Assembly (NCBI RefSeq): GCF_001435895.1
Contig: NZ_AZFZ01000018.1
Span: 1-44,623 of the forward strand
Reading direction: 5' to 3'
Source of the DNA: Lentilactobacillus parafarraginis DSM 18390 = JCM 14109
Lineage (GTDB): Bacteria; Bacillota; Bacilli; Lactobacillales; Lactobacillaceae
DNA length: 44,623 nt
Below the pieces are notes generated by a model. It ran no database searches. It was not told the origin of the DNA and worked only from the letters and a program-made list of their open reading frames with translations. Both the position numbers and the translations under genes were made by a program. Below are positions 1 to 44,623 of the stretch, one piece after another; within the stretch, counting starts at the first letter, position 1, and each line of letters begins with the position of its first letter.

Positions 1-525
1 TCACTGTTTTACTTGACTAAACGTAGAAAAAGCAAACGCCATGTGCCAGTTGGCAACGCTTAAAATAATGCCAACAATGAGCGCGCCGCCGGCAGCTCCC
101 AAACCCTGAAAGGTATTCTGAAAACCCAGCAATCGCTCCCGAGTTGGGCCACTATAAAGCAGATCAATCAAACTAATGCAGAGTGTATTAAACATTCCGA
201 TCCCGGCACCCAGTAGCGCCCGGGCAAATAACAGTGTTGCAACGTTGGGCGCCATCATTGAGATGATTGCCCCGACAGCGGTTAAAGCCGTCCCGCTCAG
301 CACCATCTTCTTGGTACCAAATCGTTTTACCAGAAAACTGCTAATGACAATGAGTAGCGCCATCGTAAACGATGGAATCGTCACCGTCAATTCAGCGGTT
401 TCTGCCGAAAGTCCTGGGAACTGTTTCATCAGCCCCGGAATGGTTGCGGCAGTTGCCCCCGTTGACATTGGTAACAATGACAATGCCAAAACAGAAAATG
501 CCATCATTCCTGATTTCTTCTTCAT
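1..525 (-). CDS. MFS transporter, N-terminal half only (probably truncated)
   Basis: The frame encodes about 174 residues resembling the first six membrane helices of a 12-helix drug/solute MFS permease. It has hydrophobic segments from residue 8 and an RFGTKK loop between helices 2 and 3. Start chosen at 525 because AGGAGG (535-540) lies 9 bases upstream; the ATG at 531 would be too close. A TGA at bases 1-3 ends the frame at a point where family members normally continue for another 200 residues, and the last ten residues no longer look like a membrane helix. A frameshift or truncation is likely, but the downstream DNA is outside the window. Substrate unknown. Confidence 0.7.
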   Translation of the reverse strand: MKKKSGMMAFSVLALSLLPMSTGATAATIPGLMKQFPGLSAETAELTVTIPSFTMALLIVISSFLVKRFGTKKMVLSGTALTAVGAIISMMAPNVATLLFARALLGAGIGMFNTLCISLIDLLYSGPTRERLLGFQNTFQGLGAAGGALIVGIILSVANWHMAFAFSTFSQVKQ

Positions 526-799
526 TTTCATGAACCTCCTAATCAATCCGAGGCGGTGCTCTCTCATTCACCAATCCTCGACTGTATTATAAAGGATTAT
601 GAAACTGGTTGATAGACGAATCCAATAGTTTTTTCAAAAAAGCCATTAGAGAGCGCTATCAATTGCTTTCATTGTAAATTTACAACGGAAAGTTATCAGA
701 AGTAATCAACTTTTACCAAAAAAAGGGCATAACCGTTACCACTAATAAAGTCATCCTAATTATGGGATAGTCTCCAACATGCTCCCTTGTCTCTGGTTC

Positions 800-1042
800 C
801 TAGTACTTTGACTGAAGGGCCTTTGCAATACTGCCCATCATTTCCGAAAAGCTCTGATCATTCAGGCCGCTGACAGTTTCCTTTTCAAGCTTGTTAAAGT
901 CCTCAATCAGTAAATAGGCCGATAAATAACGTTTTAAGGCCTGCTTGCTTGCCTTCACATCATCTGATTCCGTAATTGTCGAACCACTAACAACTGCTCG
1001 AGCAAATTTATCTGGATCAATCTTCATTTTTTTAGCCATCAT
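800..1042 (-). CDS. small protein of unknown function
   Basis: An 80-residue protein, not recognised. It is rich in Lys, Ser and Ala, is predicted by eye to be largely helical, and has no signal peptide or membrane segment. GGGG of an AAAGGGG ribosome binding site (1051-1054) is 8 bases upstream of the first of two adjacent ATG codons, which supports real translation. It stands alone between the broken MFS gene and the sugar locus. Its size and helical look would fit a small regulatory or immunity-type protein, but no motif supports either. Confidence 0.55.
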   Translation of the reverse strand: MMAKKMKIDPDKFARAVVSGSTITESDDVKASKQALKRYLSAYLLIEDFNKLEKETVSGLNDQSFSEMMGSIAKALQSKY

Positions 1043-1153
1043 CCGTAAATCCCCTTTGAGTTTAATATTGATACTGTCTTCAAAAAAACCCCTGCTAATT
1101 AATTTGAACCTTATTAATCATTAACAGTCGAGCAAAATCCTTCCTGCGCCTTC

Positions 1154-1168
1154 AGAATTCGCTTACAT
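1154..1168 (-). promoter_or_regulatory. cre-like CcpA site
   Basis: Read on the minus strand, ATGTAAGCGAATTCT matches the loose cre consensus WTGNAANCGNWNNCW at every position. It lies about 110 bases upstream of the small gene ending at 800, in a gene-free stretch (1043-1662). Apart from this site and the terminator at 1422-1458 I see no other feature in that stretch; a second partial cre-like sequence sits near 1240. Confidence 0.45.
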
Positions 1169-1421
1169 TTGTGAGCAGACAAATAGCCAATCGCTTAATT
1201 CCGACTTATTTATGACTGTTTGCTCAGTACATCAATTATTGTAAGCGATTTATCGAGGGCAATCTTTGCAATTCAAGCACTATTTATTGCAAATTATGAC
1301 GTTCTGAAAATATTATTCGACATTCCCATCAAGGCCACTTCTGAACTAACTTATCCTGATGCAAGCGGCGCCAGTAACCGATTCAATTTTAAACAAGCCC
1401 CCGATTGACCCTTCCCTACAT

Positions 1422-1458
1422 AAAAAGAGCCCGGCAACCATCTCTGGTTTCCGAGCTC
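1422..1458 (-). terminator. rho-independent terminator of the secreted glycosidase gene
   Basis: On the minus strand a 14-bp stem (GAGCTCGGAAACCA with TGGTTGCCGGGCTC, two G-T or mismatch positions, GAGA loop) is followed by TTTTT. It lies about 200 bases past the stop of the gene at 1663 and probably ends that transcript. Confidence 0.75.
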
Positions 1459-1662
1459 AACATTATCACGAATGGTGTCGAATGGGGTTCGATTAACGTC
1501 ATGTCAGAAATAACGTTTACCTATTCGTTTTGATAACTTTTAATAGTGTAGCATGGGGTTCCATAATCTTCAATCAAATGTGCGCAATTAATTAAAGAGT
1601 TGAGAAAAGCTATGCAGATTGGTTTATTGAAGATTACCACCTTCTTAAATGACGGATTATCA

Positions 1663-3900
1663 TTACTTCGAATATTTGATATATGCCTTATTTAAAGCAA
1701 TCTTTGCGGCCTTGTATTCTTTCAAATACTTCGCTTTGGTAGCTGCTTTTTTAGCTTTCTTATATGAAGCTTTAGCCTTAGCAACCTTTGCCTTTGCTTT
1801 CTTAATCGTCTTTGGATGCTTCAAATTGGCGAGCTTGGCTTGGGCGCGTTTATAAGCTTTATAATATTTCGCCTTGGTCGTTGTCTTTTGGGCTTTATTG
1901 TAGGCTAATCGGTACTTCTCCACAGCGCTTGAAGCGTTGGCAACCGCGACTGCATGGGCGGACTTCTTCGGCGCCGTTACCTTAGTTGAACTGCTGGATG
2001 AAGAAACAGCTTGGGAGCTTGAAGAAGATGAGACGCTTGAGGACGAGGAGGAACTACTCGATGCGGCCGTTGAGTTATCAGGGACGACAGCCCCGCCATT
2101 GTTGTGATCGTTGGGATTGGTCTGTTGGAGCGTAAACTGCGCGTAATCTAGCTCGGCGGCATTATTTCCCTTAGCAAGTTTAAGGGTGTTGTCACCCTGC
2201 TTTAATGAAACCGTTCCGTACTGAATTGTTTTGCGGGTTCCATCAACATTTGGTACCGCGGTCGTCCAGCCGGTTGAATACGGGAACACCGCGTCCTTTA
2301 GCTGCTGGCCATTTAACGTTACCTTGTCAGTGGCATCCTGCTTATTGGTTCCGCCATTTGCGTAGCCGAGTTCAAGCTGATAAGTGCCGCTTTCTGGTGC
2401 GGTTACCTTCATCGTGTCAGAGCTGTCATTACTATCAAATGTGCCAACAAAGTAGTTGCCCGAAGCATAACTTCCCTGAACTTTCTTTGCCGTTCCGGTC
2501 AGGGCGCCATCCTCAGCTTCAACCCGAATTGGATCGGTTGCCTGAGTTTTCGCATCTGAAAGCCCGGTAGCAGCCGTGTCATTCCCACCAGGGGTGACGA
2601 CAACCTGATACCCGTTAGCGGCTTTCATGTTTTTAACCGGGACCTGGACACTGCCGTTGGAAACATCAACGGTTCCTGATTCAACCGTCTTTGGACTATC
2701 AACGGCAGTATCGACACCATACCATGGGGATTCCTTCACTTCGACGTGGGCGACTTTCCCAAGTTTGGCTTGATCCAAGCCGTTTACGCTAACGGTTGTA
2801 CTTCCACTGGTTCCACCTAAAATAACGGAAGTTTGTGTCTTATCGGAAGTTGTATTAGCAACACTGGCAAGATTACCATTTGTGCTAAACGTGCTGGTCT
2901 TGTCCATTTGGCCACTCATATCGCCGTACCACTTGTACAGCCAATAGCCACCGTTAGGCTTCTGCTGATCCGTTAGTAAATTATCCATCCGTCCATAGTC
3001 AAACCAGAACGCCAAATCGGCACTGTCCAATTCGGGAACATTTTCAAAGTTTTGAACGTAGTGAATCATCTGACCAGGCACTGCTAATTCCTGTTCTGAG
3101 CCATATTCGTTAATACTAATCTTGCGGGGAGAAATTCCCAGGCTGGCTTCCAGACTCTTAAGTGCGGCCGCCTGCTGTGGAAAGGCCGCTGCGCCCCACT
3201 GATGCCAACTGATTACGTCTGGCAAGGTATTCGAATTTTTTGCCATCGTCAAGAAATGAGTCATCCACTTTGGCTGCCAGCTGTTAAGACTGGGACCCAC
3301 AATTTTTGCATTTGGATCTAATTTTTTAACTTCTTTGTAGGTATCTTGCCAAACTTTGTCAAAGTCACCCCAGGATCCTTTCCCGATACCATTTTGTCCT
3401 TGCCAAGTGCCGTTGGGTTCGTTCCACAATTCATACCCGTAAATCGCATCCGGATTGGATTTCTTGGCACTGGTAACCATGGTATCCACCCGTTTTAACC
3501 AGTCCTGCTCGTTAGTATAGTTATATGGCCATTGGGAATAAATATCCGCCAGCCGAATAATTACCTTGGCGCCTACTTTAGTCGCCAGCGGAGCGGTACT
3601 GGTAAAATCACCGGCCGCCGTGGGTTCCCCATTTGGAATCTGCTGGGCACCGGGTCCCGGCTGGGTGAAGGTCTTAGGCTTCAACGACGATAATAAATTC
3701 TCATTCGGGGTGTTGCCATGCGACATCGCGTACAGGCCACCAGATGCGACGTGTTCAGTTTGATTTCTAATCGCTGTATTGGTGTCCACCGTAATTGCCT
3801 GGTTCCCGTTATCATCGGCGGCTACCCGACCACCAACATTCACTGCTAAGAGACCAAGGGCGGCGGTTGTTATAAACGTGACAAAATGTTTTGCTTTCAT
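1663..3900 (-). CDS. secreted clan GH-A glycoside hydrolase with CBM35-like module and cationic wall-binding tail
   Basis: 745 residues. A signal peptide covers about residues 1-28. The catalytic region (about 60-335) has the clan GH-A signature: acid/base Glu161 in YELWNEPNG and nucleophile Glu265 in SINEYGS. It resembles GH39-like enzymes, but I cannot fix the family. Residues 458-593 look like a CBM6/35 beta-sandwich (VEAEDG opening, DYAQF ending). A poly-Ser linker (about 610-638) leads to a Lys/Ala/Tyr-rich tail (660-745) containing two imperfect 26-residue repeats 46 residues apart. There is no LPXTG motif, so the tail may bind the wall or teichoic acids by charge. AAGAAGG precedes ATG at 3900. 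It follows the GH127 gene and has its own cre-like site. It probably trims plant arabino-glycan outside the cell; exact specificity unknown. Confidence 0.8.
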   Translation of the reverse strand: MKAKHFVTFITTAALGLLAVNVGGRVAADDNGNQAITVDTNTAIRNQTEHVASGGLYAMSHGNTPNENLLSSLKPKTFTQPGPGAQQIPNGEPTAAGDFTSTAPLATKVGAKVIIRLADIYSQWPYNYTNEQDWLKRVDTMVTSAKKSNPDAIYGYELWNEPNGTWQGQNGIGKGSWGDFDKVWQDTYKEVKKLDPNAKIVGPSLNSWQPKWMTHFLTMAKNSNTLPDVISWHQWGAAAFPQQAAALKSLEASLGISPRKISINEYGSEQELAVPGQMIHYVQNFENVPELDSADLAFWFDYGRMDNLLTDQQKPNGGYWLYKWYGDMSGQMDKTSTFSTNGNLASVANTTSDKTQTSVILGGTSGSTTVSVNGLDQAKLGKVAHVEVKESPWYGVDTAVDSPKTVESGTVDVSNGSVQVPVKNMKAANGYQVVVTPGGNDTAATGLSDAKTQATDPIRVEAEDGALTGTAKKVQGSYASGNYFVGTFDSNDSSDTMKVTAPESGTYQLELGYANGGTNKQDATDKVTLNGQQLKDAVFPYSTGWTTAVPNVDGTRKTIQYGTVSLKQGDNTLKLAKGNNAAELDYAQFTLQQTNPNDHNNGGAVVPDNSTAASSSSSSSSSVSSSSSSQAVSSSSSSTKVTAPKKSAHAVAVANASSAVEKYRLAYNKAQKTTTKAKYYKAYKRAQAKLANLKHPKTIKKAKAKVAKAKASYKKAKKAATKAKYLKEYKAAKIALNKAYIKYSK

Positions 3901-3977
3901 TATTGAATACCTTCTTCTGTTAGATTCCCCATCCCCTTAGAAAATTGATCCATGAATTCTTCAGTCCGGATTTTTTA

Positions 3978-3992
3978 AGAATCCGCTTACAT
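3978..3992 (-). promoter_or_regulatory. cre-like CcpA site upstream of the secreted glycosidase
   Basis: Minus-strand ATGTAAGCGGATTCT fits WTGNAANCGNWNNCW fully. It is 78 bases before the start codon at 3900, in the 172-base gap after the GH127 gene, and suggests a separate glucose-repressed promoter for the glycosidase. Confidence 0.6.
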
Positions 3993-4072
3993 TTTTCCCA
4001 CAAAAAGAGAGATCAAGCACGTGGCCCAATCCCCCTATGAAATTTTAATCTTAATCAATGAATAGGTAATTC

Positions 4073-6043
4073 CTATTCTTTATTCAACCAAACCCTCATT
4101 TGGCCATCTTGGCGATTTGCCCATGAATAGTACGGAACCAAAGTTAAGTCAACATTCTCAGTGTCTTCGTTTTGAACTTCGGTGTAGAGAGGAGCGTTCA
4201 CATCGTCAAGCTTTTCACGCTTAGCGGCAATCTTCACAACGCCAACGCCGTCAAGTAATTTTTCGTCGAAGTGGTAATCAGTCTTCGCATCAGCAGCAAC
4301 TTGGTAGTCCCAAAGAGGTGCCTCGTTGTCGGCTTCTTCAGCGGCGTAAACCACTGGGCCACGCTGAACGGCAACTTTACCGTAATCAGCCTTCACCCGG
4401 TTGCTTGCCCGCATGATCTTAGTGCTCATGTCAAGCTTCAGATCAAGGGTCATTGATTTACCGTCAACGTCAAGGTAAATGAAGCCATCTTCAACTGGTA
4501 AGCTCTTAGCAGCGCCATCAACACTCAGTTCGTACTTTGCGGACCAACTTGGAATCCGAATTCCAAATTTAAATGATGCTTTATTTGGATTTTCGATTTC
4601 ATAATGAATATCTCCACTCCATGGGAAGTGGTTGGTCTGAGAAACCTTGATGCCATCGTCAAACTCAGCTTCGTTGGCAATGAACTGATGTGACAAAATG
4701 GTGTCTTCGTTCACAGTGTACAGATACTCGTCAACTGAAGCGATCAACCGAGCTAAGTTAGCTGGGCAGCATGCACAGCCAAACCAGTCGGCACGATGAG
4801 TCAATACATGTGATTTACCTGGGTTACCCTTACTGCCGGCAGGATCTGCTTCTAGTGGATTGACATAGAAGAAGTGCTTTCCGTCAAGTGACATCCCACT
4901 TAAAGCACCGTTGAACAGTTCCTTTTCAAGAACGTCGGCGTATTCACCCTTAGCACGAATGTTCAACATTTGCCGGGCAAAGAAGGACATTCCCACTGAA
5001 GCACAGGTTTCGCCATAATCAGTGTCATTTGGCAGATCGTAATCGTAGGTAAATGCTTCACCAGTCGTTGTTTGACCAATGTTACCAGTGATGTACATTT
5101 GACGCTTAACGATGTCGTTCCAGAAGCGGTCACAGGCAGCTAATAAATCCTTGTCACCTGTGTAACGAGCAACGTAAGCCATCCCTGTGCAAAGGTAAAC
5201 TACCCGAACAGCGTGACCATGAGGCACCTTTTGATCCTTGATTGGTTCTGCGGCCAAGTAGTACTCCCGTGGGAAGTCGCGCATCCCTGGAATCAAATCA
5301 CGGTCGACACTATCGCCGTCAGCCTTGATTTGCTTCTCAAAGAATGCTGGATCCTGACCACGTTGGGTTAAGAAGTAGTGGGCTAAGTCCATGTACTTCT
5401 GGTTCTTAGTCACTTCATACAGCCGTGACAATGCTAACTCAATTTCCGGATGGCCATCGTACCCCGGAATCTTGCTTTCTTCAAGGCCAAAATTATTATC
5501 GATGCAGTCGGCCATGCGAGTGGCAATGTCCAAGGCCTTTTGATTGCCGGTTGCGTTGTAATAGGCAACCCCGGCTTCGATGTAGTGACCCATGGTATAT
5601 AACTCATGAGATTGTTGGAGACGCTTGAACTTCCGCTCTGGAGCGTCAATTTGGAAGTAGGTTGATAAGTAGCCGTCATCATCCTGAGCCTTGGCAATTA
5701 AATCGATTAAATTGTCGGTGATCTTCTTCAGATCTGGATTTGGATGATAGCCAAATGAATAGGCAGCGGCTTCCAGCCACTTATAAACGTCGGTATCCTG
5801 GAACGGAAAACCATAGTGGTGACCCTTCATTTCGCCGGCAGCGATCTTCAAGTTGGCAACGGCGTGACTATTCTTGTCCTGGCCGTTATTTTGAGGATCT
5901 TCAGCAATCGAAATGTCGGCTTCATCGTTCATAACCTTCCACTGATATGGTAAGACTTCTTTAACGACGAGTTCTCGATAGCGTTTCCAAAAGTCAGAGG
6001 TAACCTCGACTTTATTTAACTTAGGCGCTGTGTAAACTTGCAT
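4073..6043 (-). CDS. GH127 family beta-L-arabinofuranosidase
   Basis: 656 residues, the usual length for GH127. The characterised Bifidobacterium enzyme HypBA1 removes beta-L-arabinofuranose using a Zn-bound cysteine nucleophile, with ligands Glu338, Cys340, Cys417 and Cys418. The same pattern is visible here: Glu345 and Cys347 in GETCASVG, and Cys425/Cys426 in CACCPANLAR. No signal peptide, so it acts in the cytoplasm on imported oligosaccharides. A GAGGAAGG site precedes ATG at 6043. It lies 69 bases downstream of the GPH symporter gene and is probably co-transcribed with it. The secreted glycosidase downstream would supply the substrate. Family assignment is strong; natural substrate is inferred. 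Confidence 0.9.
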   Translation of the reverse strand: MQVYTAPKLNKVEVTSDFWKRYRELVVKEVLPYQWKVMNDEADISIAEDPQNNGQDKNSHAVANLKIAAGEMKGHHYGFPFQDTDVYKWLEAAAYSFGYHPNPDLKKITDNLIDLIAKAQDDDGYLSTYFQIDAPERKFKRLQQSHELYTMGHYIEAGVAYYNATGNQKALDIATRMADCIDNNFGLEESKIPGYDGHPEIELALSRLYEVTKNQKYMDLAHYFLTQRGQDPAFFEKQIKADGDSVDRDLIPGMRDFPREYYLAAEPIKDQKVPHGHAVRVVYLCTGMAYVARYTGDKDLLAACDRFWNDIVKRQMYITGNIGQTTTGEAFTYDYDLPNDTDYGETCASVGMSFFARQMLNIRAKGEYADVLEKELFNGALSGMSLDGKHFFYVNPLEADPAGSKGNPGKSHVLTHRADWFGCACCPANLARLIASVDEYLYTVNEDTILSHQFIANEAEFDDGIKVSQTNHFPWSGDIHYEIENPNKASFKFGIRIPSWSAKYELSVDGAAKSLPVEDGFIYLDVDGKSMTLDLKLDMSTKIMRASNRVKADYGKVAVQRGPVVYAAEEADNEAPLWDYQVAADAKTDYHFDEKLLDGVGVVKIAAKREKLDDVNAPLYTEVQNEDTENVDLTLVPYYSWANRQDGQMRVWLNKE

Positions 6044-6112
6044 AGATGAACCTTCCTCTCAAAAAATACGTGTGTAACTATTCAACAAATCGCTAGGTGG
6101 TGCACTGACGGT

Positions 6113-7537
6113 TTAGGCGTTTGCAGTTTCTGCCTTTTTAGCATCTTCTGCATGACGCTTTGCCAAGTCAGCTTTAACAACTGGTTCATGATTTTCCCAC
6201 TTACGATAGAAGATCATCAAGATTAAGCTGATTGCATAAATGATGATTGGAACCCATACGAAGGTGAAGCTGATTCCGGCAAGACTGTGAGCGCTCTGAG
6301 TAGCGTTGGCAGCGTTGAAGCCGAAGCTCTTCAAAATCATTGAAGCGATAAATGAACCAAATCCAGTACCCATTTGGATACAGAATGAAGCACCAATGGC
6401 AGTTAAGAATCCGTTAGCCCGGATACCGTTCTTCCATTCACCAAAGTCAACGGTGTCACCAACCATGGCGAAGAACATTGTGCAGGCAGAACCGGAACCG
6501 ATACATGCAATACACCATGCAATTAATGCGGAGGTTGTGTTTGAACCGGCAAAGCCAATCCAAGCTTGGCCAACCATTGTCATTAATAGGAAGAAGATGG
6601 TTGTGCCCCACTTGTGCATGAATTTAACGAAGAATGGTACTGAAGCCATCCCGATAACTTGGATGATTGTAAAACCGTTAAAGAATGAAATCAAGCCCTT
6701 GCTGCCCATGTTGTACTGGAAGTAGTAAGGCATTGAAGCGTTCCGGACGATAAATGCAGTCCAGTAAGCCAAGTTGGCAGTAACGATTAATACCCAAGGC
6801 CAGTTGCTCTTGGCAGCTTTGAAACTTTCCTTGATCGTGATAACCCGTTCTGATGAAATGTTCTTTTCACGCATATCCAAGAAAGCAATGATCAAGAGGA
6901 TGAAGGCGACGATGGCGTAAATTCCAACGGCCATTGACCAACCCTTTTGATCATTACCACCACCGAGCATGCCGGCGAATGGAATGATGAAGGTAACGGC
7001 GAAGAAGTTACCAACGTTCCCAAGTACCAAACGGATTGAATTCGCTTGCATCCGGCCGTCAGTGTCGGAAGTCAAGTTAGGCAATACGGAAGTGATTGGG
7101 GTTGAAACAGCGGTGTATGACAAGTCAGCCAAAATGTACATAACGCCGGCGTAGATTACTTTGGCACCTGAACTGATGCTTGGTGTCGTGAACAGTAACC
7201 AAACAAAGATGGCAAATGGTAATGACATCCACAGGAACCAAGGACGGTTTTTACCATACTTACTGTGAGTGTGGTCAACCAAGATCCCCATGACAGGTGC
7301 CCCAACCGCATCAAAGACACGGGCGATTAAACTGATAACACCGGCCATTGCAACCGACAAACCGAAAACGTTGGTGAAGAAGTAAAGCATATAAGAACTG
7401 ATAATACAGTAAAGTAAGTTACCAGACATATCCGTAAAACCATAGGTAATTTTTCTGTGCCATGGCAAACGGTCATCAGCTAGAAGCGCTTGGGCACTAG
7501 CTGTGTTTGGATCAACATGACTTGCATTTGAACTCAT
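6113..7537 (-). CDS. GPH-family glycoside-cation symporter
   Basis: 474 residues with about 12 membrane helices. The N-terminal region around TYGFTDMSGNLLYC and the loop DHTHSKYGKNRPW are typical of the glycoside-pentoside-hexuronide:cation symporters (MelB, XylP, LacS group). There is no C-terminal IIA-like domain. Start set at 7537 because GGAGG lies 8 bases upstream; the frame could extend 5 codons further without a site. First gene of the minus-strand sugar operon, before the GH127 gene, so it probably imports the arabinoside that GH127 cleaves. cre-like sequences lie in its promoter region, and the divergent AraC regulator is the likely specific activator. Confidence 0.85.
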   Translation of the reverse strand: MSSNASHVDPNTASAQALLADDRLPWHRKITYGFTDMSGNLLYCIISSYMLYFFTNVFGLSVAMAGVISLIARVFDAVGAPVMGILVDHTHSKYGKNRPWFLWMSLPFAIFVWLLFTTPSISSGAKVIYAGVMYILADLSYTAVSTPITSVLPNLTSDTDGRMQANSIRLVLGNVGNFFAVTFIIPFAGMLGGGNDQKGWSMAVGIYAIVAFILLIIAFLDMREKNISSERVITIKESFKAAKSNWPWVLIVTANLAYWTAFIVRNASMPYYFQYNMGSKGLISFFNGFTIIQVIGMASVPFFVKFMHKWGTTIFFLLMTMVGQAWIGFAGSNTTSALIAWCIACIGSGSACTMFFAMVGDTVDFGEWKNGIRANGFLTAIGASFCIQMGTGFGSFIASMILKSFGFNAANATQSAHSLAGISFTFVWVPIIIYAISLILMIFYRKWENHEPVVKADLAKRHAEDAKKAETANA

Positions 7538-7564
7538 GATTCTGACCTCCAATATATTGATGAA

Positions 7565-7579
7565 TCTAAACGCTTACAA
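7565..7579 (-). promoter_or_regulatory. cre-like site in the symporter leader
   Basis: Minus-strand TTGTAAGCGTTTAGA matches the cre consensus except at the penultimate C. It is 28 bases upstream of the symporter start, where bound CcpA would block transcription. Confidence 0.45.
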
Positions 7580-7684
7580 TTAGAAAATCATTGCAAAACA
7601 GATAAATGAAACGAGACCTCGCGAGTGGTCAACGCCGTGACGGTTGTCAAGGCATTTGATTTGTATCTCATTTACGATTATTAT

Positions 7685-7721
7685 GGTAAGCGTTTCCAAG
7701 CAGTAAAAAAAGGTCTATAAT
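7685..7721 (+). promoter_or_regulatory. araC-type gene promoter overlapped by a cre site
   Basis: TATAAT at 7716-7721 has a poor -35 (TTTCCA, 7693-7698) at 17 bases. The minus-strand sequence TTGGAAACGCTTACC at 7685-7699 is a near-perfect cre (one mismatch, final base) and covers the -35. It sits between the divergent regulator and symporter genes and could repress both. The 7600-7660 stretch also has two TTGAC repeats and two short palindromes (CCGTCACGG, CTCGCGAG) that may be regulator sites. Confidence 0.6.
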
Positions 7722-7897
7722 AGCAAAAGAGGTGATATTATCCGACTAGTTGCCTTTATTGACCGGGCTCCGTGGGTGATTTAATAGGAATTGCTATCAC
7801 ATTTCAAACATTTGGTGATTATATCCGACATCGGCTGATTTTATCACTATTGGTATATTTAGTGACCATTTCCGACATTGGATTGGAGGTTAGTACC

Positions 7898-8848
7898 ATG
7901 TTATTCTCAACTTTTACAATCGAAAAACCATTACTTTATTACAAAGGAGGCGAATTTATTGCTAATGGTCCCTGGCGGCACAGGCGCATGTATCATAAGG
8001 GTGATTATGAAATGATTTTGTGTATCAAGGGACCGATTTATTTACAAATTGGTGACCGCCGGGAGGCCCTTAACGCCCACGAAGTCCTGCTGGTGCCGCC
8101 GTTCACACCGATGTTTGGTTATCAAGACTCCCAGGGCAGCGTTGACTTTTACTGGCTGCACTTTTTCTCCCAGCATCGCGAAGATACGTTTGAATCTGAA
8201 GAGGACGAGGTCGTTTCAGAGGTTAAAACCAACAAGAACGCCAAACGCAAAATCTATTTGCCGATGAAATTCAAGCTGGTTGATTATGAAGAGGCCACCA
8301 TTCTGATTCATCAAATTTTATCAATCCACAATGAGTTATCCTTTATTGAAGAACGTGATTATTTGGTCTCAGCCCTTTTAATTCAACTTTATAAGTCATA
8401 CTTCAATAAATCAAAGTCCGACGAAGACAGCTCCCGGATCAGCTATATGAAGGAATGGATTCGTGCCAACATGTCCAGCACCCTCACAGTTGCTGAAATT
8501 GCCGACCGGGTGCACCTGAATCCCGATTACCTGACGCGACTGTTCAAACACTACACCGGCATGACCACTTTGCAATACCTGAACCACGTTAAGATTGAAG
8601 TGGCAACGTTACTACTCATTCGGACCGAAATGCCCATTAAGCAGATTGCCTTTAATTCATATTTCAACGATCCCAAAGTCTTCATGCGCCGGTTCAAAAG
8701 TTCCGTTGGCTTATCGCCCAGCGAATACCGCAAGTCTTATAACCTGATCCATCTTAACAATCCCCACGTTGATCCGCAGATTCCCATTCCGAAACGAATT
8801 GCCGATTCTATCGACTATATTCCGGAAAACGGGGACATCCCTGAATAA
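7898..8848 (+). CDS. AraC-family transcriptional regulator
   Basis: 316 residues. The N-terminal half (about 1-170) is a cupin-like sugar-sensing domain (AraC_binding type, with YHKGDYEMI and NAHEVLLVPP). The C-terminal 100 residues hold two helix-turn-helix units: TVAEIADRVHLNPDYLTRLFK, then PIKQIAFNSYFNDPKVFMRRFK, ending in the usual GLSPSEYR. The frame is open 42 codons upstream, but GGAGG at 7885-7889 lies 8 bases before ATG 7898, so that start is used. It is divergent from the symporter/GH127 operon and most likely controls it in response to an arabinoside. Confidence 0.88.
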   Translation: MLFSTFTIEKPLLYYKGGEFIANGPWRHRRMYHKGDYEMILCIKGPIYLQIGDRREALNAHEVLLVPPFTPMFGYQDSQGSVDFYWLHFFSQHREDTFESEEDEVVSEVKTNKNAKRKIYLPMKFKLVDYEEATILIHQILSIHNELSFIEERDYLVSALLIQLYKSYFNKSKSDEDSSRISYMKEWIRANMSSTLTVAEIADRVHLNPDYLTRLFKHYTGMTTLQYLNHVKIEVATLLLIRTEMPIKQIAFNSYFNDPKVFMRRFKSSVGLSPSEYRKSYNLIHLNNPHVDPQIPIPKRIADSIDYIPENGDIPE

Positions 8849-8915
8849 GCGATCAATAACCCGATTGCCTATTAACTAACAATGCCACGATTCACACATT
8901 ATAGGAGGAATTTCA

Positions 8916-9113
8916 ATGCATATTTTCACAAAAAAGTTTGCCGGCCAGTCCATTCTCTCATGGGTTTTTCAAATCATTTTGATTTGGATTGCCTGGGGCG
9001 TTCACGATGGTTCGCTGCCAAAAAATGTTACAACCATTACATTTGCCGCCGTTGTATTACTGCTTATTTACTGGAGTTTTTCATTAGACCGAAAAAGAAG
9101 CAACAGCAAGTGA
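8916..9113 (+). CDS. small two-helix membrane protein of unknown function
   Basis: 65 residues with two hydrophobic segments (about 11-27 and 40-55) and a basic C-terminal tail (DRKRSNSK). AGGAGG (8903-8908) is 7 bases before ATG, an excellent site, so translation is likely. It lies between the AraC regulator and the first lysozyme. I do not recognise the family; the layout is that of small inner-membrane proteins with both ends probably cytoplasmic. Confidence 0.6.
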   Translation: MHIFTKKFAGQSILSWVFQIILIWIAWGVHDGSLPKNVTTITFAAVVLLLIYWSFSLDRKRSNSK

Positions 9114-9209
9114 AATCACTTTTGTTGACCCCATATTCATGTTAGTATCTGAAATGAAAGATATTTTTGATTGACCAAATAAACAATCAAAATGAGGGGT
9201 TGAGAATTC

Positions 9210-10358
9210 ATGCAATTTAAACACAATTATCTGGCCGTTTTAGGGCTGGTTGCCGGCGGAATTTTGCTGGGAACCTCTTCTTTAACCGCCAATGCATCAC
9301 TGACGCCATCCAGCACCTTACCAAAAACGGACATGGTCGATGTTTCCAGTTGGCAGGGAAGTTTAACCGCTGCCGATTACCAAACAATGGCTAACAATGG
9401 CGTTAAGGCCGTGACAATCAAGGCCACCGAGGGAACCGGTTACACGAATCCCTATCTAAGCCAACAGGTTCAATACGCCCAACAGGCTGGCCTGAGCGTC
9501 AACTTTTACCACTTCGCCCATTTTACATCGACCGCAGCGGCTCAGTCTGAGGCTCAGAACTTCATCAAGGCCGTTCAAATGGTCACCAGTTCAAAGGATG
9601 TTGTCATGGTCGTTGACTTTGAGTCGTCTGAACTTGGCAGCTTATCGAAAGCTCAAAACGATGCCGACCTGGCCGCCTTTGACGCAACTTTAAATCAAGC
9701 CGGTTACAATAAGACCGACCTGTACACCATGGCCAGTTGGCTGGGGGTTAATATCGATACCAATGCCGCCAACAACGGCTGGATTGCCGATTATCCAAAC
9801 AACCCAACCGGAAGCAAATACACGTCAGCTAACGCCTGGCAATGGGCGTCTGACTATCGATTCCCATCAATCACGCAAAACCTGGATGTCAGCCAAATGA
9901 ACAATGATTACTATCTAAATTCAACGGTTGGCACCCCAACCAATACCGCCACAAATACGACACCAACAACGAATTCGAGTTCATCAAGTGTAATTTCCAG
10001 TTCGTCGAGCTCGTCGAGTTCAACCACGGGCTCCAAATCGTCAACGCCTGGTGAGATCGTCAAGGTCCCGGGACCATCAGGGAAGCAATACTCCGCCAGT
10101 CGATCCAAGTCGGTTAAGCTCGTTTGGCGCAGCAGTATGGGCCGTCACGCCTATAAGACAACGGATGGAGCCCGATACTCCAAGCATCTGGGCTACCGTT
10201 ACGGGTTTAACTCGGATATGCCGGATGTCACCTGGTATACGGACGCTCATGAGAAGCTTTATAAAAAGACAACTGGTAAATACTACATTTACTACCACGT
10301 CAAGAGTGCCGATGGCCAACACGGCGGCTGGGTATGGCGCGGCTATCTTAACAAATAA
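9210..10358 (+). CDS. secreted GH25 lysozyme (N-acetylmuramidase) with C-terminal SH3-like domain
   Basis: 382 residues: signal peptide (1-29, cut near ANA), GH25 muramidase domain (about 41-235), Ser/Thr-rich linker (about 240-285) and a C-terminal tyrosine-rich SH3-like wall-binding domain (about 295-382). GH25 active-site residues are visible: Asp44 in DMVDVSSWQG, then Asp136 and Glu138 in VVDFES. It cleaves beta-1,4 bonds of peptidoglycan, probably in wall turnover. GAGGGG precedes the ATG. A second, shorter GH25 gene follows on the same strand; the two catalytic domains align throughout, so this is a tandem duplication. Confidence 0.9.
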   Translation: MQFKHNYLAVLGLVAGGILLGTSSLTANASLTPSSTLPKTDMVDVSSWQGSLTAADYQTMANNGVKAVTIKATEGTGYTNPYLSQQVQYAQQAGLSVNFYHFAHFTSTAAAQSEAQNFIKAVQMVTSSKDVVMVVDFESSELGSLSKAQNDADLAAFDATLNQAGYNKTDLYTMASWLGVNIDTNAANNGWIADYPNNPTGSKYTSANAWQWASDYRFPSITQNLDVSQMNNDYYLNSTVGTPTNTATNTTPTTNSSSSSVISSSSSSSSSTTGSKSSTPGEIVKVPGPSGKQYSASRSKSVKLVWRSSMGRHAYKTTDGARYSKHLGYRYGFNSDMPDVTWYTDAHEKLYKKTTGKYYIYYHVKSADGQHGGWVWRGYLNK

Positions 10359-10370
10359 ATCGCTTAATCC

Positions 10371-10410
10371 AAAGGCCCTCACAGTCAATTTAACTGCCAA
10401 GGGCCTTTTA
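10371..10410 (+). terminator. rho-independent terminator after the first lysozyme
   Basis: AAAGGCCCT (10371-10379) pairs with AGGGCCTTT (10400-10408), followed by a short T run. It begins 13 bases after the stop codon. Confidence 0.75.
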
Positions 10411-10629
10411 TAGTGGATTGGTTATTAAATCACGGCGAATAACAAGTAGGCACTCATATTACAGGCCGTTAACGAATTGTTGTTTGTTTGTAAATAAGCG
10501 GACGCATGGGCATCGTGTCACGTACTGACTTGCCAGCGGGTGGTTTTGAATCCAGATAGGTTTATGGTACGATGCTTGCAACGTTGTGCTCACGACACTT
10601 TAGAAATTAACGACATGGAGTATTTAATA

Positions 10630-11346
10630 ATGAAAAAATTCGCTTCCCTAAAATTAACCGCGCTGACGCTGGCCGCCTTTGGCCTGCTCGCATTTAGCGC
10701 CACCAGTTTACCAGTTCAGGCAAACACGTTCTCAGCCAACCATCCGAATGCCGATATGGTGGATATCTCCGCTTATCAGGGTGCGCAAACCAATCTCGGC
10801 CTCCAGAACATGAAGGACGCTGGCGTTCAGGCAATGACCATCAAGGCCACTGAAGGGACTTACTACACCAATCCCCTGTTGGCTCAGCAAACCCAGACGG
10901 CGCAATCTGCCGGTTTGAGCATTAATTTCTACCACTACGCCAATTTCACCACAAAAGCGCAGGCAAAGCGGGAAGCCAAGTACTTCGTCAAACATGTTGA
11001 AGCCGTTACCAGTCAACGCGATGTCGTGATGGCCATTGATTTTGAAGCTTCCAAACTTGCGAATTTACCAATCGCCACCAATGACCGAAACATCAAGGCC
11101 TTTAATAAAGTCGTCCAAAAAGCCGGCTTTACCAAAACTGACATTTATACCAACGCTAACTGGGTTGACAGCTATGTCAGCATGAACAGTAAGAACCTTG
11201 GGTGGCTGGCAAACTACCCCAATAATCCTACCGGGAAAAAATATGCGGCGGCCAATGCTTGGCAGTGGACTTCGAATTTTAAATTTTCTGGAACCGGTCG
11301 AACTGATGTGAGCCAGTTAAATAACGACTATTATCTTAATGATTAA
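10630..11346 (+). CDS. secreted GH25 lysozyme, single-domain paralogue
   Basis: 238 residues: signal peptide (1-32, cut near VQA-N) and one GH25 domain to the end, with Asp45, Asp137 and Glu139 at the catalytic positions. It lacks the linker and wall-binding domain of its upstream neighbour. Start at 10630 because GGAG (10617-10620) is 9 bases upstream; the frame runs open 30 codons earlier without a site. It lies 270 bases after the first lysozyme and has its own terminator. It is likely a diffusible muramidase with a different reach in the wall. Confidence 0.88.
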   Translation: MKKFASLKLTALTLAAFGLLAFSATSLPVQANTFSANHPNADMVDISAYQGAQTNLGLQNMKDAGVQAMTIKATEGTYYTNPLLAQQTQTAQSAGLSINFYHYANFTTKAQAKREAKYFVKHVEAVTSQRDVVMAIDFEASKLANLPIATNDRNIKAFNKVVQKAGFTKTDIYTNANWVDSYVSMNSKNLGWLANYPNNPTGKKYAAANAWQWTSNFKFSGTGRTDVSQLNNDYYLND

Positions 11347-11356
11347 TTGAATATTA

Positions 11357-11413
11357 ATAATAAAGCGCTGATTCATCCGATATCCCTATCGAATTGGATC
11401 AGCGCTTTATTAT
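11357..11413. terminator. bidirectional terminator
   Basis: A long hairpin (ATAATAAAGCGCTGAT pairing with ATCAGCGCTTTATTAT, interrupted inner stem) lies between the convergent second lysozyme and metal-binding lipoprotein genes. A/T runs on both sides let it serve both. Confidence 0.8.
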
Positions 11414-11437
11414 GATGAAAAAATGATGCCTTCAGTG

Positions 11438-12352
11438 TTATTTTTCGAGGATTTGAAGCAAACTATTATACTGGCTTAGCATCCATGACTTGTAATTCTG
11501 ACCATTAGGTAACGTCTCAGTGACTTTCAAGACCGGCACGTCGCTCTTGTGAGCCAAATCAACTAAATTGTTAACCGTTTTATCATCAACCTGCGAATTA
11601 TAAACGAAGAACGCAATCTTATGGCCCTTAATGCCATTCTGCATGCTCCGGATGGTTTGTGGGGAAGGATCAATGTCCTTTTCGGTGTCGTTTTCAAATT
11701 CTGGATTGCCAACCTTAAAGCCCATTGCCTCCAACGCATAGTCGAAGACCGGTTCACTCACGTAAACGTCCTTGTTCTTACTCTTAGCAGCAACCTGCTT
11801 CAGCTTGGCAATCTTTTCGTTAACCGGCTTCAGGGACTTAATGTAATTCTGGGCGTTCTTCTTGAAGTAGGCCTTGTTCTTTGGCTGCAATTTGCCTAAT
11901 TTCGTGGCAATGGTGTTTGCCAACTTGGGCATTGTGGCTGGATTGTACCAAAGATGTGGGTTGTCGCCGTTCTTCTTGCCCATTAAATCTTCACCGACTT
12001 TTATGTAATCAGCTTTCTTATTGTTGGAGACTAACTTAGACATCCATCCATCATAGCCGATACCATTAGCGATTACGATCTTGGATCCGGTGAGGTTCTT
12101 TGCAACCTGGGTGGTTGGTTCGTAGTCGTGGGGATCGACATTCGGATTAGTAATTACCGACGTCACATCCCCATGCTTACCAGCAACCTTCTTAGCAACT
12201 TCGCCATAGAAATCGGTCGTTGCCGTGATCTTAATCTTTCCGTTACTGCTACTTGACGACGAACTGCTTGAGCAGCCGGCAACAATGACTCCAAGACCAA
12301 CAACCAATAATGCCAGTAACATAAATTTGAATCTGAATATCTTCTTGAGCAT
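11438..12352 (-). CDS. metal (Mn/Zn) ABC transporter substrate-binding lipoprotein, orphan
   Basis: 304 residues of the ZnuA/PsaA cluster-9 family. The lipobox VAGC is followed by a poly-Ser spacer. The four ligand regions are visible: His in DPHDYEP, His in NPHLWYNP, Glu in SEPVFDY (the position where PsaA has Glu and ZnuA His) and Asp in NSQVDDKT. This H-H-E-D set is the Mn-type pattern, though family members with it also bind Zn. No ATPase or permease gene is adjacent, so it must share a transporter encoded elsewhere. A palindrome resembling a Zur box precedes it (12377-12391), which argues for zinc control. Confidence 0.87.
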   Translation of the reverse strand: MLKKIFRFKFMLLALLVVGLGVIVAGCSSSSSSSSSNGKIKITATTDFYGEVAKKVAGKHGDVTSVITNPNVDPHDYEPTTQVAKNLTGSKIVIANGIGYDGWMSKLVSNNKKADYIKVGEDLMGKKNGDNPHLWYNPATMPKLANTIATKLGKLQPKNKAYFKKNAQNYIKSLKPVNEKIAKLKQVAAKSKNKDVYVSEPVFDYALEAMGFKVGNPEFENDTEKDIDPSPQTIRSMQNGIKGHKIAFFVYNSQVDDKTVNNLVDLAHKSDVPVLKVTETLPNGQNYKSWMLSQYNSLLQILEK

Positions 12353-12376
12353 CTGTTTACCTCTCCCGTTTTTAAA

Positions 12377-12391
12377 TAGTAACGATTACTC
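12377..12391 (-). promoter_or_regulatory. Zur-like operator
   Basis: TAGTAACGATTACTC contains inverted arms AGTAA/TTACT (minus strand AGTAATCGTTACT). It resembles the Bacillus Zur box TCGTAATNATTACGA. It lies 25 bases upstream of the metal-binding lipoprotein start, a repressor position. Confidence 0.55.
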
Positions 12392-12464
12392 TTACGATAA
12401 TATGACAAAAAAAGCCGTTTGTAAACACCTAATTGTTTTTAGGTATTTTAACGGTTGTGAATTC

Positions 12465-13154
12465 TTATGACAGCTGGTGATAATTTTTGAGGACCAGCTT
12501 ATAAAATTGACTCATCGTGTAGGCTTGATGAAAGTATTTCTTACCCGCGTTCTTATAGTATCCTTTGGGATCGGTGTGGTCTGATCCGCCGAGATATTTC
12601 GCAACCGCGCCATGTGACCAGACGGTCCCTTTGCCGTCATACACCGCATCGTTTGGTTTGAGATGGTACTCGTGGAGAATGTAAGCCGTATAGTAGGCCG
12701 CATTTTCAACTTCGTGGGCGAAGCTGGCTTTACTATGCATTTCAACCTGTTCAAACTGTACAAATCGGGCATTACCAGGATAACCGACGCCCCAGCAAAG
12801 GTAGTTTGTGCTGGCAATGTTGATAATGTGCTTACTGTCGACAAATGAATGAACAAACGCGTTTCGGTAATTCTTTTTCATATAAGCAATTTCGTTAAAA
12901 ATTGTCGAACTTGGATTACCAGTCTCGTGAACGACAACGCCTTCCGGTTTGCCCTTCCCATGGCGGTACTTATAGTGAGGAAACCCACCCCACAGTTGCT
13001 TAGTGACCTTCACGTGAGAAATATGATGAGCTGAAATATAGCTGTTGACTGATGCGGCCTGACTAAGGGTTGCCGACGCAAAGAGGGCAACCACAAACAC
13101 AATTCCTGTTAACATAATCAATTCGATTTTCTTTACCACTTTTATAATCGCCAC
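12465..13154 (-). CDS. secreted N-acetylmuramoyl-L-alanine amidase (Amidase_2)
   Basis: 229 residues: an N-terminal hydrophobic signal (about 10-33) and an Amidase_2/PGRP-like zinc domain. Zinc ligands are visible as His in VVVHETG and the C-terminal pair in WSHGAV and SDHTDPKGYY. The enzyme cuts the bond between muramic acid and L-Ala of peptidoglycan. No wall-binding domain is visible. The start is uncertain: the longest frame begins with GTG at 13154 and no strong ribosome binding site is seen; an ATG about 13 codons in is an alternative. The neighbouring lysozymes make this an envelope-hydrolase neighbourhood. Confidence 0.8.
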   Translation of the reverse strand: MAIIKVVKKIELIMLTGIVFVVALFASATLSQAASVNSYISAHHISHVKVTKQLWGGFPHYKYRHGKGKPEGVVVHETGNPSSTIFNEIAYMKKNYRNAFVHSFVDSKHIINIASTNYLCWGVGYPGNARFVQFEQVEMHSKASFAHEVENAAYYTAYILHEYHLKPNDAVYDGKGTVWSHGAVAKYLGGSDHTDPKGYYKNAGKKYFHQAYTMSQFYKLVLKNYHQLS

Positions 13155-13344
13155 TTTATTACTGTTTTATACTCATTATCTATGCTAGCAGATTAGCGCC
13201 GGCATGCAAGCAATCATCCGTGATTACCGACCGATGGATTGGAAATGCGGCCGCCAAAGTGCAAATAATGGTCGATCTAATTTTGCGGGTGTATCATGAA
13301 AACGAATTCAAAGATTTAACGGATTTTAGGGGAGGTTTTAATTT

Positions 13345-13962
13345 ATGACAAGTTTTGCAAAACGAGGCGCCGATGACCGCTTAATTTCACCAGAAAATTC
13401 AGTTTTAACGTTTATCGACTACCAGCCAACGCAGATTAACTCAATCGGATCCATGAAGCACGCTGATCTGGTTCACAATGCCGTGTTGGTGGCCAAGATT
13501 GCCAACCAATATAAGGTTCCGATTGTGCTTTCAACTGTGAACGTTCAAACGGGACGAAATCAAGACACGATCCCAGCGCTAAAGAAAGAAATTGGCGATG
13601 TCGAAACTTATGATCGGACATCAATTAATGCATGGGAAGATAAAGACTATAACGACGCCATTAAGGCGACCGGCCGTAAAAAGATTATCATGTTGGGATT
13701 ATGGACCGAAGCCTGCCTCACATTCCCAACCTTAGATGCCATCGCTGAGGGGTTTGACGTTTATCCGGTTGTTGATGCCGTTGGCGGCACTTCAACCATT
13801 GCCCACAAAACCGCTTTAAGGCGGGTTGAACAGGCTGGCGCACATCTGATCACAATTCCCCAACTGATTTGTGAATTGCAGCGGGATTGGAACCGAACGG
13901 ATACGGTCCCTGGATTTGTTCAGGACCTATTTGAGGATGGCGCGTTCACACCGATCCAATAG
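13345..13962 (+). CDS. YcaC-like cysteine hydrolase (isochorismatase superfamily)
   Basis: 205 residues. Nucleophile Cys124 in LWTEACLTFP and Asp25 in FIDYQPTQ match the superfamily. The SINAWEDKDY segment, followed by an alternating helix/strand region ending in CELQRDW, is typical of the YcaC subgroup, whose natural substrate is unsettled. It is not a clear nicotinamidase because the metal-binding D-x-H pattern is absent. A strong AGGGGAGG site precedes ATG, and a terminator follows, so it is a single-gene unit. Cytoplasmic. Confidence 0.82.
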   Translation: MTSFAKRGADDRLISPENSVLTFIDYQPTQINSIGSMKHADLVHNAVLVAKIANQYKVPIVLSTVNVQTGRNQDTIPALKKEIGDVETYDRTSINAWEDKDYNDAIKATGRKKIIMLGLWTEACLTFPTLDAIAEGFDVYPVVDAVGGTSTIAHKTALRRVEQAGAHLITIPQLICELQRDWNRTDTVPGFVQDLFEDGAFTPIQ

Positions 13963-13986
13963 GATTGCTAATAGATCCACACATTG

Positions 13987-14022
13987 AGGTTGAGCAGTTT
14001 TTAGCTCAACCTTTTTATTTTT
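13987..14022 (+). terminator. rho-independent terminator after the YcaC-like gene
   Basis: AGGTTGAGC (13987-13995) pairs with GCTCAACCT (14004-14012) and is followed by TTTTATTTTT. Confidence 0.85.
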
Positions 14023-14101
14023 CAAACGAGCATTCCAAATGAACCTGCTTCACTCAATATCCAGGATAATTATCACTCACATCATTAAAATGACCGAAAA
14101 C

Positions 14102-14134
14102 AAAAAATCTCGACATAAAACATCGAGATTTTTT
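14102..14134. terminator. bidirectional terminator, brnQ side
   Basis: AAAAAATCTCGA (14102-14113) is fully complementary to TCGAGATTTTTT (14123-14134) with a 9-base loop. It lies 36 bases past the brnQ stop on the minus strand and can also stop plus-strand read-through. Confidence 0.8.
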
Positions 14135-14169
14135 TGACACTATCGTGATCATTTAACACGGAAGCTCAA

Positions 14170-15576
14170 TTATTTATCCGATACGTTTTCAGACGATGCC
14201 TGGTGTTGCCGAGCAAATACCGGGCGCAGAAAGTGCAATCCCAAGCCGACAACCGCGCCAATTAATGCAGGAACAACCCAGTCCATTCCCAAGTTTACGA
14301 ATGGCAGAACGCTATGCTGAAATGTGCCCAACATTTGGCCAAAGACACTCTGACTCACAACCTTTGGGAAAGCGGCAACCATATCCAGAAAAGCGGGAAC
14401 CGTTGTAAAACCGACCACGAACGCGTAGACGAGCGGATCGCGATTGAATAGCGGTGAAGTTACCGACAAAAGAATCAGCACCATGGCGAATGGATACAGG
14501 AACATCAACATCGGTGTTGACCACAGGATAATTTGATCGAGGCCAAAGTTTGCGGTTAGAAAGGATGCCAGGCAAGTGAGCGCCAACCACGTATGGTAAC
14601 TGACCTTTGGAAAGTGTTTGTGAAAATCTTGGGCAAATGCGGCAACCAGACCGACAGCAGTGGTGAGACAGGTAACGGTTAATAACGTTGCCAGCAAAGC
14701 ATGCCCAACACCACCGAGGTAATAACTGACCAGCTGGTTAAACGCAACCCCACCATCCGCAGAAACGTGGAAGTTTGCTAACGTTGTTGCGCCTAACCAA
14801 ACGAGCACGACGTAGATCAACCCAATCATCCCGGTTGCCAGAACGCCTGCCTTGGCGGTCACTTTCGCATTACTACTTGGCCGCGTTTTACCCAATTGGC
14901 GAACAGCCGTTACAACCGTTACGCCAAAAGCAAGGCCTGCCAGAGCATCCATCGTATTATAGCCCTGCAAAAAGCCGTTAAAGAATCCCGCGTGCTGATA
15001 CGCTGCCGTTGCAGTCTGACTGGAAGCAGTCCCCATCGGATGGACAAAGCCCATCAAGAAAACGGAGAATAGCAGCAGCAAAAAGAGTGGGTTCAAAATT
15101 TTTCCAACTGAGCTCATCACGTTTGACTGATGATAGGAAACCAGAAACGCGGCTCCAAAGAACAGGACCGAAAATACGAACAGGCCAACATGCGCCCATG
15201 AAGCCGGGATCATTGGCTGAATGCCAACGGTAAACGGCACGGTGGCCGTCCGCGGCGTCCCAAAAAGTGGCCCAATTGTTAAGTGAATTAAGACCATAAA
15301 TACTAATGCAAATACCGGTCCCAAAGGCACGCCAATGTCATAAACCCCTTCGGAGCGGGTCACCGCAACGGCCAGAACAGAAAGTAACGGTAAAAGCACG
15401 GCAGTCACCAGAAAGCCAACCGTTGCGAGCACCCAGTGAGAACCGGCGAGCTGTCCTAAATGAATGGGAAAAATCAGATTGCCGGCACCAAAAAATAGCC
15501 CAAACAACATGGAGCTCACCACAAAATATTGTTTCTTAGTTAACGGATTTGGATTTAAGTCTTGTAAGTCTTTCAT
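14170..15576 (-). CDS. brnQ: branched-chain amino acid:cation symporter BrnQ
   Basis: 468 residues with about 12 membrane helices. It has the LIVCS family N-terminus: SSMLFGLFFGAGNLIFPIHLG, then the TIGPLFGTPRTATVPF loop. It imports Ile, Leu and Val. Start set at 15576 because GAGGAG is 10 bases upstream; the ATG three codons earlier overlaps that site. The leader carries an Ile-codon T-box, so expression should rise when tRNA-Ile is uncharged, which fits the transporter role. Confidence 0.92.
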   Translation of the reverse strand: MKDLQDLNPNPLTKKQYFVVSSMLFGLFFGAGNLIFPIHLGQLAGSHWVLATVGFLVTAVLLPLLSVLAVAVTRSEGVYDIGVPLGPVFALVFMVLIHLTIGPLFGTPRTATVPFTVGIQPMIPASWAHVGLFVFSVLFFGAAFLVSYHQSNVMSSVGKILNPLFLLLLFSVFLMGFVHPMGTASSQTATAAYQHAGFFNGFLQGYNTMDALAGLAFGVTVVTAVRQLGKTRPSSNAKVTAKAGVLATGMIGLIYVVLVWLGATTLANFHVSADGGVAFNQLVSYYLGGVGHALLATLLTVTCLTTAVGLVAAFAQDFHKHFPKVSYHTWLALTCLASFLTANFGLDQIILWSTPMLMFLYPFAMVLILLSVTSPLFNRDPLVYAFVVGFTTVPAFLDMVAAFPKVVSQSVFGQMLGTFQHSVLPFVNLGMDWVVPALIGAVVGLGLHFLRPVFARQHQASSENVSDK

Positions 15577-15695
15577 TAAAGTCATTCTCCTCGATTAATT
15601 GCTTTTTTCTTCCCACCATAATCTGACTAATGTCAATCTGAGATTCCAAGACAACCACTTCCTTCTTTTGATTTTAAATTACGAAACGTTGAGAC

Positions 15696-15965
15696 TAAAA
15701 AAGCACCCTCAACTCAGTATTCACCGAGTCAAGGGTGCTTACGCACTGTCCCACCTTAAATTCGTGAGACTATCACTAGCCCCACCTCTTCACGTACGGC
15801 CCAAAAGGACGATACGCTAACACGATAATGGGTGTCACCAATGCAGGTTACTTTTAAAAAATTCGCTACATCGCTCAAAAGGGATTTTCACACTTCTAAT
15901 CCGGCTTCCTCCCACCTAACGAAGCTCGCTGACGGATGATAAAGTGTTACTCAACTTTCTCAAAG
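15696..15965 (-). promoter_or_regulatory. T-box riboswitch, probable Ile (ATC) specifier, controlling brnQ
   Basis: Minus-strand leader. Stem I has an AGTAA strand opposite GAAAATCCC; in the pattern GAA-N-codon this reads ATC (15895-15893). The distal loop contains GTTAGGTGGGAGG. The T-box stretch TTTAAGGTGGGACAGTGCGT lies at 15760-15741. The terminator stem AAGCACCCT/AGGGTGCTT (15701-15740) is followed by TTTTTT. The rest of the 15577-16173 gap holds the brnQ translation leader and the divergent promoter at 16098-16136. Confidence 0.88.
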
Positions 15966-16097
15966 CGTTTTGTAATTTGTTAAAACTTATGTTAATCAAC
16001 TAACATCAAAATGTCAACTTTCAAGCGGAATTTTTTGAGTTGATCCCCCTTCATTTCCAATTAGTCAGTGCCGTTCTGAAAAATAAGGGATTTCAAA

Positions 16098-16136
16098 TGG
16101 TAAGCGATTTCAATTGGCCACCATTCAGCTTATAAT
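16098..16136 (+). promoter_or_regulatory. promoter with overlapping cre site
   Basis: TATAAT at 16131-16136 has a weak -35 (TTTCAA, 16108-16113). TGGTAAGCGATTTCA at 16098-16112 is a cre with one mismatch on either strand and covers the -35, so glucose repression of the dehydrogenase gene is likely. Confidence 0.6.
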
Positions 16137-16173
16137 GATGGTGAATGAAAAATTTTATGAAGGACGTGAGCAT

Positions 16174-17145
16174 ATGTCGAAGGTTTTAATTGCTGGAAGA
16201 ATTCCGGAGCATGCCCTAACGATTTTGAAGGACGCCGGATTGGACATTGATGTTTATGACGACAGCCAGTCACTCATTACCAAGGATGAGCTTATCAAAC
16301 GGGTTGCCGATAAGGACTTTTTGATTACGCCACTTTCAACTCAAGTTGATTCTGACGTCATCGACAACGCCCCCAACCTGAAACTAATCGCAAACTATGG
16401 TGCCGGATTTAACAATATCGACATTGATTATGCTAAATCAAAGGGCATCCCCGTTACCAATACGCCAAAGGTTTCCACAACCTCAACTTCGGAAGTCACC
16501 TGCGGCTTAATTATTGGCTTATCTCACCGCATGATGGAAGGCGATACCTTGATGCGTCACGAAGGCTTTAGTGGCTGGGCCCCACTCTTCTTCCTGGGCC
16601 ATGAATTGGCTGGCAAAACCCTCGGGATTATCGGCATGGGACAAATCGGCCAGGCGGTTGCTAAACGAATGCATGCGTTTGACATGAAGATTCTCTACAC
16701 TCAACGCCACCAGCTTGATTCAGAAACTGAAGATGCACTTGGCGCAACCTTCTCCACCTTTGACGATATTATCAAAAATGCGGATGTGATCACATTACAT
16801 CTGCCGGCATCTCCCGCAACCCATCATCTGATTGGGGCTGAACAGTTCAAACAAATGAAGGACAGCGCAATGCTGATTAACGCCGCTCGGGGTCCAATCA
16901 TTGATGAAGCGGCTCTTTACGATGCTTTGGTTAACCACGAAATTGCCGGTGCGGCCCTGGATGTTTACGAAAAGGAACCCGAAGTTGCCGACGGGTTTAA
17001 AGCATTAAAAAACGTGGTCTTAACCCCTCATATTGGAAATGCAACCGTTGAAGCGCGCGATGCAATGGCAGAAATTGTTGCTAAAAACACCGTCTCGATG
17101 GATAAGGGCAGCAAACCTAACTACGTCGTGAACGGCGTGGAATAA
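16174..17145 (+). CDS. D-isomer-specific 2-hydroxyacid dehydrogenase (glyoxylate/hydroxypyruvate reductase-like)
   Basis: 323 residues. It has a NAD(P)-binding GMGQIGQA motif and the catalytic triad of the family: Arg in NAARGPIID, Glu in DVYEKEPEV and His in TPHIGNAT. The substrate-domain motif NYGAGFNNID fits the GyaR/GhrB-like branch. It reduces a small 2-keto acid such as glyoxylate or hydroxypyruvate, or runs in reverse. Start at 16174 because AAGGA lies 9 bases upstream; earlier in-frame starts have no site. Single-gene unit with its own cre-controlled promoter and terminator. Unlike the dehydrogenase at 26686 it is not linked to a T-box. Confidence 0.87.
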   Translation: MSKVLIAGRIPEHALTILKDAGLDIDVYDDSQSLITKDELIKRVADKDFLITPLSTQVDSDVIDNAPNLKLIANYGAGFNNIDIDYAKSKGIPVTNTPKVSTTSTSEVTCGLIIGLSHRMMEGDTLMRHEGFSGWAPLFFLGHELAGKTLGIIGMGQIGQAVAKRMHAFDMKILYTQRHQLDSETEDALGATFSTFDDIIKNADVITLHLPASPATHHLIGAEQFKQMKDSAMLINAARGPIIDEAALYDALVNHEIAGAALDVYEKEPEVADGFKALKNVVLTPHIGNATVEARDAMAEIVAKNTVSMDKGSKPNYVVNGVE

Positions 17146-17166
17146 TTCAATCACCTAAACGCGCAA

Positions 17167-17206
17167 AAAAGTTTCCGAAAACCGCAATTGGTTTCCGGAA
17201 ACTTTT
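17167..17206. terminator. bidirectional terminator between convergent genes
   Basis: AAGTTTCCGAAAACC pairs with GGTTTCCGGAAACTT (one mismatch), with A/T runs on both sides. It serves the dehydrogenase (plus) and nitroreductase (minus). Confidence 0.8.
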
Positions 17207-17216
17207 CATTTGGAAA

Positions 17217-17819
17217 TTATTTTAATACTTTGAAACGATCAGCATCATCCATAAATTCTTTTTCACCGGCAGGTCCTTCAATCGAACCAAAATCCAACTG
17301 AGCCCGTAAATTCCAGTGAGCTGGAATGCCAAATGCTTCACGAACCTCATCATCGATAAGTGGATTGTAATGTTGTAAGTTTGCGCCAATCCCATTTTCT
17401 GCTAGCGAAGTCCAAACAGCAAACTGGGCATTGCCCTGAGCTTGTTCGGACCAGTCGGCAAAGTTGTCAGCGTAGAGGGCGAAGTCGTTTTCGAATCGGC
17501 GAACAACGTCAGTGTCTGTGTAGAACATCACTGTGCCGAAAGCTGCCTTAAACCCGTTAATTTTGTTCAAAGTCTTTTGGTATGCTTCTTCAGTTGGGAC
17601 TTCTGACTTCAAACGCTTGGCAACGATATCCCAAAGCTTTTCGTGATTAGCACCAAATAAAATCACGGCCCGGGTCGTTTGGTTATTAAATGGGGTTGGG
17701 GCCCACTTAATGTTTTCCTTAATCAAACTCGCAATTTCATCGGGGGTTTGGTCAACGTTGCGGCCTAATGCGTAGATTGAGCGTCGTTTTTTGGCAAGAT
17801 CCAGTAATTGTTCTTTCAT
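17217..17819 (-). CDS. nitroreductase-family FMN oxidoreductase
   Basis: 200 residues, of the short nitroreductase group (YdgI/HBN1-like). The N-terminal KKRRSIYALG supplies basic residues that bind FMN phosphate, and WAPTPFNNQTTR and the C-terminal FGSIEGP region also fit. It uses NAD(P)H to reduce nitro compounds or quinones; physiological substrate unknown. AAGGAG lies 11 bases upstream of ATG. It is a single-gene unit between the 2-hydroxyacid dehydrogenase and pyruvate oxidase genes; possible roles in redox balance are only suggested by context. Confidence 0.85.
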   Translation of the reverse strand: MKEQLLDLAKKRRSIYALGRNVDQTPDEIASLIKENIKWAPTPFNNQTTRAVILFGANHEKLWDIVAKRLKSEVPTEEAYQKTLNKINGFKAAFGTVMFYTDTDVVRRFENDFALYADNFADWSEQAQGNAQFAVWTSLAENGIGANLQHYNPLIDDEVREAFGIPAHWNLRAQLDFGSIEGPAGEKEFMDDADRFKVLK

Positions 17820-17932
17820 AGGTAAATAAACTCCTTCGTCATGTTATTATTAAAACTCCAAAAAGGTATAGAACCATTATAACAGTTACTTTTAGTAAGT
17901 AAAGCAAATTGAGAAAAAAGTCTGTGAAACTC

Positions 17933-17967
17933 AAAAAAGCCAAGGGAAAGTAACCGCTCCCTTAGCT
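17933..17967 (-). terminator. rho-independent terminator of the pyruvate oxidase gene
   Basis: On the minus strand AGCTAAGGGA pairs with TCCCTTGGCT and is followed by TTTTT. About 50 bases past the stop at 18018. Confidence 0.85.
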
Positions 17968-18017
17968 TTAATAGTAGCATAATTAAGCATCAATGTATGC
18001 TAAGTTATTCATTCAAA

Positions 18018-19781
18018 TTACTCGATGTTTCCTTGTTCTTTCAGTAATTGGCCCAAAGATGGCTGTTTTGCCGGATCAATATGATACTGCTTTGCGTAGG
18101 CATCAACGGTATCCTGACCATATAGTTCAGTATCCAGTGGCATGAAGGCCGTTGCGACCGGATCGTCTTGCTTAATCTTCGCGTCGATCACGATTGGCTT
18201 CTTGTTGCCGGAAGCTTGAAGGTTCTTGATCTTTGCAAAAATGTCGTCAAGATCCTTAATACTCTTGGCGGTAAAGCCAATAGCGCCAAGGCCTTCACCA
18301 ACTTTAGCCCAGTCAGCATCGGTTAAATCAACCCCGTAGAAGTGCTGCTTGGTTTCCATTTGTTCGTACCAGATAAATCCAAATCGGTCATTTGAAAATA
18401 CGACGTTGATGACCGGCAGGCCGTATCGCGCTTCGGTAATAATGTCTTGTGAAACCATTGAGAAGCCACCATCACCGGAGAGCGACCATGCTTGGCCTTC
18501 GGGAACGCTGAGGGCCCCTGCCAGGCCACCGGGAACCCCAAAGCCCATCGTTGCAAACAGACCGGAAATCGCAAACCGCTGATTCTGATTAACCGGAACC
18601 CCGCGAACACCCCATTCGGAAACGTTGCCGGTGTCAACGGCAAAGGTGTCGTTCGGACCGGACAATTCTGCCACTTTTTTAGTGACCAACTCAGGATTCA
18701 AGCCGTCGCTGTCATCATTGGCCAACTCGTCCAGCCAAGCATCCCAGTTCTTTTTATTCGTTTGGTTAGCAGCCAACCAGCCATTATCGTCCGAACGCGT
18801 TTCCCCGGTTGCGATCACGGCTTCCAGGTAAGCCTTGGCGTCTGAAATAACTGAATAATCAACGTCAACTGTCTTGCCAATATCAAACGGATTGTTATTA
18901 ACCTGAATAATCTTGACGTCCTTTGGCCAGAACTGGGCAAATGGAAATTCGGATGCCAAGAACAGAATCAAATCAGTCTGCTGAAGCGCTTCAAAAGCCG
19001 ACTTAGTTCCAAGGCGGCCAAAGGTTCCGATGGCGTTAGGATGGTCCGTACTGATGACACCAGTTGCTGGAACGGTGTTAATCACCGGAATGTTAAACTG
19101 CTCAGAGAACTTGGTCAGCGTATCGCGGGCGCCCAATAAGCCCCGCCCAGCGTAGATCAAGGGGTGCTGGGCATTCTTAATTAATTCAACGGTTTCACTG
19201 ACCACTTTAGGATCAATTTGTTGGGTAAAGTCATTTTTGACGGTCTTGGGTGTCTTCGACGGCTCGTAGTCAATTTCCTTAGCAGTCAAATCTTCTGGCA
19301 GGACAACAACGGCCACGCCACTTTGACGATAGGCTTCTCGAATTGCAGTATTAATCACGTATGGAATCTGTTCGGCAGTCGTAACCGTCCGATTAAACAC
19401 AGAAACGTCAGCAAACATTGGATCTTCATCCATCTCTTGGAAGTAATTCGTGTTCATCACTGATTGGCCAACTTGACCAATTAATGCCAAGACTGGCACG
19501 TGATCCATTTTGGCATCGTAAAGGCCGTTGAAAAGGTGCGTTGCGCCGGGGCCGGCTGAACCAAAGGCAACCCCGATTTTGCCGGTAAACTTCGCATCAG
19601 CAGATGCCGCAATCGCGCCAACTTCTTCGTGGCGAACCTGGATATACTTAACCTTATCTCGTTCCAGATATAATCCTTCAACGGTATGATTAATGGAGCC
19701 GCCGGGAATTCCGTACACGTGATCAACGTCCCAGTCTTCCAATACCTTTACTAACGCTTGGCCTGCAATCATCTTTGTCAT
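18018..19781 (-). CDS. pox: pyruvate oxidase (acetyl-phosphate forming)
   Basis: 587 residues, the usual length for lactobacillar Pox. It converts pyruvate, phosphate and O2 to acetyl phosphate, CO2 and H2O2 using ThDP, FAD and Mg. Visible are the ThDP-activating Glu in VRHEEVGA (about residue 52-53), the flavin-domain region and the ThDP/Mg motif beginning GDGGFSM and ending SNDRFGF. Start at ATG 19781 with GGAG 8 bases upstream; a TTG just before it is not needed. The leader has a cre-like site inside a 9-bp inverted repeat, consistent with known carbon repression of lactobacillar pox genes. Acetolactate synthase is the main alternative, less likely from the N-terminal half. Confidence 0.9.
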   Translation of the reverse strand: MTKMIAGQALVKVLEDWDVDHVYGIPGGSINHTVEGLYLERDKVKYIQVRHEEVGAIAASADAKFTGKIGVAFGSAGPGATHLFNGLYDAKMDHVPVLALIGQVGQSVMNTNYFQEMDEDPMFADVSVFNRTVTTAEQIPYVINTAIREAYRQSGVAVVVLPEDLTAKEIDYEPSKTPKTVKNDFTQQIDPKVVSETVELIKNAQHPLIYAGRGLLGARDTLTKFSEQFNIPVINTVPATGVISTDHPNAIGTFGRLGTKSAFEALQQTDLILFLASEFPFAQFWPKDVKIIQVNNNPFDIGKTVDVDYSVISDAKAYLEAVIATGETRSDDNGWLAANQTNKKNWDAWLDELANDDSDGLNPELVTKKVAELSGPNDTFAVDTGNVSEWGVRGVPVNQNQRFAISGLFATMGFGVPGGLAGALSVPEGQAWSLSGDGGFSMVSQDIITEARYGLPVINVVFSNDRFGFIWYEQMETKQHFYGVDLTDADWAKVGEGLGAIGFTAKSIKDLDDIFAKIKNLQASGNKKPIVIDAKIKQDDPVATAFMPLDTELYGQDTVDAYAKQYHIDPAKQPSLGQLLKEQGNIE

Positions 19782-19800
19782 CAAAAAGTCTCCTTCACTG

Positions 19801-19867
19801 AGTAAGAATAAGCGGTTACATTCTTACTGATTAATTGTTTATAGTTAAAAGTATAGCCGCTGAACAA
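19801..19867 (-). promoter_or_regulatory. pox promoter with palindromic operator and cre
   Basis: Minus strand: -35 TTGTTC (19867-19862), 18 bases, -10 TATAAA (19843-19838). Downstream, AGTAAGAAT (19801-19809) and ATTCTTACT (19820-19828) form a perfect 9-bp inverted repeat around a 10-base core. The cre-like ATGTAACCGCTTATT (one mismatch) spans 19821-19807, so two regulators could overlap in the early transcribed region. Confidence 0.65.
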
Positions 19868-19931
19868 TAAATTTCTAGCATTTACACTTACTAATAGATA
19901 GTGACTGATTGAGCAAAACCAATTTTCAATC

Positions 19932-19971
19932 AAAAAAGCTCACGCTAACTAAATTGATTGTTAGCGCGAGC
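19932..19971 (-). terminator. rho-independent terminator of the alpha/beta hydrolase gene
   Basis: Minus strand GCTCGCGCTAAC pairs with GTTAGCGTGAGC and is followed by TTTTTT, 13 bases past the stop. Confidence 0.85.
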
Positions 19972-19983
19972 CGACTGGAGATT

Positions 19984-20946
19984 TTAATGATTTGACACTT
20001 TTTCCGGTTCAATAAAGTACGTTTTCAAGAAGGCGGTAATCCGTTGGCGATAGGCCTCTGGATTATACCAAAAGCTCTCAGCATGAGTGGCATTTTTTAC
20101 CACCCACAACTGCTTGGGCGCGCGAGTAGCTCGATAGTTCTCATACGCCATTGACACGGGGACATAGGTATCCCGCCCCCCGTGGATAAATAGAATTGGC
20201 AGTTGATTTTTGGCTAATTGATCAGTTGAGGAAACATCGTCGAGTGAGAAACCCAGGAAGTGCCGGTTAATACCGCTTACCAGTGGCTCAACCGGATATT
20301 CTGGCAAGTGAAATTGATGTTTTAACAGGTAGGTCAATTCTTCACGGATACTGGAATAACCGCAATCTGCAATGAGGGCCTTAACCTGTGGAGGCAGCTT
20401 TTCTCCGGAAATCATTTCAACGGTTGCGCCACCCATGCTGACACCAAACAGCAGCACATCGCTATCCTCACCAACGTAACTGATCACCCGGTTAATCCAC
20501 TTCAAGTAATCTAATCGGTCCAACCAGCCAAAATTAATGTACTCGCCGGAACTTTCCCCGTGGCCCCGGTCATCGGGAACCAGCGCGTTAAAGCCCATGT
20601 CGTGAAACATTTTAACGTAATTTGCCATTGTTTCCCGATTACCTTTATAACCATGGGCAATCACCACGGTCTTGTTTGACGGCTGTTCGGCGGGAATGAA
20701 GCTGGCAACAACCTTGTTCTCGGGAGAATTTTCATTAAGCGTCCAGGTTTGCGACGGAACGTCCTTCATCCAATCGACATATCGATAATAGTCGTCCGCA
20801 TACTTTTGCTTTTCTTTAGAAGTTTCAGGAACGTAATCGACGCGCTCAAACGCGTATTTAAATAAGTGATAACTTAACATGAAGCTCCCCGCGGTCACCG
20901 CCGTCAACGGCAGCAACAACGGTTTTAAAACTGATGATCTTTTCAT
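19984..20946 (-). CDS. membrane-anchored alpha/beta hydrolase
   Basis: 320 residues. One N-terminal hydrophobic segment (about 8-28) acts as anchor or uncleaved signal. The hydrolase fold shows the oxyanion motif HGYKGN, nucleophile Ser in GVSMGG, acid Asp in GGRDTYVP and His in ATHAESF. It resembles the BAAT/YqkD-like serine hydrolases of Firmicutes, for which esterase or peptidase activity is assumed; substrate unknown. Start at 20946 because GAGG lies 10 bases upstream; the frame extends 33 codons further without a site. Divergent from the prephenate dehydratase gene. Confidence 0.85.
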   Translation of the reverse strand: MKRSSVLKPLLLPLTAVTAGSFMLSYHLFKYAFERVDYVPETSKEKQKYADDYYRYVDWMKDVPSQTWTLNENSPENKVVASFIPAEQPSNKTVVIAHGYKGNRETMANYVKMFHDMGFNALVPDDRGHGESSGEYINFGWLDRLDYLKWINRVISYVGEDSDVLLFGVSMGGATVEMISGEKLPPQVKALIADCGYSSIREELTYLLKHQFHLPEYPVEPLVSGINRHFLGFSLDDVSSTDQLAKNQLPILFIHGGRDTYVPVSMAYENYRATRAPKQLWVVKNATHAESFWYNPEAYRQRITAFLKTYFIEPEKVSNH

Positions 20947-21120
20947 TTCTAAACAACCTCTTAAGTGCGCTGAATGGGGTCTCTCTAGCCCGCCATCAGC
21001 TGGAATAAATATTGACTGATAGATAATAATTTGTGTGTTATTCATTATAACGGTTTAAGCGTGATTGTGGGATTATTTAAACAAACCATAACAACTTTAA
21101 AAACCGGTTTTCAAAACCAC

Positions 21121-21182
21121 AAACGATCTTCCCAGTCATCAGTCACAGGACATGCTGGACTAATGACCGAAAAGATCGTTTT
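21121..21182. repeat. long imperfect hairpin between divergent genes
   Basis: AAACGATCTT-CCCAGTCATCAGTC (21121-21144) pairs with GGACTAATGACCG-AAAAGATCGTTT (21157-21181) with a few mismatches, about 24 bp around a 12-base loop. It lies 109 bases before the prephenate dehydratase start and is followed by TTTTC, not a long T run. It could be a leader attenuator, a weak terminator or an operator; it lacks T-box sequences. Confidence 0.6.
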
Positions 21183-21290
21183 CGCGTCATTTTATTAGTA
21201 TTTCTAATGAAAAGAGCCAATCTTTTATGAGATAATTATTTGAAGCTAAGTACTCGTCATTTTATAAAGCTACTTTTAGGAGATAAATTA

Positions 21291-22133
21291 ATGAAATTTT
21301 CCGTTCTTGGTCCAGAAGGAACCTTCGCTGACGCAGCCGCAAAAGCGTATTTAAAAACCCAGCCATATACCGATGTTCAATTTGACTACCACCCCACTTT
21401 TGATCAGGTTTATCAATCTGTTTTCGGCGATAATATTGGGTTACTACCCTTGGAAAACCAGCTTGACGGTTATGTGTCCGCAACGCTTCAACGTTTGCAG
21501 GTTGCCGACGTTACGGAAATCGGCGAAATCACGGTCCCAGTTAATTTTGGACTGGTCGCAAACGCTCATCAACTAAGTGATATTAAGCGCATCTATGTTC
21601 AATTTAAAACCGAGGGGCAGTGCCAAAAACTATTGCAAAAATTGCCAACCGCTCAGATCATCACGACCTCTTCCAACATGGTCTCCGCTAGAAAGTTTCA
21701 GGACGGGCTTGCCGGGGACGCCGCGATTATTCCTCAGTCACAAATGGCCAACCAATCAGCCAAGTTGAAATTGGATAACGTGGCCGACCAGGATGATAAC
21801 AATACCCGGTTTGTGATTTTCAAAAACCAACCAGCAAATTTGGAACAACTCGCAAACCTGCAATTAACAACCAACCAGTTCAAGGCACCGTTCTTCGTGA
21901 CTCCAGCTATGAATGATAAACCAGGGACACTCTACGAGATTCTTGGCCATTTTGCCCGGGTAAACCTGAACTTAATTACCTTAATGTCATTACCAGCGAA
22001 AAGCCAGCTCGGTGAATATTCATTTTACATCGAAATTTCGGGAACGCGTGATCAACAGGAGGTTATCTTCACAACCCTTCGCGAAATGACGGCAATGTAT
22101 AATATCCACTTACTTGGTTTTTACGCCGACTAA
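21291..22133 (+). CDS. pheA: prephenate dehydratase
   Basis: 280 residues. It converts prephenate to phenylpyruvate in phenylalanine synthesis. The catalytic domain (about 1-180) opens FSVLGPEGTF, has LPLENQLDGY and the key NTRF motif. A C-terminal ACT domain (about 200-280) follows. The ACT Phe-binding motif usually read as ESRP is replaced by MSLP here, so feedback inhibition may be altered. Start at 21291 with AGGAG 8 bases upstream. The stop is only 6 bases from the convergent panE-like stop, and no terminator is visible between them. Confidence 0.92.
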   Translation: MKFSVLGPEGTFADAAAKAYLKTQPYTDVQFDYHPTFDQVYQSVFGDNIGLLPLENQLDGYVSATLQRLQVADVTEIGEITVPVNFGLVANAHQLSDIKRIYVQFKTEGQCQKLLQKLPTAQIITTSSNMVSARKFQDGLAGDAAIIPQSQMANQSAKLKLDNVADQDDNNTRFVIFKNQPANLEQLANLQLTTNQFKAPFFVTPAMNDKPGTLYEILGHFARVNLNLITLMSLPAKSQLGEYSFYIEISGTRDQQEVIFTTLREMTAMYNIHLLGFYAD

Positions 22134-22139
22134 CAACTA

Positions 22140-23138
22140 TTAAGCGGTTTGGCGCTGAAGGTCAGCTTGCTTTTCAGCAGCCCGTTTCTTGGCTTCATTC
22201 TGCCGATGGTATTCAGCCAAATGAACCGCCTGGGTAACAAACAAGTGGGTTGCGGCCTCATAGTGATATTTCCGACCCAAATCGGCAATGTAACCATTGA
22301 TGTAGTCAACTTCAGTTGGACGATCCTTGATCATGTCTTGGTACATGGATGGGTAGTGTAACGGCATATCAATCCGGGTGTTATGGTCAAGGGCGGCCAT
22401 TTCTTCATCCCGGCTTGAAACCAAATGAATCCCCGCCCGGGCACAAATATCATAGGCCTCATCGATTAACTGCCGACCCATTTGATAAGCGCCCTTGAAG
22501 TTACCGAATTCGCCCATCGGAATTTCAAACATGGTGCAAATCGTATTAATAACGGAATTAAATATTACCTTGGTCATCAATGTGCCGGTGAAGTCATCGG
22601 TTAACGTTGGGTTCATTTGGGCTTTTTGAAGTTCATCAAAGAGACGGTGGCACATTTCATCCGGCTTTTCATTCAGTGGGCACATGTTCATCATGCCGGC
22701 ACCCCGTTTGCCCATGAAATCAACCTCACCTGGGCCAGGAAGAACCGTCGCGATCAATGCAGTCCCACCAATGATTTTGTCATCGGCAAAGTACTTTTGG
22801 AGCTTTTCAATGTGCCCCATGCCATTCATACAGGTAAAGGCGTATTGCCGGTCGTTGAAGAAGTGCGAACACCGCTTCAAGTAGTCGGCTAACTGCATCT
22901 GCTTAACAAAGAAAATCAGCATATCAGGATCACCGTCGTAACTTTCCGGCGTTTCTAATTTGATTTTCGTTAAATGACGATCCTTATGATCCCGCATGAC
23001 GTATACGCCACCTTGTTCGCGAATCTTGTCAATATGCGGTTGCCAAGTATCGATAAAGGTAACGTCATTTCCAGCCTCTTGAAGTAAAATTCCATAGCGA
23101 AGTCCCATTGCACCGGCACCAATCATTGCAAATTTCAT
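22140..23138 (-). CDS. ketopantoate reductase (PanE/ApbA) family 2-hydroxyacid dehydrogenase
   Basis: 332 residues. N-terminal Rossmann motif GAGAMG (about 7-12). The catalytic pattern of PanE is present: Lys and Asn in LMTKVIFNSVINT and Ser/Glu in the SMYQDMIKDRPTEVD stretch. The family reduces 2-dehydropantoate with NADPH, but lactic acid bacterial homologues also interconvert branched-chain 2-keto and 2-hydroxy acids. GGAGAG lies 8 bases before the ATG at 23138. A Val-codon T-box precedes it, so its true job is probably linked to valine or its keto acid 2-ketoisovalerate rather than only to pantothenate. No panB or panC gene is near. Confidence 0.85.
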   Translation of the reverse strand: MKFAMIGAGAMGLRYGILLQEAGNDVTFIDTWQPHIDKIREQGGVYVMRDHKDRHLTKIKLETPESYDGDPDMLIFFVKQMQLADYLKRCSHFFNDRQYAFTCMNGMGHIEKLQKYFADDKIIGGTALIATVLPGPGEVDFMGKRGAGMMNMCPLNEKPDEMCHRLFDELQKAQMNPTLTDDFTGTLMTKVIFNSVINTICTMFEIPMGEFGNFKGAYQMGRQLIDEAYDICARAGIHLVSSRDEEMAALDHNTRIDMPLHYPSMYQDMIKDRPTEVDYINGYIADLGRKYHYEAATHLFVTQAVHLAEYHRQNEAKKRAAEKQADLQRQTA

Positions 23139-23198
23139 AAATATCACTCTCCACATTCCAAATTTTTGCTACATGTCAATAATCAATAAAATTTCGAT

Positions 23199-23470
23199 TA
23201 AAAAAGCGCCCTCGGTCTTTCTTCAAGACCAAGGGCGCTTTCACACGGTACCACCTTAATTTACAGTTTGTTCACACAAACTGTCTCATCATGTACGGCT
23301 GATTTAACTCAACGATACACTGGCACGTTAAGGTGTGCACACCGCAAATACTCATTGCTTCGCATTCACTGCTCGGAGGCTACTTTCGCTTCTCAAATCG
23401 TTATCCCTTTCCACTTAACGGGACTCCCTATCACGATTATTCGAAGTTACTCTCCTCTTCATCGCATTTT
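23199..23470 (-). promoter_or_regulatory. T-box riboswitch, probable Val (GTA) specifier, controlling the panE-like gene
   Basis: Minus-strand leader. Stem I: AGTAACTTC opposite GAAGCGAAAGTAGCC; the GAA-N-codon pattern reads GTA (23383-23381). Base helix GGAG/CTCC. Distal loop CGTTAAGTGGAAAGG. T-box AAGGTGGTACCGTGTGAAAG (near 23257-23238). The terminator GCGCCCTTGGTC/GACCGAGGGCGC is followed by TTTTTTAAT. Confidence 0.92.
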
Positions 23471-23495
23471 CTAATCGAAATTTTAATGTGACTAT

Positions 23496-23524
23496 AATCT
23501 AACGCACAGAATTCTAATTGTCAA
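23496..23524 (-). promoter_or_regulatory. promoter of the Val T-box transcript
   Basis: Minus strand TTGACA (23524-23519), 17 bases, TAGATT (23501-23496). An overlapping TATAGT at 23496-23491 is an alternative -10. Confidence 0.65.
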
Positions 23525-23550
23525 CACAAATTTTGAAATTTGTTTTTAAT

Positions 23551-24369
23551 CTACTTGTTCGTGATGTTCTCGCCAAAGTACTTCTGAGATAATTTGGCAA
23601 GCGTGCCATCTTTGCGTAACTGTTGCAGAACCTTATTAAATTTAGCTTGGAGCTTCGTATCCTTCTTGTTAAACATTGCGGAGATGTGAACCGGTTCGGC
23701 TTGGGAATCTGAAACTTGGTGATAGTCCAATCCCTTGGTCGAATTACTCTTAGCGTAAGCGTACCAAGCTTCACGAGCATTGATGGTGCCCTTTACCCGA
23801 CCCTGACGAATTAATGCCAAGCTCGTGGTGAAATCTCCTGACGGTACCGTTTTCGCACCTAATTTCTTTGCGAGAGCTTCGTTATTGGTGCCAGTCCCCT
23901 CGGCCAATTTTTGGCCCTTAACATCCGCCAGCTTGTTAATCGTCTTATCGCCGGACTTAGTAATCAACGCATAGCGTGAATAAATGTATGGAGTGGAGAA
24001 GATATAGGACTTTTTCCGTTCTGGCGTTTCAGCAATGTTATTGAGAACCACGTCGTACTTGCTGCTTCCCAAGCCGGCAATTAAGCTGTCCCACTTAGTC
24101 GGAACAAAATTGGCCTTTAAGTTCATCTTCTTGGCAACCGCCTTGCTCAAATCAACTTCAAATCCGGTTAACTTGCCATCCTTACGATATGAGTATGGCG
24201 CATACGTGCCCTCCAGACCAACCGTGAGCTGCTTGGACTGTTTGAGTTCCGAAGTATAGTTTCCCTTGCTTGATGAACTATTTGAACCACAAGCCGTCAA
24301 TAATAGCCCCACTGTAACGACCCCTGCGGCGAGTACTAACCGTTTAAAACCTCTAACTGTTGTCTTCAT
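23551..24369 (-). CDS. amino acid ABC transporter substrate-binding lipoprotein (cystine/methionine-sulfur type)
   Basis: 272 residues. Lipobox LLTAC (Cys27) followed by a Ser-rich spacer, then a SBP_bac_3 domain: LTVGLEGTYAPYSYRKDGKLTGFEVDL and the YIFSTPYIYSRYAL hinge. The TcyA/FliY-like sequence suggests cystine or a related sulfur amino acid as ligand. Third gene of permease-ATPase-SBP; 2 bases separate it from the ATPase gene. GGAGGAG precedes ATG. The Met T-box at the head of the operon supports a sulfur amino acid substrate over other polar amino acids. Confidence 0.85.
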   Translation of the reverse strand: MKTTVRGFKRLVLAAGVVTVGLLLTACGSNSSSSKGNYTSELKQSKQLTVGLEGTYAPYSYRKDGKLTGFEVDLSKAVAKKMNLKANFVPTKWDSLIAGLGSSKYDVVLNNIAETPERKKSYIFSTPYIYSRYALITKSGDKTINKLADVKGQKLAEGTGTNNEALAKKLGAKTVPSGDFTTSLALIRQGRVKGTINAREAWYAYAKSNSTKGLDYHQVSDSQAEPVHISAMFNKKDTKLQAKFNKVLQQLRKDGTLAKLSQKYFGENITNK

Positions 24370-24371
24370 TT

Positions 24372-25121
24372 TTACTCCTCCAAATCTGAAAATGTCATCG
24401 CTGAAATAAAATCTAAAATTCGCTGATTGTCCGTCCCAAAGAAATCAGGTTCCGACCCATCAAACAGAATTTTACCATCTTCCACAAATATAATCTTATC
24501 GGCGACCTGCTTCGCAAATGCCAAGTTATGGGTCACAATAATCATCGACTGCTTTTCCTTGGCAATCTGCAGCAAAACTTTTAACACTTCTAATTCCAAC
24601 TCAGGATCCAACGCACTAGTCGGTTCATCAAGGAAAATGTACTCAGGATGCATCGCTAGGGATCTGGCAATCGCAACTCGTTGCGCCTGACCGCCGGAAA
24701 GCTGAGCTGGATACACATCGGCCTTTTCAGCAAGCCCCACCTTGGCTAGAAGTTCAGCCGCTTCTTTTTTAGCAGTCGCCCGATCCTTATGAAGGACATA
24801 GATCGGCCCCTCCATCACATTTTTAATAACTGATAAATGCGGAAATAGATTGTATCCCTGAAACACCATCTCGGTTTGCCGACGGATATTAAGAATCGTT
24901 GAACTGGAAACCGGCTTTGAAAGATCAATATCCAAATCATCGAAGTGATAATGACCGGATTCTGGTTTCTCAAGAAAATTTAATGATCGCAGCAACGTTG
25001 ATTTACCCGAACCCGATGGGCCGACAATCACAGTTGTCTTATTTTCTGGAAAGGTTGTTGAAATATGGTCAAGTGCTTGGTGGTTTCCGAAAGTTTTCGT
25101 TAGGTTTTCGATTTTTAACAT
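24372..25121 (-). CDS. amino acid ABC transporter ATP-binding protein
   Basis: 249 residues. Walker A GPSGSGKST, signature LSGGQAQR, Walker B YIFLDEPTSALDP and switch His in VTHN. It belongs to the polar amino acid (GlnQ/TcyC) ATPase group. AGGAGG lies 5 bases before ATG, and the gene is 9 bases after the permease stop, so the two are co-translated. It powers the importer formed with the permease and lipoprotein on either side. Confidence 0.93.
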   Translation of the reverse strand: MLKIENLTKTFGNHQALDHISTTFPENKTTVIVGPSGSGKSTLLRSLNFLEKPESGHYHFDDLDIDLSKPVSSSTILNIRRQTEMVFQGYNLFPHLSVIKNVMEGPIYVLHKDRATAKKEAAELLAKVGLAEKADVYPAQLSGGQAQRVAIARSLAMHPEYIFLDEPTSALDPELELEVLKVLLQIAKEKQSMIIVTHNLAFAKQVADKIIFVEDGKILFDGSEPDFFGTDNQRILDFISAMTFSDLEE

Positions 25122-25130
25122 GGCTTCCTC

Positions 25131-25832
25131 CTATTCAGCACTTGTTGTAACATAACGGGATGTGACCTTTTCCAAGTATCCCTGCAGCCAGGTTAATACC
25201 GTACAGAAAATGGCGTAATAGACGGCAACCAAGCTGTACATGACCAGTGGTTGATAGTTTTGCGCGGCAATTTGCTGACTCACTTCAAACATTTCAACAA
25301 TCGTAATCGAAGCCGCCAGCGAAGTATCCTTAACCAAGCTAATAAAGCTGTTGGCTAATGGCGGCAGTGAAATGCGAATTGCTTGTGGTAAAATAATGCG
25401 GCGCAACACAACCGTTTTGGTCATCCCAATTGAATAAGCCGCTTCCCACTGGCCCTCCGGGATCGACAAGATCGATGCCCGAATGGTTTCTGAACAATAG
25501 GCCCCGGTGTTCAGTGAGAAGGTAATAATTCCGGCAATTACCGGGTTTAACTGAATCCCGTTCGGAAAGATCCCCTGAATTTTCAGGTATGGCAGTCCAA
25601 AATAGACGATAAATAACTGGACCAGCAAGGGCGTACTTCGAAATAGCCAAACATAGAAGCGAAAGATTGCTTTTAATATATAGAAGAAACCTTTTTTAGA
25701 TGATAGCCGAACCAAGGCCGTGATCAGTGCGATTACCAACCCGATAATGAATGAAATGATGGCGATTGGAATCGTATATTTAAACCCCGCCGCCAATAGT
25801 TGAGGCGTTGAGCTTTGAATAATGTGCCACAT
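25131..25832 (-). CDS. amino acid ABC transporter permease
   Basis: 233 residues of the HisM/TcyB family with about five membrane helices. The cytoplasmic EAA loop is visible as EAAYSIGMTKTVVLRRIILPQA. A strong AAGGAGG site precedes ATG 25832. First gene after the Met T-box leader. With the ATPase and lipoprotein genes it makes a complete importer, probably for cystine or another sulfur amino acid. Confidence 0.92.
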   Translation of the reverse strand: MWHIIQSSTPQLLAAGFKYTIPIAIISFIIGLVIALITALVRLSSKKGFFYILKAIFRFYVWLFRSTPLLVQLFIVYFGLPYLKIQGIFPNGIQLNPVIAGIITFSLNTGAYCSETIRASILSIPEGQWEAAYSIGMTKTVVLRRIILPQAIRISLPPLANSFISLVKDTSLAASITIVEMFEVSQQIAAQNYQPLVMYSLVAVYYAIFCTVLTWLQGYLEKVTSRYVTTSAE

Positions 25833-25924
25833 AGAATTGAAACCTCCTTTATGTATCGATAAATGACTGCTAACAACATTTTGATCGTTGTCATTTGGGC
25901 TAATCCGTAACTAGTATAGTAGCA

Positions 25925-26200
25925 TAAAAAAGACGTACCCTTACACTTAATGCGTAAAGGGACGACTCTATTAGCCGCGTTACCACCCTATTTTGTATCA
26001 ACGTTGCCATTGACACCTTAAGACACGATCATGTCCGGAATGGTATCGTGATTCCCACGTATCGCGAGCTTGCACCCTTGATAAATTGCTCCGAGCTCAT
26101 CTTCAAGCAAGGCCCCAGTCATCTTTTCACTTACCGATGATCTCTGTCTCAACAGGCATTACTTTACTCTTCTCATCAACGCACTTTCTTTATACACAGA
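25925..26200 (-). promoter_or_regulatory. T-box riboswitch, probable Met (ATG) specifier, controlling the amino acid ABC importer
   Basis: Minus-strand leader. GAAGAGTAAAGTAATGCC pairs across with GGCCTTGCTTGAAGATGAGC; GAA-N-codon reads ATG (26100-26098). Distal loop CGGTAAGTGAAAAG. T-box ATAGGGTGGTAACGCGG (about 25991-25975). The terminator stem AGTCGTCCCTTTACGC/GTGTAAGGGTACGTCT is followed by TTTTTT. Confidence 0.9.
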
Positions 26201-26203
26201 GAG

Positions 26204-26233
26204 ATACTAACAGTTTTATAGTGGCGGTGTCAA
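26204..26233 (-). promoter_or_regulatory. promoter of the importer T-box transcript
   Basis: Minus strand TTGACA (26233-26228), 18 bases, TAGTAT (26209-26204), just upstream of the T-box stem I. It sits only about 27 bases past the stop of the GNAT gene. Confidence 0.6.
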
Positions 26234-26259
26234 GATTCGACAGACACTTTGTGTATTTT

Positions 26260-26679
26260 TTACAAATCCAAATCTAAGTACCGAATATCCGGGCGTGGCT
26301 TAAACCCCTGATGCTCCCAGAAGTGCTGGCCATCTTCATTCCCCACGACAACGAAGAGGCCAACCTTTTCAATCCCTTGCTGCCTAAATCCTTGAGTGAC
26401 CTTGCTGATCAATTGTGACGAGATATGACGTCCTTGATGGTCTTTAGCAACGGCAACATGGTACAAATACCCCTTCCGACCATCAGTGCCACCCAGTGCA
26501 GTCCCAACCACCTGATCACCTTCAACTGCCGCAAAGCAGAGATCAGGATTCCGATTAATAATTTTGGCGATGCCTTTTTCAGAATTGTCCAGGGACCGCA
26601 AATTCATCCCCGGGACACTTTCCCATAGGGCATAGGCGCCCTCGTAATCGGAAACCAGCATTTTTCTAACGCGAACCAT
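26260..26679 (-). CDS. GNAT-family N-acetyltransferase
   Basis: 139 residues. Acetyl-CoA-binding motif A is visible as VAVAKDHQGRHISSQLI and motif B as FWEHQGFKPRPDIRYL. It resembles the YpeA-like single-domain GNATs; acceptor unknown. Last gene of the Met T-box operon, 6 bases after the hydroxyacid dehydrogenase stop. In that setting it could acylate the amino group of an amino acid or a sulfur compound, the reverse of the M20 enzyme encoded in the same operon, but nothing in the sequence proves this. Confidence 0.8.
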   Translation of the reverse strand: MVRVRKMLVSDYEGAYALWESVPGMNLRSLDNSEKGIAKIINRNPDLCFAAVEGDQVVGTALGGTDGRKGYLYHVAVAKDHQGRHISSQLISKVTQGFRQQGIEKVGLFVVVGNEDGQHFWEHQGFKPRPDIRYLDLDL

Positions 26680-26685
26680 CCTTCG

Positions 26686-27690
26686 TCACTCCTCATTTTT
26701 AATTTCATGATCACTGGGACGCCCCTCGATGATGGCCAATGTGTCATCCAGTGACTGCTTGACCATATTTTTAACTGCCGTATTGGTAAAGAAGCCGATA
26801 TGGGGCGTCAATAACACGTTTGGTAATTTCTTAAGGGCGTTGTAATGCGGCACCGGGGTCTGATGATCGAATCGTAAATTAAAAATTTCCGTTTCATTTT
26901 CAACAACGTCCAGCGCGGCGCCAGCAATTTGTTTTCCGTGAAGCGCCGCTAATAATGCATTCGTGTTCACGACCGGCCCGCGCGAGTCGTTAATAAGAAA
27001 CGCTCCGGGTTTCATTAGGTCAAATTGTGCTTCGCCAAGCAAATGGTAGTTCTGCTTGGCATAGTAGACGTGACTCGTCACAATATCAGATTGCTTTAAG
27101 AGGTTTTCCTTAGACGTGTAGGTCAAAATGCCCCGCATATCAGCCCGGGGCGCACGAATATCGTTTCCCAAAACAGTGGCGCCTAACGCATGAAAAATTT
27201 TAGCGACCGTCCCGCCAATCCGACCAACGCCAATTATCCCAATCGTTAATGATGATAATTCCCGTGATCGTAAACCATTCACCACATAATTATTGTCAGC
27301 GATCCGTTGGTTGAATTGGGGAATATGGCGGATCAGCTGCATCGCTTGGGCCAATACCAGCTCGGCAACTGCTGGCGGGGAATAGGATGGCACATTGGTC
27401 ACCCGAAGGCCATTCTGAAACGCCCACTGTAAATTAACCGAATCAATTCCAGCTGAACGACAAGCTAGCTGCTGAATGCCAAATTGATGCAGCTTTTGAT
27501 ACAATTCCGGCTTTTCACTCAGGATACTTCGCTGCTTGTAATCAATCCCGTCATACCCTTGGGCTTGATCAACCGTATCATCGTGTAACTCGGCCGTTAC
27601 ACTATCTACTTGAACATGGTGTTCGGCCGCCCACTCATCAATAAATTGTTGCTCATCATCACGGACGTGGTAGGCCAAAATTTTTGTCAT
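26686..27690 (-). CDS. D-2-hydroxyacid dehydrogenase (D-lactate/D-hydroxyisocaproate type)
   Basis: 334 residues. It follows the D-LDH/D-HicDH pattern: LACRSAGIDSVN, the PSYSPPAVAELVLAQ stretch, NAD motif GVGRIGGTV, catalytic Arg in NDSRGPVV, Glu in DVVENETEIF and His in TPHIGFFTNT. Characterised D-HicDH enzymes of lactobacilli accept 2-keto acids with large side chains, including that of methionine. Start at 27690 with GGGAG 10 bases upstream; 7 bases separate it from the aminotransferase stop. The pairing with an aminotransferase and a second dehydrogenase of the Ldh2 family suggests interconversion of D-2-hydroxy, keto and amino acids. Confidence 0.88.
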   Translation of the reverse strand: MTKILAYHVRDDEQQFIDEWAAEHHVQVDSVTAELHDDTVDQAQGYDGIDYKQRSILSEKPELYQKLHQFGIQQLACRSAGIDSVNLQWAFQNGLRVTNVPSYSPPAVAELVLAQAMQLIRHIPQFNQRIADNNYVVNGLRSRELSSLTIGIIGVGRIGGTVAKIFHALGATVLGNDIRAPRADMRGILTYTSKENLLKQSDIVTSHVYYAKQNYHLLGEAQFDLMKPGAFLINDSRGPVVNTNALLAALHGKQIAGAALDVVENETEIFNLRFDHQTPVPHYNALKKLPNVLLTPHIGFFTNTAVKNMVKQSLDDTLAIIEGRPSDHEIKNEE

Positions 27691-27697
27691 TAATGGG

Positions 27698-28888
27698 TCA
27701 CTCCCTTTCAATTTCAACAAACTGGTGACTGACAAACGCTTGAAGTCGGCTAACTGCGAGGTCTAAATTCGCCATACTCGTTGCGTAACTCATTCGAAAA
27801 TAATTTGAATGACCGCCCGTGAATGCTTCGCCAGGAACGACTGCCACCCCGGCCTTAGTTGCCAATTCTTCAACGAAGGCCATTGCGTTTCCTTTGAAAA
27901 ATTTTGGCACGTGAACGTAGACGTAAAAAGCGCCTTGGGGTGGCACAAAGTCAAAACCAATTTCTGTTAACGCCCGCGTCAAAAAATCACGTCGTTTTTG
28001 GTAAACGGCCTTCATATGCCAACTGTCAGGGGCGCCAAATAAAAATGCTTCCGTTGCCGCGTCCATATTCGGCGTTCCCACTGTCGCCACCGCCGCTTGG
28101 TGGACCTTCGCCAGCTGCCTGATAATCCCGGGATCGCCACACAAATAACCAATTCGCCACCCCGTCATCGCGTATGATTTTGAAACGCTATTCACTAACA
28201 ACGTTTGTTCGGGAAGGTAGCGGGCAATCGAGACATGTTCTCCGGAATATGCCAGTTCGCTGTATACCTCATCACTTAAAACAGCAACCGGATAATGTCG
28301 CAAGACGTTTGCGAGTTCGCGAACCTCATTTTCAGAGTACGTGACACCGGTGGGGTTATTTGGATAGTTCAGCACAACCAGCTTAAGATGTTGACCATAC
28401 TTTTCAAGAGTGGCTTTTAGCACCTTGGGGGTTAACTTGAAGCTTGTTTTCGAAACATCAACGGTTACCGGTACCGCGCCGTTTAACGCCGTGAGCGTTT
28501 TATACAAACTAAACGCCGGTTCGGCGATCAAAACCCGATCACCTTTCTCCACAATGCCATTAAAGACGGTACTGATCGCTTCACTCGCGCCGTTTGTCAC
28601 CACAATCTGAGTGTTTGGATCGTAGTCCAACCCAAATCGGCTGGCAAGATAACTGCTGATGGCGGCCAAAAGATCTGCCGTCCCCCGATTCGGCGCGTAG
28701 TGGGTGTGGTTATTCAAAATGCTTCGCACCGCGGCCAACTTAATATGATCCGGAGTCGGAAAGTCGGGTTCGCCGATTGTCAGATTAACGATATTCGGAA
28801 TCTGACTAAATCGATTGTTTATCCGACGAATCATTGACGGGGTTATTGTTTGAAGATCTGCTTTTACTAATGAAGAAATATCAATCAT
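27698..28888 (-). CDS. class I/II aminotransferase
   Basis: 396 residues of PLP fold type I (AspC/PatA-like). PLP Lys in SVSKSYAMTGWRIGY, the NYPNNPTG loop, SDEVYSEL and C-terminal Arg in YFRMSYA are visible. It resembles the aminotransferases used by lactic acid bacteria for methionine, aromatic or aspartate-type amino acids, but specificity cannot be read. GGGGCGG precedes ATG. In this operon it could aminate 2-keto-4-methylthiobutanoate to methionine. It sits 15 bases after the M20 hydrolase gene. Confidence 0.88.
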   Translation of the reverse strand: MIDISSLVKADLQTITPSMIRRINNRFSQIPNIVNLTIGEPDFPTPDHIKLAAVRSILNNHTHYAPNRGTADLLAAISSYLASRFGLDYDPNTQIVVTNGASEAISTVFNGIVEKGDRVLIAEPAFSLYKTLTALNGAVPVTVDVSKTSFKLTPKVLKATLEKYGQHLKLVVLNYPNNPTGVTYSENEVRELANVLRHYPVAVLSDEVYSELAYSGEHVSIARYLPEQTLLVNSVSKSYAMTGWRIGYLCGDPGIIRQLAKVHQAAVATVGTPNMDAATEAFLFGAPDSWHMKAVYQKRRDFLTRALTEIGFDFVPPQGAFYVYVHVPKFFKGNAMAFVEELATKAGVAVVPGEAFTGGHSNYFRMSYATSMANLDLAVSRLQAFVSHQFVEIERE

Positions 28889-28903
28889 TCAACCGCCCCA
28901 CTT

Positions 28904-30052
28904 TCAATGAAGATTGGCCAATAGACTCTTGGCACTCTGAACAAAGTAGTCGATCCCCGCGGAAATCGTCGCATCTTTTCCCACAAAGTGAGGGTCGTGC
29001 AGATCGGCCGCATCCGGGGCACCATTAGAGCCAATAAACGCAAACGTTCCGGGAATCTGTGCTTCAAAAGTGGCAAAATCCTCACCCGTCATCGTTAATT
29101 CCGGCTTGACGACGGGTTCCTTTAATCCCTGCGCAACAATTTGGGTAATCCGCTGGTCATTATGAATTGGGTATGCGCCAACGCTCCAGTCAATGGCCGC
29201 AGTTTCGTCATAAGCCGCAGCCACGTTGTTGACAATTGCATAGAACCGTTCTTTAACCAAATCCGTTACTTCGTCAGAAAACGTCCGAACGGTGCCCTCA
29301 AACGTTGCCTTATCTGGTAACACGTTCCAAGTTTTGCCAGCGGAAACCTTGGTCACACTGACAACCACCGCGTCGAACGGATTAGAACTGCGACTGACGA
29401 TGGTTTGCAGCTGGGAAATAATCGCGGCCGCCGCAACAATCGGATCGTGCCCCTTTTCTGGGCGAGCGCCATGTGACCCGGCGCCATGGACGGTGACTAG
29501 GAACCGGTAACATCCCGCCATAAGCGGCCCAGCCTGCAAGGCAATTTGACCAACCGGCAAGTTAGGATTGTTGTGAAAGCCAACAATGGCCGCCACCCCG
29601 TCCAATACGTGCTTTTCCAGTACCTGATCGCCGCCATGACCAGCTTCTTCAGCCGGTTGAAAGAGAAGCCGGATGTCACCGGCAAGGTCGGCTTTTTGTT
29701 GATTCAAAAGATTGGCTGCTCCGAGTAAACTTGAAAAATGAATGTCGTGACCACAGGCGTGCATGACACCAGCGTTTGCCGACCTAAAAGGTAGATCAGT
29801 CTGTTCATCGACTGGCAATGCATCAATATCGGCACGCAAAGCAATCGTTGGTCCTGGCTGACCGCCCTTAATTTCGGCAAGCAGGCCGGTCGTCAATTCC
29901 GTTGGAACGACCGGAATTCCCCAGCTACTGAGAATGTCTTTGATCCGGTTAGTGGTTTCAAATTCCTGATTGGACAGTTCCGGGTGTTGATGAAACTGAT
30001 GTCGCAAATGAATTATTTCGGGTAAAATATCAGTCTTCGTTTTCGTTGTCAA
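28904..30052 (-). CDS. M20-family amidohydrolase (N-acyl amino acid hydrolase type)
   Basis: 382 residues. Metal-binding HACGHD, Glu pair in FQPAEEAGHGG and His in GFHNNP fit the M20D (hippurate/N-acyl-L-amino acid hydrolase, YxeP-like) group, which frees amino acids from N-acyl forms. The start is unusual: TTG at 30052 lies 8 bases after GAGG, while an upstream GTG overlaps that site, so TTG is chosen. The site is built into the end of the preceding sulfhydrylase gene, 10 bases away, implying translational coupling. No signal peptide, hence cytoplasmic. Confidence 0.87.
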   Translation of the reverse strand: MTTKTKTDILPEIIHLRHQFHQHPELSNQEFETTNRIKDILSSWGIPVVPTELTTGLLAEIKGGQPGPTIALRADIDALPVDEQTDLPFRSANAGVMHACGHDIHFSSLLGAANLLNQQKADLAGDIRLLFQPAEEAGHGGDQVLEKHVLDGVAAIVGFHNNPNLPVGQIALQAGPLMAGCYRFLVTVHGAGSHGARPEKGHDPIVAAAAIISQLQTIVSRSSNPFDAVVVSVTKVSAGKTWNVLPDKATFEGTVRTFSDEVTDLVKERFYAIVNNVAAAYDETAAIDWSVGAYPIHNDQRITQIVAQGLKEPVVKPELTMTGEDFATFEAQIPGTFAFIGSNGAPDAADLHDPHFVGKDATISAGIDYFVQSAKSLLANLH

Positions 30053-30062
30053 AATCGTCACC

Positions 30063-31367
30063 TCATTTAAATGCCGTTGAAATCGCCTGATCCAGATCCG
30101 CAATCAAATCATCACTGTCTTCTAAGCCAATCGATAATCGTAACAGCTGATCGGTGATGTGGCTGGCTGCCCGCCGTTTTACGGGCACTTCTCGGTGAGT
30201 AATCTTGATCGGATTCACAATTAGGGAACGACTATCGCCAACGTTTGGTAAATACAGAAATAATTTCACGGAATCGACCACCGTTGCCGTTTGTTCGGCG
30301 GTGCCATCTAGTTCGAAGGACAACACCGTCCCAATCCCTTTTGGAAAGGATACTTTTGCCAAGTCATACTGATCTGAATCCGGCAACCCGGTGTAGTAAA
30401 CGGCTTTAACATGGGGATTGGTTTGCAAATAGTTTGCGATTTTTAAACTTGTCGCAACCTCCTTATCCAACCGTTCGGTGATCGTTTCGAGTCCCACTAA
30501 TTCCAGATAAGCTTCAAAGGGGGCGAGAACGGCGCCCATTAATCGCAGATACTTCTGCCGAATCCGTTTAATGTAAGCCCGCTTTCCATACACATCAATG
30601 AAGCTGTAATGTTTCGGATGGGCCGCGCTCTTCAAAATAAACTCGTTTTCTTTAAATTGTGGAAACTTTCCGCCAGCCCAGTCAAAGTGACCGCCATCAA
30701 CAATCAAACCGGAAACCACGTTACCGTGACCACTAATCCCCTTTGTCGACGAATACACCACAATGTCGGCGCCGTGCTTAATCGGCTGAAATAAATACGG
30801 CGTTGAGAACGTATTATCAATAATGAGTGGAATCCCGGCTTCGTGGGCAACCTTGGCCAGCCCGTCAACGTCCGAAATCTTAGTGGTTGGGTTGGCCACA
30901 CTTTCCGCATAGATCGCTTTGGTGTCCGGCCTAATCACTGATTTAACTTCATCAAAATCATTGATATCATCGACAAGGTCAAAATCAATGCCGTACTTGG
31001 GAAATAGGGTTTCAAACTCATCCAGAGCGGCCCCATATATGTCGTATGGGGCAATAATTCGACCACCACCTTCAGCAACGTTTAAAATGCTGTAGGTAAT
31101 TGCGGCCATTCCGGAACCAACCGCAACGCTGTCAACGCCACCATCCAGTGCCGCAATTCGCTGTTCCAGGACAGACACAGTTGGATTGCCCACCCGCGAA
31201 TACATGTAGGCATCCGGCACATTCCCCTGGGCGACTTCCTCACCCCGTTTAGCTGAGCCTAGCGTGAAGGCCACATTCTCATAGATTGGAACGGTGGCTG
31301 AATGATGATGTTGGGCTGGGTCATAACCACCATGAATTCTGAGCGTGTCAAATTTTTCTTCTGCCAA
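30063..31367 (-). CDS. O-acetylhomoserine sulfhydrylase (MetY-like)
   Basis: 434 residues, Cys/Met-metabolism PLP enzyme. YSRVGNPT, SGMAAITY and the PLP Lys in YSSTKGISGHGN are typical, and the long insert around residues 220-260 is the OAHS hallmark. It makes homocysteine from O-acetylhomoserine and sulfide, or methionine from methanethiol. Six bases follow the Ldh2-type gene stop. Its presence behind a Met T-box supports a methionine function for the whole operon. The separate metC-like gene at 36755 has the shorter cystathionine-lyase form. Confidence 0.9.
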   Translation of the reverse strand: MAEEKFDTLRIHGGYDPAQHHHSATVPIYENVAFTLGSAKRGEEVAQGNVPDAYMYSRVGNPTVSVLEQRIAALDGGVDSVAVGSGMAAITYSILNVAEGGGRIIAPYDIYGAALDEFETLFPKYGIDFDLVDDINDFDEVKSVIRPDTKAIYAESVANPTTKISDVDGLAKVAHEAGIPLIIDNTFSTPYLFQPIKHGADIVVYSSTKGISGHGNVVSGLIVDGGHFDWAGGKFPQFKENEFILKSAAHPKHYSFIDVYGKRAYIKRIRQKYLRLMGAVLAPFEAYLELVGLETITERLDKEVATSLKIANYLQTNPHVKAVYYTGLPDSDQYDLAKVSFPKGIGTVLSFELDGTAEQTATVVDSVKLFLYLPNVGDSRSLIVNPIKITHREVPVKRRAASHITDQLLRLSIGLEDSDDLIADLDQAISTAFK

Positions 31368-31373
31368 ATTACT

Positions 31374-32456
31374 TCACTCCTTAATTGGCGTTCCGCTAAG
31401 CCGATCGGAAATTCCAAGCCGGTTCGCGATTTCGTTTGCTTGATCGATCGTCGTTTGGTCAATCACAACGCCATTTTTTAAATTACAATCAATATTTTGA
31501 ATTTCCCGATCACCTGGAACGCGAATGGGATTGGCCCCTGAATGGGCTAAATGTCGGATCCGATCCAGCATATCGCTCAATGACGCTTCTATTTCTTGAG
31601 GATCTCCGAATAATTCCGGATCCAACGCCAGGAAGAAATGACTGATATCATGATTCTTATGACCAAGATCGGCAGAAATTGACCCCTGAGCAAGGATGCC
31701 TGTTAAACACTCAACGATTAATGAATTACCAAATCCTTTATAATTCGCATTCGCTTCCCGTTGGCCTCCCAAAGGAAGAATCCCGCCAATTCGACGGCTT
31801 CGCGCCAACTCATCCAAAACGGTTTGCGGATCAGTTTGCGTTTGCCGGTCACCATTCACCGCCCACTCTCCTGGGATTGATTGGTTATTCTTAAGCAACA
31901 CTTCAATTTTCCCCAGCGAAACCGTTGACGTGGCCGCATCAAAAACAAACGGGGCATTTTGGGTTGGAAACGCAAACGCGAGTGGATTACTGCCAAGAAA
32001 CGGTTGGTTCGCCCGTGGCGGGACAAGTAAAGGGTTTGTGTTAGTCGCGACAATGCCGATTAATCCGGCTTTGGCCGCCATCCGGGCATAGTATCCGGCA
32101 GCTCCAAAATGGTTTGAATGCCGCACGACCCCCACTGAAATTCCGTGACGCTGTGCCTTACTCACCACGTGATCCATCGTAAAAGCTGAGACGAGCTGGC
32201 CCATCGTGTGGTTAGCGTCCACCAGCAGGCTTGACTTGGTGTGCCTGACAACGGTCCACTTGTTGTATGGAATAATCGCTTTTGCCCGAATTTTTCGATC
32301 GTACATCGCTAGTCGCTGAATACCGTGGGAAGTAATTCCCCGCAGATCCGCGTCGGTTAGTGTTTCCGCAATCAAGGCGCTATCAGTTTCCGAAAACCCA
32401 TAGCCAAGATAAACATGGGCAATGAAATTTTTCACTGTCGCTGCTGCAATTTTCAC
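31374..32456 (-). CDS. Ldh2-family malate/L-lactate/L-sulfolactate-type dehydrogenase
   Basis: About 360 residues. DADLRGITSHGIQRL, VRHSNHFGAAGYYA and TNTNPLLVPPR are signatures of the Ldh2/YlbC/ComC NAD(P)-dependent family, which oxidises 2-hydroxyacids, usually of one stereochemistry, opposite to the D-2-hydroxyacid enzymes. Start: GTG 32456 has GAGG 8 bases upstream; ATG at 32477 is possible but lacks a site and nearly touches the previous stop. Located between SBP2 and MetY. Malate is the textbook substrate but has no reason to be under methionine control. Confidence 0.85.
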   Translation of the reverse strand: MKIAAATVKNFIAHVYLGYGFSETDSALIAETLTDADLRGITSHGIQRLAMYDRKIRAKAIIPYNKWTVVRHTKSSLLVDANHTMGQLVSAFTMDHVVSKAQRHGISVGVVRHSNHFGAAGYYARMAAKAGLIGIVATNTNPLLVPPRANQPFLGSNPLAFAFPTQNAPFVFDAATSTVSLGKIEVLLKNNQSIPGEWAVNGDRQTQTDPQTVLDELARSRRIGGILPLGGQREANANYKGFGNSLIVECLTGILAQGSISADLGHKNHDISHFFLALDPELFGDPQEIEASLSDMLDRIRHLAHSGANPIRVPGDREIQNIDCNLKNGVVIDQTTIDQANEIANRLGISDRLSGTPIKE

Positions 32457-32479
32457 CGCGGCCACCTCTTTTCCCATCC

Positions 32480-33508
32480 CTAATCGTCGTAATATGCCTT
32501 ATTCACCAGTTGTTTCACGTTGGTACCTGCCTTTAAGAACCCTGCCTGCTTCAATTGGTTAGCGTAATAGGTAACATCCTGTTTACCCTTAGACTTCTTC
32601 AGGCCGAAATGATAACTGGCAATTAAGTTGGCAACGTTCTTTTGGTTAACAAACTGACTGCTTGGAACATATTTCTTCTTTAACAAAATGGATGCCGTCT
32701 CTTGAGGATGCTGATTGATCCACTGGGCCGCCTCCTGATAGGCCTTCACAACCGCTTTAGCCTTTTTTGGACTTTGCTTTGTTAACTTGTTGGCCAAGTA
32801 GAGATAACAACACGACCCATCCTTCTTCATGCCCATCTTGGCCATGGCATCGCTGCCTTTGCTGTTGTTGTTATCAACAATCACCCGAAAATGATCCTCT
32901 TTAATCGCTTGATAGGCATACGGATCCACGTTGCCGATGGCATCAACCTGCCCCTTCTGAGCGGCCTTTGCCAATAAATCATAATCGTAAGTTTTCCAAG
33001 TCACGCCGGTCTTTGGATCGATATTGGCATGCTGAAGGGCAATTGAAGCAACGAACTGAGGGGTTGATCCCTGACCAGGAGTCGCAATTGTCTTACCCTT
33101 CAGGTCGTTCACCGTCTTAATTGGTGAATTTTTGGGGACCAATACCTGAATACATCCCTGATGAATGCCGCCGGCAGCTTGAATCTGGGCACCGTTTTGA
33201 ATGGCTGGCAAATATTGAAAATCACCATTGAGGGCGTCATATTTACCACTGGCAAACCCCGCTTCGAGGTCGGAAATGTTGGTTGGCTTAGCAACCAAAC
33301 TGGCCTTAATGCCATTTTTCTTAAAGAATCCCTTTTCGTAAGCAATGTAGTTTGGGGCGCCACAGATCGACCCGTTCTTGGCCGGAATGGTAATTGCCCC
33401 ATTTTTGTAACCCTTTGTTGCCGCGGACTGTTTGTTGCCACAACCGCTAAGTCCACCAGCCACTAATAGTAACCCCAAAATACCCATCACAATTTTATTG
33501 AATTTCAT
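32480..33508 (-). CDS. SsuA/NMT1-like substrate-binding lipoprotein with four extra cysteines (copy 2)
   Basis: 342 residues. Lipobox LSGC (Cys23), then an NMT1/SsuA-type periplasmic binding fold with repeats such as YIAYEKGFFKKNG, LEAGFASGKYDALNGDF and LKGKTIATPGQGSTPQ. Besides the lipid Cys the mature protein has Cys49, Cys119, Cys233 and Cys234 (in SICGAP, HQGCIQ and GSCCYLYL). The same four are kept in its paralogue at 35398-36444. Fourth gene of the operon, after the ATPase. Family members bind sulfonates, nitrate or thiamine precursors; none is proven here. A thiol, disulfide or metal-bound ligand is possible. Confidence 0.85.
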   Translation of the reverse strand: MKFNKIVMGILGLLLVAGGLSGCGNKQSAATKGYKNGAITIPAKNGSICGAPNYIAYEKGFFKKNGIKASLVAKPTNISDLEAGFASGKYDALNGDFQYLPAIQNGAQIQAAGGIHQGCIQVLVPKNSPIKTVNDLKGKTIATPGQGSTPQFVASIALQHANIDPKTGVTWKTYDYDLLAKAAQKGQVDAIGNVDPYAYQAIKEDHFRVIVDNNNSKGSDAMAKMGMKKDGSCCYLYLANKLTKQSPKKAKAVVKAYQEAAQWINQHPQETASILLKKKYVPSSQFVNQKNVANLIASYHFGLKKSKGKQDVTYYANQLKQAGFLKAGTNVKQLVNKAYYDD

Positions 33509-33564
33509 GCGCCTTCACTCCTCAACACGCTGATCTTTCAGCGCTTCTTTAAACGATAACCACC

Positions 33565-34335
33565 CTAAATCGTTTCTGATATGGGTTTCTTTCCAAAATT
33601 CAGCTTATCTTGAATCGCCCTTCTAAATTCTAGGAATTGATCACTTGTCCGATCACGGGGAAACGTTAATGGATTTGTCACAACCTCTTTGATTCGACCA
33701 GGCCGTGGTGTCATCACCACAATCCGGGTTCCCAAATAGATTGCTTCATCAATATCATGGGTCACCAGCACCATCGTCGTTTGCGTTTGTTTCCAAACCC
33801 GGTGAATGACGTCCTGAACATCGGCCCGGGTAAAGGCATCCAACGCGCCCATCGGTTCGTCCAATAGTAATAATTCGGGATTCATAATGATTGACCGCGC
33901 CAAAGCTGCCCGTTGTGCCATCCCACCGGAAACCTGATGGGGATAGGCCTTTTCAAATCCCTTGAGCCCCATTAACTCGATGTAATGGGCCACCAGATTC
34001 CGATCGTAATGCCGCCCATGAACCGCTTTTAAGCCGGCGCTAATATTGTCACGAATCGTTTCCCAGGGAAACAAACTTCCGTGCTGAAAGACGTATCCTC
34101 GGGAGGCATCCGGACGGGTGACCAGCTGATCATCAACCGTCACTTTCCCAGTTTCCGGTTGGTCTAGTCCCGAAATTAGTCGTAGCAGCGTCGTTTTCCC
34201 GCAACCAGACGGACCAATGATCGAGATAAATTCACCGGATCCGACACTTAAATTAATATCTTCCAATACATTAATCCGTTCACCGTTATTATCGTGTAAA
34301 ATTCGGTTAACGTTTTGGATTGTTAATTGAACCAT
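33565..34335 (-). CDS. SsuB/TauB-type ABC transporter ATP-binding protein
   Basis: 256 residues. Walker A GPSGCGKTT, signature VSGGMAQRAAL, Walker B LLLLDEPMGALDAF and switch His in VTHDIDEA. The group energises importers of sulfonates, nitrate, taurine and thiamine precursors. AAGGGGA precedes the ATG. It is 24 bases after the permease and followed by SBP copy 2, giving the order SBP1-permease-ATPase-SBP2. The second SBP may widen the ligand range of one transporter. Confidence 0.92.
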   Translation of the reverse strand: MVQLTIQNVNRILHDNNGERINVLEDINLSVGSGEFISIIGPSGCGKTTLLRLISGLDQPETGKVTVDDQLVTRPDASRGYVFQHGSLFPWETIRDNISAGLKAVHGRHYDRNLVAHYIELMGLKGFEKAYPHQVSGGMAQRAALARSIIMNPELLLLDEPMGALDAFTRADVQDVIHRVWKQTQTTMVLVTHDIDEAIYLGTRIVVMTPRPGRIKEVVTNPLTFPRDRTSDQFLEFRRAIQDKLNFGKKPISETI

Positions 34336-34359
34336 TGTCAGCCATCCCCTTTGCGTTTG

Positions 34360-35382
34360 CTAAACCTTCGAACTTTTCCGCCATCTTAATGCATACTCCT
34401 GAAGCTTATTCAGGAAACTAAAGATAACTGAGAATAAAATTGCCATAATCACAATTGCCGCATAAACCTGGGTGTAGTTACCAACGCCTTTGGCCCAGTT
34501 GATATACCACCCCAAGCCAACTTTGGCGCCAATCATTTCGGAAATCACCAGCATGGTAAATGACAGTCCCATCGCGGTGAAGATACCAATGAAAATGTTC
34601 GGAAGAGCTCCGGGGATCACAACCTTACGCATGATTTGAAATTCAGAAAAGCCCAAGGTCCGCGCGGATTCGAAGTAGTCCGATGAAATGCTTTGAACGC
34701 CACCAATGGTCATAAAGGCAACCGGAAACCAAACCGCAAACGCAATCAAAAAGATTTCCGCTAAGTAACTCGTTGGAAAAATCACCATGGTCAACGGCAT
34801 CCACGCAGCCGCCGGAATAATCCCAATGACCTTGAGAAATGGAAATGACCAGTAATTAAACTGACGGTAACGGCCCATATAGAGGCCCAGGACCACCCCG
34901 ATCAAGGTTCCAACGATAAAACTAACCAGCCAAAGTCCCAGTGACGACCAAGTTGATGCGATGAGTAACTTTTGGTCGGTTTTAATCTGATCCAGGATCT
35001 GAGCAAAACTTACAAAAAACGGCAATTTAATCATCGCGAACTTCTCAGTCAGTAAATCCTGACCGATCAACACCACTCCCAAGAGGGCGTTCAGCTGCGC
35101 AAAGTGACCGCTGTACAAGCGGATTTTCCCCTTTGTGACCGACCCAATTCCGTATACGATCAGTAGATAACCAAAGTAAGCGGCTAAAAATCCTTTATAC
35201 GCACCGTTATTGACCAGTTCTTGAGAATGCACCGTGACATTTTCGAAATAGGCCGCCGCAACGGTCACGAGGCTCAGAACATTCCAAGTTAATCGCCATG
35301 GTTTCCAGTATTTAGTTTGCACCTCGTCCTTTTTAGCTGCCGGACTGCGATGCTTCTTTGATAGCGTGACTGCGTCTAACAT
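34360..35382 (-). CDS. SsuC-type ABC transporter permease with extra N-terminal helices
   Basis: 340 residues, longer than the usual 250-280 of SsuC/TauC. The N-terminal ~100 residues add two or three membrane helices before the standard domain. The EAA loop is visible as ESARTLGFSEFQIMRKVVIPGA. GGAGG lies 7 bases before the ATG, and the gene is 15 bases after SBP1. It forms the channel of the importer with the ATPase that follows. Substrate unknown. Confidence 0.88.
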   Translation of the reverse strand: MLDAVTLSKKHRSPAAKKDEVQTKYWKPWRLTWNVLSLVTVAAAYFENVTVHSQELVNNGAYKGFLAAYFGYLLIVYGIGSVTKGKIRLYSGHFAQLNALLGVVLIGQDLLTEKFAMIKLPFFVSFAQILDQIKTDQKLLIASTWSSLGLWLVSFIVGTLIGVVLGLYMGRYRQFNYWSFPFLKVIGIIPAAAWMPLTMVIFPTSYLAEIFLIAFAVWFPVAFMTIGGVQSISSDYFESARTLGFSEFQIMRKVVIPGALPNIFIGIFTAMGLSFTMLVISEMIGAKVGLGWYINWAKGVGNYTQVYAAIVIMAILFSVIFSFLNKLQEYALRWRKSSKV

Positions 35383-35397
35383 GATGGGGCCTCCAAT

Positions 35398-36444
35398 CTA
35401 GTCATCCAATTTCGGATTCCAATAAGCTTGTTTCAACAATTGCGCGTTCTTCGTATTCTTCTTTAAATAACCGGCCTCTTTAAGTTGGCTAATGTAATAG
35501 TTCAGATCCGATTTACCCTTATTCAAATTCAGGTCAAAGTGTTCGTCCTTTAGGATCTGGGTTACGTTAGCAACGTTAATGAATTTCGTTTTCGAGACGT
35601 ACCCCTTATTCAGTTCAATTTTCGCGGTTTCTTCCGGATGCTGATTGATCCACTGAGCGGCTTCCTGGTAGGATTTCACCACTGCCTTGGCCTTCTTGGA
35701 ATTAGACTGAATCAGCTTGTTTGACAGGTACAGGTAGCAGCATGATCCCTTTTTCTTCATTCCCATCTTGGCCATCTGCGCGTTACCGGCATTATTATTG
35801 TTATCAATGATTGCTTTAAAACCATCCTGTTTTTGTGCTTGATAGGCGTACGGATCAACGGTTCCGATGGCGTCAACCTCACCCTTTTGAGCTGCTTTAG
35901 CCAGCAAGTCGGTCCCAAAGACTTTCCATGTCACGTCCTTCTTTGGATCAAGGCCGGCATGCTGCAGGGCAATTGAAGTGACGTATTGGGGTGTCGATCC
36001 CTGGGCTGGGATGCCAATTGTCTTTCCCTTCAAATCCTTAACGCTTTTGATACTGGAATTCTTTGGCACCAGTAACTTGATACAGCCTTGATGAATCCCA
36101 CCAGCAGCTTTAATTTGGGCGCCGTTTTGAATGGCTGGCAAATACTGAAAATCGCCATTTTGCACGTCATATTTGCCACTGGCAAACCCGGCTTCCAAAT
36201 CACTGATATCCCGCGGGTTGGCAACCAGGTTTGCCTTTAGCCCGTTTTTCTTAAAGAAGCCCTTCTCATAAGCAATATAGTTGGGGGCGTTACAGATGGA
36301 CCCATCCTTTGCCGGGACGGTAATTGAACCATACTTATAATCCTTAGTTGTTTGCTGCTTGGCTGAACTGTTCCCACACCCAGCCAACGTAACTGATAAT
36401 GCCAATAAACCCGCGATACTTCCCAATACTCTTCCAAATTTCAT
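35398..36444 (-). CDS. SsuA/NMT1-like substrate-binding lipoprotein with four extra cysteines (copy 1)
   Basis: 348 residues. Lipobox LAGC and the same fold and Cys pattern as SBP2 (SICNAP, HQGCIK, GSCCYLYL); the two are clearly homologous over their whole length, also at DNA level. Start at ATG 36444 (GGAG 11 bases upstream); a TTG two codons earlier with a shorter spacing is an alternative. First gene of the long operon, immediately after a Met T-box. Extracytoplasmic cysteines are uncommon in lactobacillar lipoproteins, so these four probably matter for ligand binding. Confidence 0.86.
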   Translation of the reverse strand: MKFGRVLGSIAGLLALSVTLAGCGNSSAKQQTTKDYKYGSITVPAKDGSICNAPNYIAYEKGFFKKNGLKANLVANPRDISDLEAGFASGKYDVQNGDFQYLPAIQNGAQIKAAGGIHQGCIKLLVPKNSSIKSVKDLKGKTIGIPAQGSTPQYVTSIALQHAGLDPKKDVTWKVFGTDLLAKAAQKGEVDAIGTVDPYAYQAQKQDGFKAIIDNNNNAGNAQMAKMGMKKKGSCCYLYLSNKLIQSNSKKAKAVVKSYQEAAQWINQHPEETAKIELNKGYVSKTKFINVANVTQILKDEHFDLNLNKGKSDLNYYISQLKEAGYLKKNTKNAQLLKQAYWNPKLDD

Positions 36445-36474
36445 CCTCAAACGATCTCCTATCTCACATCAATT

Positions 36475-36735
36475 TAAAAAACGCCCCGTGCCGCTTGCCG
36501 CGACCCAGGACGTTTTTCAACGTGTTACCACCTTTGTTTAAACAACCCTCACAAGTTGTTTCTCTGCAAGAAAATACTTTCTCATACCCGATAACGGGGG
36601 TGCCGATGACGCTTCACGATTCGGCGTCATAAGTGCTCGCGGACCATATTCCCTGAAAATCAATTGCCGGTTTTCACCATCTCCGGCTCTCTGTACATCA
36701 ATTAATCAGGTACTCATCCGTTCAACGCATCTAAA
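36475..36735 (-). promoter_or_regulatory. T-box riboswitch, probable Met (ATG) specifier, controlling the ten-gene operon
   Basis: Minus-strand leader. Stem I: GGATGAGTACCTGA opposite TCAGGGAATATGGTCC; GAA-N-codon gives ATG (36647-36645), base helix GGA/TCC. T-box AAACAAAGGTGGTAACACG (36540-36522). Terminator AACGTCC/GGGGCGTT with a GC-rich inner stem, then TTTTTT. Stem I begins about 20-35 bases past the metC stop with no terminator between, and no clear promoter is visible, so it may be reached by read-through. Confidence 0.9.
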
Positions 36736-36754
36736 TTGAATTTGTCTTTCAAAG

Positions 36755-37924
36755 CTAATCGGTTACCTCACTAACGGGTTCCGATAACCGGTCGAGGCTT
36801 TGGGTTAAATCACCAATTAAATCTTTGGGGTCCTCAATTCCCACCGATAACCGGACCAACTGGTGGGTAATCCCGGCTTTCAACTGCTCTTGGGGCGAGA
36901 GTTCCGCGTGAGTCATCTTGTACGGTAACTCAATTAAACTTTCAACAGCCCCCAAGCTGACTGCTAACTGGATCAGGTTCAAGTTTTCAACAAACTTGAT
37001 GGCGTCAAACCCCTTTTGCAATTCAAACGAGATGATCCCACCATAACCTTTGAGTTCCGCGGTCGCAATTTCATAATCCTTCGTCCCGGCAATTCCAGGA
37101 TAGTAAACCTTGGCGATTTCCGGACGGCTCTGAAGGAAATTGACGATTTTGGCGGCATTGCTGACATGTCGGTCTAATCGAACAGCTAATGTCTGGATAC
37201 CCCGCCGAATGAGATTCGAGTCAGCGGGCGACAGTACCGAACCAATGCCGTTTTGATTAAAGTAAATTCGGTCAGCAATTGCTTGATCCCTGGCAACCGC
37301 GATCCCAGCGACAACGTCGGAATGACCACCCAAATATTTGGTTGCTGAATGAACGACGATGTCAGCGCCAAGATCTAATGGCTGCTGCAGATACGGGGTT
37401 AAAAATGTGTTATCCACGATCGTCAGTAACCCATGGCGTTTGGCAATCTTAGAAATTGCCTTCACACTGGTCACCTTTAACAACGGGTTGGCAACCGTTT
37501 CAAAGTAAATTGCCTTTGTCGTTGACTGAATGGCGTTTTCAACGGCCGCCAAATCTTGGGTATCAACGGACGTCACCTTCAAATCCCAGCGCTTAAAGAA
37601 CTGGTTGATTAGCCGAAAGGTTCCACCATAAATGGTGTTGCCAATCACAATGTGATCTCCCGGCGAAAAGATTCCTAAAACAGCGTGAATGGCGGCCAGC
37701 CCCGACGAGAACGCAAATCCTTTCGCGCCGTTTTCCAAGGCAGCTAACTGATCTTCCAAATAGTTTCGGGTCGGATTACCGGAACGGGCGTAGTCCCACG
37801 TGACCTTGGCATCGACCTTCGGAAAAATAAAGGTTGATGAATTGTAAATTGGCACGTTAACCGCACCCGTCTGATTATCATGTTGCGAACGTCCGTGAAC
37901 TAATCGTGTATCAAATTCTGTCAT
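36755..37924 (-). CDS. metC: cystathionine beta/gamma-lyase (MetC-like PLP enzyme)
   Basis: 389 residues. YARSGNPTR, SSGLAAIHA, PLP Lys in HSATKYLGGHSD and the C-terminal VRLSVGIED region place it in the trans-sulfuration PLP family. It would cut cystathionine to homocysteine (beta-lyase) or cysteine (gamma-lyase); sequence reading alone does not separate these or cystathionine gamma-synthase. Start at 37924 with GAGGAA 6 bases upstream; the frame extends 7 codons further. It has its own promoter and Met T-box, and the next T-box operon follows directly, so methionine starvation is the signal. Confidence 0.87.
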   Translation of the reverse strand: MTEFDTRLVHGRSQHDNQTGAVNVPIYNSSTFIFPKVDAKVTWDYARSGNPTRNYLEDQLAALENGAKGFAFSSGLAAIHAVLGIFSPGDHIVIGNTIYGGTFRLINQFFKRWDLKVTSVDTQDLAAVENAIQSTTKAIYFETVANPLLKVTSVKAISKIAKRHGLLTIVDNTFLTPYLQQPLDLGADIVVHSATKYLGGHSDVVAGIAVARDQAIADRIYFNQNGIGSVLSPADSNLIRRGIQTLAVRLDRHVSNAAKIVNFLQSRPEIAKVYYPGIAGTKDYEIATAELKGYGGIISFELQKGFDAIKFVENLNLIQLAVSLGAVESLIELPYKMTHAELSPQEQLKAGITHQLVRLSVGIEDPKDLIGDLTQSLDRLSEPVSEVTD

Positions 37925-37943
37925 ATCAATTTCCTCGCTTTCC

Positions 37944-38195
37944 ACAAAAAAAGTCCCTGCGCAACCGAAGTTGCTCAGGGACGATTTTTATCGTGTTACC
38001 ACCCGTATTCGCATCGATGTCACCACCGATACCTCAAAGACACAAACATGCCCGGAATTTTATCGTGCTTCCCACGTACATCAAGCTTTCACTTTCAGTA
38101 ATTGCTCAGAGCTCATCTTCAAAGAACGTTCCTGCCCATCCTCGCACCAACGATGGTCGCTTTCATTCAGTACTGATTCTCCTACTCTTCTCTTC
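37944..38195 (-). promoter_or_regulatory. T-box riboswitch, probable Met (ATG) specifier, controlling metC
   Basis: Minus-strand leader. GAAGAGTAGGAGA opposite TTCTTTGAAGATGAGCTC; GAA-N-codon gives ATG (38116-38114), identical in this region to the importer T-box at 25925. T-box ATACGGGTGGTAACACG. Terminator GTCCCTGAGCAAC/GTTGCGCAGGGAC followed by TTTTTTT. Confidence 0.92.
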
Positions 38196-38236
38196 ATCGC
38201 AAATAATATTAAAATTTAATTAGATTAATTGCCATG

Positions 38237-38265
38237 ATGTTACCCTGAGATTGAAAGGGTGTCAA
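38237..38265 (-). promoter_or_regulatory. promoter of the metC T-box transcript
   Basis: Minus strand TTGACA (38265-38260), 17 bases, TAACAT (38242-38237). It lies 29 bases beyond the htpX stop, with no terminator between. Confidence 0.65.
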
Positions 38266-38293
38266 GTTGTTTTTGAAATTTAAGGGATTACCA

Positions 38294-39286
38294 TTATTCT
38301 CCCAACAACCGCTTCAGCCGCGCAATTCGCTCATCCAGCGGTGGATGCGTATCAAACATTTTAACGATAAACGGCGTCTTTCCGTGCTTATTGGTGGGTT
38401 CGTTAATATATAAAGCAGCGCCCTTCGCTTCGGCATTTTTCATGGGTGTCGAATCGTCTTTCAACAACTCCAATGCGTCAATGAGGCCTTGAGGGTCCCG
38501 GGTCAGATTCACACCGGAAACGTCGGCCAAAGATTCGCGTTGTCGCGAAACGGCAAACTGCATAATTTGCGCAATTGGCACCCCGATAATCTTAATGATC
38601 CAGCCGCCAAGCCAGACAATGAAACCAAAGGTCAGCACGGCAATCCAAAGATAGCGGGAATCCTTGGAATCATCGTCACGATCACCAAAAATGCCCATCC
38701 AGTTTCCACCACGAATCATGCTAATCCCAGCGATAATCATGACCGCACCAGCGCCAGCAATGAACGTTGTCAACGCGACGGTAATCGAAGAGACCCGAAT
38801 ATCATAATTTTTGATATGCGAAATTTCGTGAGCCAACACGCCCTCAAGTTCTTCCCGATTCATCATCTGCCGCAACCCACTGGTGACGGCCACCGCGGCA
38901 TGCTCCGGATCGCGCCCAGTCGCAAATGCGTTGGGCGCCTTTTCATCCATGAGATAAATATCGGGCATTGGAATGTTGGCCGCCATTGATAGGTCACTGA
39001 CGATATTAAACAAAGTGGGATCATCGGACTCCTGCAGCTGATGGGCGTTGCTGGACTTCATCAAAATATTGGTCACGCTCAGGTACACAAACAACGTGTA
39101 AATTGCCGCGCCAATCAAAAATCCCGCTGCGGTATACAACGGAATTTTCAGGTCGATTGGATCGCTTTGATACGCAAAGATCAGCCCCAATAAGAAACCA
39201 ATCACGGCGATCAAAAACACGAAGCCGACCAGTACCCACCAGGTTCGAATTTGATTTTGTTTAACCTGCTGATTAATTGTTTCCAT
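38294..39286 (-). CDS. htpX: HtpX-like membrane zinc metalloprotease (M48)
   Basis: 330 residues: two N-terminal membrane helices (about 15-40 and 48-72), catalytic zinc motif HEISH (in EGVLAHEISHIKNYD), two central helices and third zinc ligand Glu in RQRESLADVSG, ending in FDTHPPLDERI. It is the membrane protein quality-control protease, active at the cytoplasmic face. GGAG precedes the ATG. It is 24 bases downstream of lemA, the conserved pair in Gram-positives. Confidence 0.93.
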   Translation of the reverse strand: METINQQVKQNQIRTWWVLVGFVFLIAVIGFLLGLIFAYQSDPIDLKIPLYTAAGFLIGAAIYTLFVYLSVTNILMKSSNAHQLQESDDPTLFNIVSDLSMAANIPMPDIYLMDEKAPNAFATGRDPEHAAVAVTSGLRQMMNREELEGVLAHEISHIKNYDIRVSSITVALTTFIAGAGAVMIIAGISMIRGGNWMGIFGDRDDDSKDSRYLWIAVLTFGFIVWLGGWIIKIIGVPIAQIMQFAVSRQRESLADVSGVNLTRDPQGLIDALELLKDDSTPMKNAEAKGAALYINEPTNKHGKTPFIVKMFDTHPPLDERIARLKRLLGE

Positions 39287-39310
39287 TTCGGTGAAAACTC
39301 CTTCTGTTAA

Positions 39311-39862
39311 CTAGAATTTCATCTTCGGCACTTCTTTAGATGCCTCAGGAGCTTCCAAATAATCGCGAACTGGGAAGTTACCAAATTTTGCGACGAGGTT
39401 ACTTGGAAATGTCTGTAACTTGTTGTTATAGGCCATCACGTTACTGTTATAGTTTTGACGGGAGAACGCGACCTTATTCTCAGTGTTCGTCAGTTCTTCC
39501 TGTAACGATAGGAAGTTCTGGTTGGCTTTTAAATCCGGATAGTTTTCGGAAACGGCAAACAGGTGATTCAGCGCCCCCGTCAATTGATTATCCGCCTTAA
39601 TTTTGTCCCCCAAACTTGCGTTGGGATCCGTAATCGCCGTTCGCATCTCAGTCACCGTTGCGAGGGTCTCTCGTTCGTGCTTGGCATACCCCTTAACAGT
39701 TTCCAACAAGTTGGGAAGCAAATCTCCCCGCCGCTGTAATTGAACGTCAATCTGGCTGGCAGCTTCGTCAACCAAATTTCGTTGTGAGACAATGCCGTTA
39801 TATAAAACGACAATAATGAGGATAATTACAATTAAAATTACCCCGATAATTAACCATGTCAT
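39311..39862 (-). CDS. lemA: LemA family membrane protein
   Basis: 183 residues. A single N-terminal membrane helix (about 3-22) is followed by a long helical extracytoplasmic domain with YNGIVSQRNLVDEA and NYPDLKANQNFLSLQEEL motifs. LemA's function is not settled. AAGGAGG lies 7 bases before the ATG at 39862; the frame runs 39 codons further without a site. Co-transcribed with htpX. Confidence 0.92.
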   Translation of the reverse strand: MTWLIIGVILIVIILIIVVLYNGIVSQRNLVDEAASQIDVQLQRRGDLLPNLLETVKGYAKHERETLATVTEMRTAITDPNASLGDKIKADNQLTGALNHLFAVSENYPDLKANQNFLSLQEELTNTENKVAFSRQNYNSNVMAYNNKLQTFPSNLVAKFGNFPVRDYLEAPEASKEVPKMKF

Positions 39863-39951
39863 CGTAGTTCCTCCTTGGTTTCTTTGGTAATAAACATACC
39901 ATATACCACTTAGAATGCAACATAGTGGGCTAAAATATAACGAGTTTTGAA

Positions 39952-39980
39952 TTGACTTCCGACTTAATAATCGGCACAAT
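39952..39980 (+). promoter_or_regulatory. putative promoter of the M20 peptidase gene
   Basis: TTGACT (39952-39957), 17 bases, CACAAT (39975-39980). The spacer contains the palindrome CCGACTTAATAATCGG, which could be an operator. It lies between the divergent lemA and peptidase genes. Confidence 0.45.
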
Positions 39981-40048
39981 GGATGAAATCAGTTTTCTCA
40001 TCGAATTTTAAATTTCTCATCCCACGACCCCAGACAGGAGACGCCACT

Positions 40049-41311
40049 ATGGATCAACAAGAAAAACTTCAAATTGTCCGTGACCTGGTCAATATTCGAA
40101 CCGTTAATGAAAACGAACGGGCCGCGGCTGACTATCTCATTAATCTACTCGCCAAACATGGCATCTCTGCGAACCGAATTGACCAGTTTCCCAATCGCAG
40201 TAATGTGGTGGCAGAAATCGGTAACGGTCAGCATCCCAAACTCGGATTTAGCGGACATTTGGACACGGTTCATGAAAATGAATTGAGTCACTGGGACACG
40301 CCCCCATTCGAGGCAACAATTCACGATAACCGTCTCTATGGCCGGGGCACATCCGACATGAAAGCCGGCCTCGCTCAGTTCGTCATTACCATGATTGAAC
40401 TGCATGAGCAACAAGAGCCGCTTCACGGGACCATTCGTCTGTTGGCAACCATCTCGGAGGAGTTAACCGAAGAAGGAGCCGCAATGCTTTCAGATGCAGG
40501 CTACGGCGATGATTTAGACGCGATCCTGTTCGCGGAACCGACCGGGGTCCCAATTGCTCAAATCGATCAGTACTTTGCAAGTGGGGCTGCCACAATTTCT
40601 TCAGGAAAGCTTGAGCAATTGATGCAGGCAACAACTCAAAGCACCGCCCCAGAGCAACACTTCATCATTAACGCCCATAAGGGGTGGATCAGCTACACGG
40701 TCGCTTCTCACGGCAAGGCCGCCCATAGCTCGATGCCCAAGCTGGGAATTAACGCGATTGACAACCTCGTTCAGTACTACAACGCGGAGAAAGCTTTTTA
40801 TCACTCCTTAACGGAACGTCATCCGGGACTTGGAAAAACCGTCTATGCGCCAGATGTCTTTGTTGGCGGCAAGCAGGTCAACAGCATACCCGACCTCGCC
40901 GTTGAAAAGGTCAAGGTCCGGACAATCCCTGAATTATCAAACGAAAACCTAGTTCGCAAACTTCGCGAACTCATTCAGAAACTAAATGAGATCCCCACAA
41001 TGAACCTTGAACTCACTGTTGAGCAAAGTGAAGACCCGGTGGCAAATAACGTCCACGACCGCCTCACTAAACTCCTTCAACATCACGCGGCTACCATTCT
41101 GGACGAACCATTGGCATTGCCGACAATTGGCTCTTCAATGGGGACCGACGCCTCGGAATTTCGGCGCCATAATCCAGATGGCGAATTTCTAATTGTTGGC
41201 CCGGGCAACACCACTGCTCATCAGGCGAACGAATATGTCGAAATTAGTAGTTTCCTGAAAATGCAAACCTTGTTTGCGACCGTCGCAATCAATTATCTGC
41301 AACCCGATTAA
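40049..41311 (+). CDS. ArgE/DapE-family (M20) metal-dependent deacylase
   Basis: 420 residues. Metal-binding motifs GHLDTVHENE, RGTSDMKAGLA, Glu pair in SEELTEEGA and AEPTG, and C-terminal His in GNTTAHQANE. The dimerisation domain starts near the HKGWISYT segment and is preceded by an insert of about 40 residues. Likely substrates are N-succinyl-diaminopimelate or N-acetylornithine-type amides; the sequence does not decide. GGAG lies 8 bases before ATG 40049; the frame extends 22 codons upstream without a site. Single-gene unit with a terminator. Confidence 0.86.
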   Translation: MDQQEKLQIVRDLVNIRTVNENERAAADYLINLLAKHGISANRIDQFPNRSNVVAEIGNGQHPKLGFSGHLDTVHENELSHWDTPPFEATIHDNRLYGRGTSDMKAGLAQFVITMIELHEQQEPLHGTIRLLATISEELTEEGAAMLSDAGYGDDLDAILFAEPTGVPIAQIDQYFASGAATISSGKLEQLMQATTQSTAPEQHFIINAHKGWISYTVASHGKAAHSSMPKLGINAIDNLVQYYNAEKAFYHSLTERHPGLGKTVYAPDVFVGGKQVNSIPDLAVEKVKVRTIPELSNENLVRKLRELIQKLNEIPTMNLELTVEQSEDPVANNVHDRLTKLLQHHAATILDEPLALPTIGSSMGTDASEFRRHNPDGEFLIVGPGNTTAHQANEYVEISSFLKMQTLFATVAINYLQPD

Positions 41312-41319
41312 ATAAACGA

Positions 41320-41364
41320 AACGGGCAGTCAACACTGATAAAATCAGTTTTGGCTGCCCGTTTT
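41320..41364. terminator. bidirectional terminator after the deacylase
   Basis: AACGGGCAG and ACTGAT arms pair with ATCAGT and CTGCCCGTT, followed by TTT. It begins 9 bases past the stop. The gdhA gene converges from the other side. Confidence 0.75.
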
Positions 41365-41451
41365 GATAAATTTTCATTTTTTATAAACGTTCAAACGGCC
41401 ACGAATAAACGCTTATTAATTCATTGGATGATTATTGGATGATGTTCACTT

Positions 41452-42822
<1,371 letters not shown>

Positions 42823-43049
42823 TTATTAATTGATATAAATTCAAACAAGGGCCCTTTGATGTTTAAAATTACATCGTTACGTTATATTCTACCAGACTTT
42901 TAATGATAAATCTTCACATTTTATGAATTTTTTTATGTGTTTTTTTATATACGATCGTCATATTTTCAAAAATCTCCCAATTTAACACGCTTTCACCCCA
43001 TGCTGGTAAATTTTTGAAAATAAAGCTTACGAGAACTTCTTATTTATGC

Positions 43050-43055
43050 TAGTAT
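43050..43055 (+). promoter_or_regulatory. extended -10 element of the efflux gene
   Basis: TGC-TAGTAT (43047-43055) is an extended -10 motif about 65 bases upstream of the MFS start. The remaining gap 42805-43119 is AT-rich with no gene seen; a minus-strand TAGAAT near 42890 may serve gdhA. Confidence 0.4.
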
Positions 43056-43119
43056 GTTCAAATGCCCAAACGGGTGTTGTCATCGATTCAGAGAATTAGA
43101 ATTAGGAGTGTTCGCATTT

Positions 43120-44553
43120 ATGGAAAAATCATTACAGGGTGAAACTAGTATGGCTCGCGAAGCTAAAAAGCAAGCGGCTAAACCAGTTGCTCACCCATTT
43201 GTTGCAATGCTTGGCATGTTAATCGGCGGTTTCGTCGGCATGCTGAGTGAAACGTCGTTGAACATTGCGTTACCCAGTTTAATGACCGCGTTACACGTTA
43301 ATATTGGCACGATTCAGTGGTTAGTCACCGGCTACATGCTGGTAATCGGCATCGTCCTGCCACTTTCAAGTTTACTTTCAAAGCTGTTTTCAACCCGGCA
43401 AATCATTATCTTTGCGATCGTTGCCTTCATGGTTGGCGCCATTATTTCAGCTCTGGCAAGCAGCTTTCCCATCTTATTAGTCGGCCGGATGATTCAGGGG
43501 GTTGGTACTGGACTGATCCTCCCATTGATGTTCACGGTTGCCACCTTGATCTTCCCACCGTATAAATTAGGGGCTGCCATGGGCCTGATTGGACTAGTCA
43601 TTATGTTTGCCCCAGCAATCGGCCCCACGTTATCCGGGATGATTCTGGGATTGATGTCTTGGCAGTGGATTTTTTGGATGTTCGTGCCATTCTTGGCAAT
43701 TGCCCTCATCCTCGTCATCAAATACTTACCAAATGTCGGTAATATTTCCAAACCAAAAATTGATATCTTTTCAATCATCCTATCAACCCTCGGCTTTGGC
43801 GGCCTTGTTACCGGCGTCAGTCTGGCCAGTGATCAAGGTTGGGGATCGCCAAGCGTGATCGTCACCTTAGTGGCTGCCTTTATCTTGTTAGCTTGGTATA
43901 TTAAACGACAGTTGGCTTCCGCCGAACCAATTTTAAACTTCCATATTTTTAAGAATCGTCAGTATACGACTGGTGCGGTTCTGGTCATGATGGACTTTGG
44001 CATTATCCTCTCGTCAATGTATCTGCTACCGATGTTCTGGCAAAATGGCCTGGCCATTCCAGTTGCCCTAACAGGAATTGTGATGCTGCCCGGTGGCATC
44101 GTCAACGCGTTGGTATCCGCAATTGCTGGTCGGTATTCCGACATCGTCAGCAAACGGCTGCTGACCGTTACCGGCTTTGCGATTACCATCGTTGGTATTG
44201 TCATGCTGCTGTTTGCTCAAGCCACCTCGCCAATGTGGTACGTCATTCTCGCCCACATTGTGATGATGATGGGGGTTCCGTTAGCCATGTCACCATCTCA
44301 GACATACGGATTAAGCGCGCTGGATCAACGAACTTCCAGTGACGGCAGTACCATCATGAACACCTTCCAGCAGATCGTCGGCGCGATTGCCACGGCCATT
44401 GCCACGGCTTTGCTTGGCGTCGGTCAGCAGGCATCATCTGCCAGCCACCAAGTCGCCTTTACCAGCGGCGTCCATCTCGGATTGGTTTTCACACTGATTT
44501 TAGCAATCGCAGCACTTTGCCTGGCATTTACCGTTAAAGAAAAGCGAGCTTAA
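43120..44553 (+). CDS. DHA2-family (EmrB/QacA) 14-helix drug efflux MFS transporter
   Basis: 477 residues with about 14 membrane helices. Motif C-like GTGLILPLMFTVATL and the IQWLVTGYMLVIG region are typical of DHA2 exporters, as is the GAAMGLIGLVIMFAPAIGPTLSG stretch (motif C, GxxxGPxxGG-like). Start at 43120 with GGAG 12 bases upstream; an in-frame ATG at 43150 preceded by AGGGTGA is an alternative. Substrate unknown. The gene is followed by half a terminator that runs into an insertion-sequence end. Confidence 0.88.
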   Translation: MEKSLQGETSMAREAKKQAAKPVAHPFVAMLGMLIGGFVGMLSETSLNIALPSLMTALHVNIGTIQWLVTGYMLVIGIVLPLSSLLSKLFSTRQIIIFAIVAFMVGAIISALASSFPILLVGRMIQGVGTGLILPLMFTVATLIFPPYKLGAAMGLIGLVIMFAPAIGPTLSGMILGLMSWQWIFWMFVPFLAIALILVIKYLPNVGNISKPKIDIFSIILSTLGFGGLVTGVSLASDQGWGSPSVIVTLVAAFILLAWYIKRQLASAEPILNFHIFKNRQYTTGAVLVMMDFGIILSSMYLLPMFWQNGLAIPVALTGIVMLPGGIVNALVSAIAGRYSDIVSKRLLTVTGFAITIVGIVMLLFAQATSPMWYVILAHIVMMMGVPLAMSPSQTYGLSALDQRTSSDGSTIMNTFQQIVGAIATAIATALLGVGQQASSASHQVAFTSGVHLGLVFTLILAIAALCLAFTVKEKRA

Positions 44554-44564
44554 TTACCGCAATC

Positions 44565-44593
44565 AAAAAAGTCGCGTCTCCATATTCGGAGAC
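44565..44593 (+). terminator. terminator of the efflux gene, right arm cut short
   Basis: AAAAAAGTCGCGTCTCC is the left arm. After the loop ATATTC only GGAGAC is present before the sequence changes to TGAAGTGAACC. The expected remainder GCGACTTTTTT is missing, so the terminator is interrupted. Confidence 0.6.
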
Positions 44594-44623
44594 TGAAGTG
44601 AACCCCCATAGTTGGATGAAAAA
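44594..44623. mobile_element. terminal inverted repeat of an IS3/IS150-like insertion sequence (partial, window edge)
   Basis: TGAAGTGAACCCCCATAGTT followed by GGATGAAAAA matches the general form of IS3-family ends (TG at the tip, GTGAACCCC, AGTTGGA). It begins exactly where the efflux-gene terminator breaks off. No transposase lies inside the window, so the rest of the element should be beyond base 44623. Confidence 0.5.

Follow-up and report, generated by a model that had tools for sequence, protein, structure and literature searches.

Behind a methionine (Met) T-box in Lentilactobacillus parafarraginis DSM 18390 = JCM 14109 lies a run of ten genes that combines an ABC importer with a MetY-like enzyme (MetY2), a deacylase, two dehydrogenases and an aminotransferase, which raises the question of what such a set contributes to methionine supply. 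A first-pass annotation had proposed that it rebuilds Met from hydroxy, keto and N-acyl analogues. We analysed the surrounding window (the whole stretch of DNA, 44,623 nucleotides) and prefer to see the operon as an organic-sulfur salvage system induced by methionine starvation, a reading in which our confidence is about evenly balanced.

Operon layout and T-box control

Profile and T-box searches found the ten genes in the order described earlier, all on the same strand after T-box 2: SBP1, permease, ATPase, SBP2, Ldh2, MetY2, M20, AT, D-HADH, and GNAT (Table 1). With the preferred starts of M20, D-HADH, and SBP1, the intergenic gaps become 2-56 bases, which corrects the 6-56 bases given before. 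A megablast search of the operon against PLSDB for close copies on plasmids returned no match.

Table 1. Features of the operon and its flanks (window coordinates)
Feature	Position	Strand	Basis or remark
Polar amino acid / cystine-type ABC transporter	23551..25832	-	Permease 25131-25832, ATPase 24372-25121, SBP 23551-24369
Met T-box 3 (GAAG-AUG-A), before cystine-type ABC transporter	25955..26188	-	RF00230, 81.5 bits, E 3.1e-16
Promoter-like site TTGACA-18-TAGTAT of next unit	26204..26233	-	Consensus scan
GNAT N-acetyltransferase	26260..26679	-	Profile searches
D-2-hydroxyacid dehydrogenase (D-HADH)	26686..27690	-	Profile searches; preferred start ATG 27690
Class I aminotransferase (AT)	27698..28888	-	Nearest solved relative 4my5, putative amino acid aminotransferase
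M20D deacylase	28904..30052	-	Nearest solved relative YxeP/ScmP; preferred start TTG 30052
MetY2, divergent O-acetylhomoserine sulfhydrylase paralogue	30063..31367	-	Family and subfamily scores
Ldh2-type (PF02615) dehydrogenase	31374..32477	-	Domain match
SBP2, second binding protein	32480..33508	-	Profile searches
ABC ATPase	33565..34335	-	Profile searches
ABC permease (BPD_transp_1)	34360..35382	-	Profile searches
SBP1, NMT1/SsuA-superfamily binding lipoprotein	35398..36444	-	Preferred start ATG 36444
Met T-box 2 (GAAU-AUG-G), before SBP1	36503..36734	-	RF00230, 108.2 bits, E 4e-23
CGL, cystathionine gamma-synthase / gamma-lyase / beta-lyase type PLP enzyme	36755..37945	-	NCBIfam models shown all below cut-offs
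Met T-box 1 (GAAG-AUG-A), before CGL	37974..38206	-	RF00230, 68.1 bits, E 8.7e-13
Promoter-like site TTGACA-17-TAACAT before T-box 1	38237..38265	-	10/12 consensus match

The first-pass annotation had counted one Met-codon T-box; T-box 2 is Met-specific as stated, but the count was too low, as two more Met T-boxes flank it. T-box 2 lies above the Rfam RF00230 gathering score of 93, and T-boxes 1 and 3 lie below it. The unit also looks larger than ten genes, with CGL and its own Met T-box directly upstream and T-box 2 starting 20 bases past the CGL stop. Of T-boxes 1 and 2, only the upstream T-box 1 has a promoter-like site, suggesting that a single transcript of 11 genes (T-box 1, CGL, T-box 2, then the ten genes) is probably controlled by two T-boxes in series, with presumed read-through. 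A promoter-like site (at least 9/12) also precedes the CGL T-box in all six genomes compared; the region is, however, rich in such sites (37 found against 22 expected), which counts against the reading we prefer. A survey of tandem (contiguous) T-boxes counts riboswitches inside one intergenic region (PMC12452182); the arrangement here is similar in that two T-boxes appear to govern one gene set, but a whole gene (CGL) lies between them.

The specifier of T-box 2 reads GAA-U-AUG-G. Its register was calibrated on T-boxes of the same genome, whose downstream proteins were named by our own reading: valS (GUA), branched-chain carriers (GUA, AUC), argS (CGU), and two yxjH genes and a MetQ-like gene (AUG). 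The luxS leader has a specifier region, GAAUAUG, identical to that of T-box 2, and the specifiers of T-boxes 1 and 3 were read as entries L030 and L023 of the same-genome T-box set. Because the pheS, tyrS, and serS leaders require other offsets and the assignments cover part of the 30 T-boxes (L008 left out), the register alone is no proof of a specifier. Among relatives, GAA-x-AUG-G was found in 9/9 named loci with a T-box match directly before SBP1, using a script that sought GAA-x-AUG and left only base x free; unconditioned leader strings of L061, L063, L064, and L066 agree with it. Across these nine leaders and our own, base x is U in six, A in two, and G in two, while AUG is constant, which argues against a Tyr specifier (UAU), and this candidate was rejected. 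The Met specifier in the leader and its retention in relatives uphold the Met-supply role assigned earlier, and exhaustion of methionine probably switches the operon on.

In the available sections of reports on the Met regulon of L. paracasei and L. plantarum, AUG T-boxes precede metE-metF, yxjH-luxS, metQ, and cystine-type ABC genes with metC, and transporter substrates are predicted from the specifier (PMC6004538, PMC2494555). Our operon shares the AUG-specifier T-boxes, whereas the units described in those sections are without M20, GNAT, hydroxyacid dehydrogenase, MetY2, or an NMT1/SsuA-type importer, and without T-boxes in series across a gene.

MetY2 and the nesting of its neighboring genes

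Among the matches listed from 301 genomes, MetY2 forms a score class of its own, with 32 matches at 615-845 bits and the others at no more than 406. It carries the family domain PF01053 (385 bits), and K209, which we take to be the PLP lysine, is invariant in alignment A6. It resembles the enzyme of MetA-MetY direct sulfhydrylation in being a PLP enzyme of the same family, but it falls below the TIGR01326 cut-off (438.2 against 495.1 bits), whereas MetY1 of the same genome, with which it shares 39% identity, lies above it (644.2 bits). Since the genome also has this separate, ordinary MetA-MetY1 pair, MetY2 is, judged by its sequence, an extra paralogue distinct from MetY1. Of the 13 genomes with the module or the transporter, 12, our own included, have MetA (PF04204), and in none of the 13 did MetX score above its cut-off. 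GNAT as a stand-in homoserine acetyltransferase would thus fill no gap there, an idea that is still alive for the four of 22 further MetY2 genomes in which a MetA match was absent. Those four genomes also indicate that MetY2 need not use MetA-made acyl-homoserine, a point against organic-sulfur salvage.

The comparison set comprised 38 loci with the same divergent MetY2; these loci are related, so printed p-values overstate. CGL was found in 29 of them, M20 in 19, GNAT in 15, D-HADH in 13, Ldh2 in 11, and AT in 10. Their occurrence is nested: GNAT appears only with M20 (15/15), Ldh2 (11/11) and D-HADH (13/13) only with GNAT, and AT only with M20 (10/10), a pattern that stayed intact when a looser M20 threshold brought in five more loci at 46-49% identity (L143, L144, L145, L148, and L152). 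Nine of the 15 GNAT loci have both dehydrogenases and nine have at least one dehydrogenase plus AT; six have a dehydrogenase but no AT within 9 kb, where AT may lie elsewhere. The clusters of the three Companilactobacillus loci contain no dehydrogenase, AT, or GNAT.

This distribution bears on whether the dehydrogenases and AT might instead reduce or aminate 2-oxobutyrate and pyruvate from CGL-type lyases. Such lyases release 2-oxo acids, CGL adjoins MetY2 in the 29 loci, and D-HADH is closest to D-lactate dehydrogenase 4xkj. However, although nine of the CGL loci have D-HADH, eight have Ldh2, and 11 have at least one of them, 18 have neither, so CGL can do without them; instead, both dehydrogenases track GNAT and M20, and we consider such a disposal or redox branch highly improbable.

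Deacylase, acetyltransferase, and importer

GNAT resembles the YpeA-type model (79 bits, below the cut-off of 124), a point against salvage. M20 lies above the cut-off of TIGR01891 (M20D amidohydrolase; 353.3 against 153.75 bits), and its nearest solved chain is YxeP (1ysj), at 329 bits, with the runner-up at 216. In the available part of the source, N-acyl amino acids are substrates of M20D enzymes, which remove the acyl group, and YxeP/ScmP deacetylates N-acetylcysteine, with a relative activity of 0.96% on N-acetyl-methionine (PMC12757645). A comparable combination of N-acetyltransferase, M20 deacetylase (YxeP/ScmP), and ABC importer is found, in the sections available, in the scm/yxe operon with which B. 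subtilis recovers sulfur from a modified cysteine, S-(2-succino)cysteine, and in the 2SL variant of that operon, whereas the operon here adds MetY2, CGL, two dehydrogenases, AT, and Met T-box control (PMC9706529, PMC12757645). An scm/yxe locus is defined by at least three of YxeK, YxeL, YxeMNO, YxeP, and YxeQ (PMC9706529). In our operon GNAT, M20, and ABC genes occur together as family-level matches, the ABC type differing from the yxe type, and profile searches gave no match to YxeK, 2SL, or YxeQ among the ten genes. Apart from the CGL/MetY2 family, the operon encodes no enzyme that cleaves C-S bonds, which again speaks against salvage. In locus L137, a Met T-box is followed first by a yxe-like set (MmgE/PrpD, cystine-type ABC genes, and a Lyase_1 protein) and then by a MetY2-M20-D-HADH-GNAT run; the best match of our genome to the 2SL-like lyase of that locus is only 32% identical.

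For both binding proteins, SsuA (TIGR01728) is the best family model (SBP2 121.4 and SBP1 108.1 bits), below the cut-off of 163.5, and in the fold search thiamin/HMP, PQQ, sulfonate, and nitrate/bicarbonate binders match alike, which also weighs against salvage. Naming the substrate from the fold was rejected, as the SBP1 model (mean pLDDT 74.1) matches binders of many ligands. SBP1 rows form a clade of 12 (support 100/100), and this type is also found in transporter-only loci; SBP2-type proteins were seen only in M20 loci. Two further points weigh against salvage, namely that the transporter occurs alone, without the enzymes, behind Met T-boxes and that M20-GNAT-dehydrogenase sets lack the transporter in 5 of 19 M20 loci.

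Solitary transporters and the SsuA likeness, together with L-sulfolactate dehydrogenase as the best model of the Ldh2-type enzyme (NF040650, 226.9 bits, below the cut-off of 500), would fit a booster of homocysteine synthesis, in which the importer takes up a sulfonate or another small sulfur source for fixation by MetY2 and CGL, and M20, GNAT, the dehydrogenases, and AT are loosely attached. This appears improbable, as M20, GNAT, and the dehydrogenases are nested rather than loosely attached, the operon gave no match to a sulfonate monooxygenase model, and sulfonate binders are not singled out by the fold search.

Hydroxy and keto acid enzymes and candidate routes to methionine

The Ldh2-type enzyme has the Ldh_2 domain (PF02615). 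D-HADH has the D-2-hydroxyacid dehydrogenase domains PF02826 and PF00389 and scores below the cut-off of the D-lactate dehydrogenase subfamily PRK08605 (278.3 against 356 bits). At the presumed pocket position, it has Lys in 14/14 sequences, where D-HicDH has Leu; because 2yq4 and 4prk also align Lys there, this residue was no longer taken as diagnostic of an acidic substrate. The best models for AT are PRK07309 and aminotransferase A, both below cut-off.

The importer, deacylase, and keto/hydroxy acid enzymes bear out the salvage character proposed in the first-pass annotation. Its more specific scheme, in which Met is rebuilt directly from the D-/L-hydroxy analogue, the keto analogue, and the N-acyl form with MetY incidental, has in its favour the paired dehydrogenases, their company with AT, the AT models, the deacylating activity of M20D enzymes, and CtBP1, a D-2-hydroxyacid dehydrogenase relative for which the keto acid of methionine is a good substrate. 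But nothing points specifically to these substrates: MetY2 and CGL are left without a role, yet CGL is present in 29/38 and M20 in 19/38 MetY2 loci, AT is missing in 6/15 GNAT loci, and the YxeP/ScmP activity on N-acetyl-methionine is about 1%. The pocket Lys also differs from the D-HicDH Leu, a weak point given its presence in 2yq4 and 4prk. On balance, we regard this scheme as unlikely.

Organic-sulfur salvage draws its support from the Met specifiers before SBP1, the nesting of the modules, the separate score class of MetY2 beside a MetA-MetY1 pair, the kinship of M20 with YxeP, the L137 arrangement, the SBP1 clade, and the occurrence of SBP2-type proteins, so far as seen, only in M20 loci. 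In this reading, uncharged tRNA-Met would open T-boxes 1 and 2 on one transcript, and a single permease and ATPase would serve both binding proteins, with SBP1 taking up a substrate usable without the enzymes and SBP2 the one on which they act. M20, of YxeP/ScmP type, and its partner GNAT may handle the N-acyl group on a derivative of a sulfur amino acid, and the two dehydrogenases and AT, in their presumed direction, may shift 2-hydroxy/2-oxo forms to the amino acid or dispose of carbon. Recovered cysteine or thiol would then pass through CGL and MetY2 to homocysteine (or methionine, if the thiol is methanethiol), and homocysteine would be methylated by YxjH. The hydroxy/keto acid enzymes are best read as add-ons here; that this reading gives no account of the dehydrogenase role either counts against it. 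A bolder version, which we find rather improbable, is a new oxygen-independent sulfur salvage: a thioether of N-acyl, 2-hydroxy-acid type would be imported, oxidation by the dehydrogenase pair would give a 2-oxo acid, the thiol would leave this acid by elimination, and MetY2, as a sulfhydrylase with changed substrate, would capture it for homocysteine or methionine, with two serial Met T-boxes gating one transcript.

If organic-sulfur salvage is correct, it would show how wine, cider, sap, and silage lactobacilli get methionine once free amino acids are gone, name a second MetY lineage, reveal an unusual regulatory layout with one transcript passing two methionine checkpoints, and bear on sulfur off-flavours and on what becomes of modified sulfur amino acids when food and feed are fermented. 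The remark that no description of such an operon was known holds in the literature searched (few subscription papers covered) on such an operon, lactobacillus HMTBA use, and S-alkylcysteine salvage. The cystine-type ABC unit behind T-box 3, whose ATPase is nearest to TcyN and whose SBP is nearest to the cystine SBP model (both below cut-off), is likely a partner unit, and a transporter of this type lies within the same cluster in L134, L139, L146, and L154.

Methionine T-boxes and transcript layout

The ten genes named by the first-pass annotation were borne out in the claimed order behind a T-box leader on the minus strand, and the gaps at the preferred starts are 15 bases between SBP1 and the permease (SBP, substrate-binding protein), 24 to the ATPase, 56 to SBP2, 2 to the Ldh2-type dehydrogenase, 6 to MetY (hereafter MetY2), 10 to M20, 15 to the aminotransferase, 7 to the D-2-hydroxyacid dehydrogenase (D-HADH), and 6 to GNAT. 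The same annotation had seen a single Met-codon T-box; the Met codon held, but Met T-boxes also precede CGL (a cystathionine lyase/synthase-type enzyme) and a downstream transporter. Five T-box matches are present in the window altogether.

T-box leaders and associated features in the window
Feature	Position	Strand	Remark
Operon T-box leader	36503-36734	minus	108.2 bits, E 4e-23
CGL	36755-37945	minus	gene upstream of operon, own T-box
CGL T-box	37974-38206	minus	AUG specifier
TTGACA promoter-like site	38265-38237	minus	before CGL T-box
Third Met T-box	25955-26188	minus	before downstream cystine-type ABC transporter; own promoter-like site
T-box, GUA (Val)	23228-23471	minus	before ketopantoate reductase-like gene (by reading)
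T-box, AUC (Ile)	15728-15972	minus	before branched-chain amino acid carrier-like gene (by reading)

The draft genome of this strain (3.08 Mb, 254 contigs) contains 47 T-box matches, and the specifier position was compared in 30 of them, with downstream proteins named by eye, not every one assigned, and locus L008 unresolved. The GAA-x-codon register gave Val for valS and one branched-chain carrier, Ile for another carrier, Arg for argS, and Met for two yxjH genes, a MetQ-like gene, and luxS; the pheS, tyrS, and serS leaders required other offsets. The specifier string is GAAUAUGG in the operon leader and GAAUAUG in the luxS leader. GAA[U/A/G]AUGG was found in all nine named loci with a T-box match directly before SBP1, a count made by a script that sought GAA-x-AUG and was thus blind to any other codon; the strings of four loci (L061, L063, L064, and L066), listed without this condition, agree. 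No T-box match directly before SBP1 was found in loci L091, L092, and L093. These data support control of the operon by methionine starvation.

The operon T-box starts 20 bases past the CGL stop. Promoter-like sites (9/12 or better) were compared in six genomes (this strain, L. hilgardii, L. farraginis, and three Companilactobacillus): a site lies ahead of the CGL T-box in all six and is absent from the last 150 bases of CGL plus the gap to the T-box, an absence of little weight alone, as such sites are common (37 found versus 22 expected in 15.5 kb). The stronger point is the lack of room in Companilactobacillus, where the first AGTA lies 6, 9, and 9 bases past the CGL stop (40, 46, and 37 in this strain, L. 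hilgardii, and L. farraginis, respectively); at locus L081, AGTA occurs in the T-box context GAATGAGTA 16 bases past that stop. Among relatives, Liquorilactobacillus and the neighboring L090 have CGL directly ahead of permease, ATPase, and SBP2 (L088-L090) or of SBP2 (L091), with no T-box match between, and CGL lies inside the operon in S. collinoides. We infer one transcript carrying two Met T-boxes in series.

Distribution of the transporter and its binding proteins

An SBP1 match at about 60% identity or more was detected in 13 of 301 Lactobacillaceae genomes; of 15 genomes listed for the genus only that of this strain has one, so it is patchily distributed. Scanning the named genomes yielded 16 loci, the nearest by SBP1 identity in Lentilactobacillus hilgardii (90%) and L. 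farraginis (88%). The ten-gene order is identical in L. hilgardii and also in L. farraginis, where several frames are interrupted, perhaps by sequencing errors. Three Companilactobacillus species have the transporter, MetY2, and M20 without Ldh2, aminotransferase, D-HADH, and GNAT (C. furfuricola also without SBP2), and the transporter alone follows a Met T-box in L. plantarum, S. folii, and one S. odoratitofui locus.

SBP2-type proteins occur in 13 loci, always with M20. In a tree of 26 rows, which took in 11 of these 13 (two split ones were left out), the 12 SBP1 rows, transporter-only ones included, form a 100/100 clade; SBP2 was not recovered as a single clade, with the root uncertain. CNAPNYIA is present in all 12 SBP1 rows and CGAPNYIA in 10 of 11 SBP2 rows, the remaining one being a short frame. 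Four cysteines (SBP1 C53, C123, C237, and C238) are invariant across 15 aligned binding proteins; two Companilactobacillus SBP2 proteins outside this set lack the GSCC/GACC string.

MetY2 and the genes around it

Searching 301 genomes with the operon MetY profile (cut-off E 1e-80) revealed a clean split: 32 matches, spread over 31 genomes, score 615-845 bits, and the remaining matches listed score 406 bits or less. The genome of this strain has a separate MetA adjacent to an ordinary paralogue, MetY1, on contig 197. MetY1 passes TIGR01326 (644.2; cut-off 495.1) and MetY2 fails it (438.2); the two share 39% identity, and MetY2 has about seven additional residues near 242-258. Of the 13 module or transporter genomes, 12 have a MetA match, as do 18 of the 22 additional MetY2 genomes. 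On contig 197, MetA-MetY1 (locus L153, 1752-8572) adjoins genes reading like arginine biosynthesis, and a T-box match (18629-18881) lies upstream of MetA.

Genes within 9 kb were assigned by identity thresholds to the window genes at 38 MetY2 loci (the 32 profile matches and six from named genomes): CGL in 29, M20 in 19, this SBP family in 15, GNAT in 15, D-HADH in 13, Ldh2 in 11, aminotransferase in 10, and a GST-like protein in seven. GNAT and the aminotransferase never occur without M20, nor a dehydrogenase without GNAT; 18 CGL loci have neither dehydrogenase. Absences are upper bounds because some loci run into the end of their contig or stretch (e.g., L085, L089, L131, L145, and L148), and co-occurrence p-values overstate the significance since the loci are mutually related. 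M20 proteins of 46-49% identity (threshold 55%) lie near MetY2 in L143, L144, L145, L148, and L152, and CGL-like proteins of 50-52% (threshold 60%) in L134, L139, and L087/L154.

The recurrent GST-like protein (about 300 aa) has a GST_C_2 domain match in L144 (7523-8425); its other loci are L088, L137, L141, L142, L143, and L145, often with an ACEWHP motif near the start. In L142 (1970-4020), a Met T-box precedes two neighboring genes, the first a URO-D match and the second similar by its start; a cystine-type transporter and CGL-MetY2 lie downstream of them. In L151, the gene shortly before the CGL-MetY2 T-box (11252-12169) matches PPK2 (polyphosphate kinase 2), and L147 has a counterpart in that place (11298-12206), similar by start and length.

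Proposed organic-sulfur salvage and yxe-like clusters

The first-pass annotation had methionine rebuilt from its hydroxy-, keto-, and N-acyl analogues, a scheme that accounts best for the dehydrogenases and aminotransferase but gives MetY2 and CGL no role. The reading preferred here, organic-sulfur salvage under methionine starvation, best fits MetY2, CGL, M20, and GNAT and takes the dehydrogenases as add-ons; both could be simultaneously true for different substrates. The data support an N-acyl/organic-sulfur theme in which CGL and MetY2 would form the sulfur-fixing core. None of the component families is new, nor are Met T-boxes, tandem T-boxes, or operons for GNAT-M20 salvage; the gene combination, MetY2 lineage, and serial T-box layout were not found in open-licence PMC full text, and some genes may have been listed earlier as Met T-box genes.

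The nearest solved relative of M20 is YxeP (1ysj; 329 bits, next 216). YxeP (ScmP) deacetylates N-acetylcysteine, its relative activity being 2.8% with N-acetylserine and 0.96% with N-acetylmethionine (PMC12757645); kinship does not prove that M20 would share this specificity. In L137 (genome G298; 1425-15658), a Met T-box precedes MmgE/PrpD, genes for a cystine-type transporter, a Lyase_1 protein, and then the run MetY2-M20-D-HADH-GNAT, after which come a GST-like protein and a further M20. A lyase of the Lyase_1 kind is reported to replace YxeK as S-(2-succino) lyase in some systems (PMC9706529), and superfamily and context suggest this role for the L137 protein. Among NCBIfam models it matches XcbD and adenylosuccinate lyase best, mostly below cut-offs, with purB slightly over (331.7; cut-off 326.2). 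Of 35 genomes, five have a close relative of this lyase (67% or more), which in three of them lies no more than about 10 kb from MetY2; the genome of this strain has none (best match 32%). L092 (1-7882) carries a yxe-like cluster as in L137 (MmgE/PrpD, M20, cystine-type ABC, and fumarase-superfamily lyase) with a Met T-box ahead, the lyase being domain-scanned in L137 and similar by its start in L092. Such clusters after Met T-boxes suggest use of S-(2-succino)cysteine for methionine in other Lactobacillaceae.
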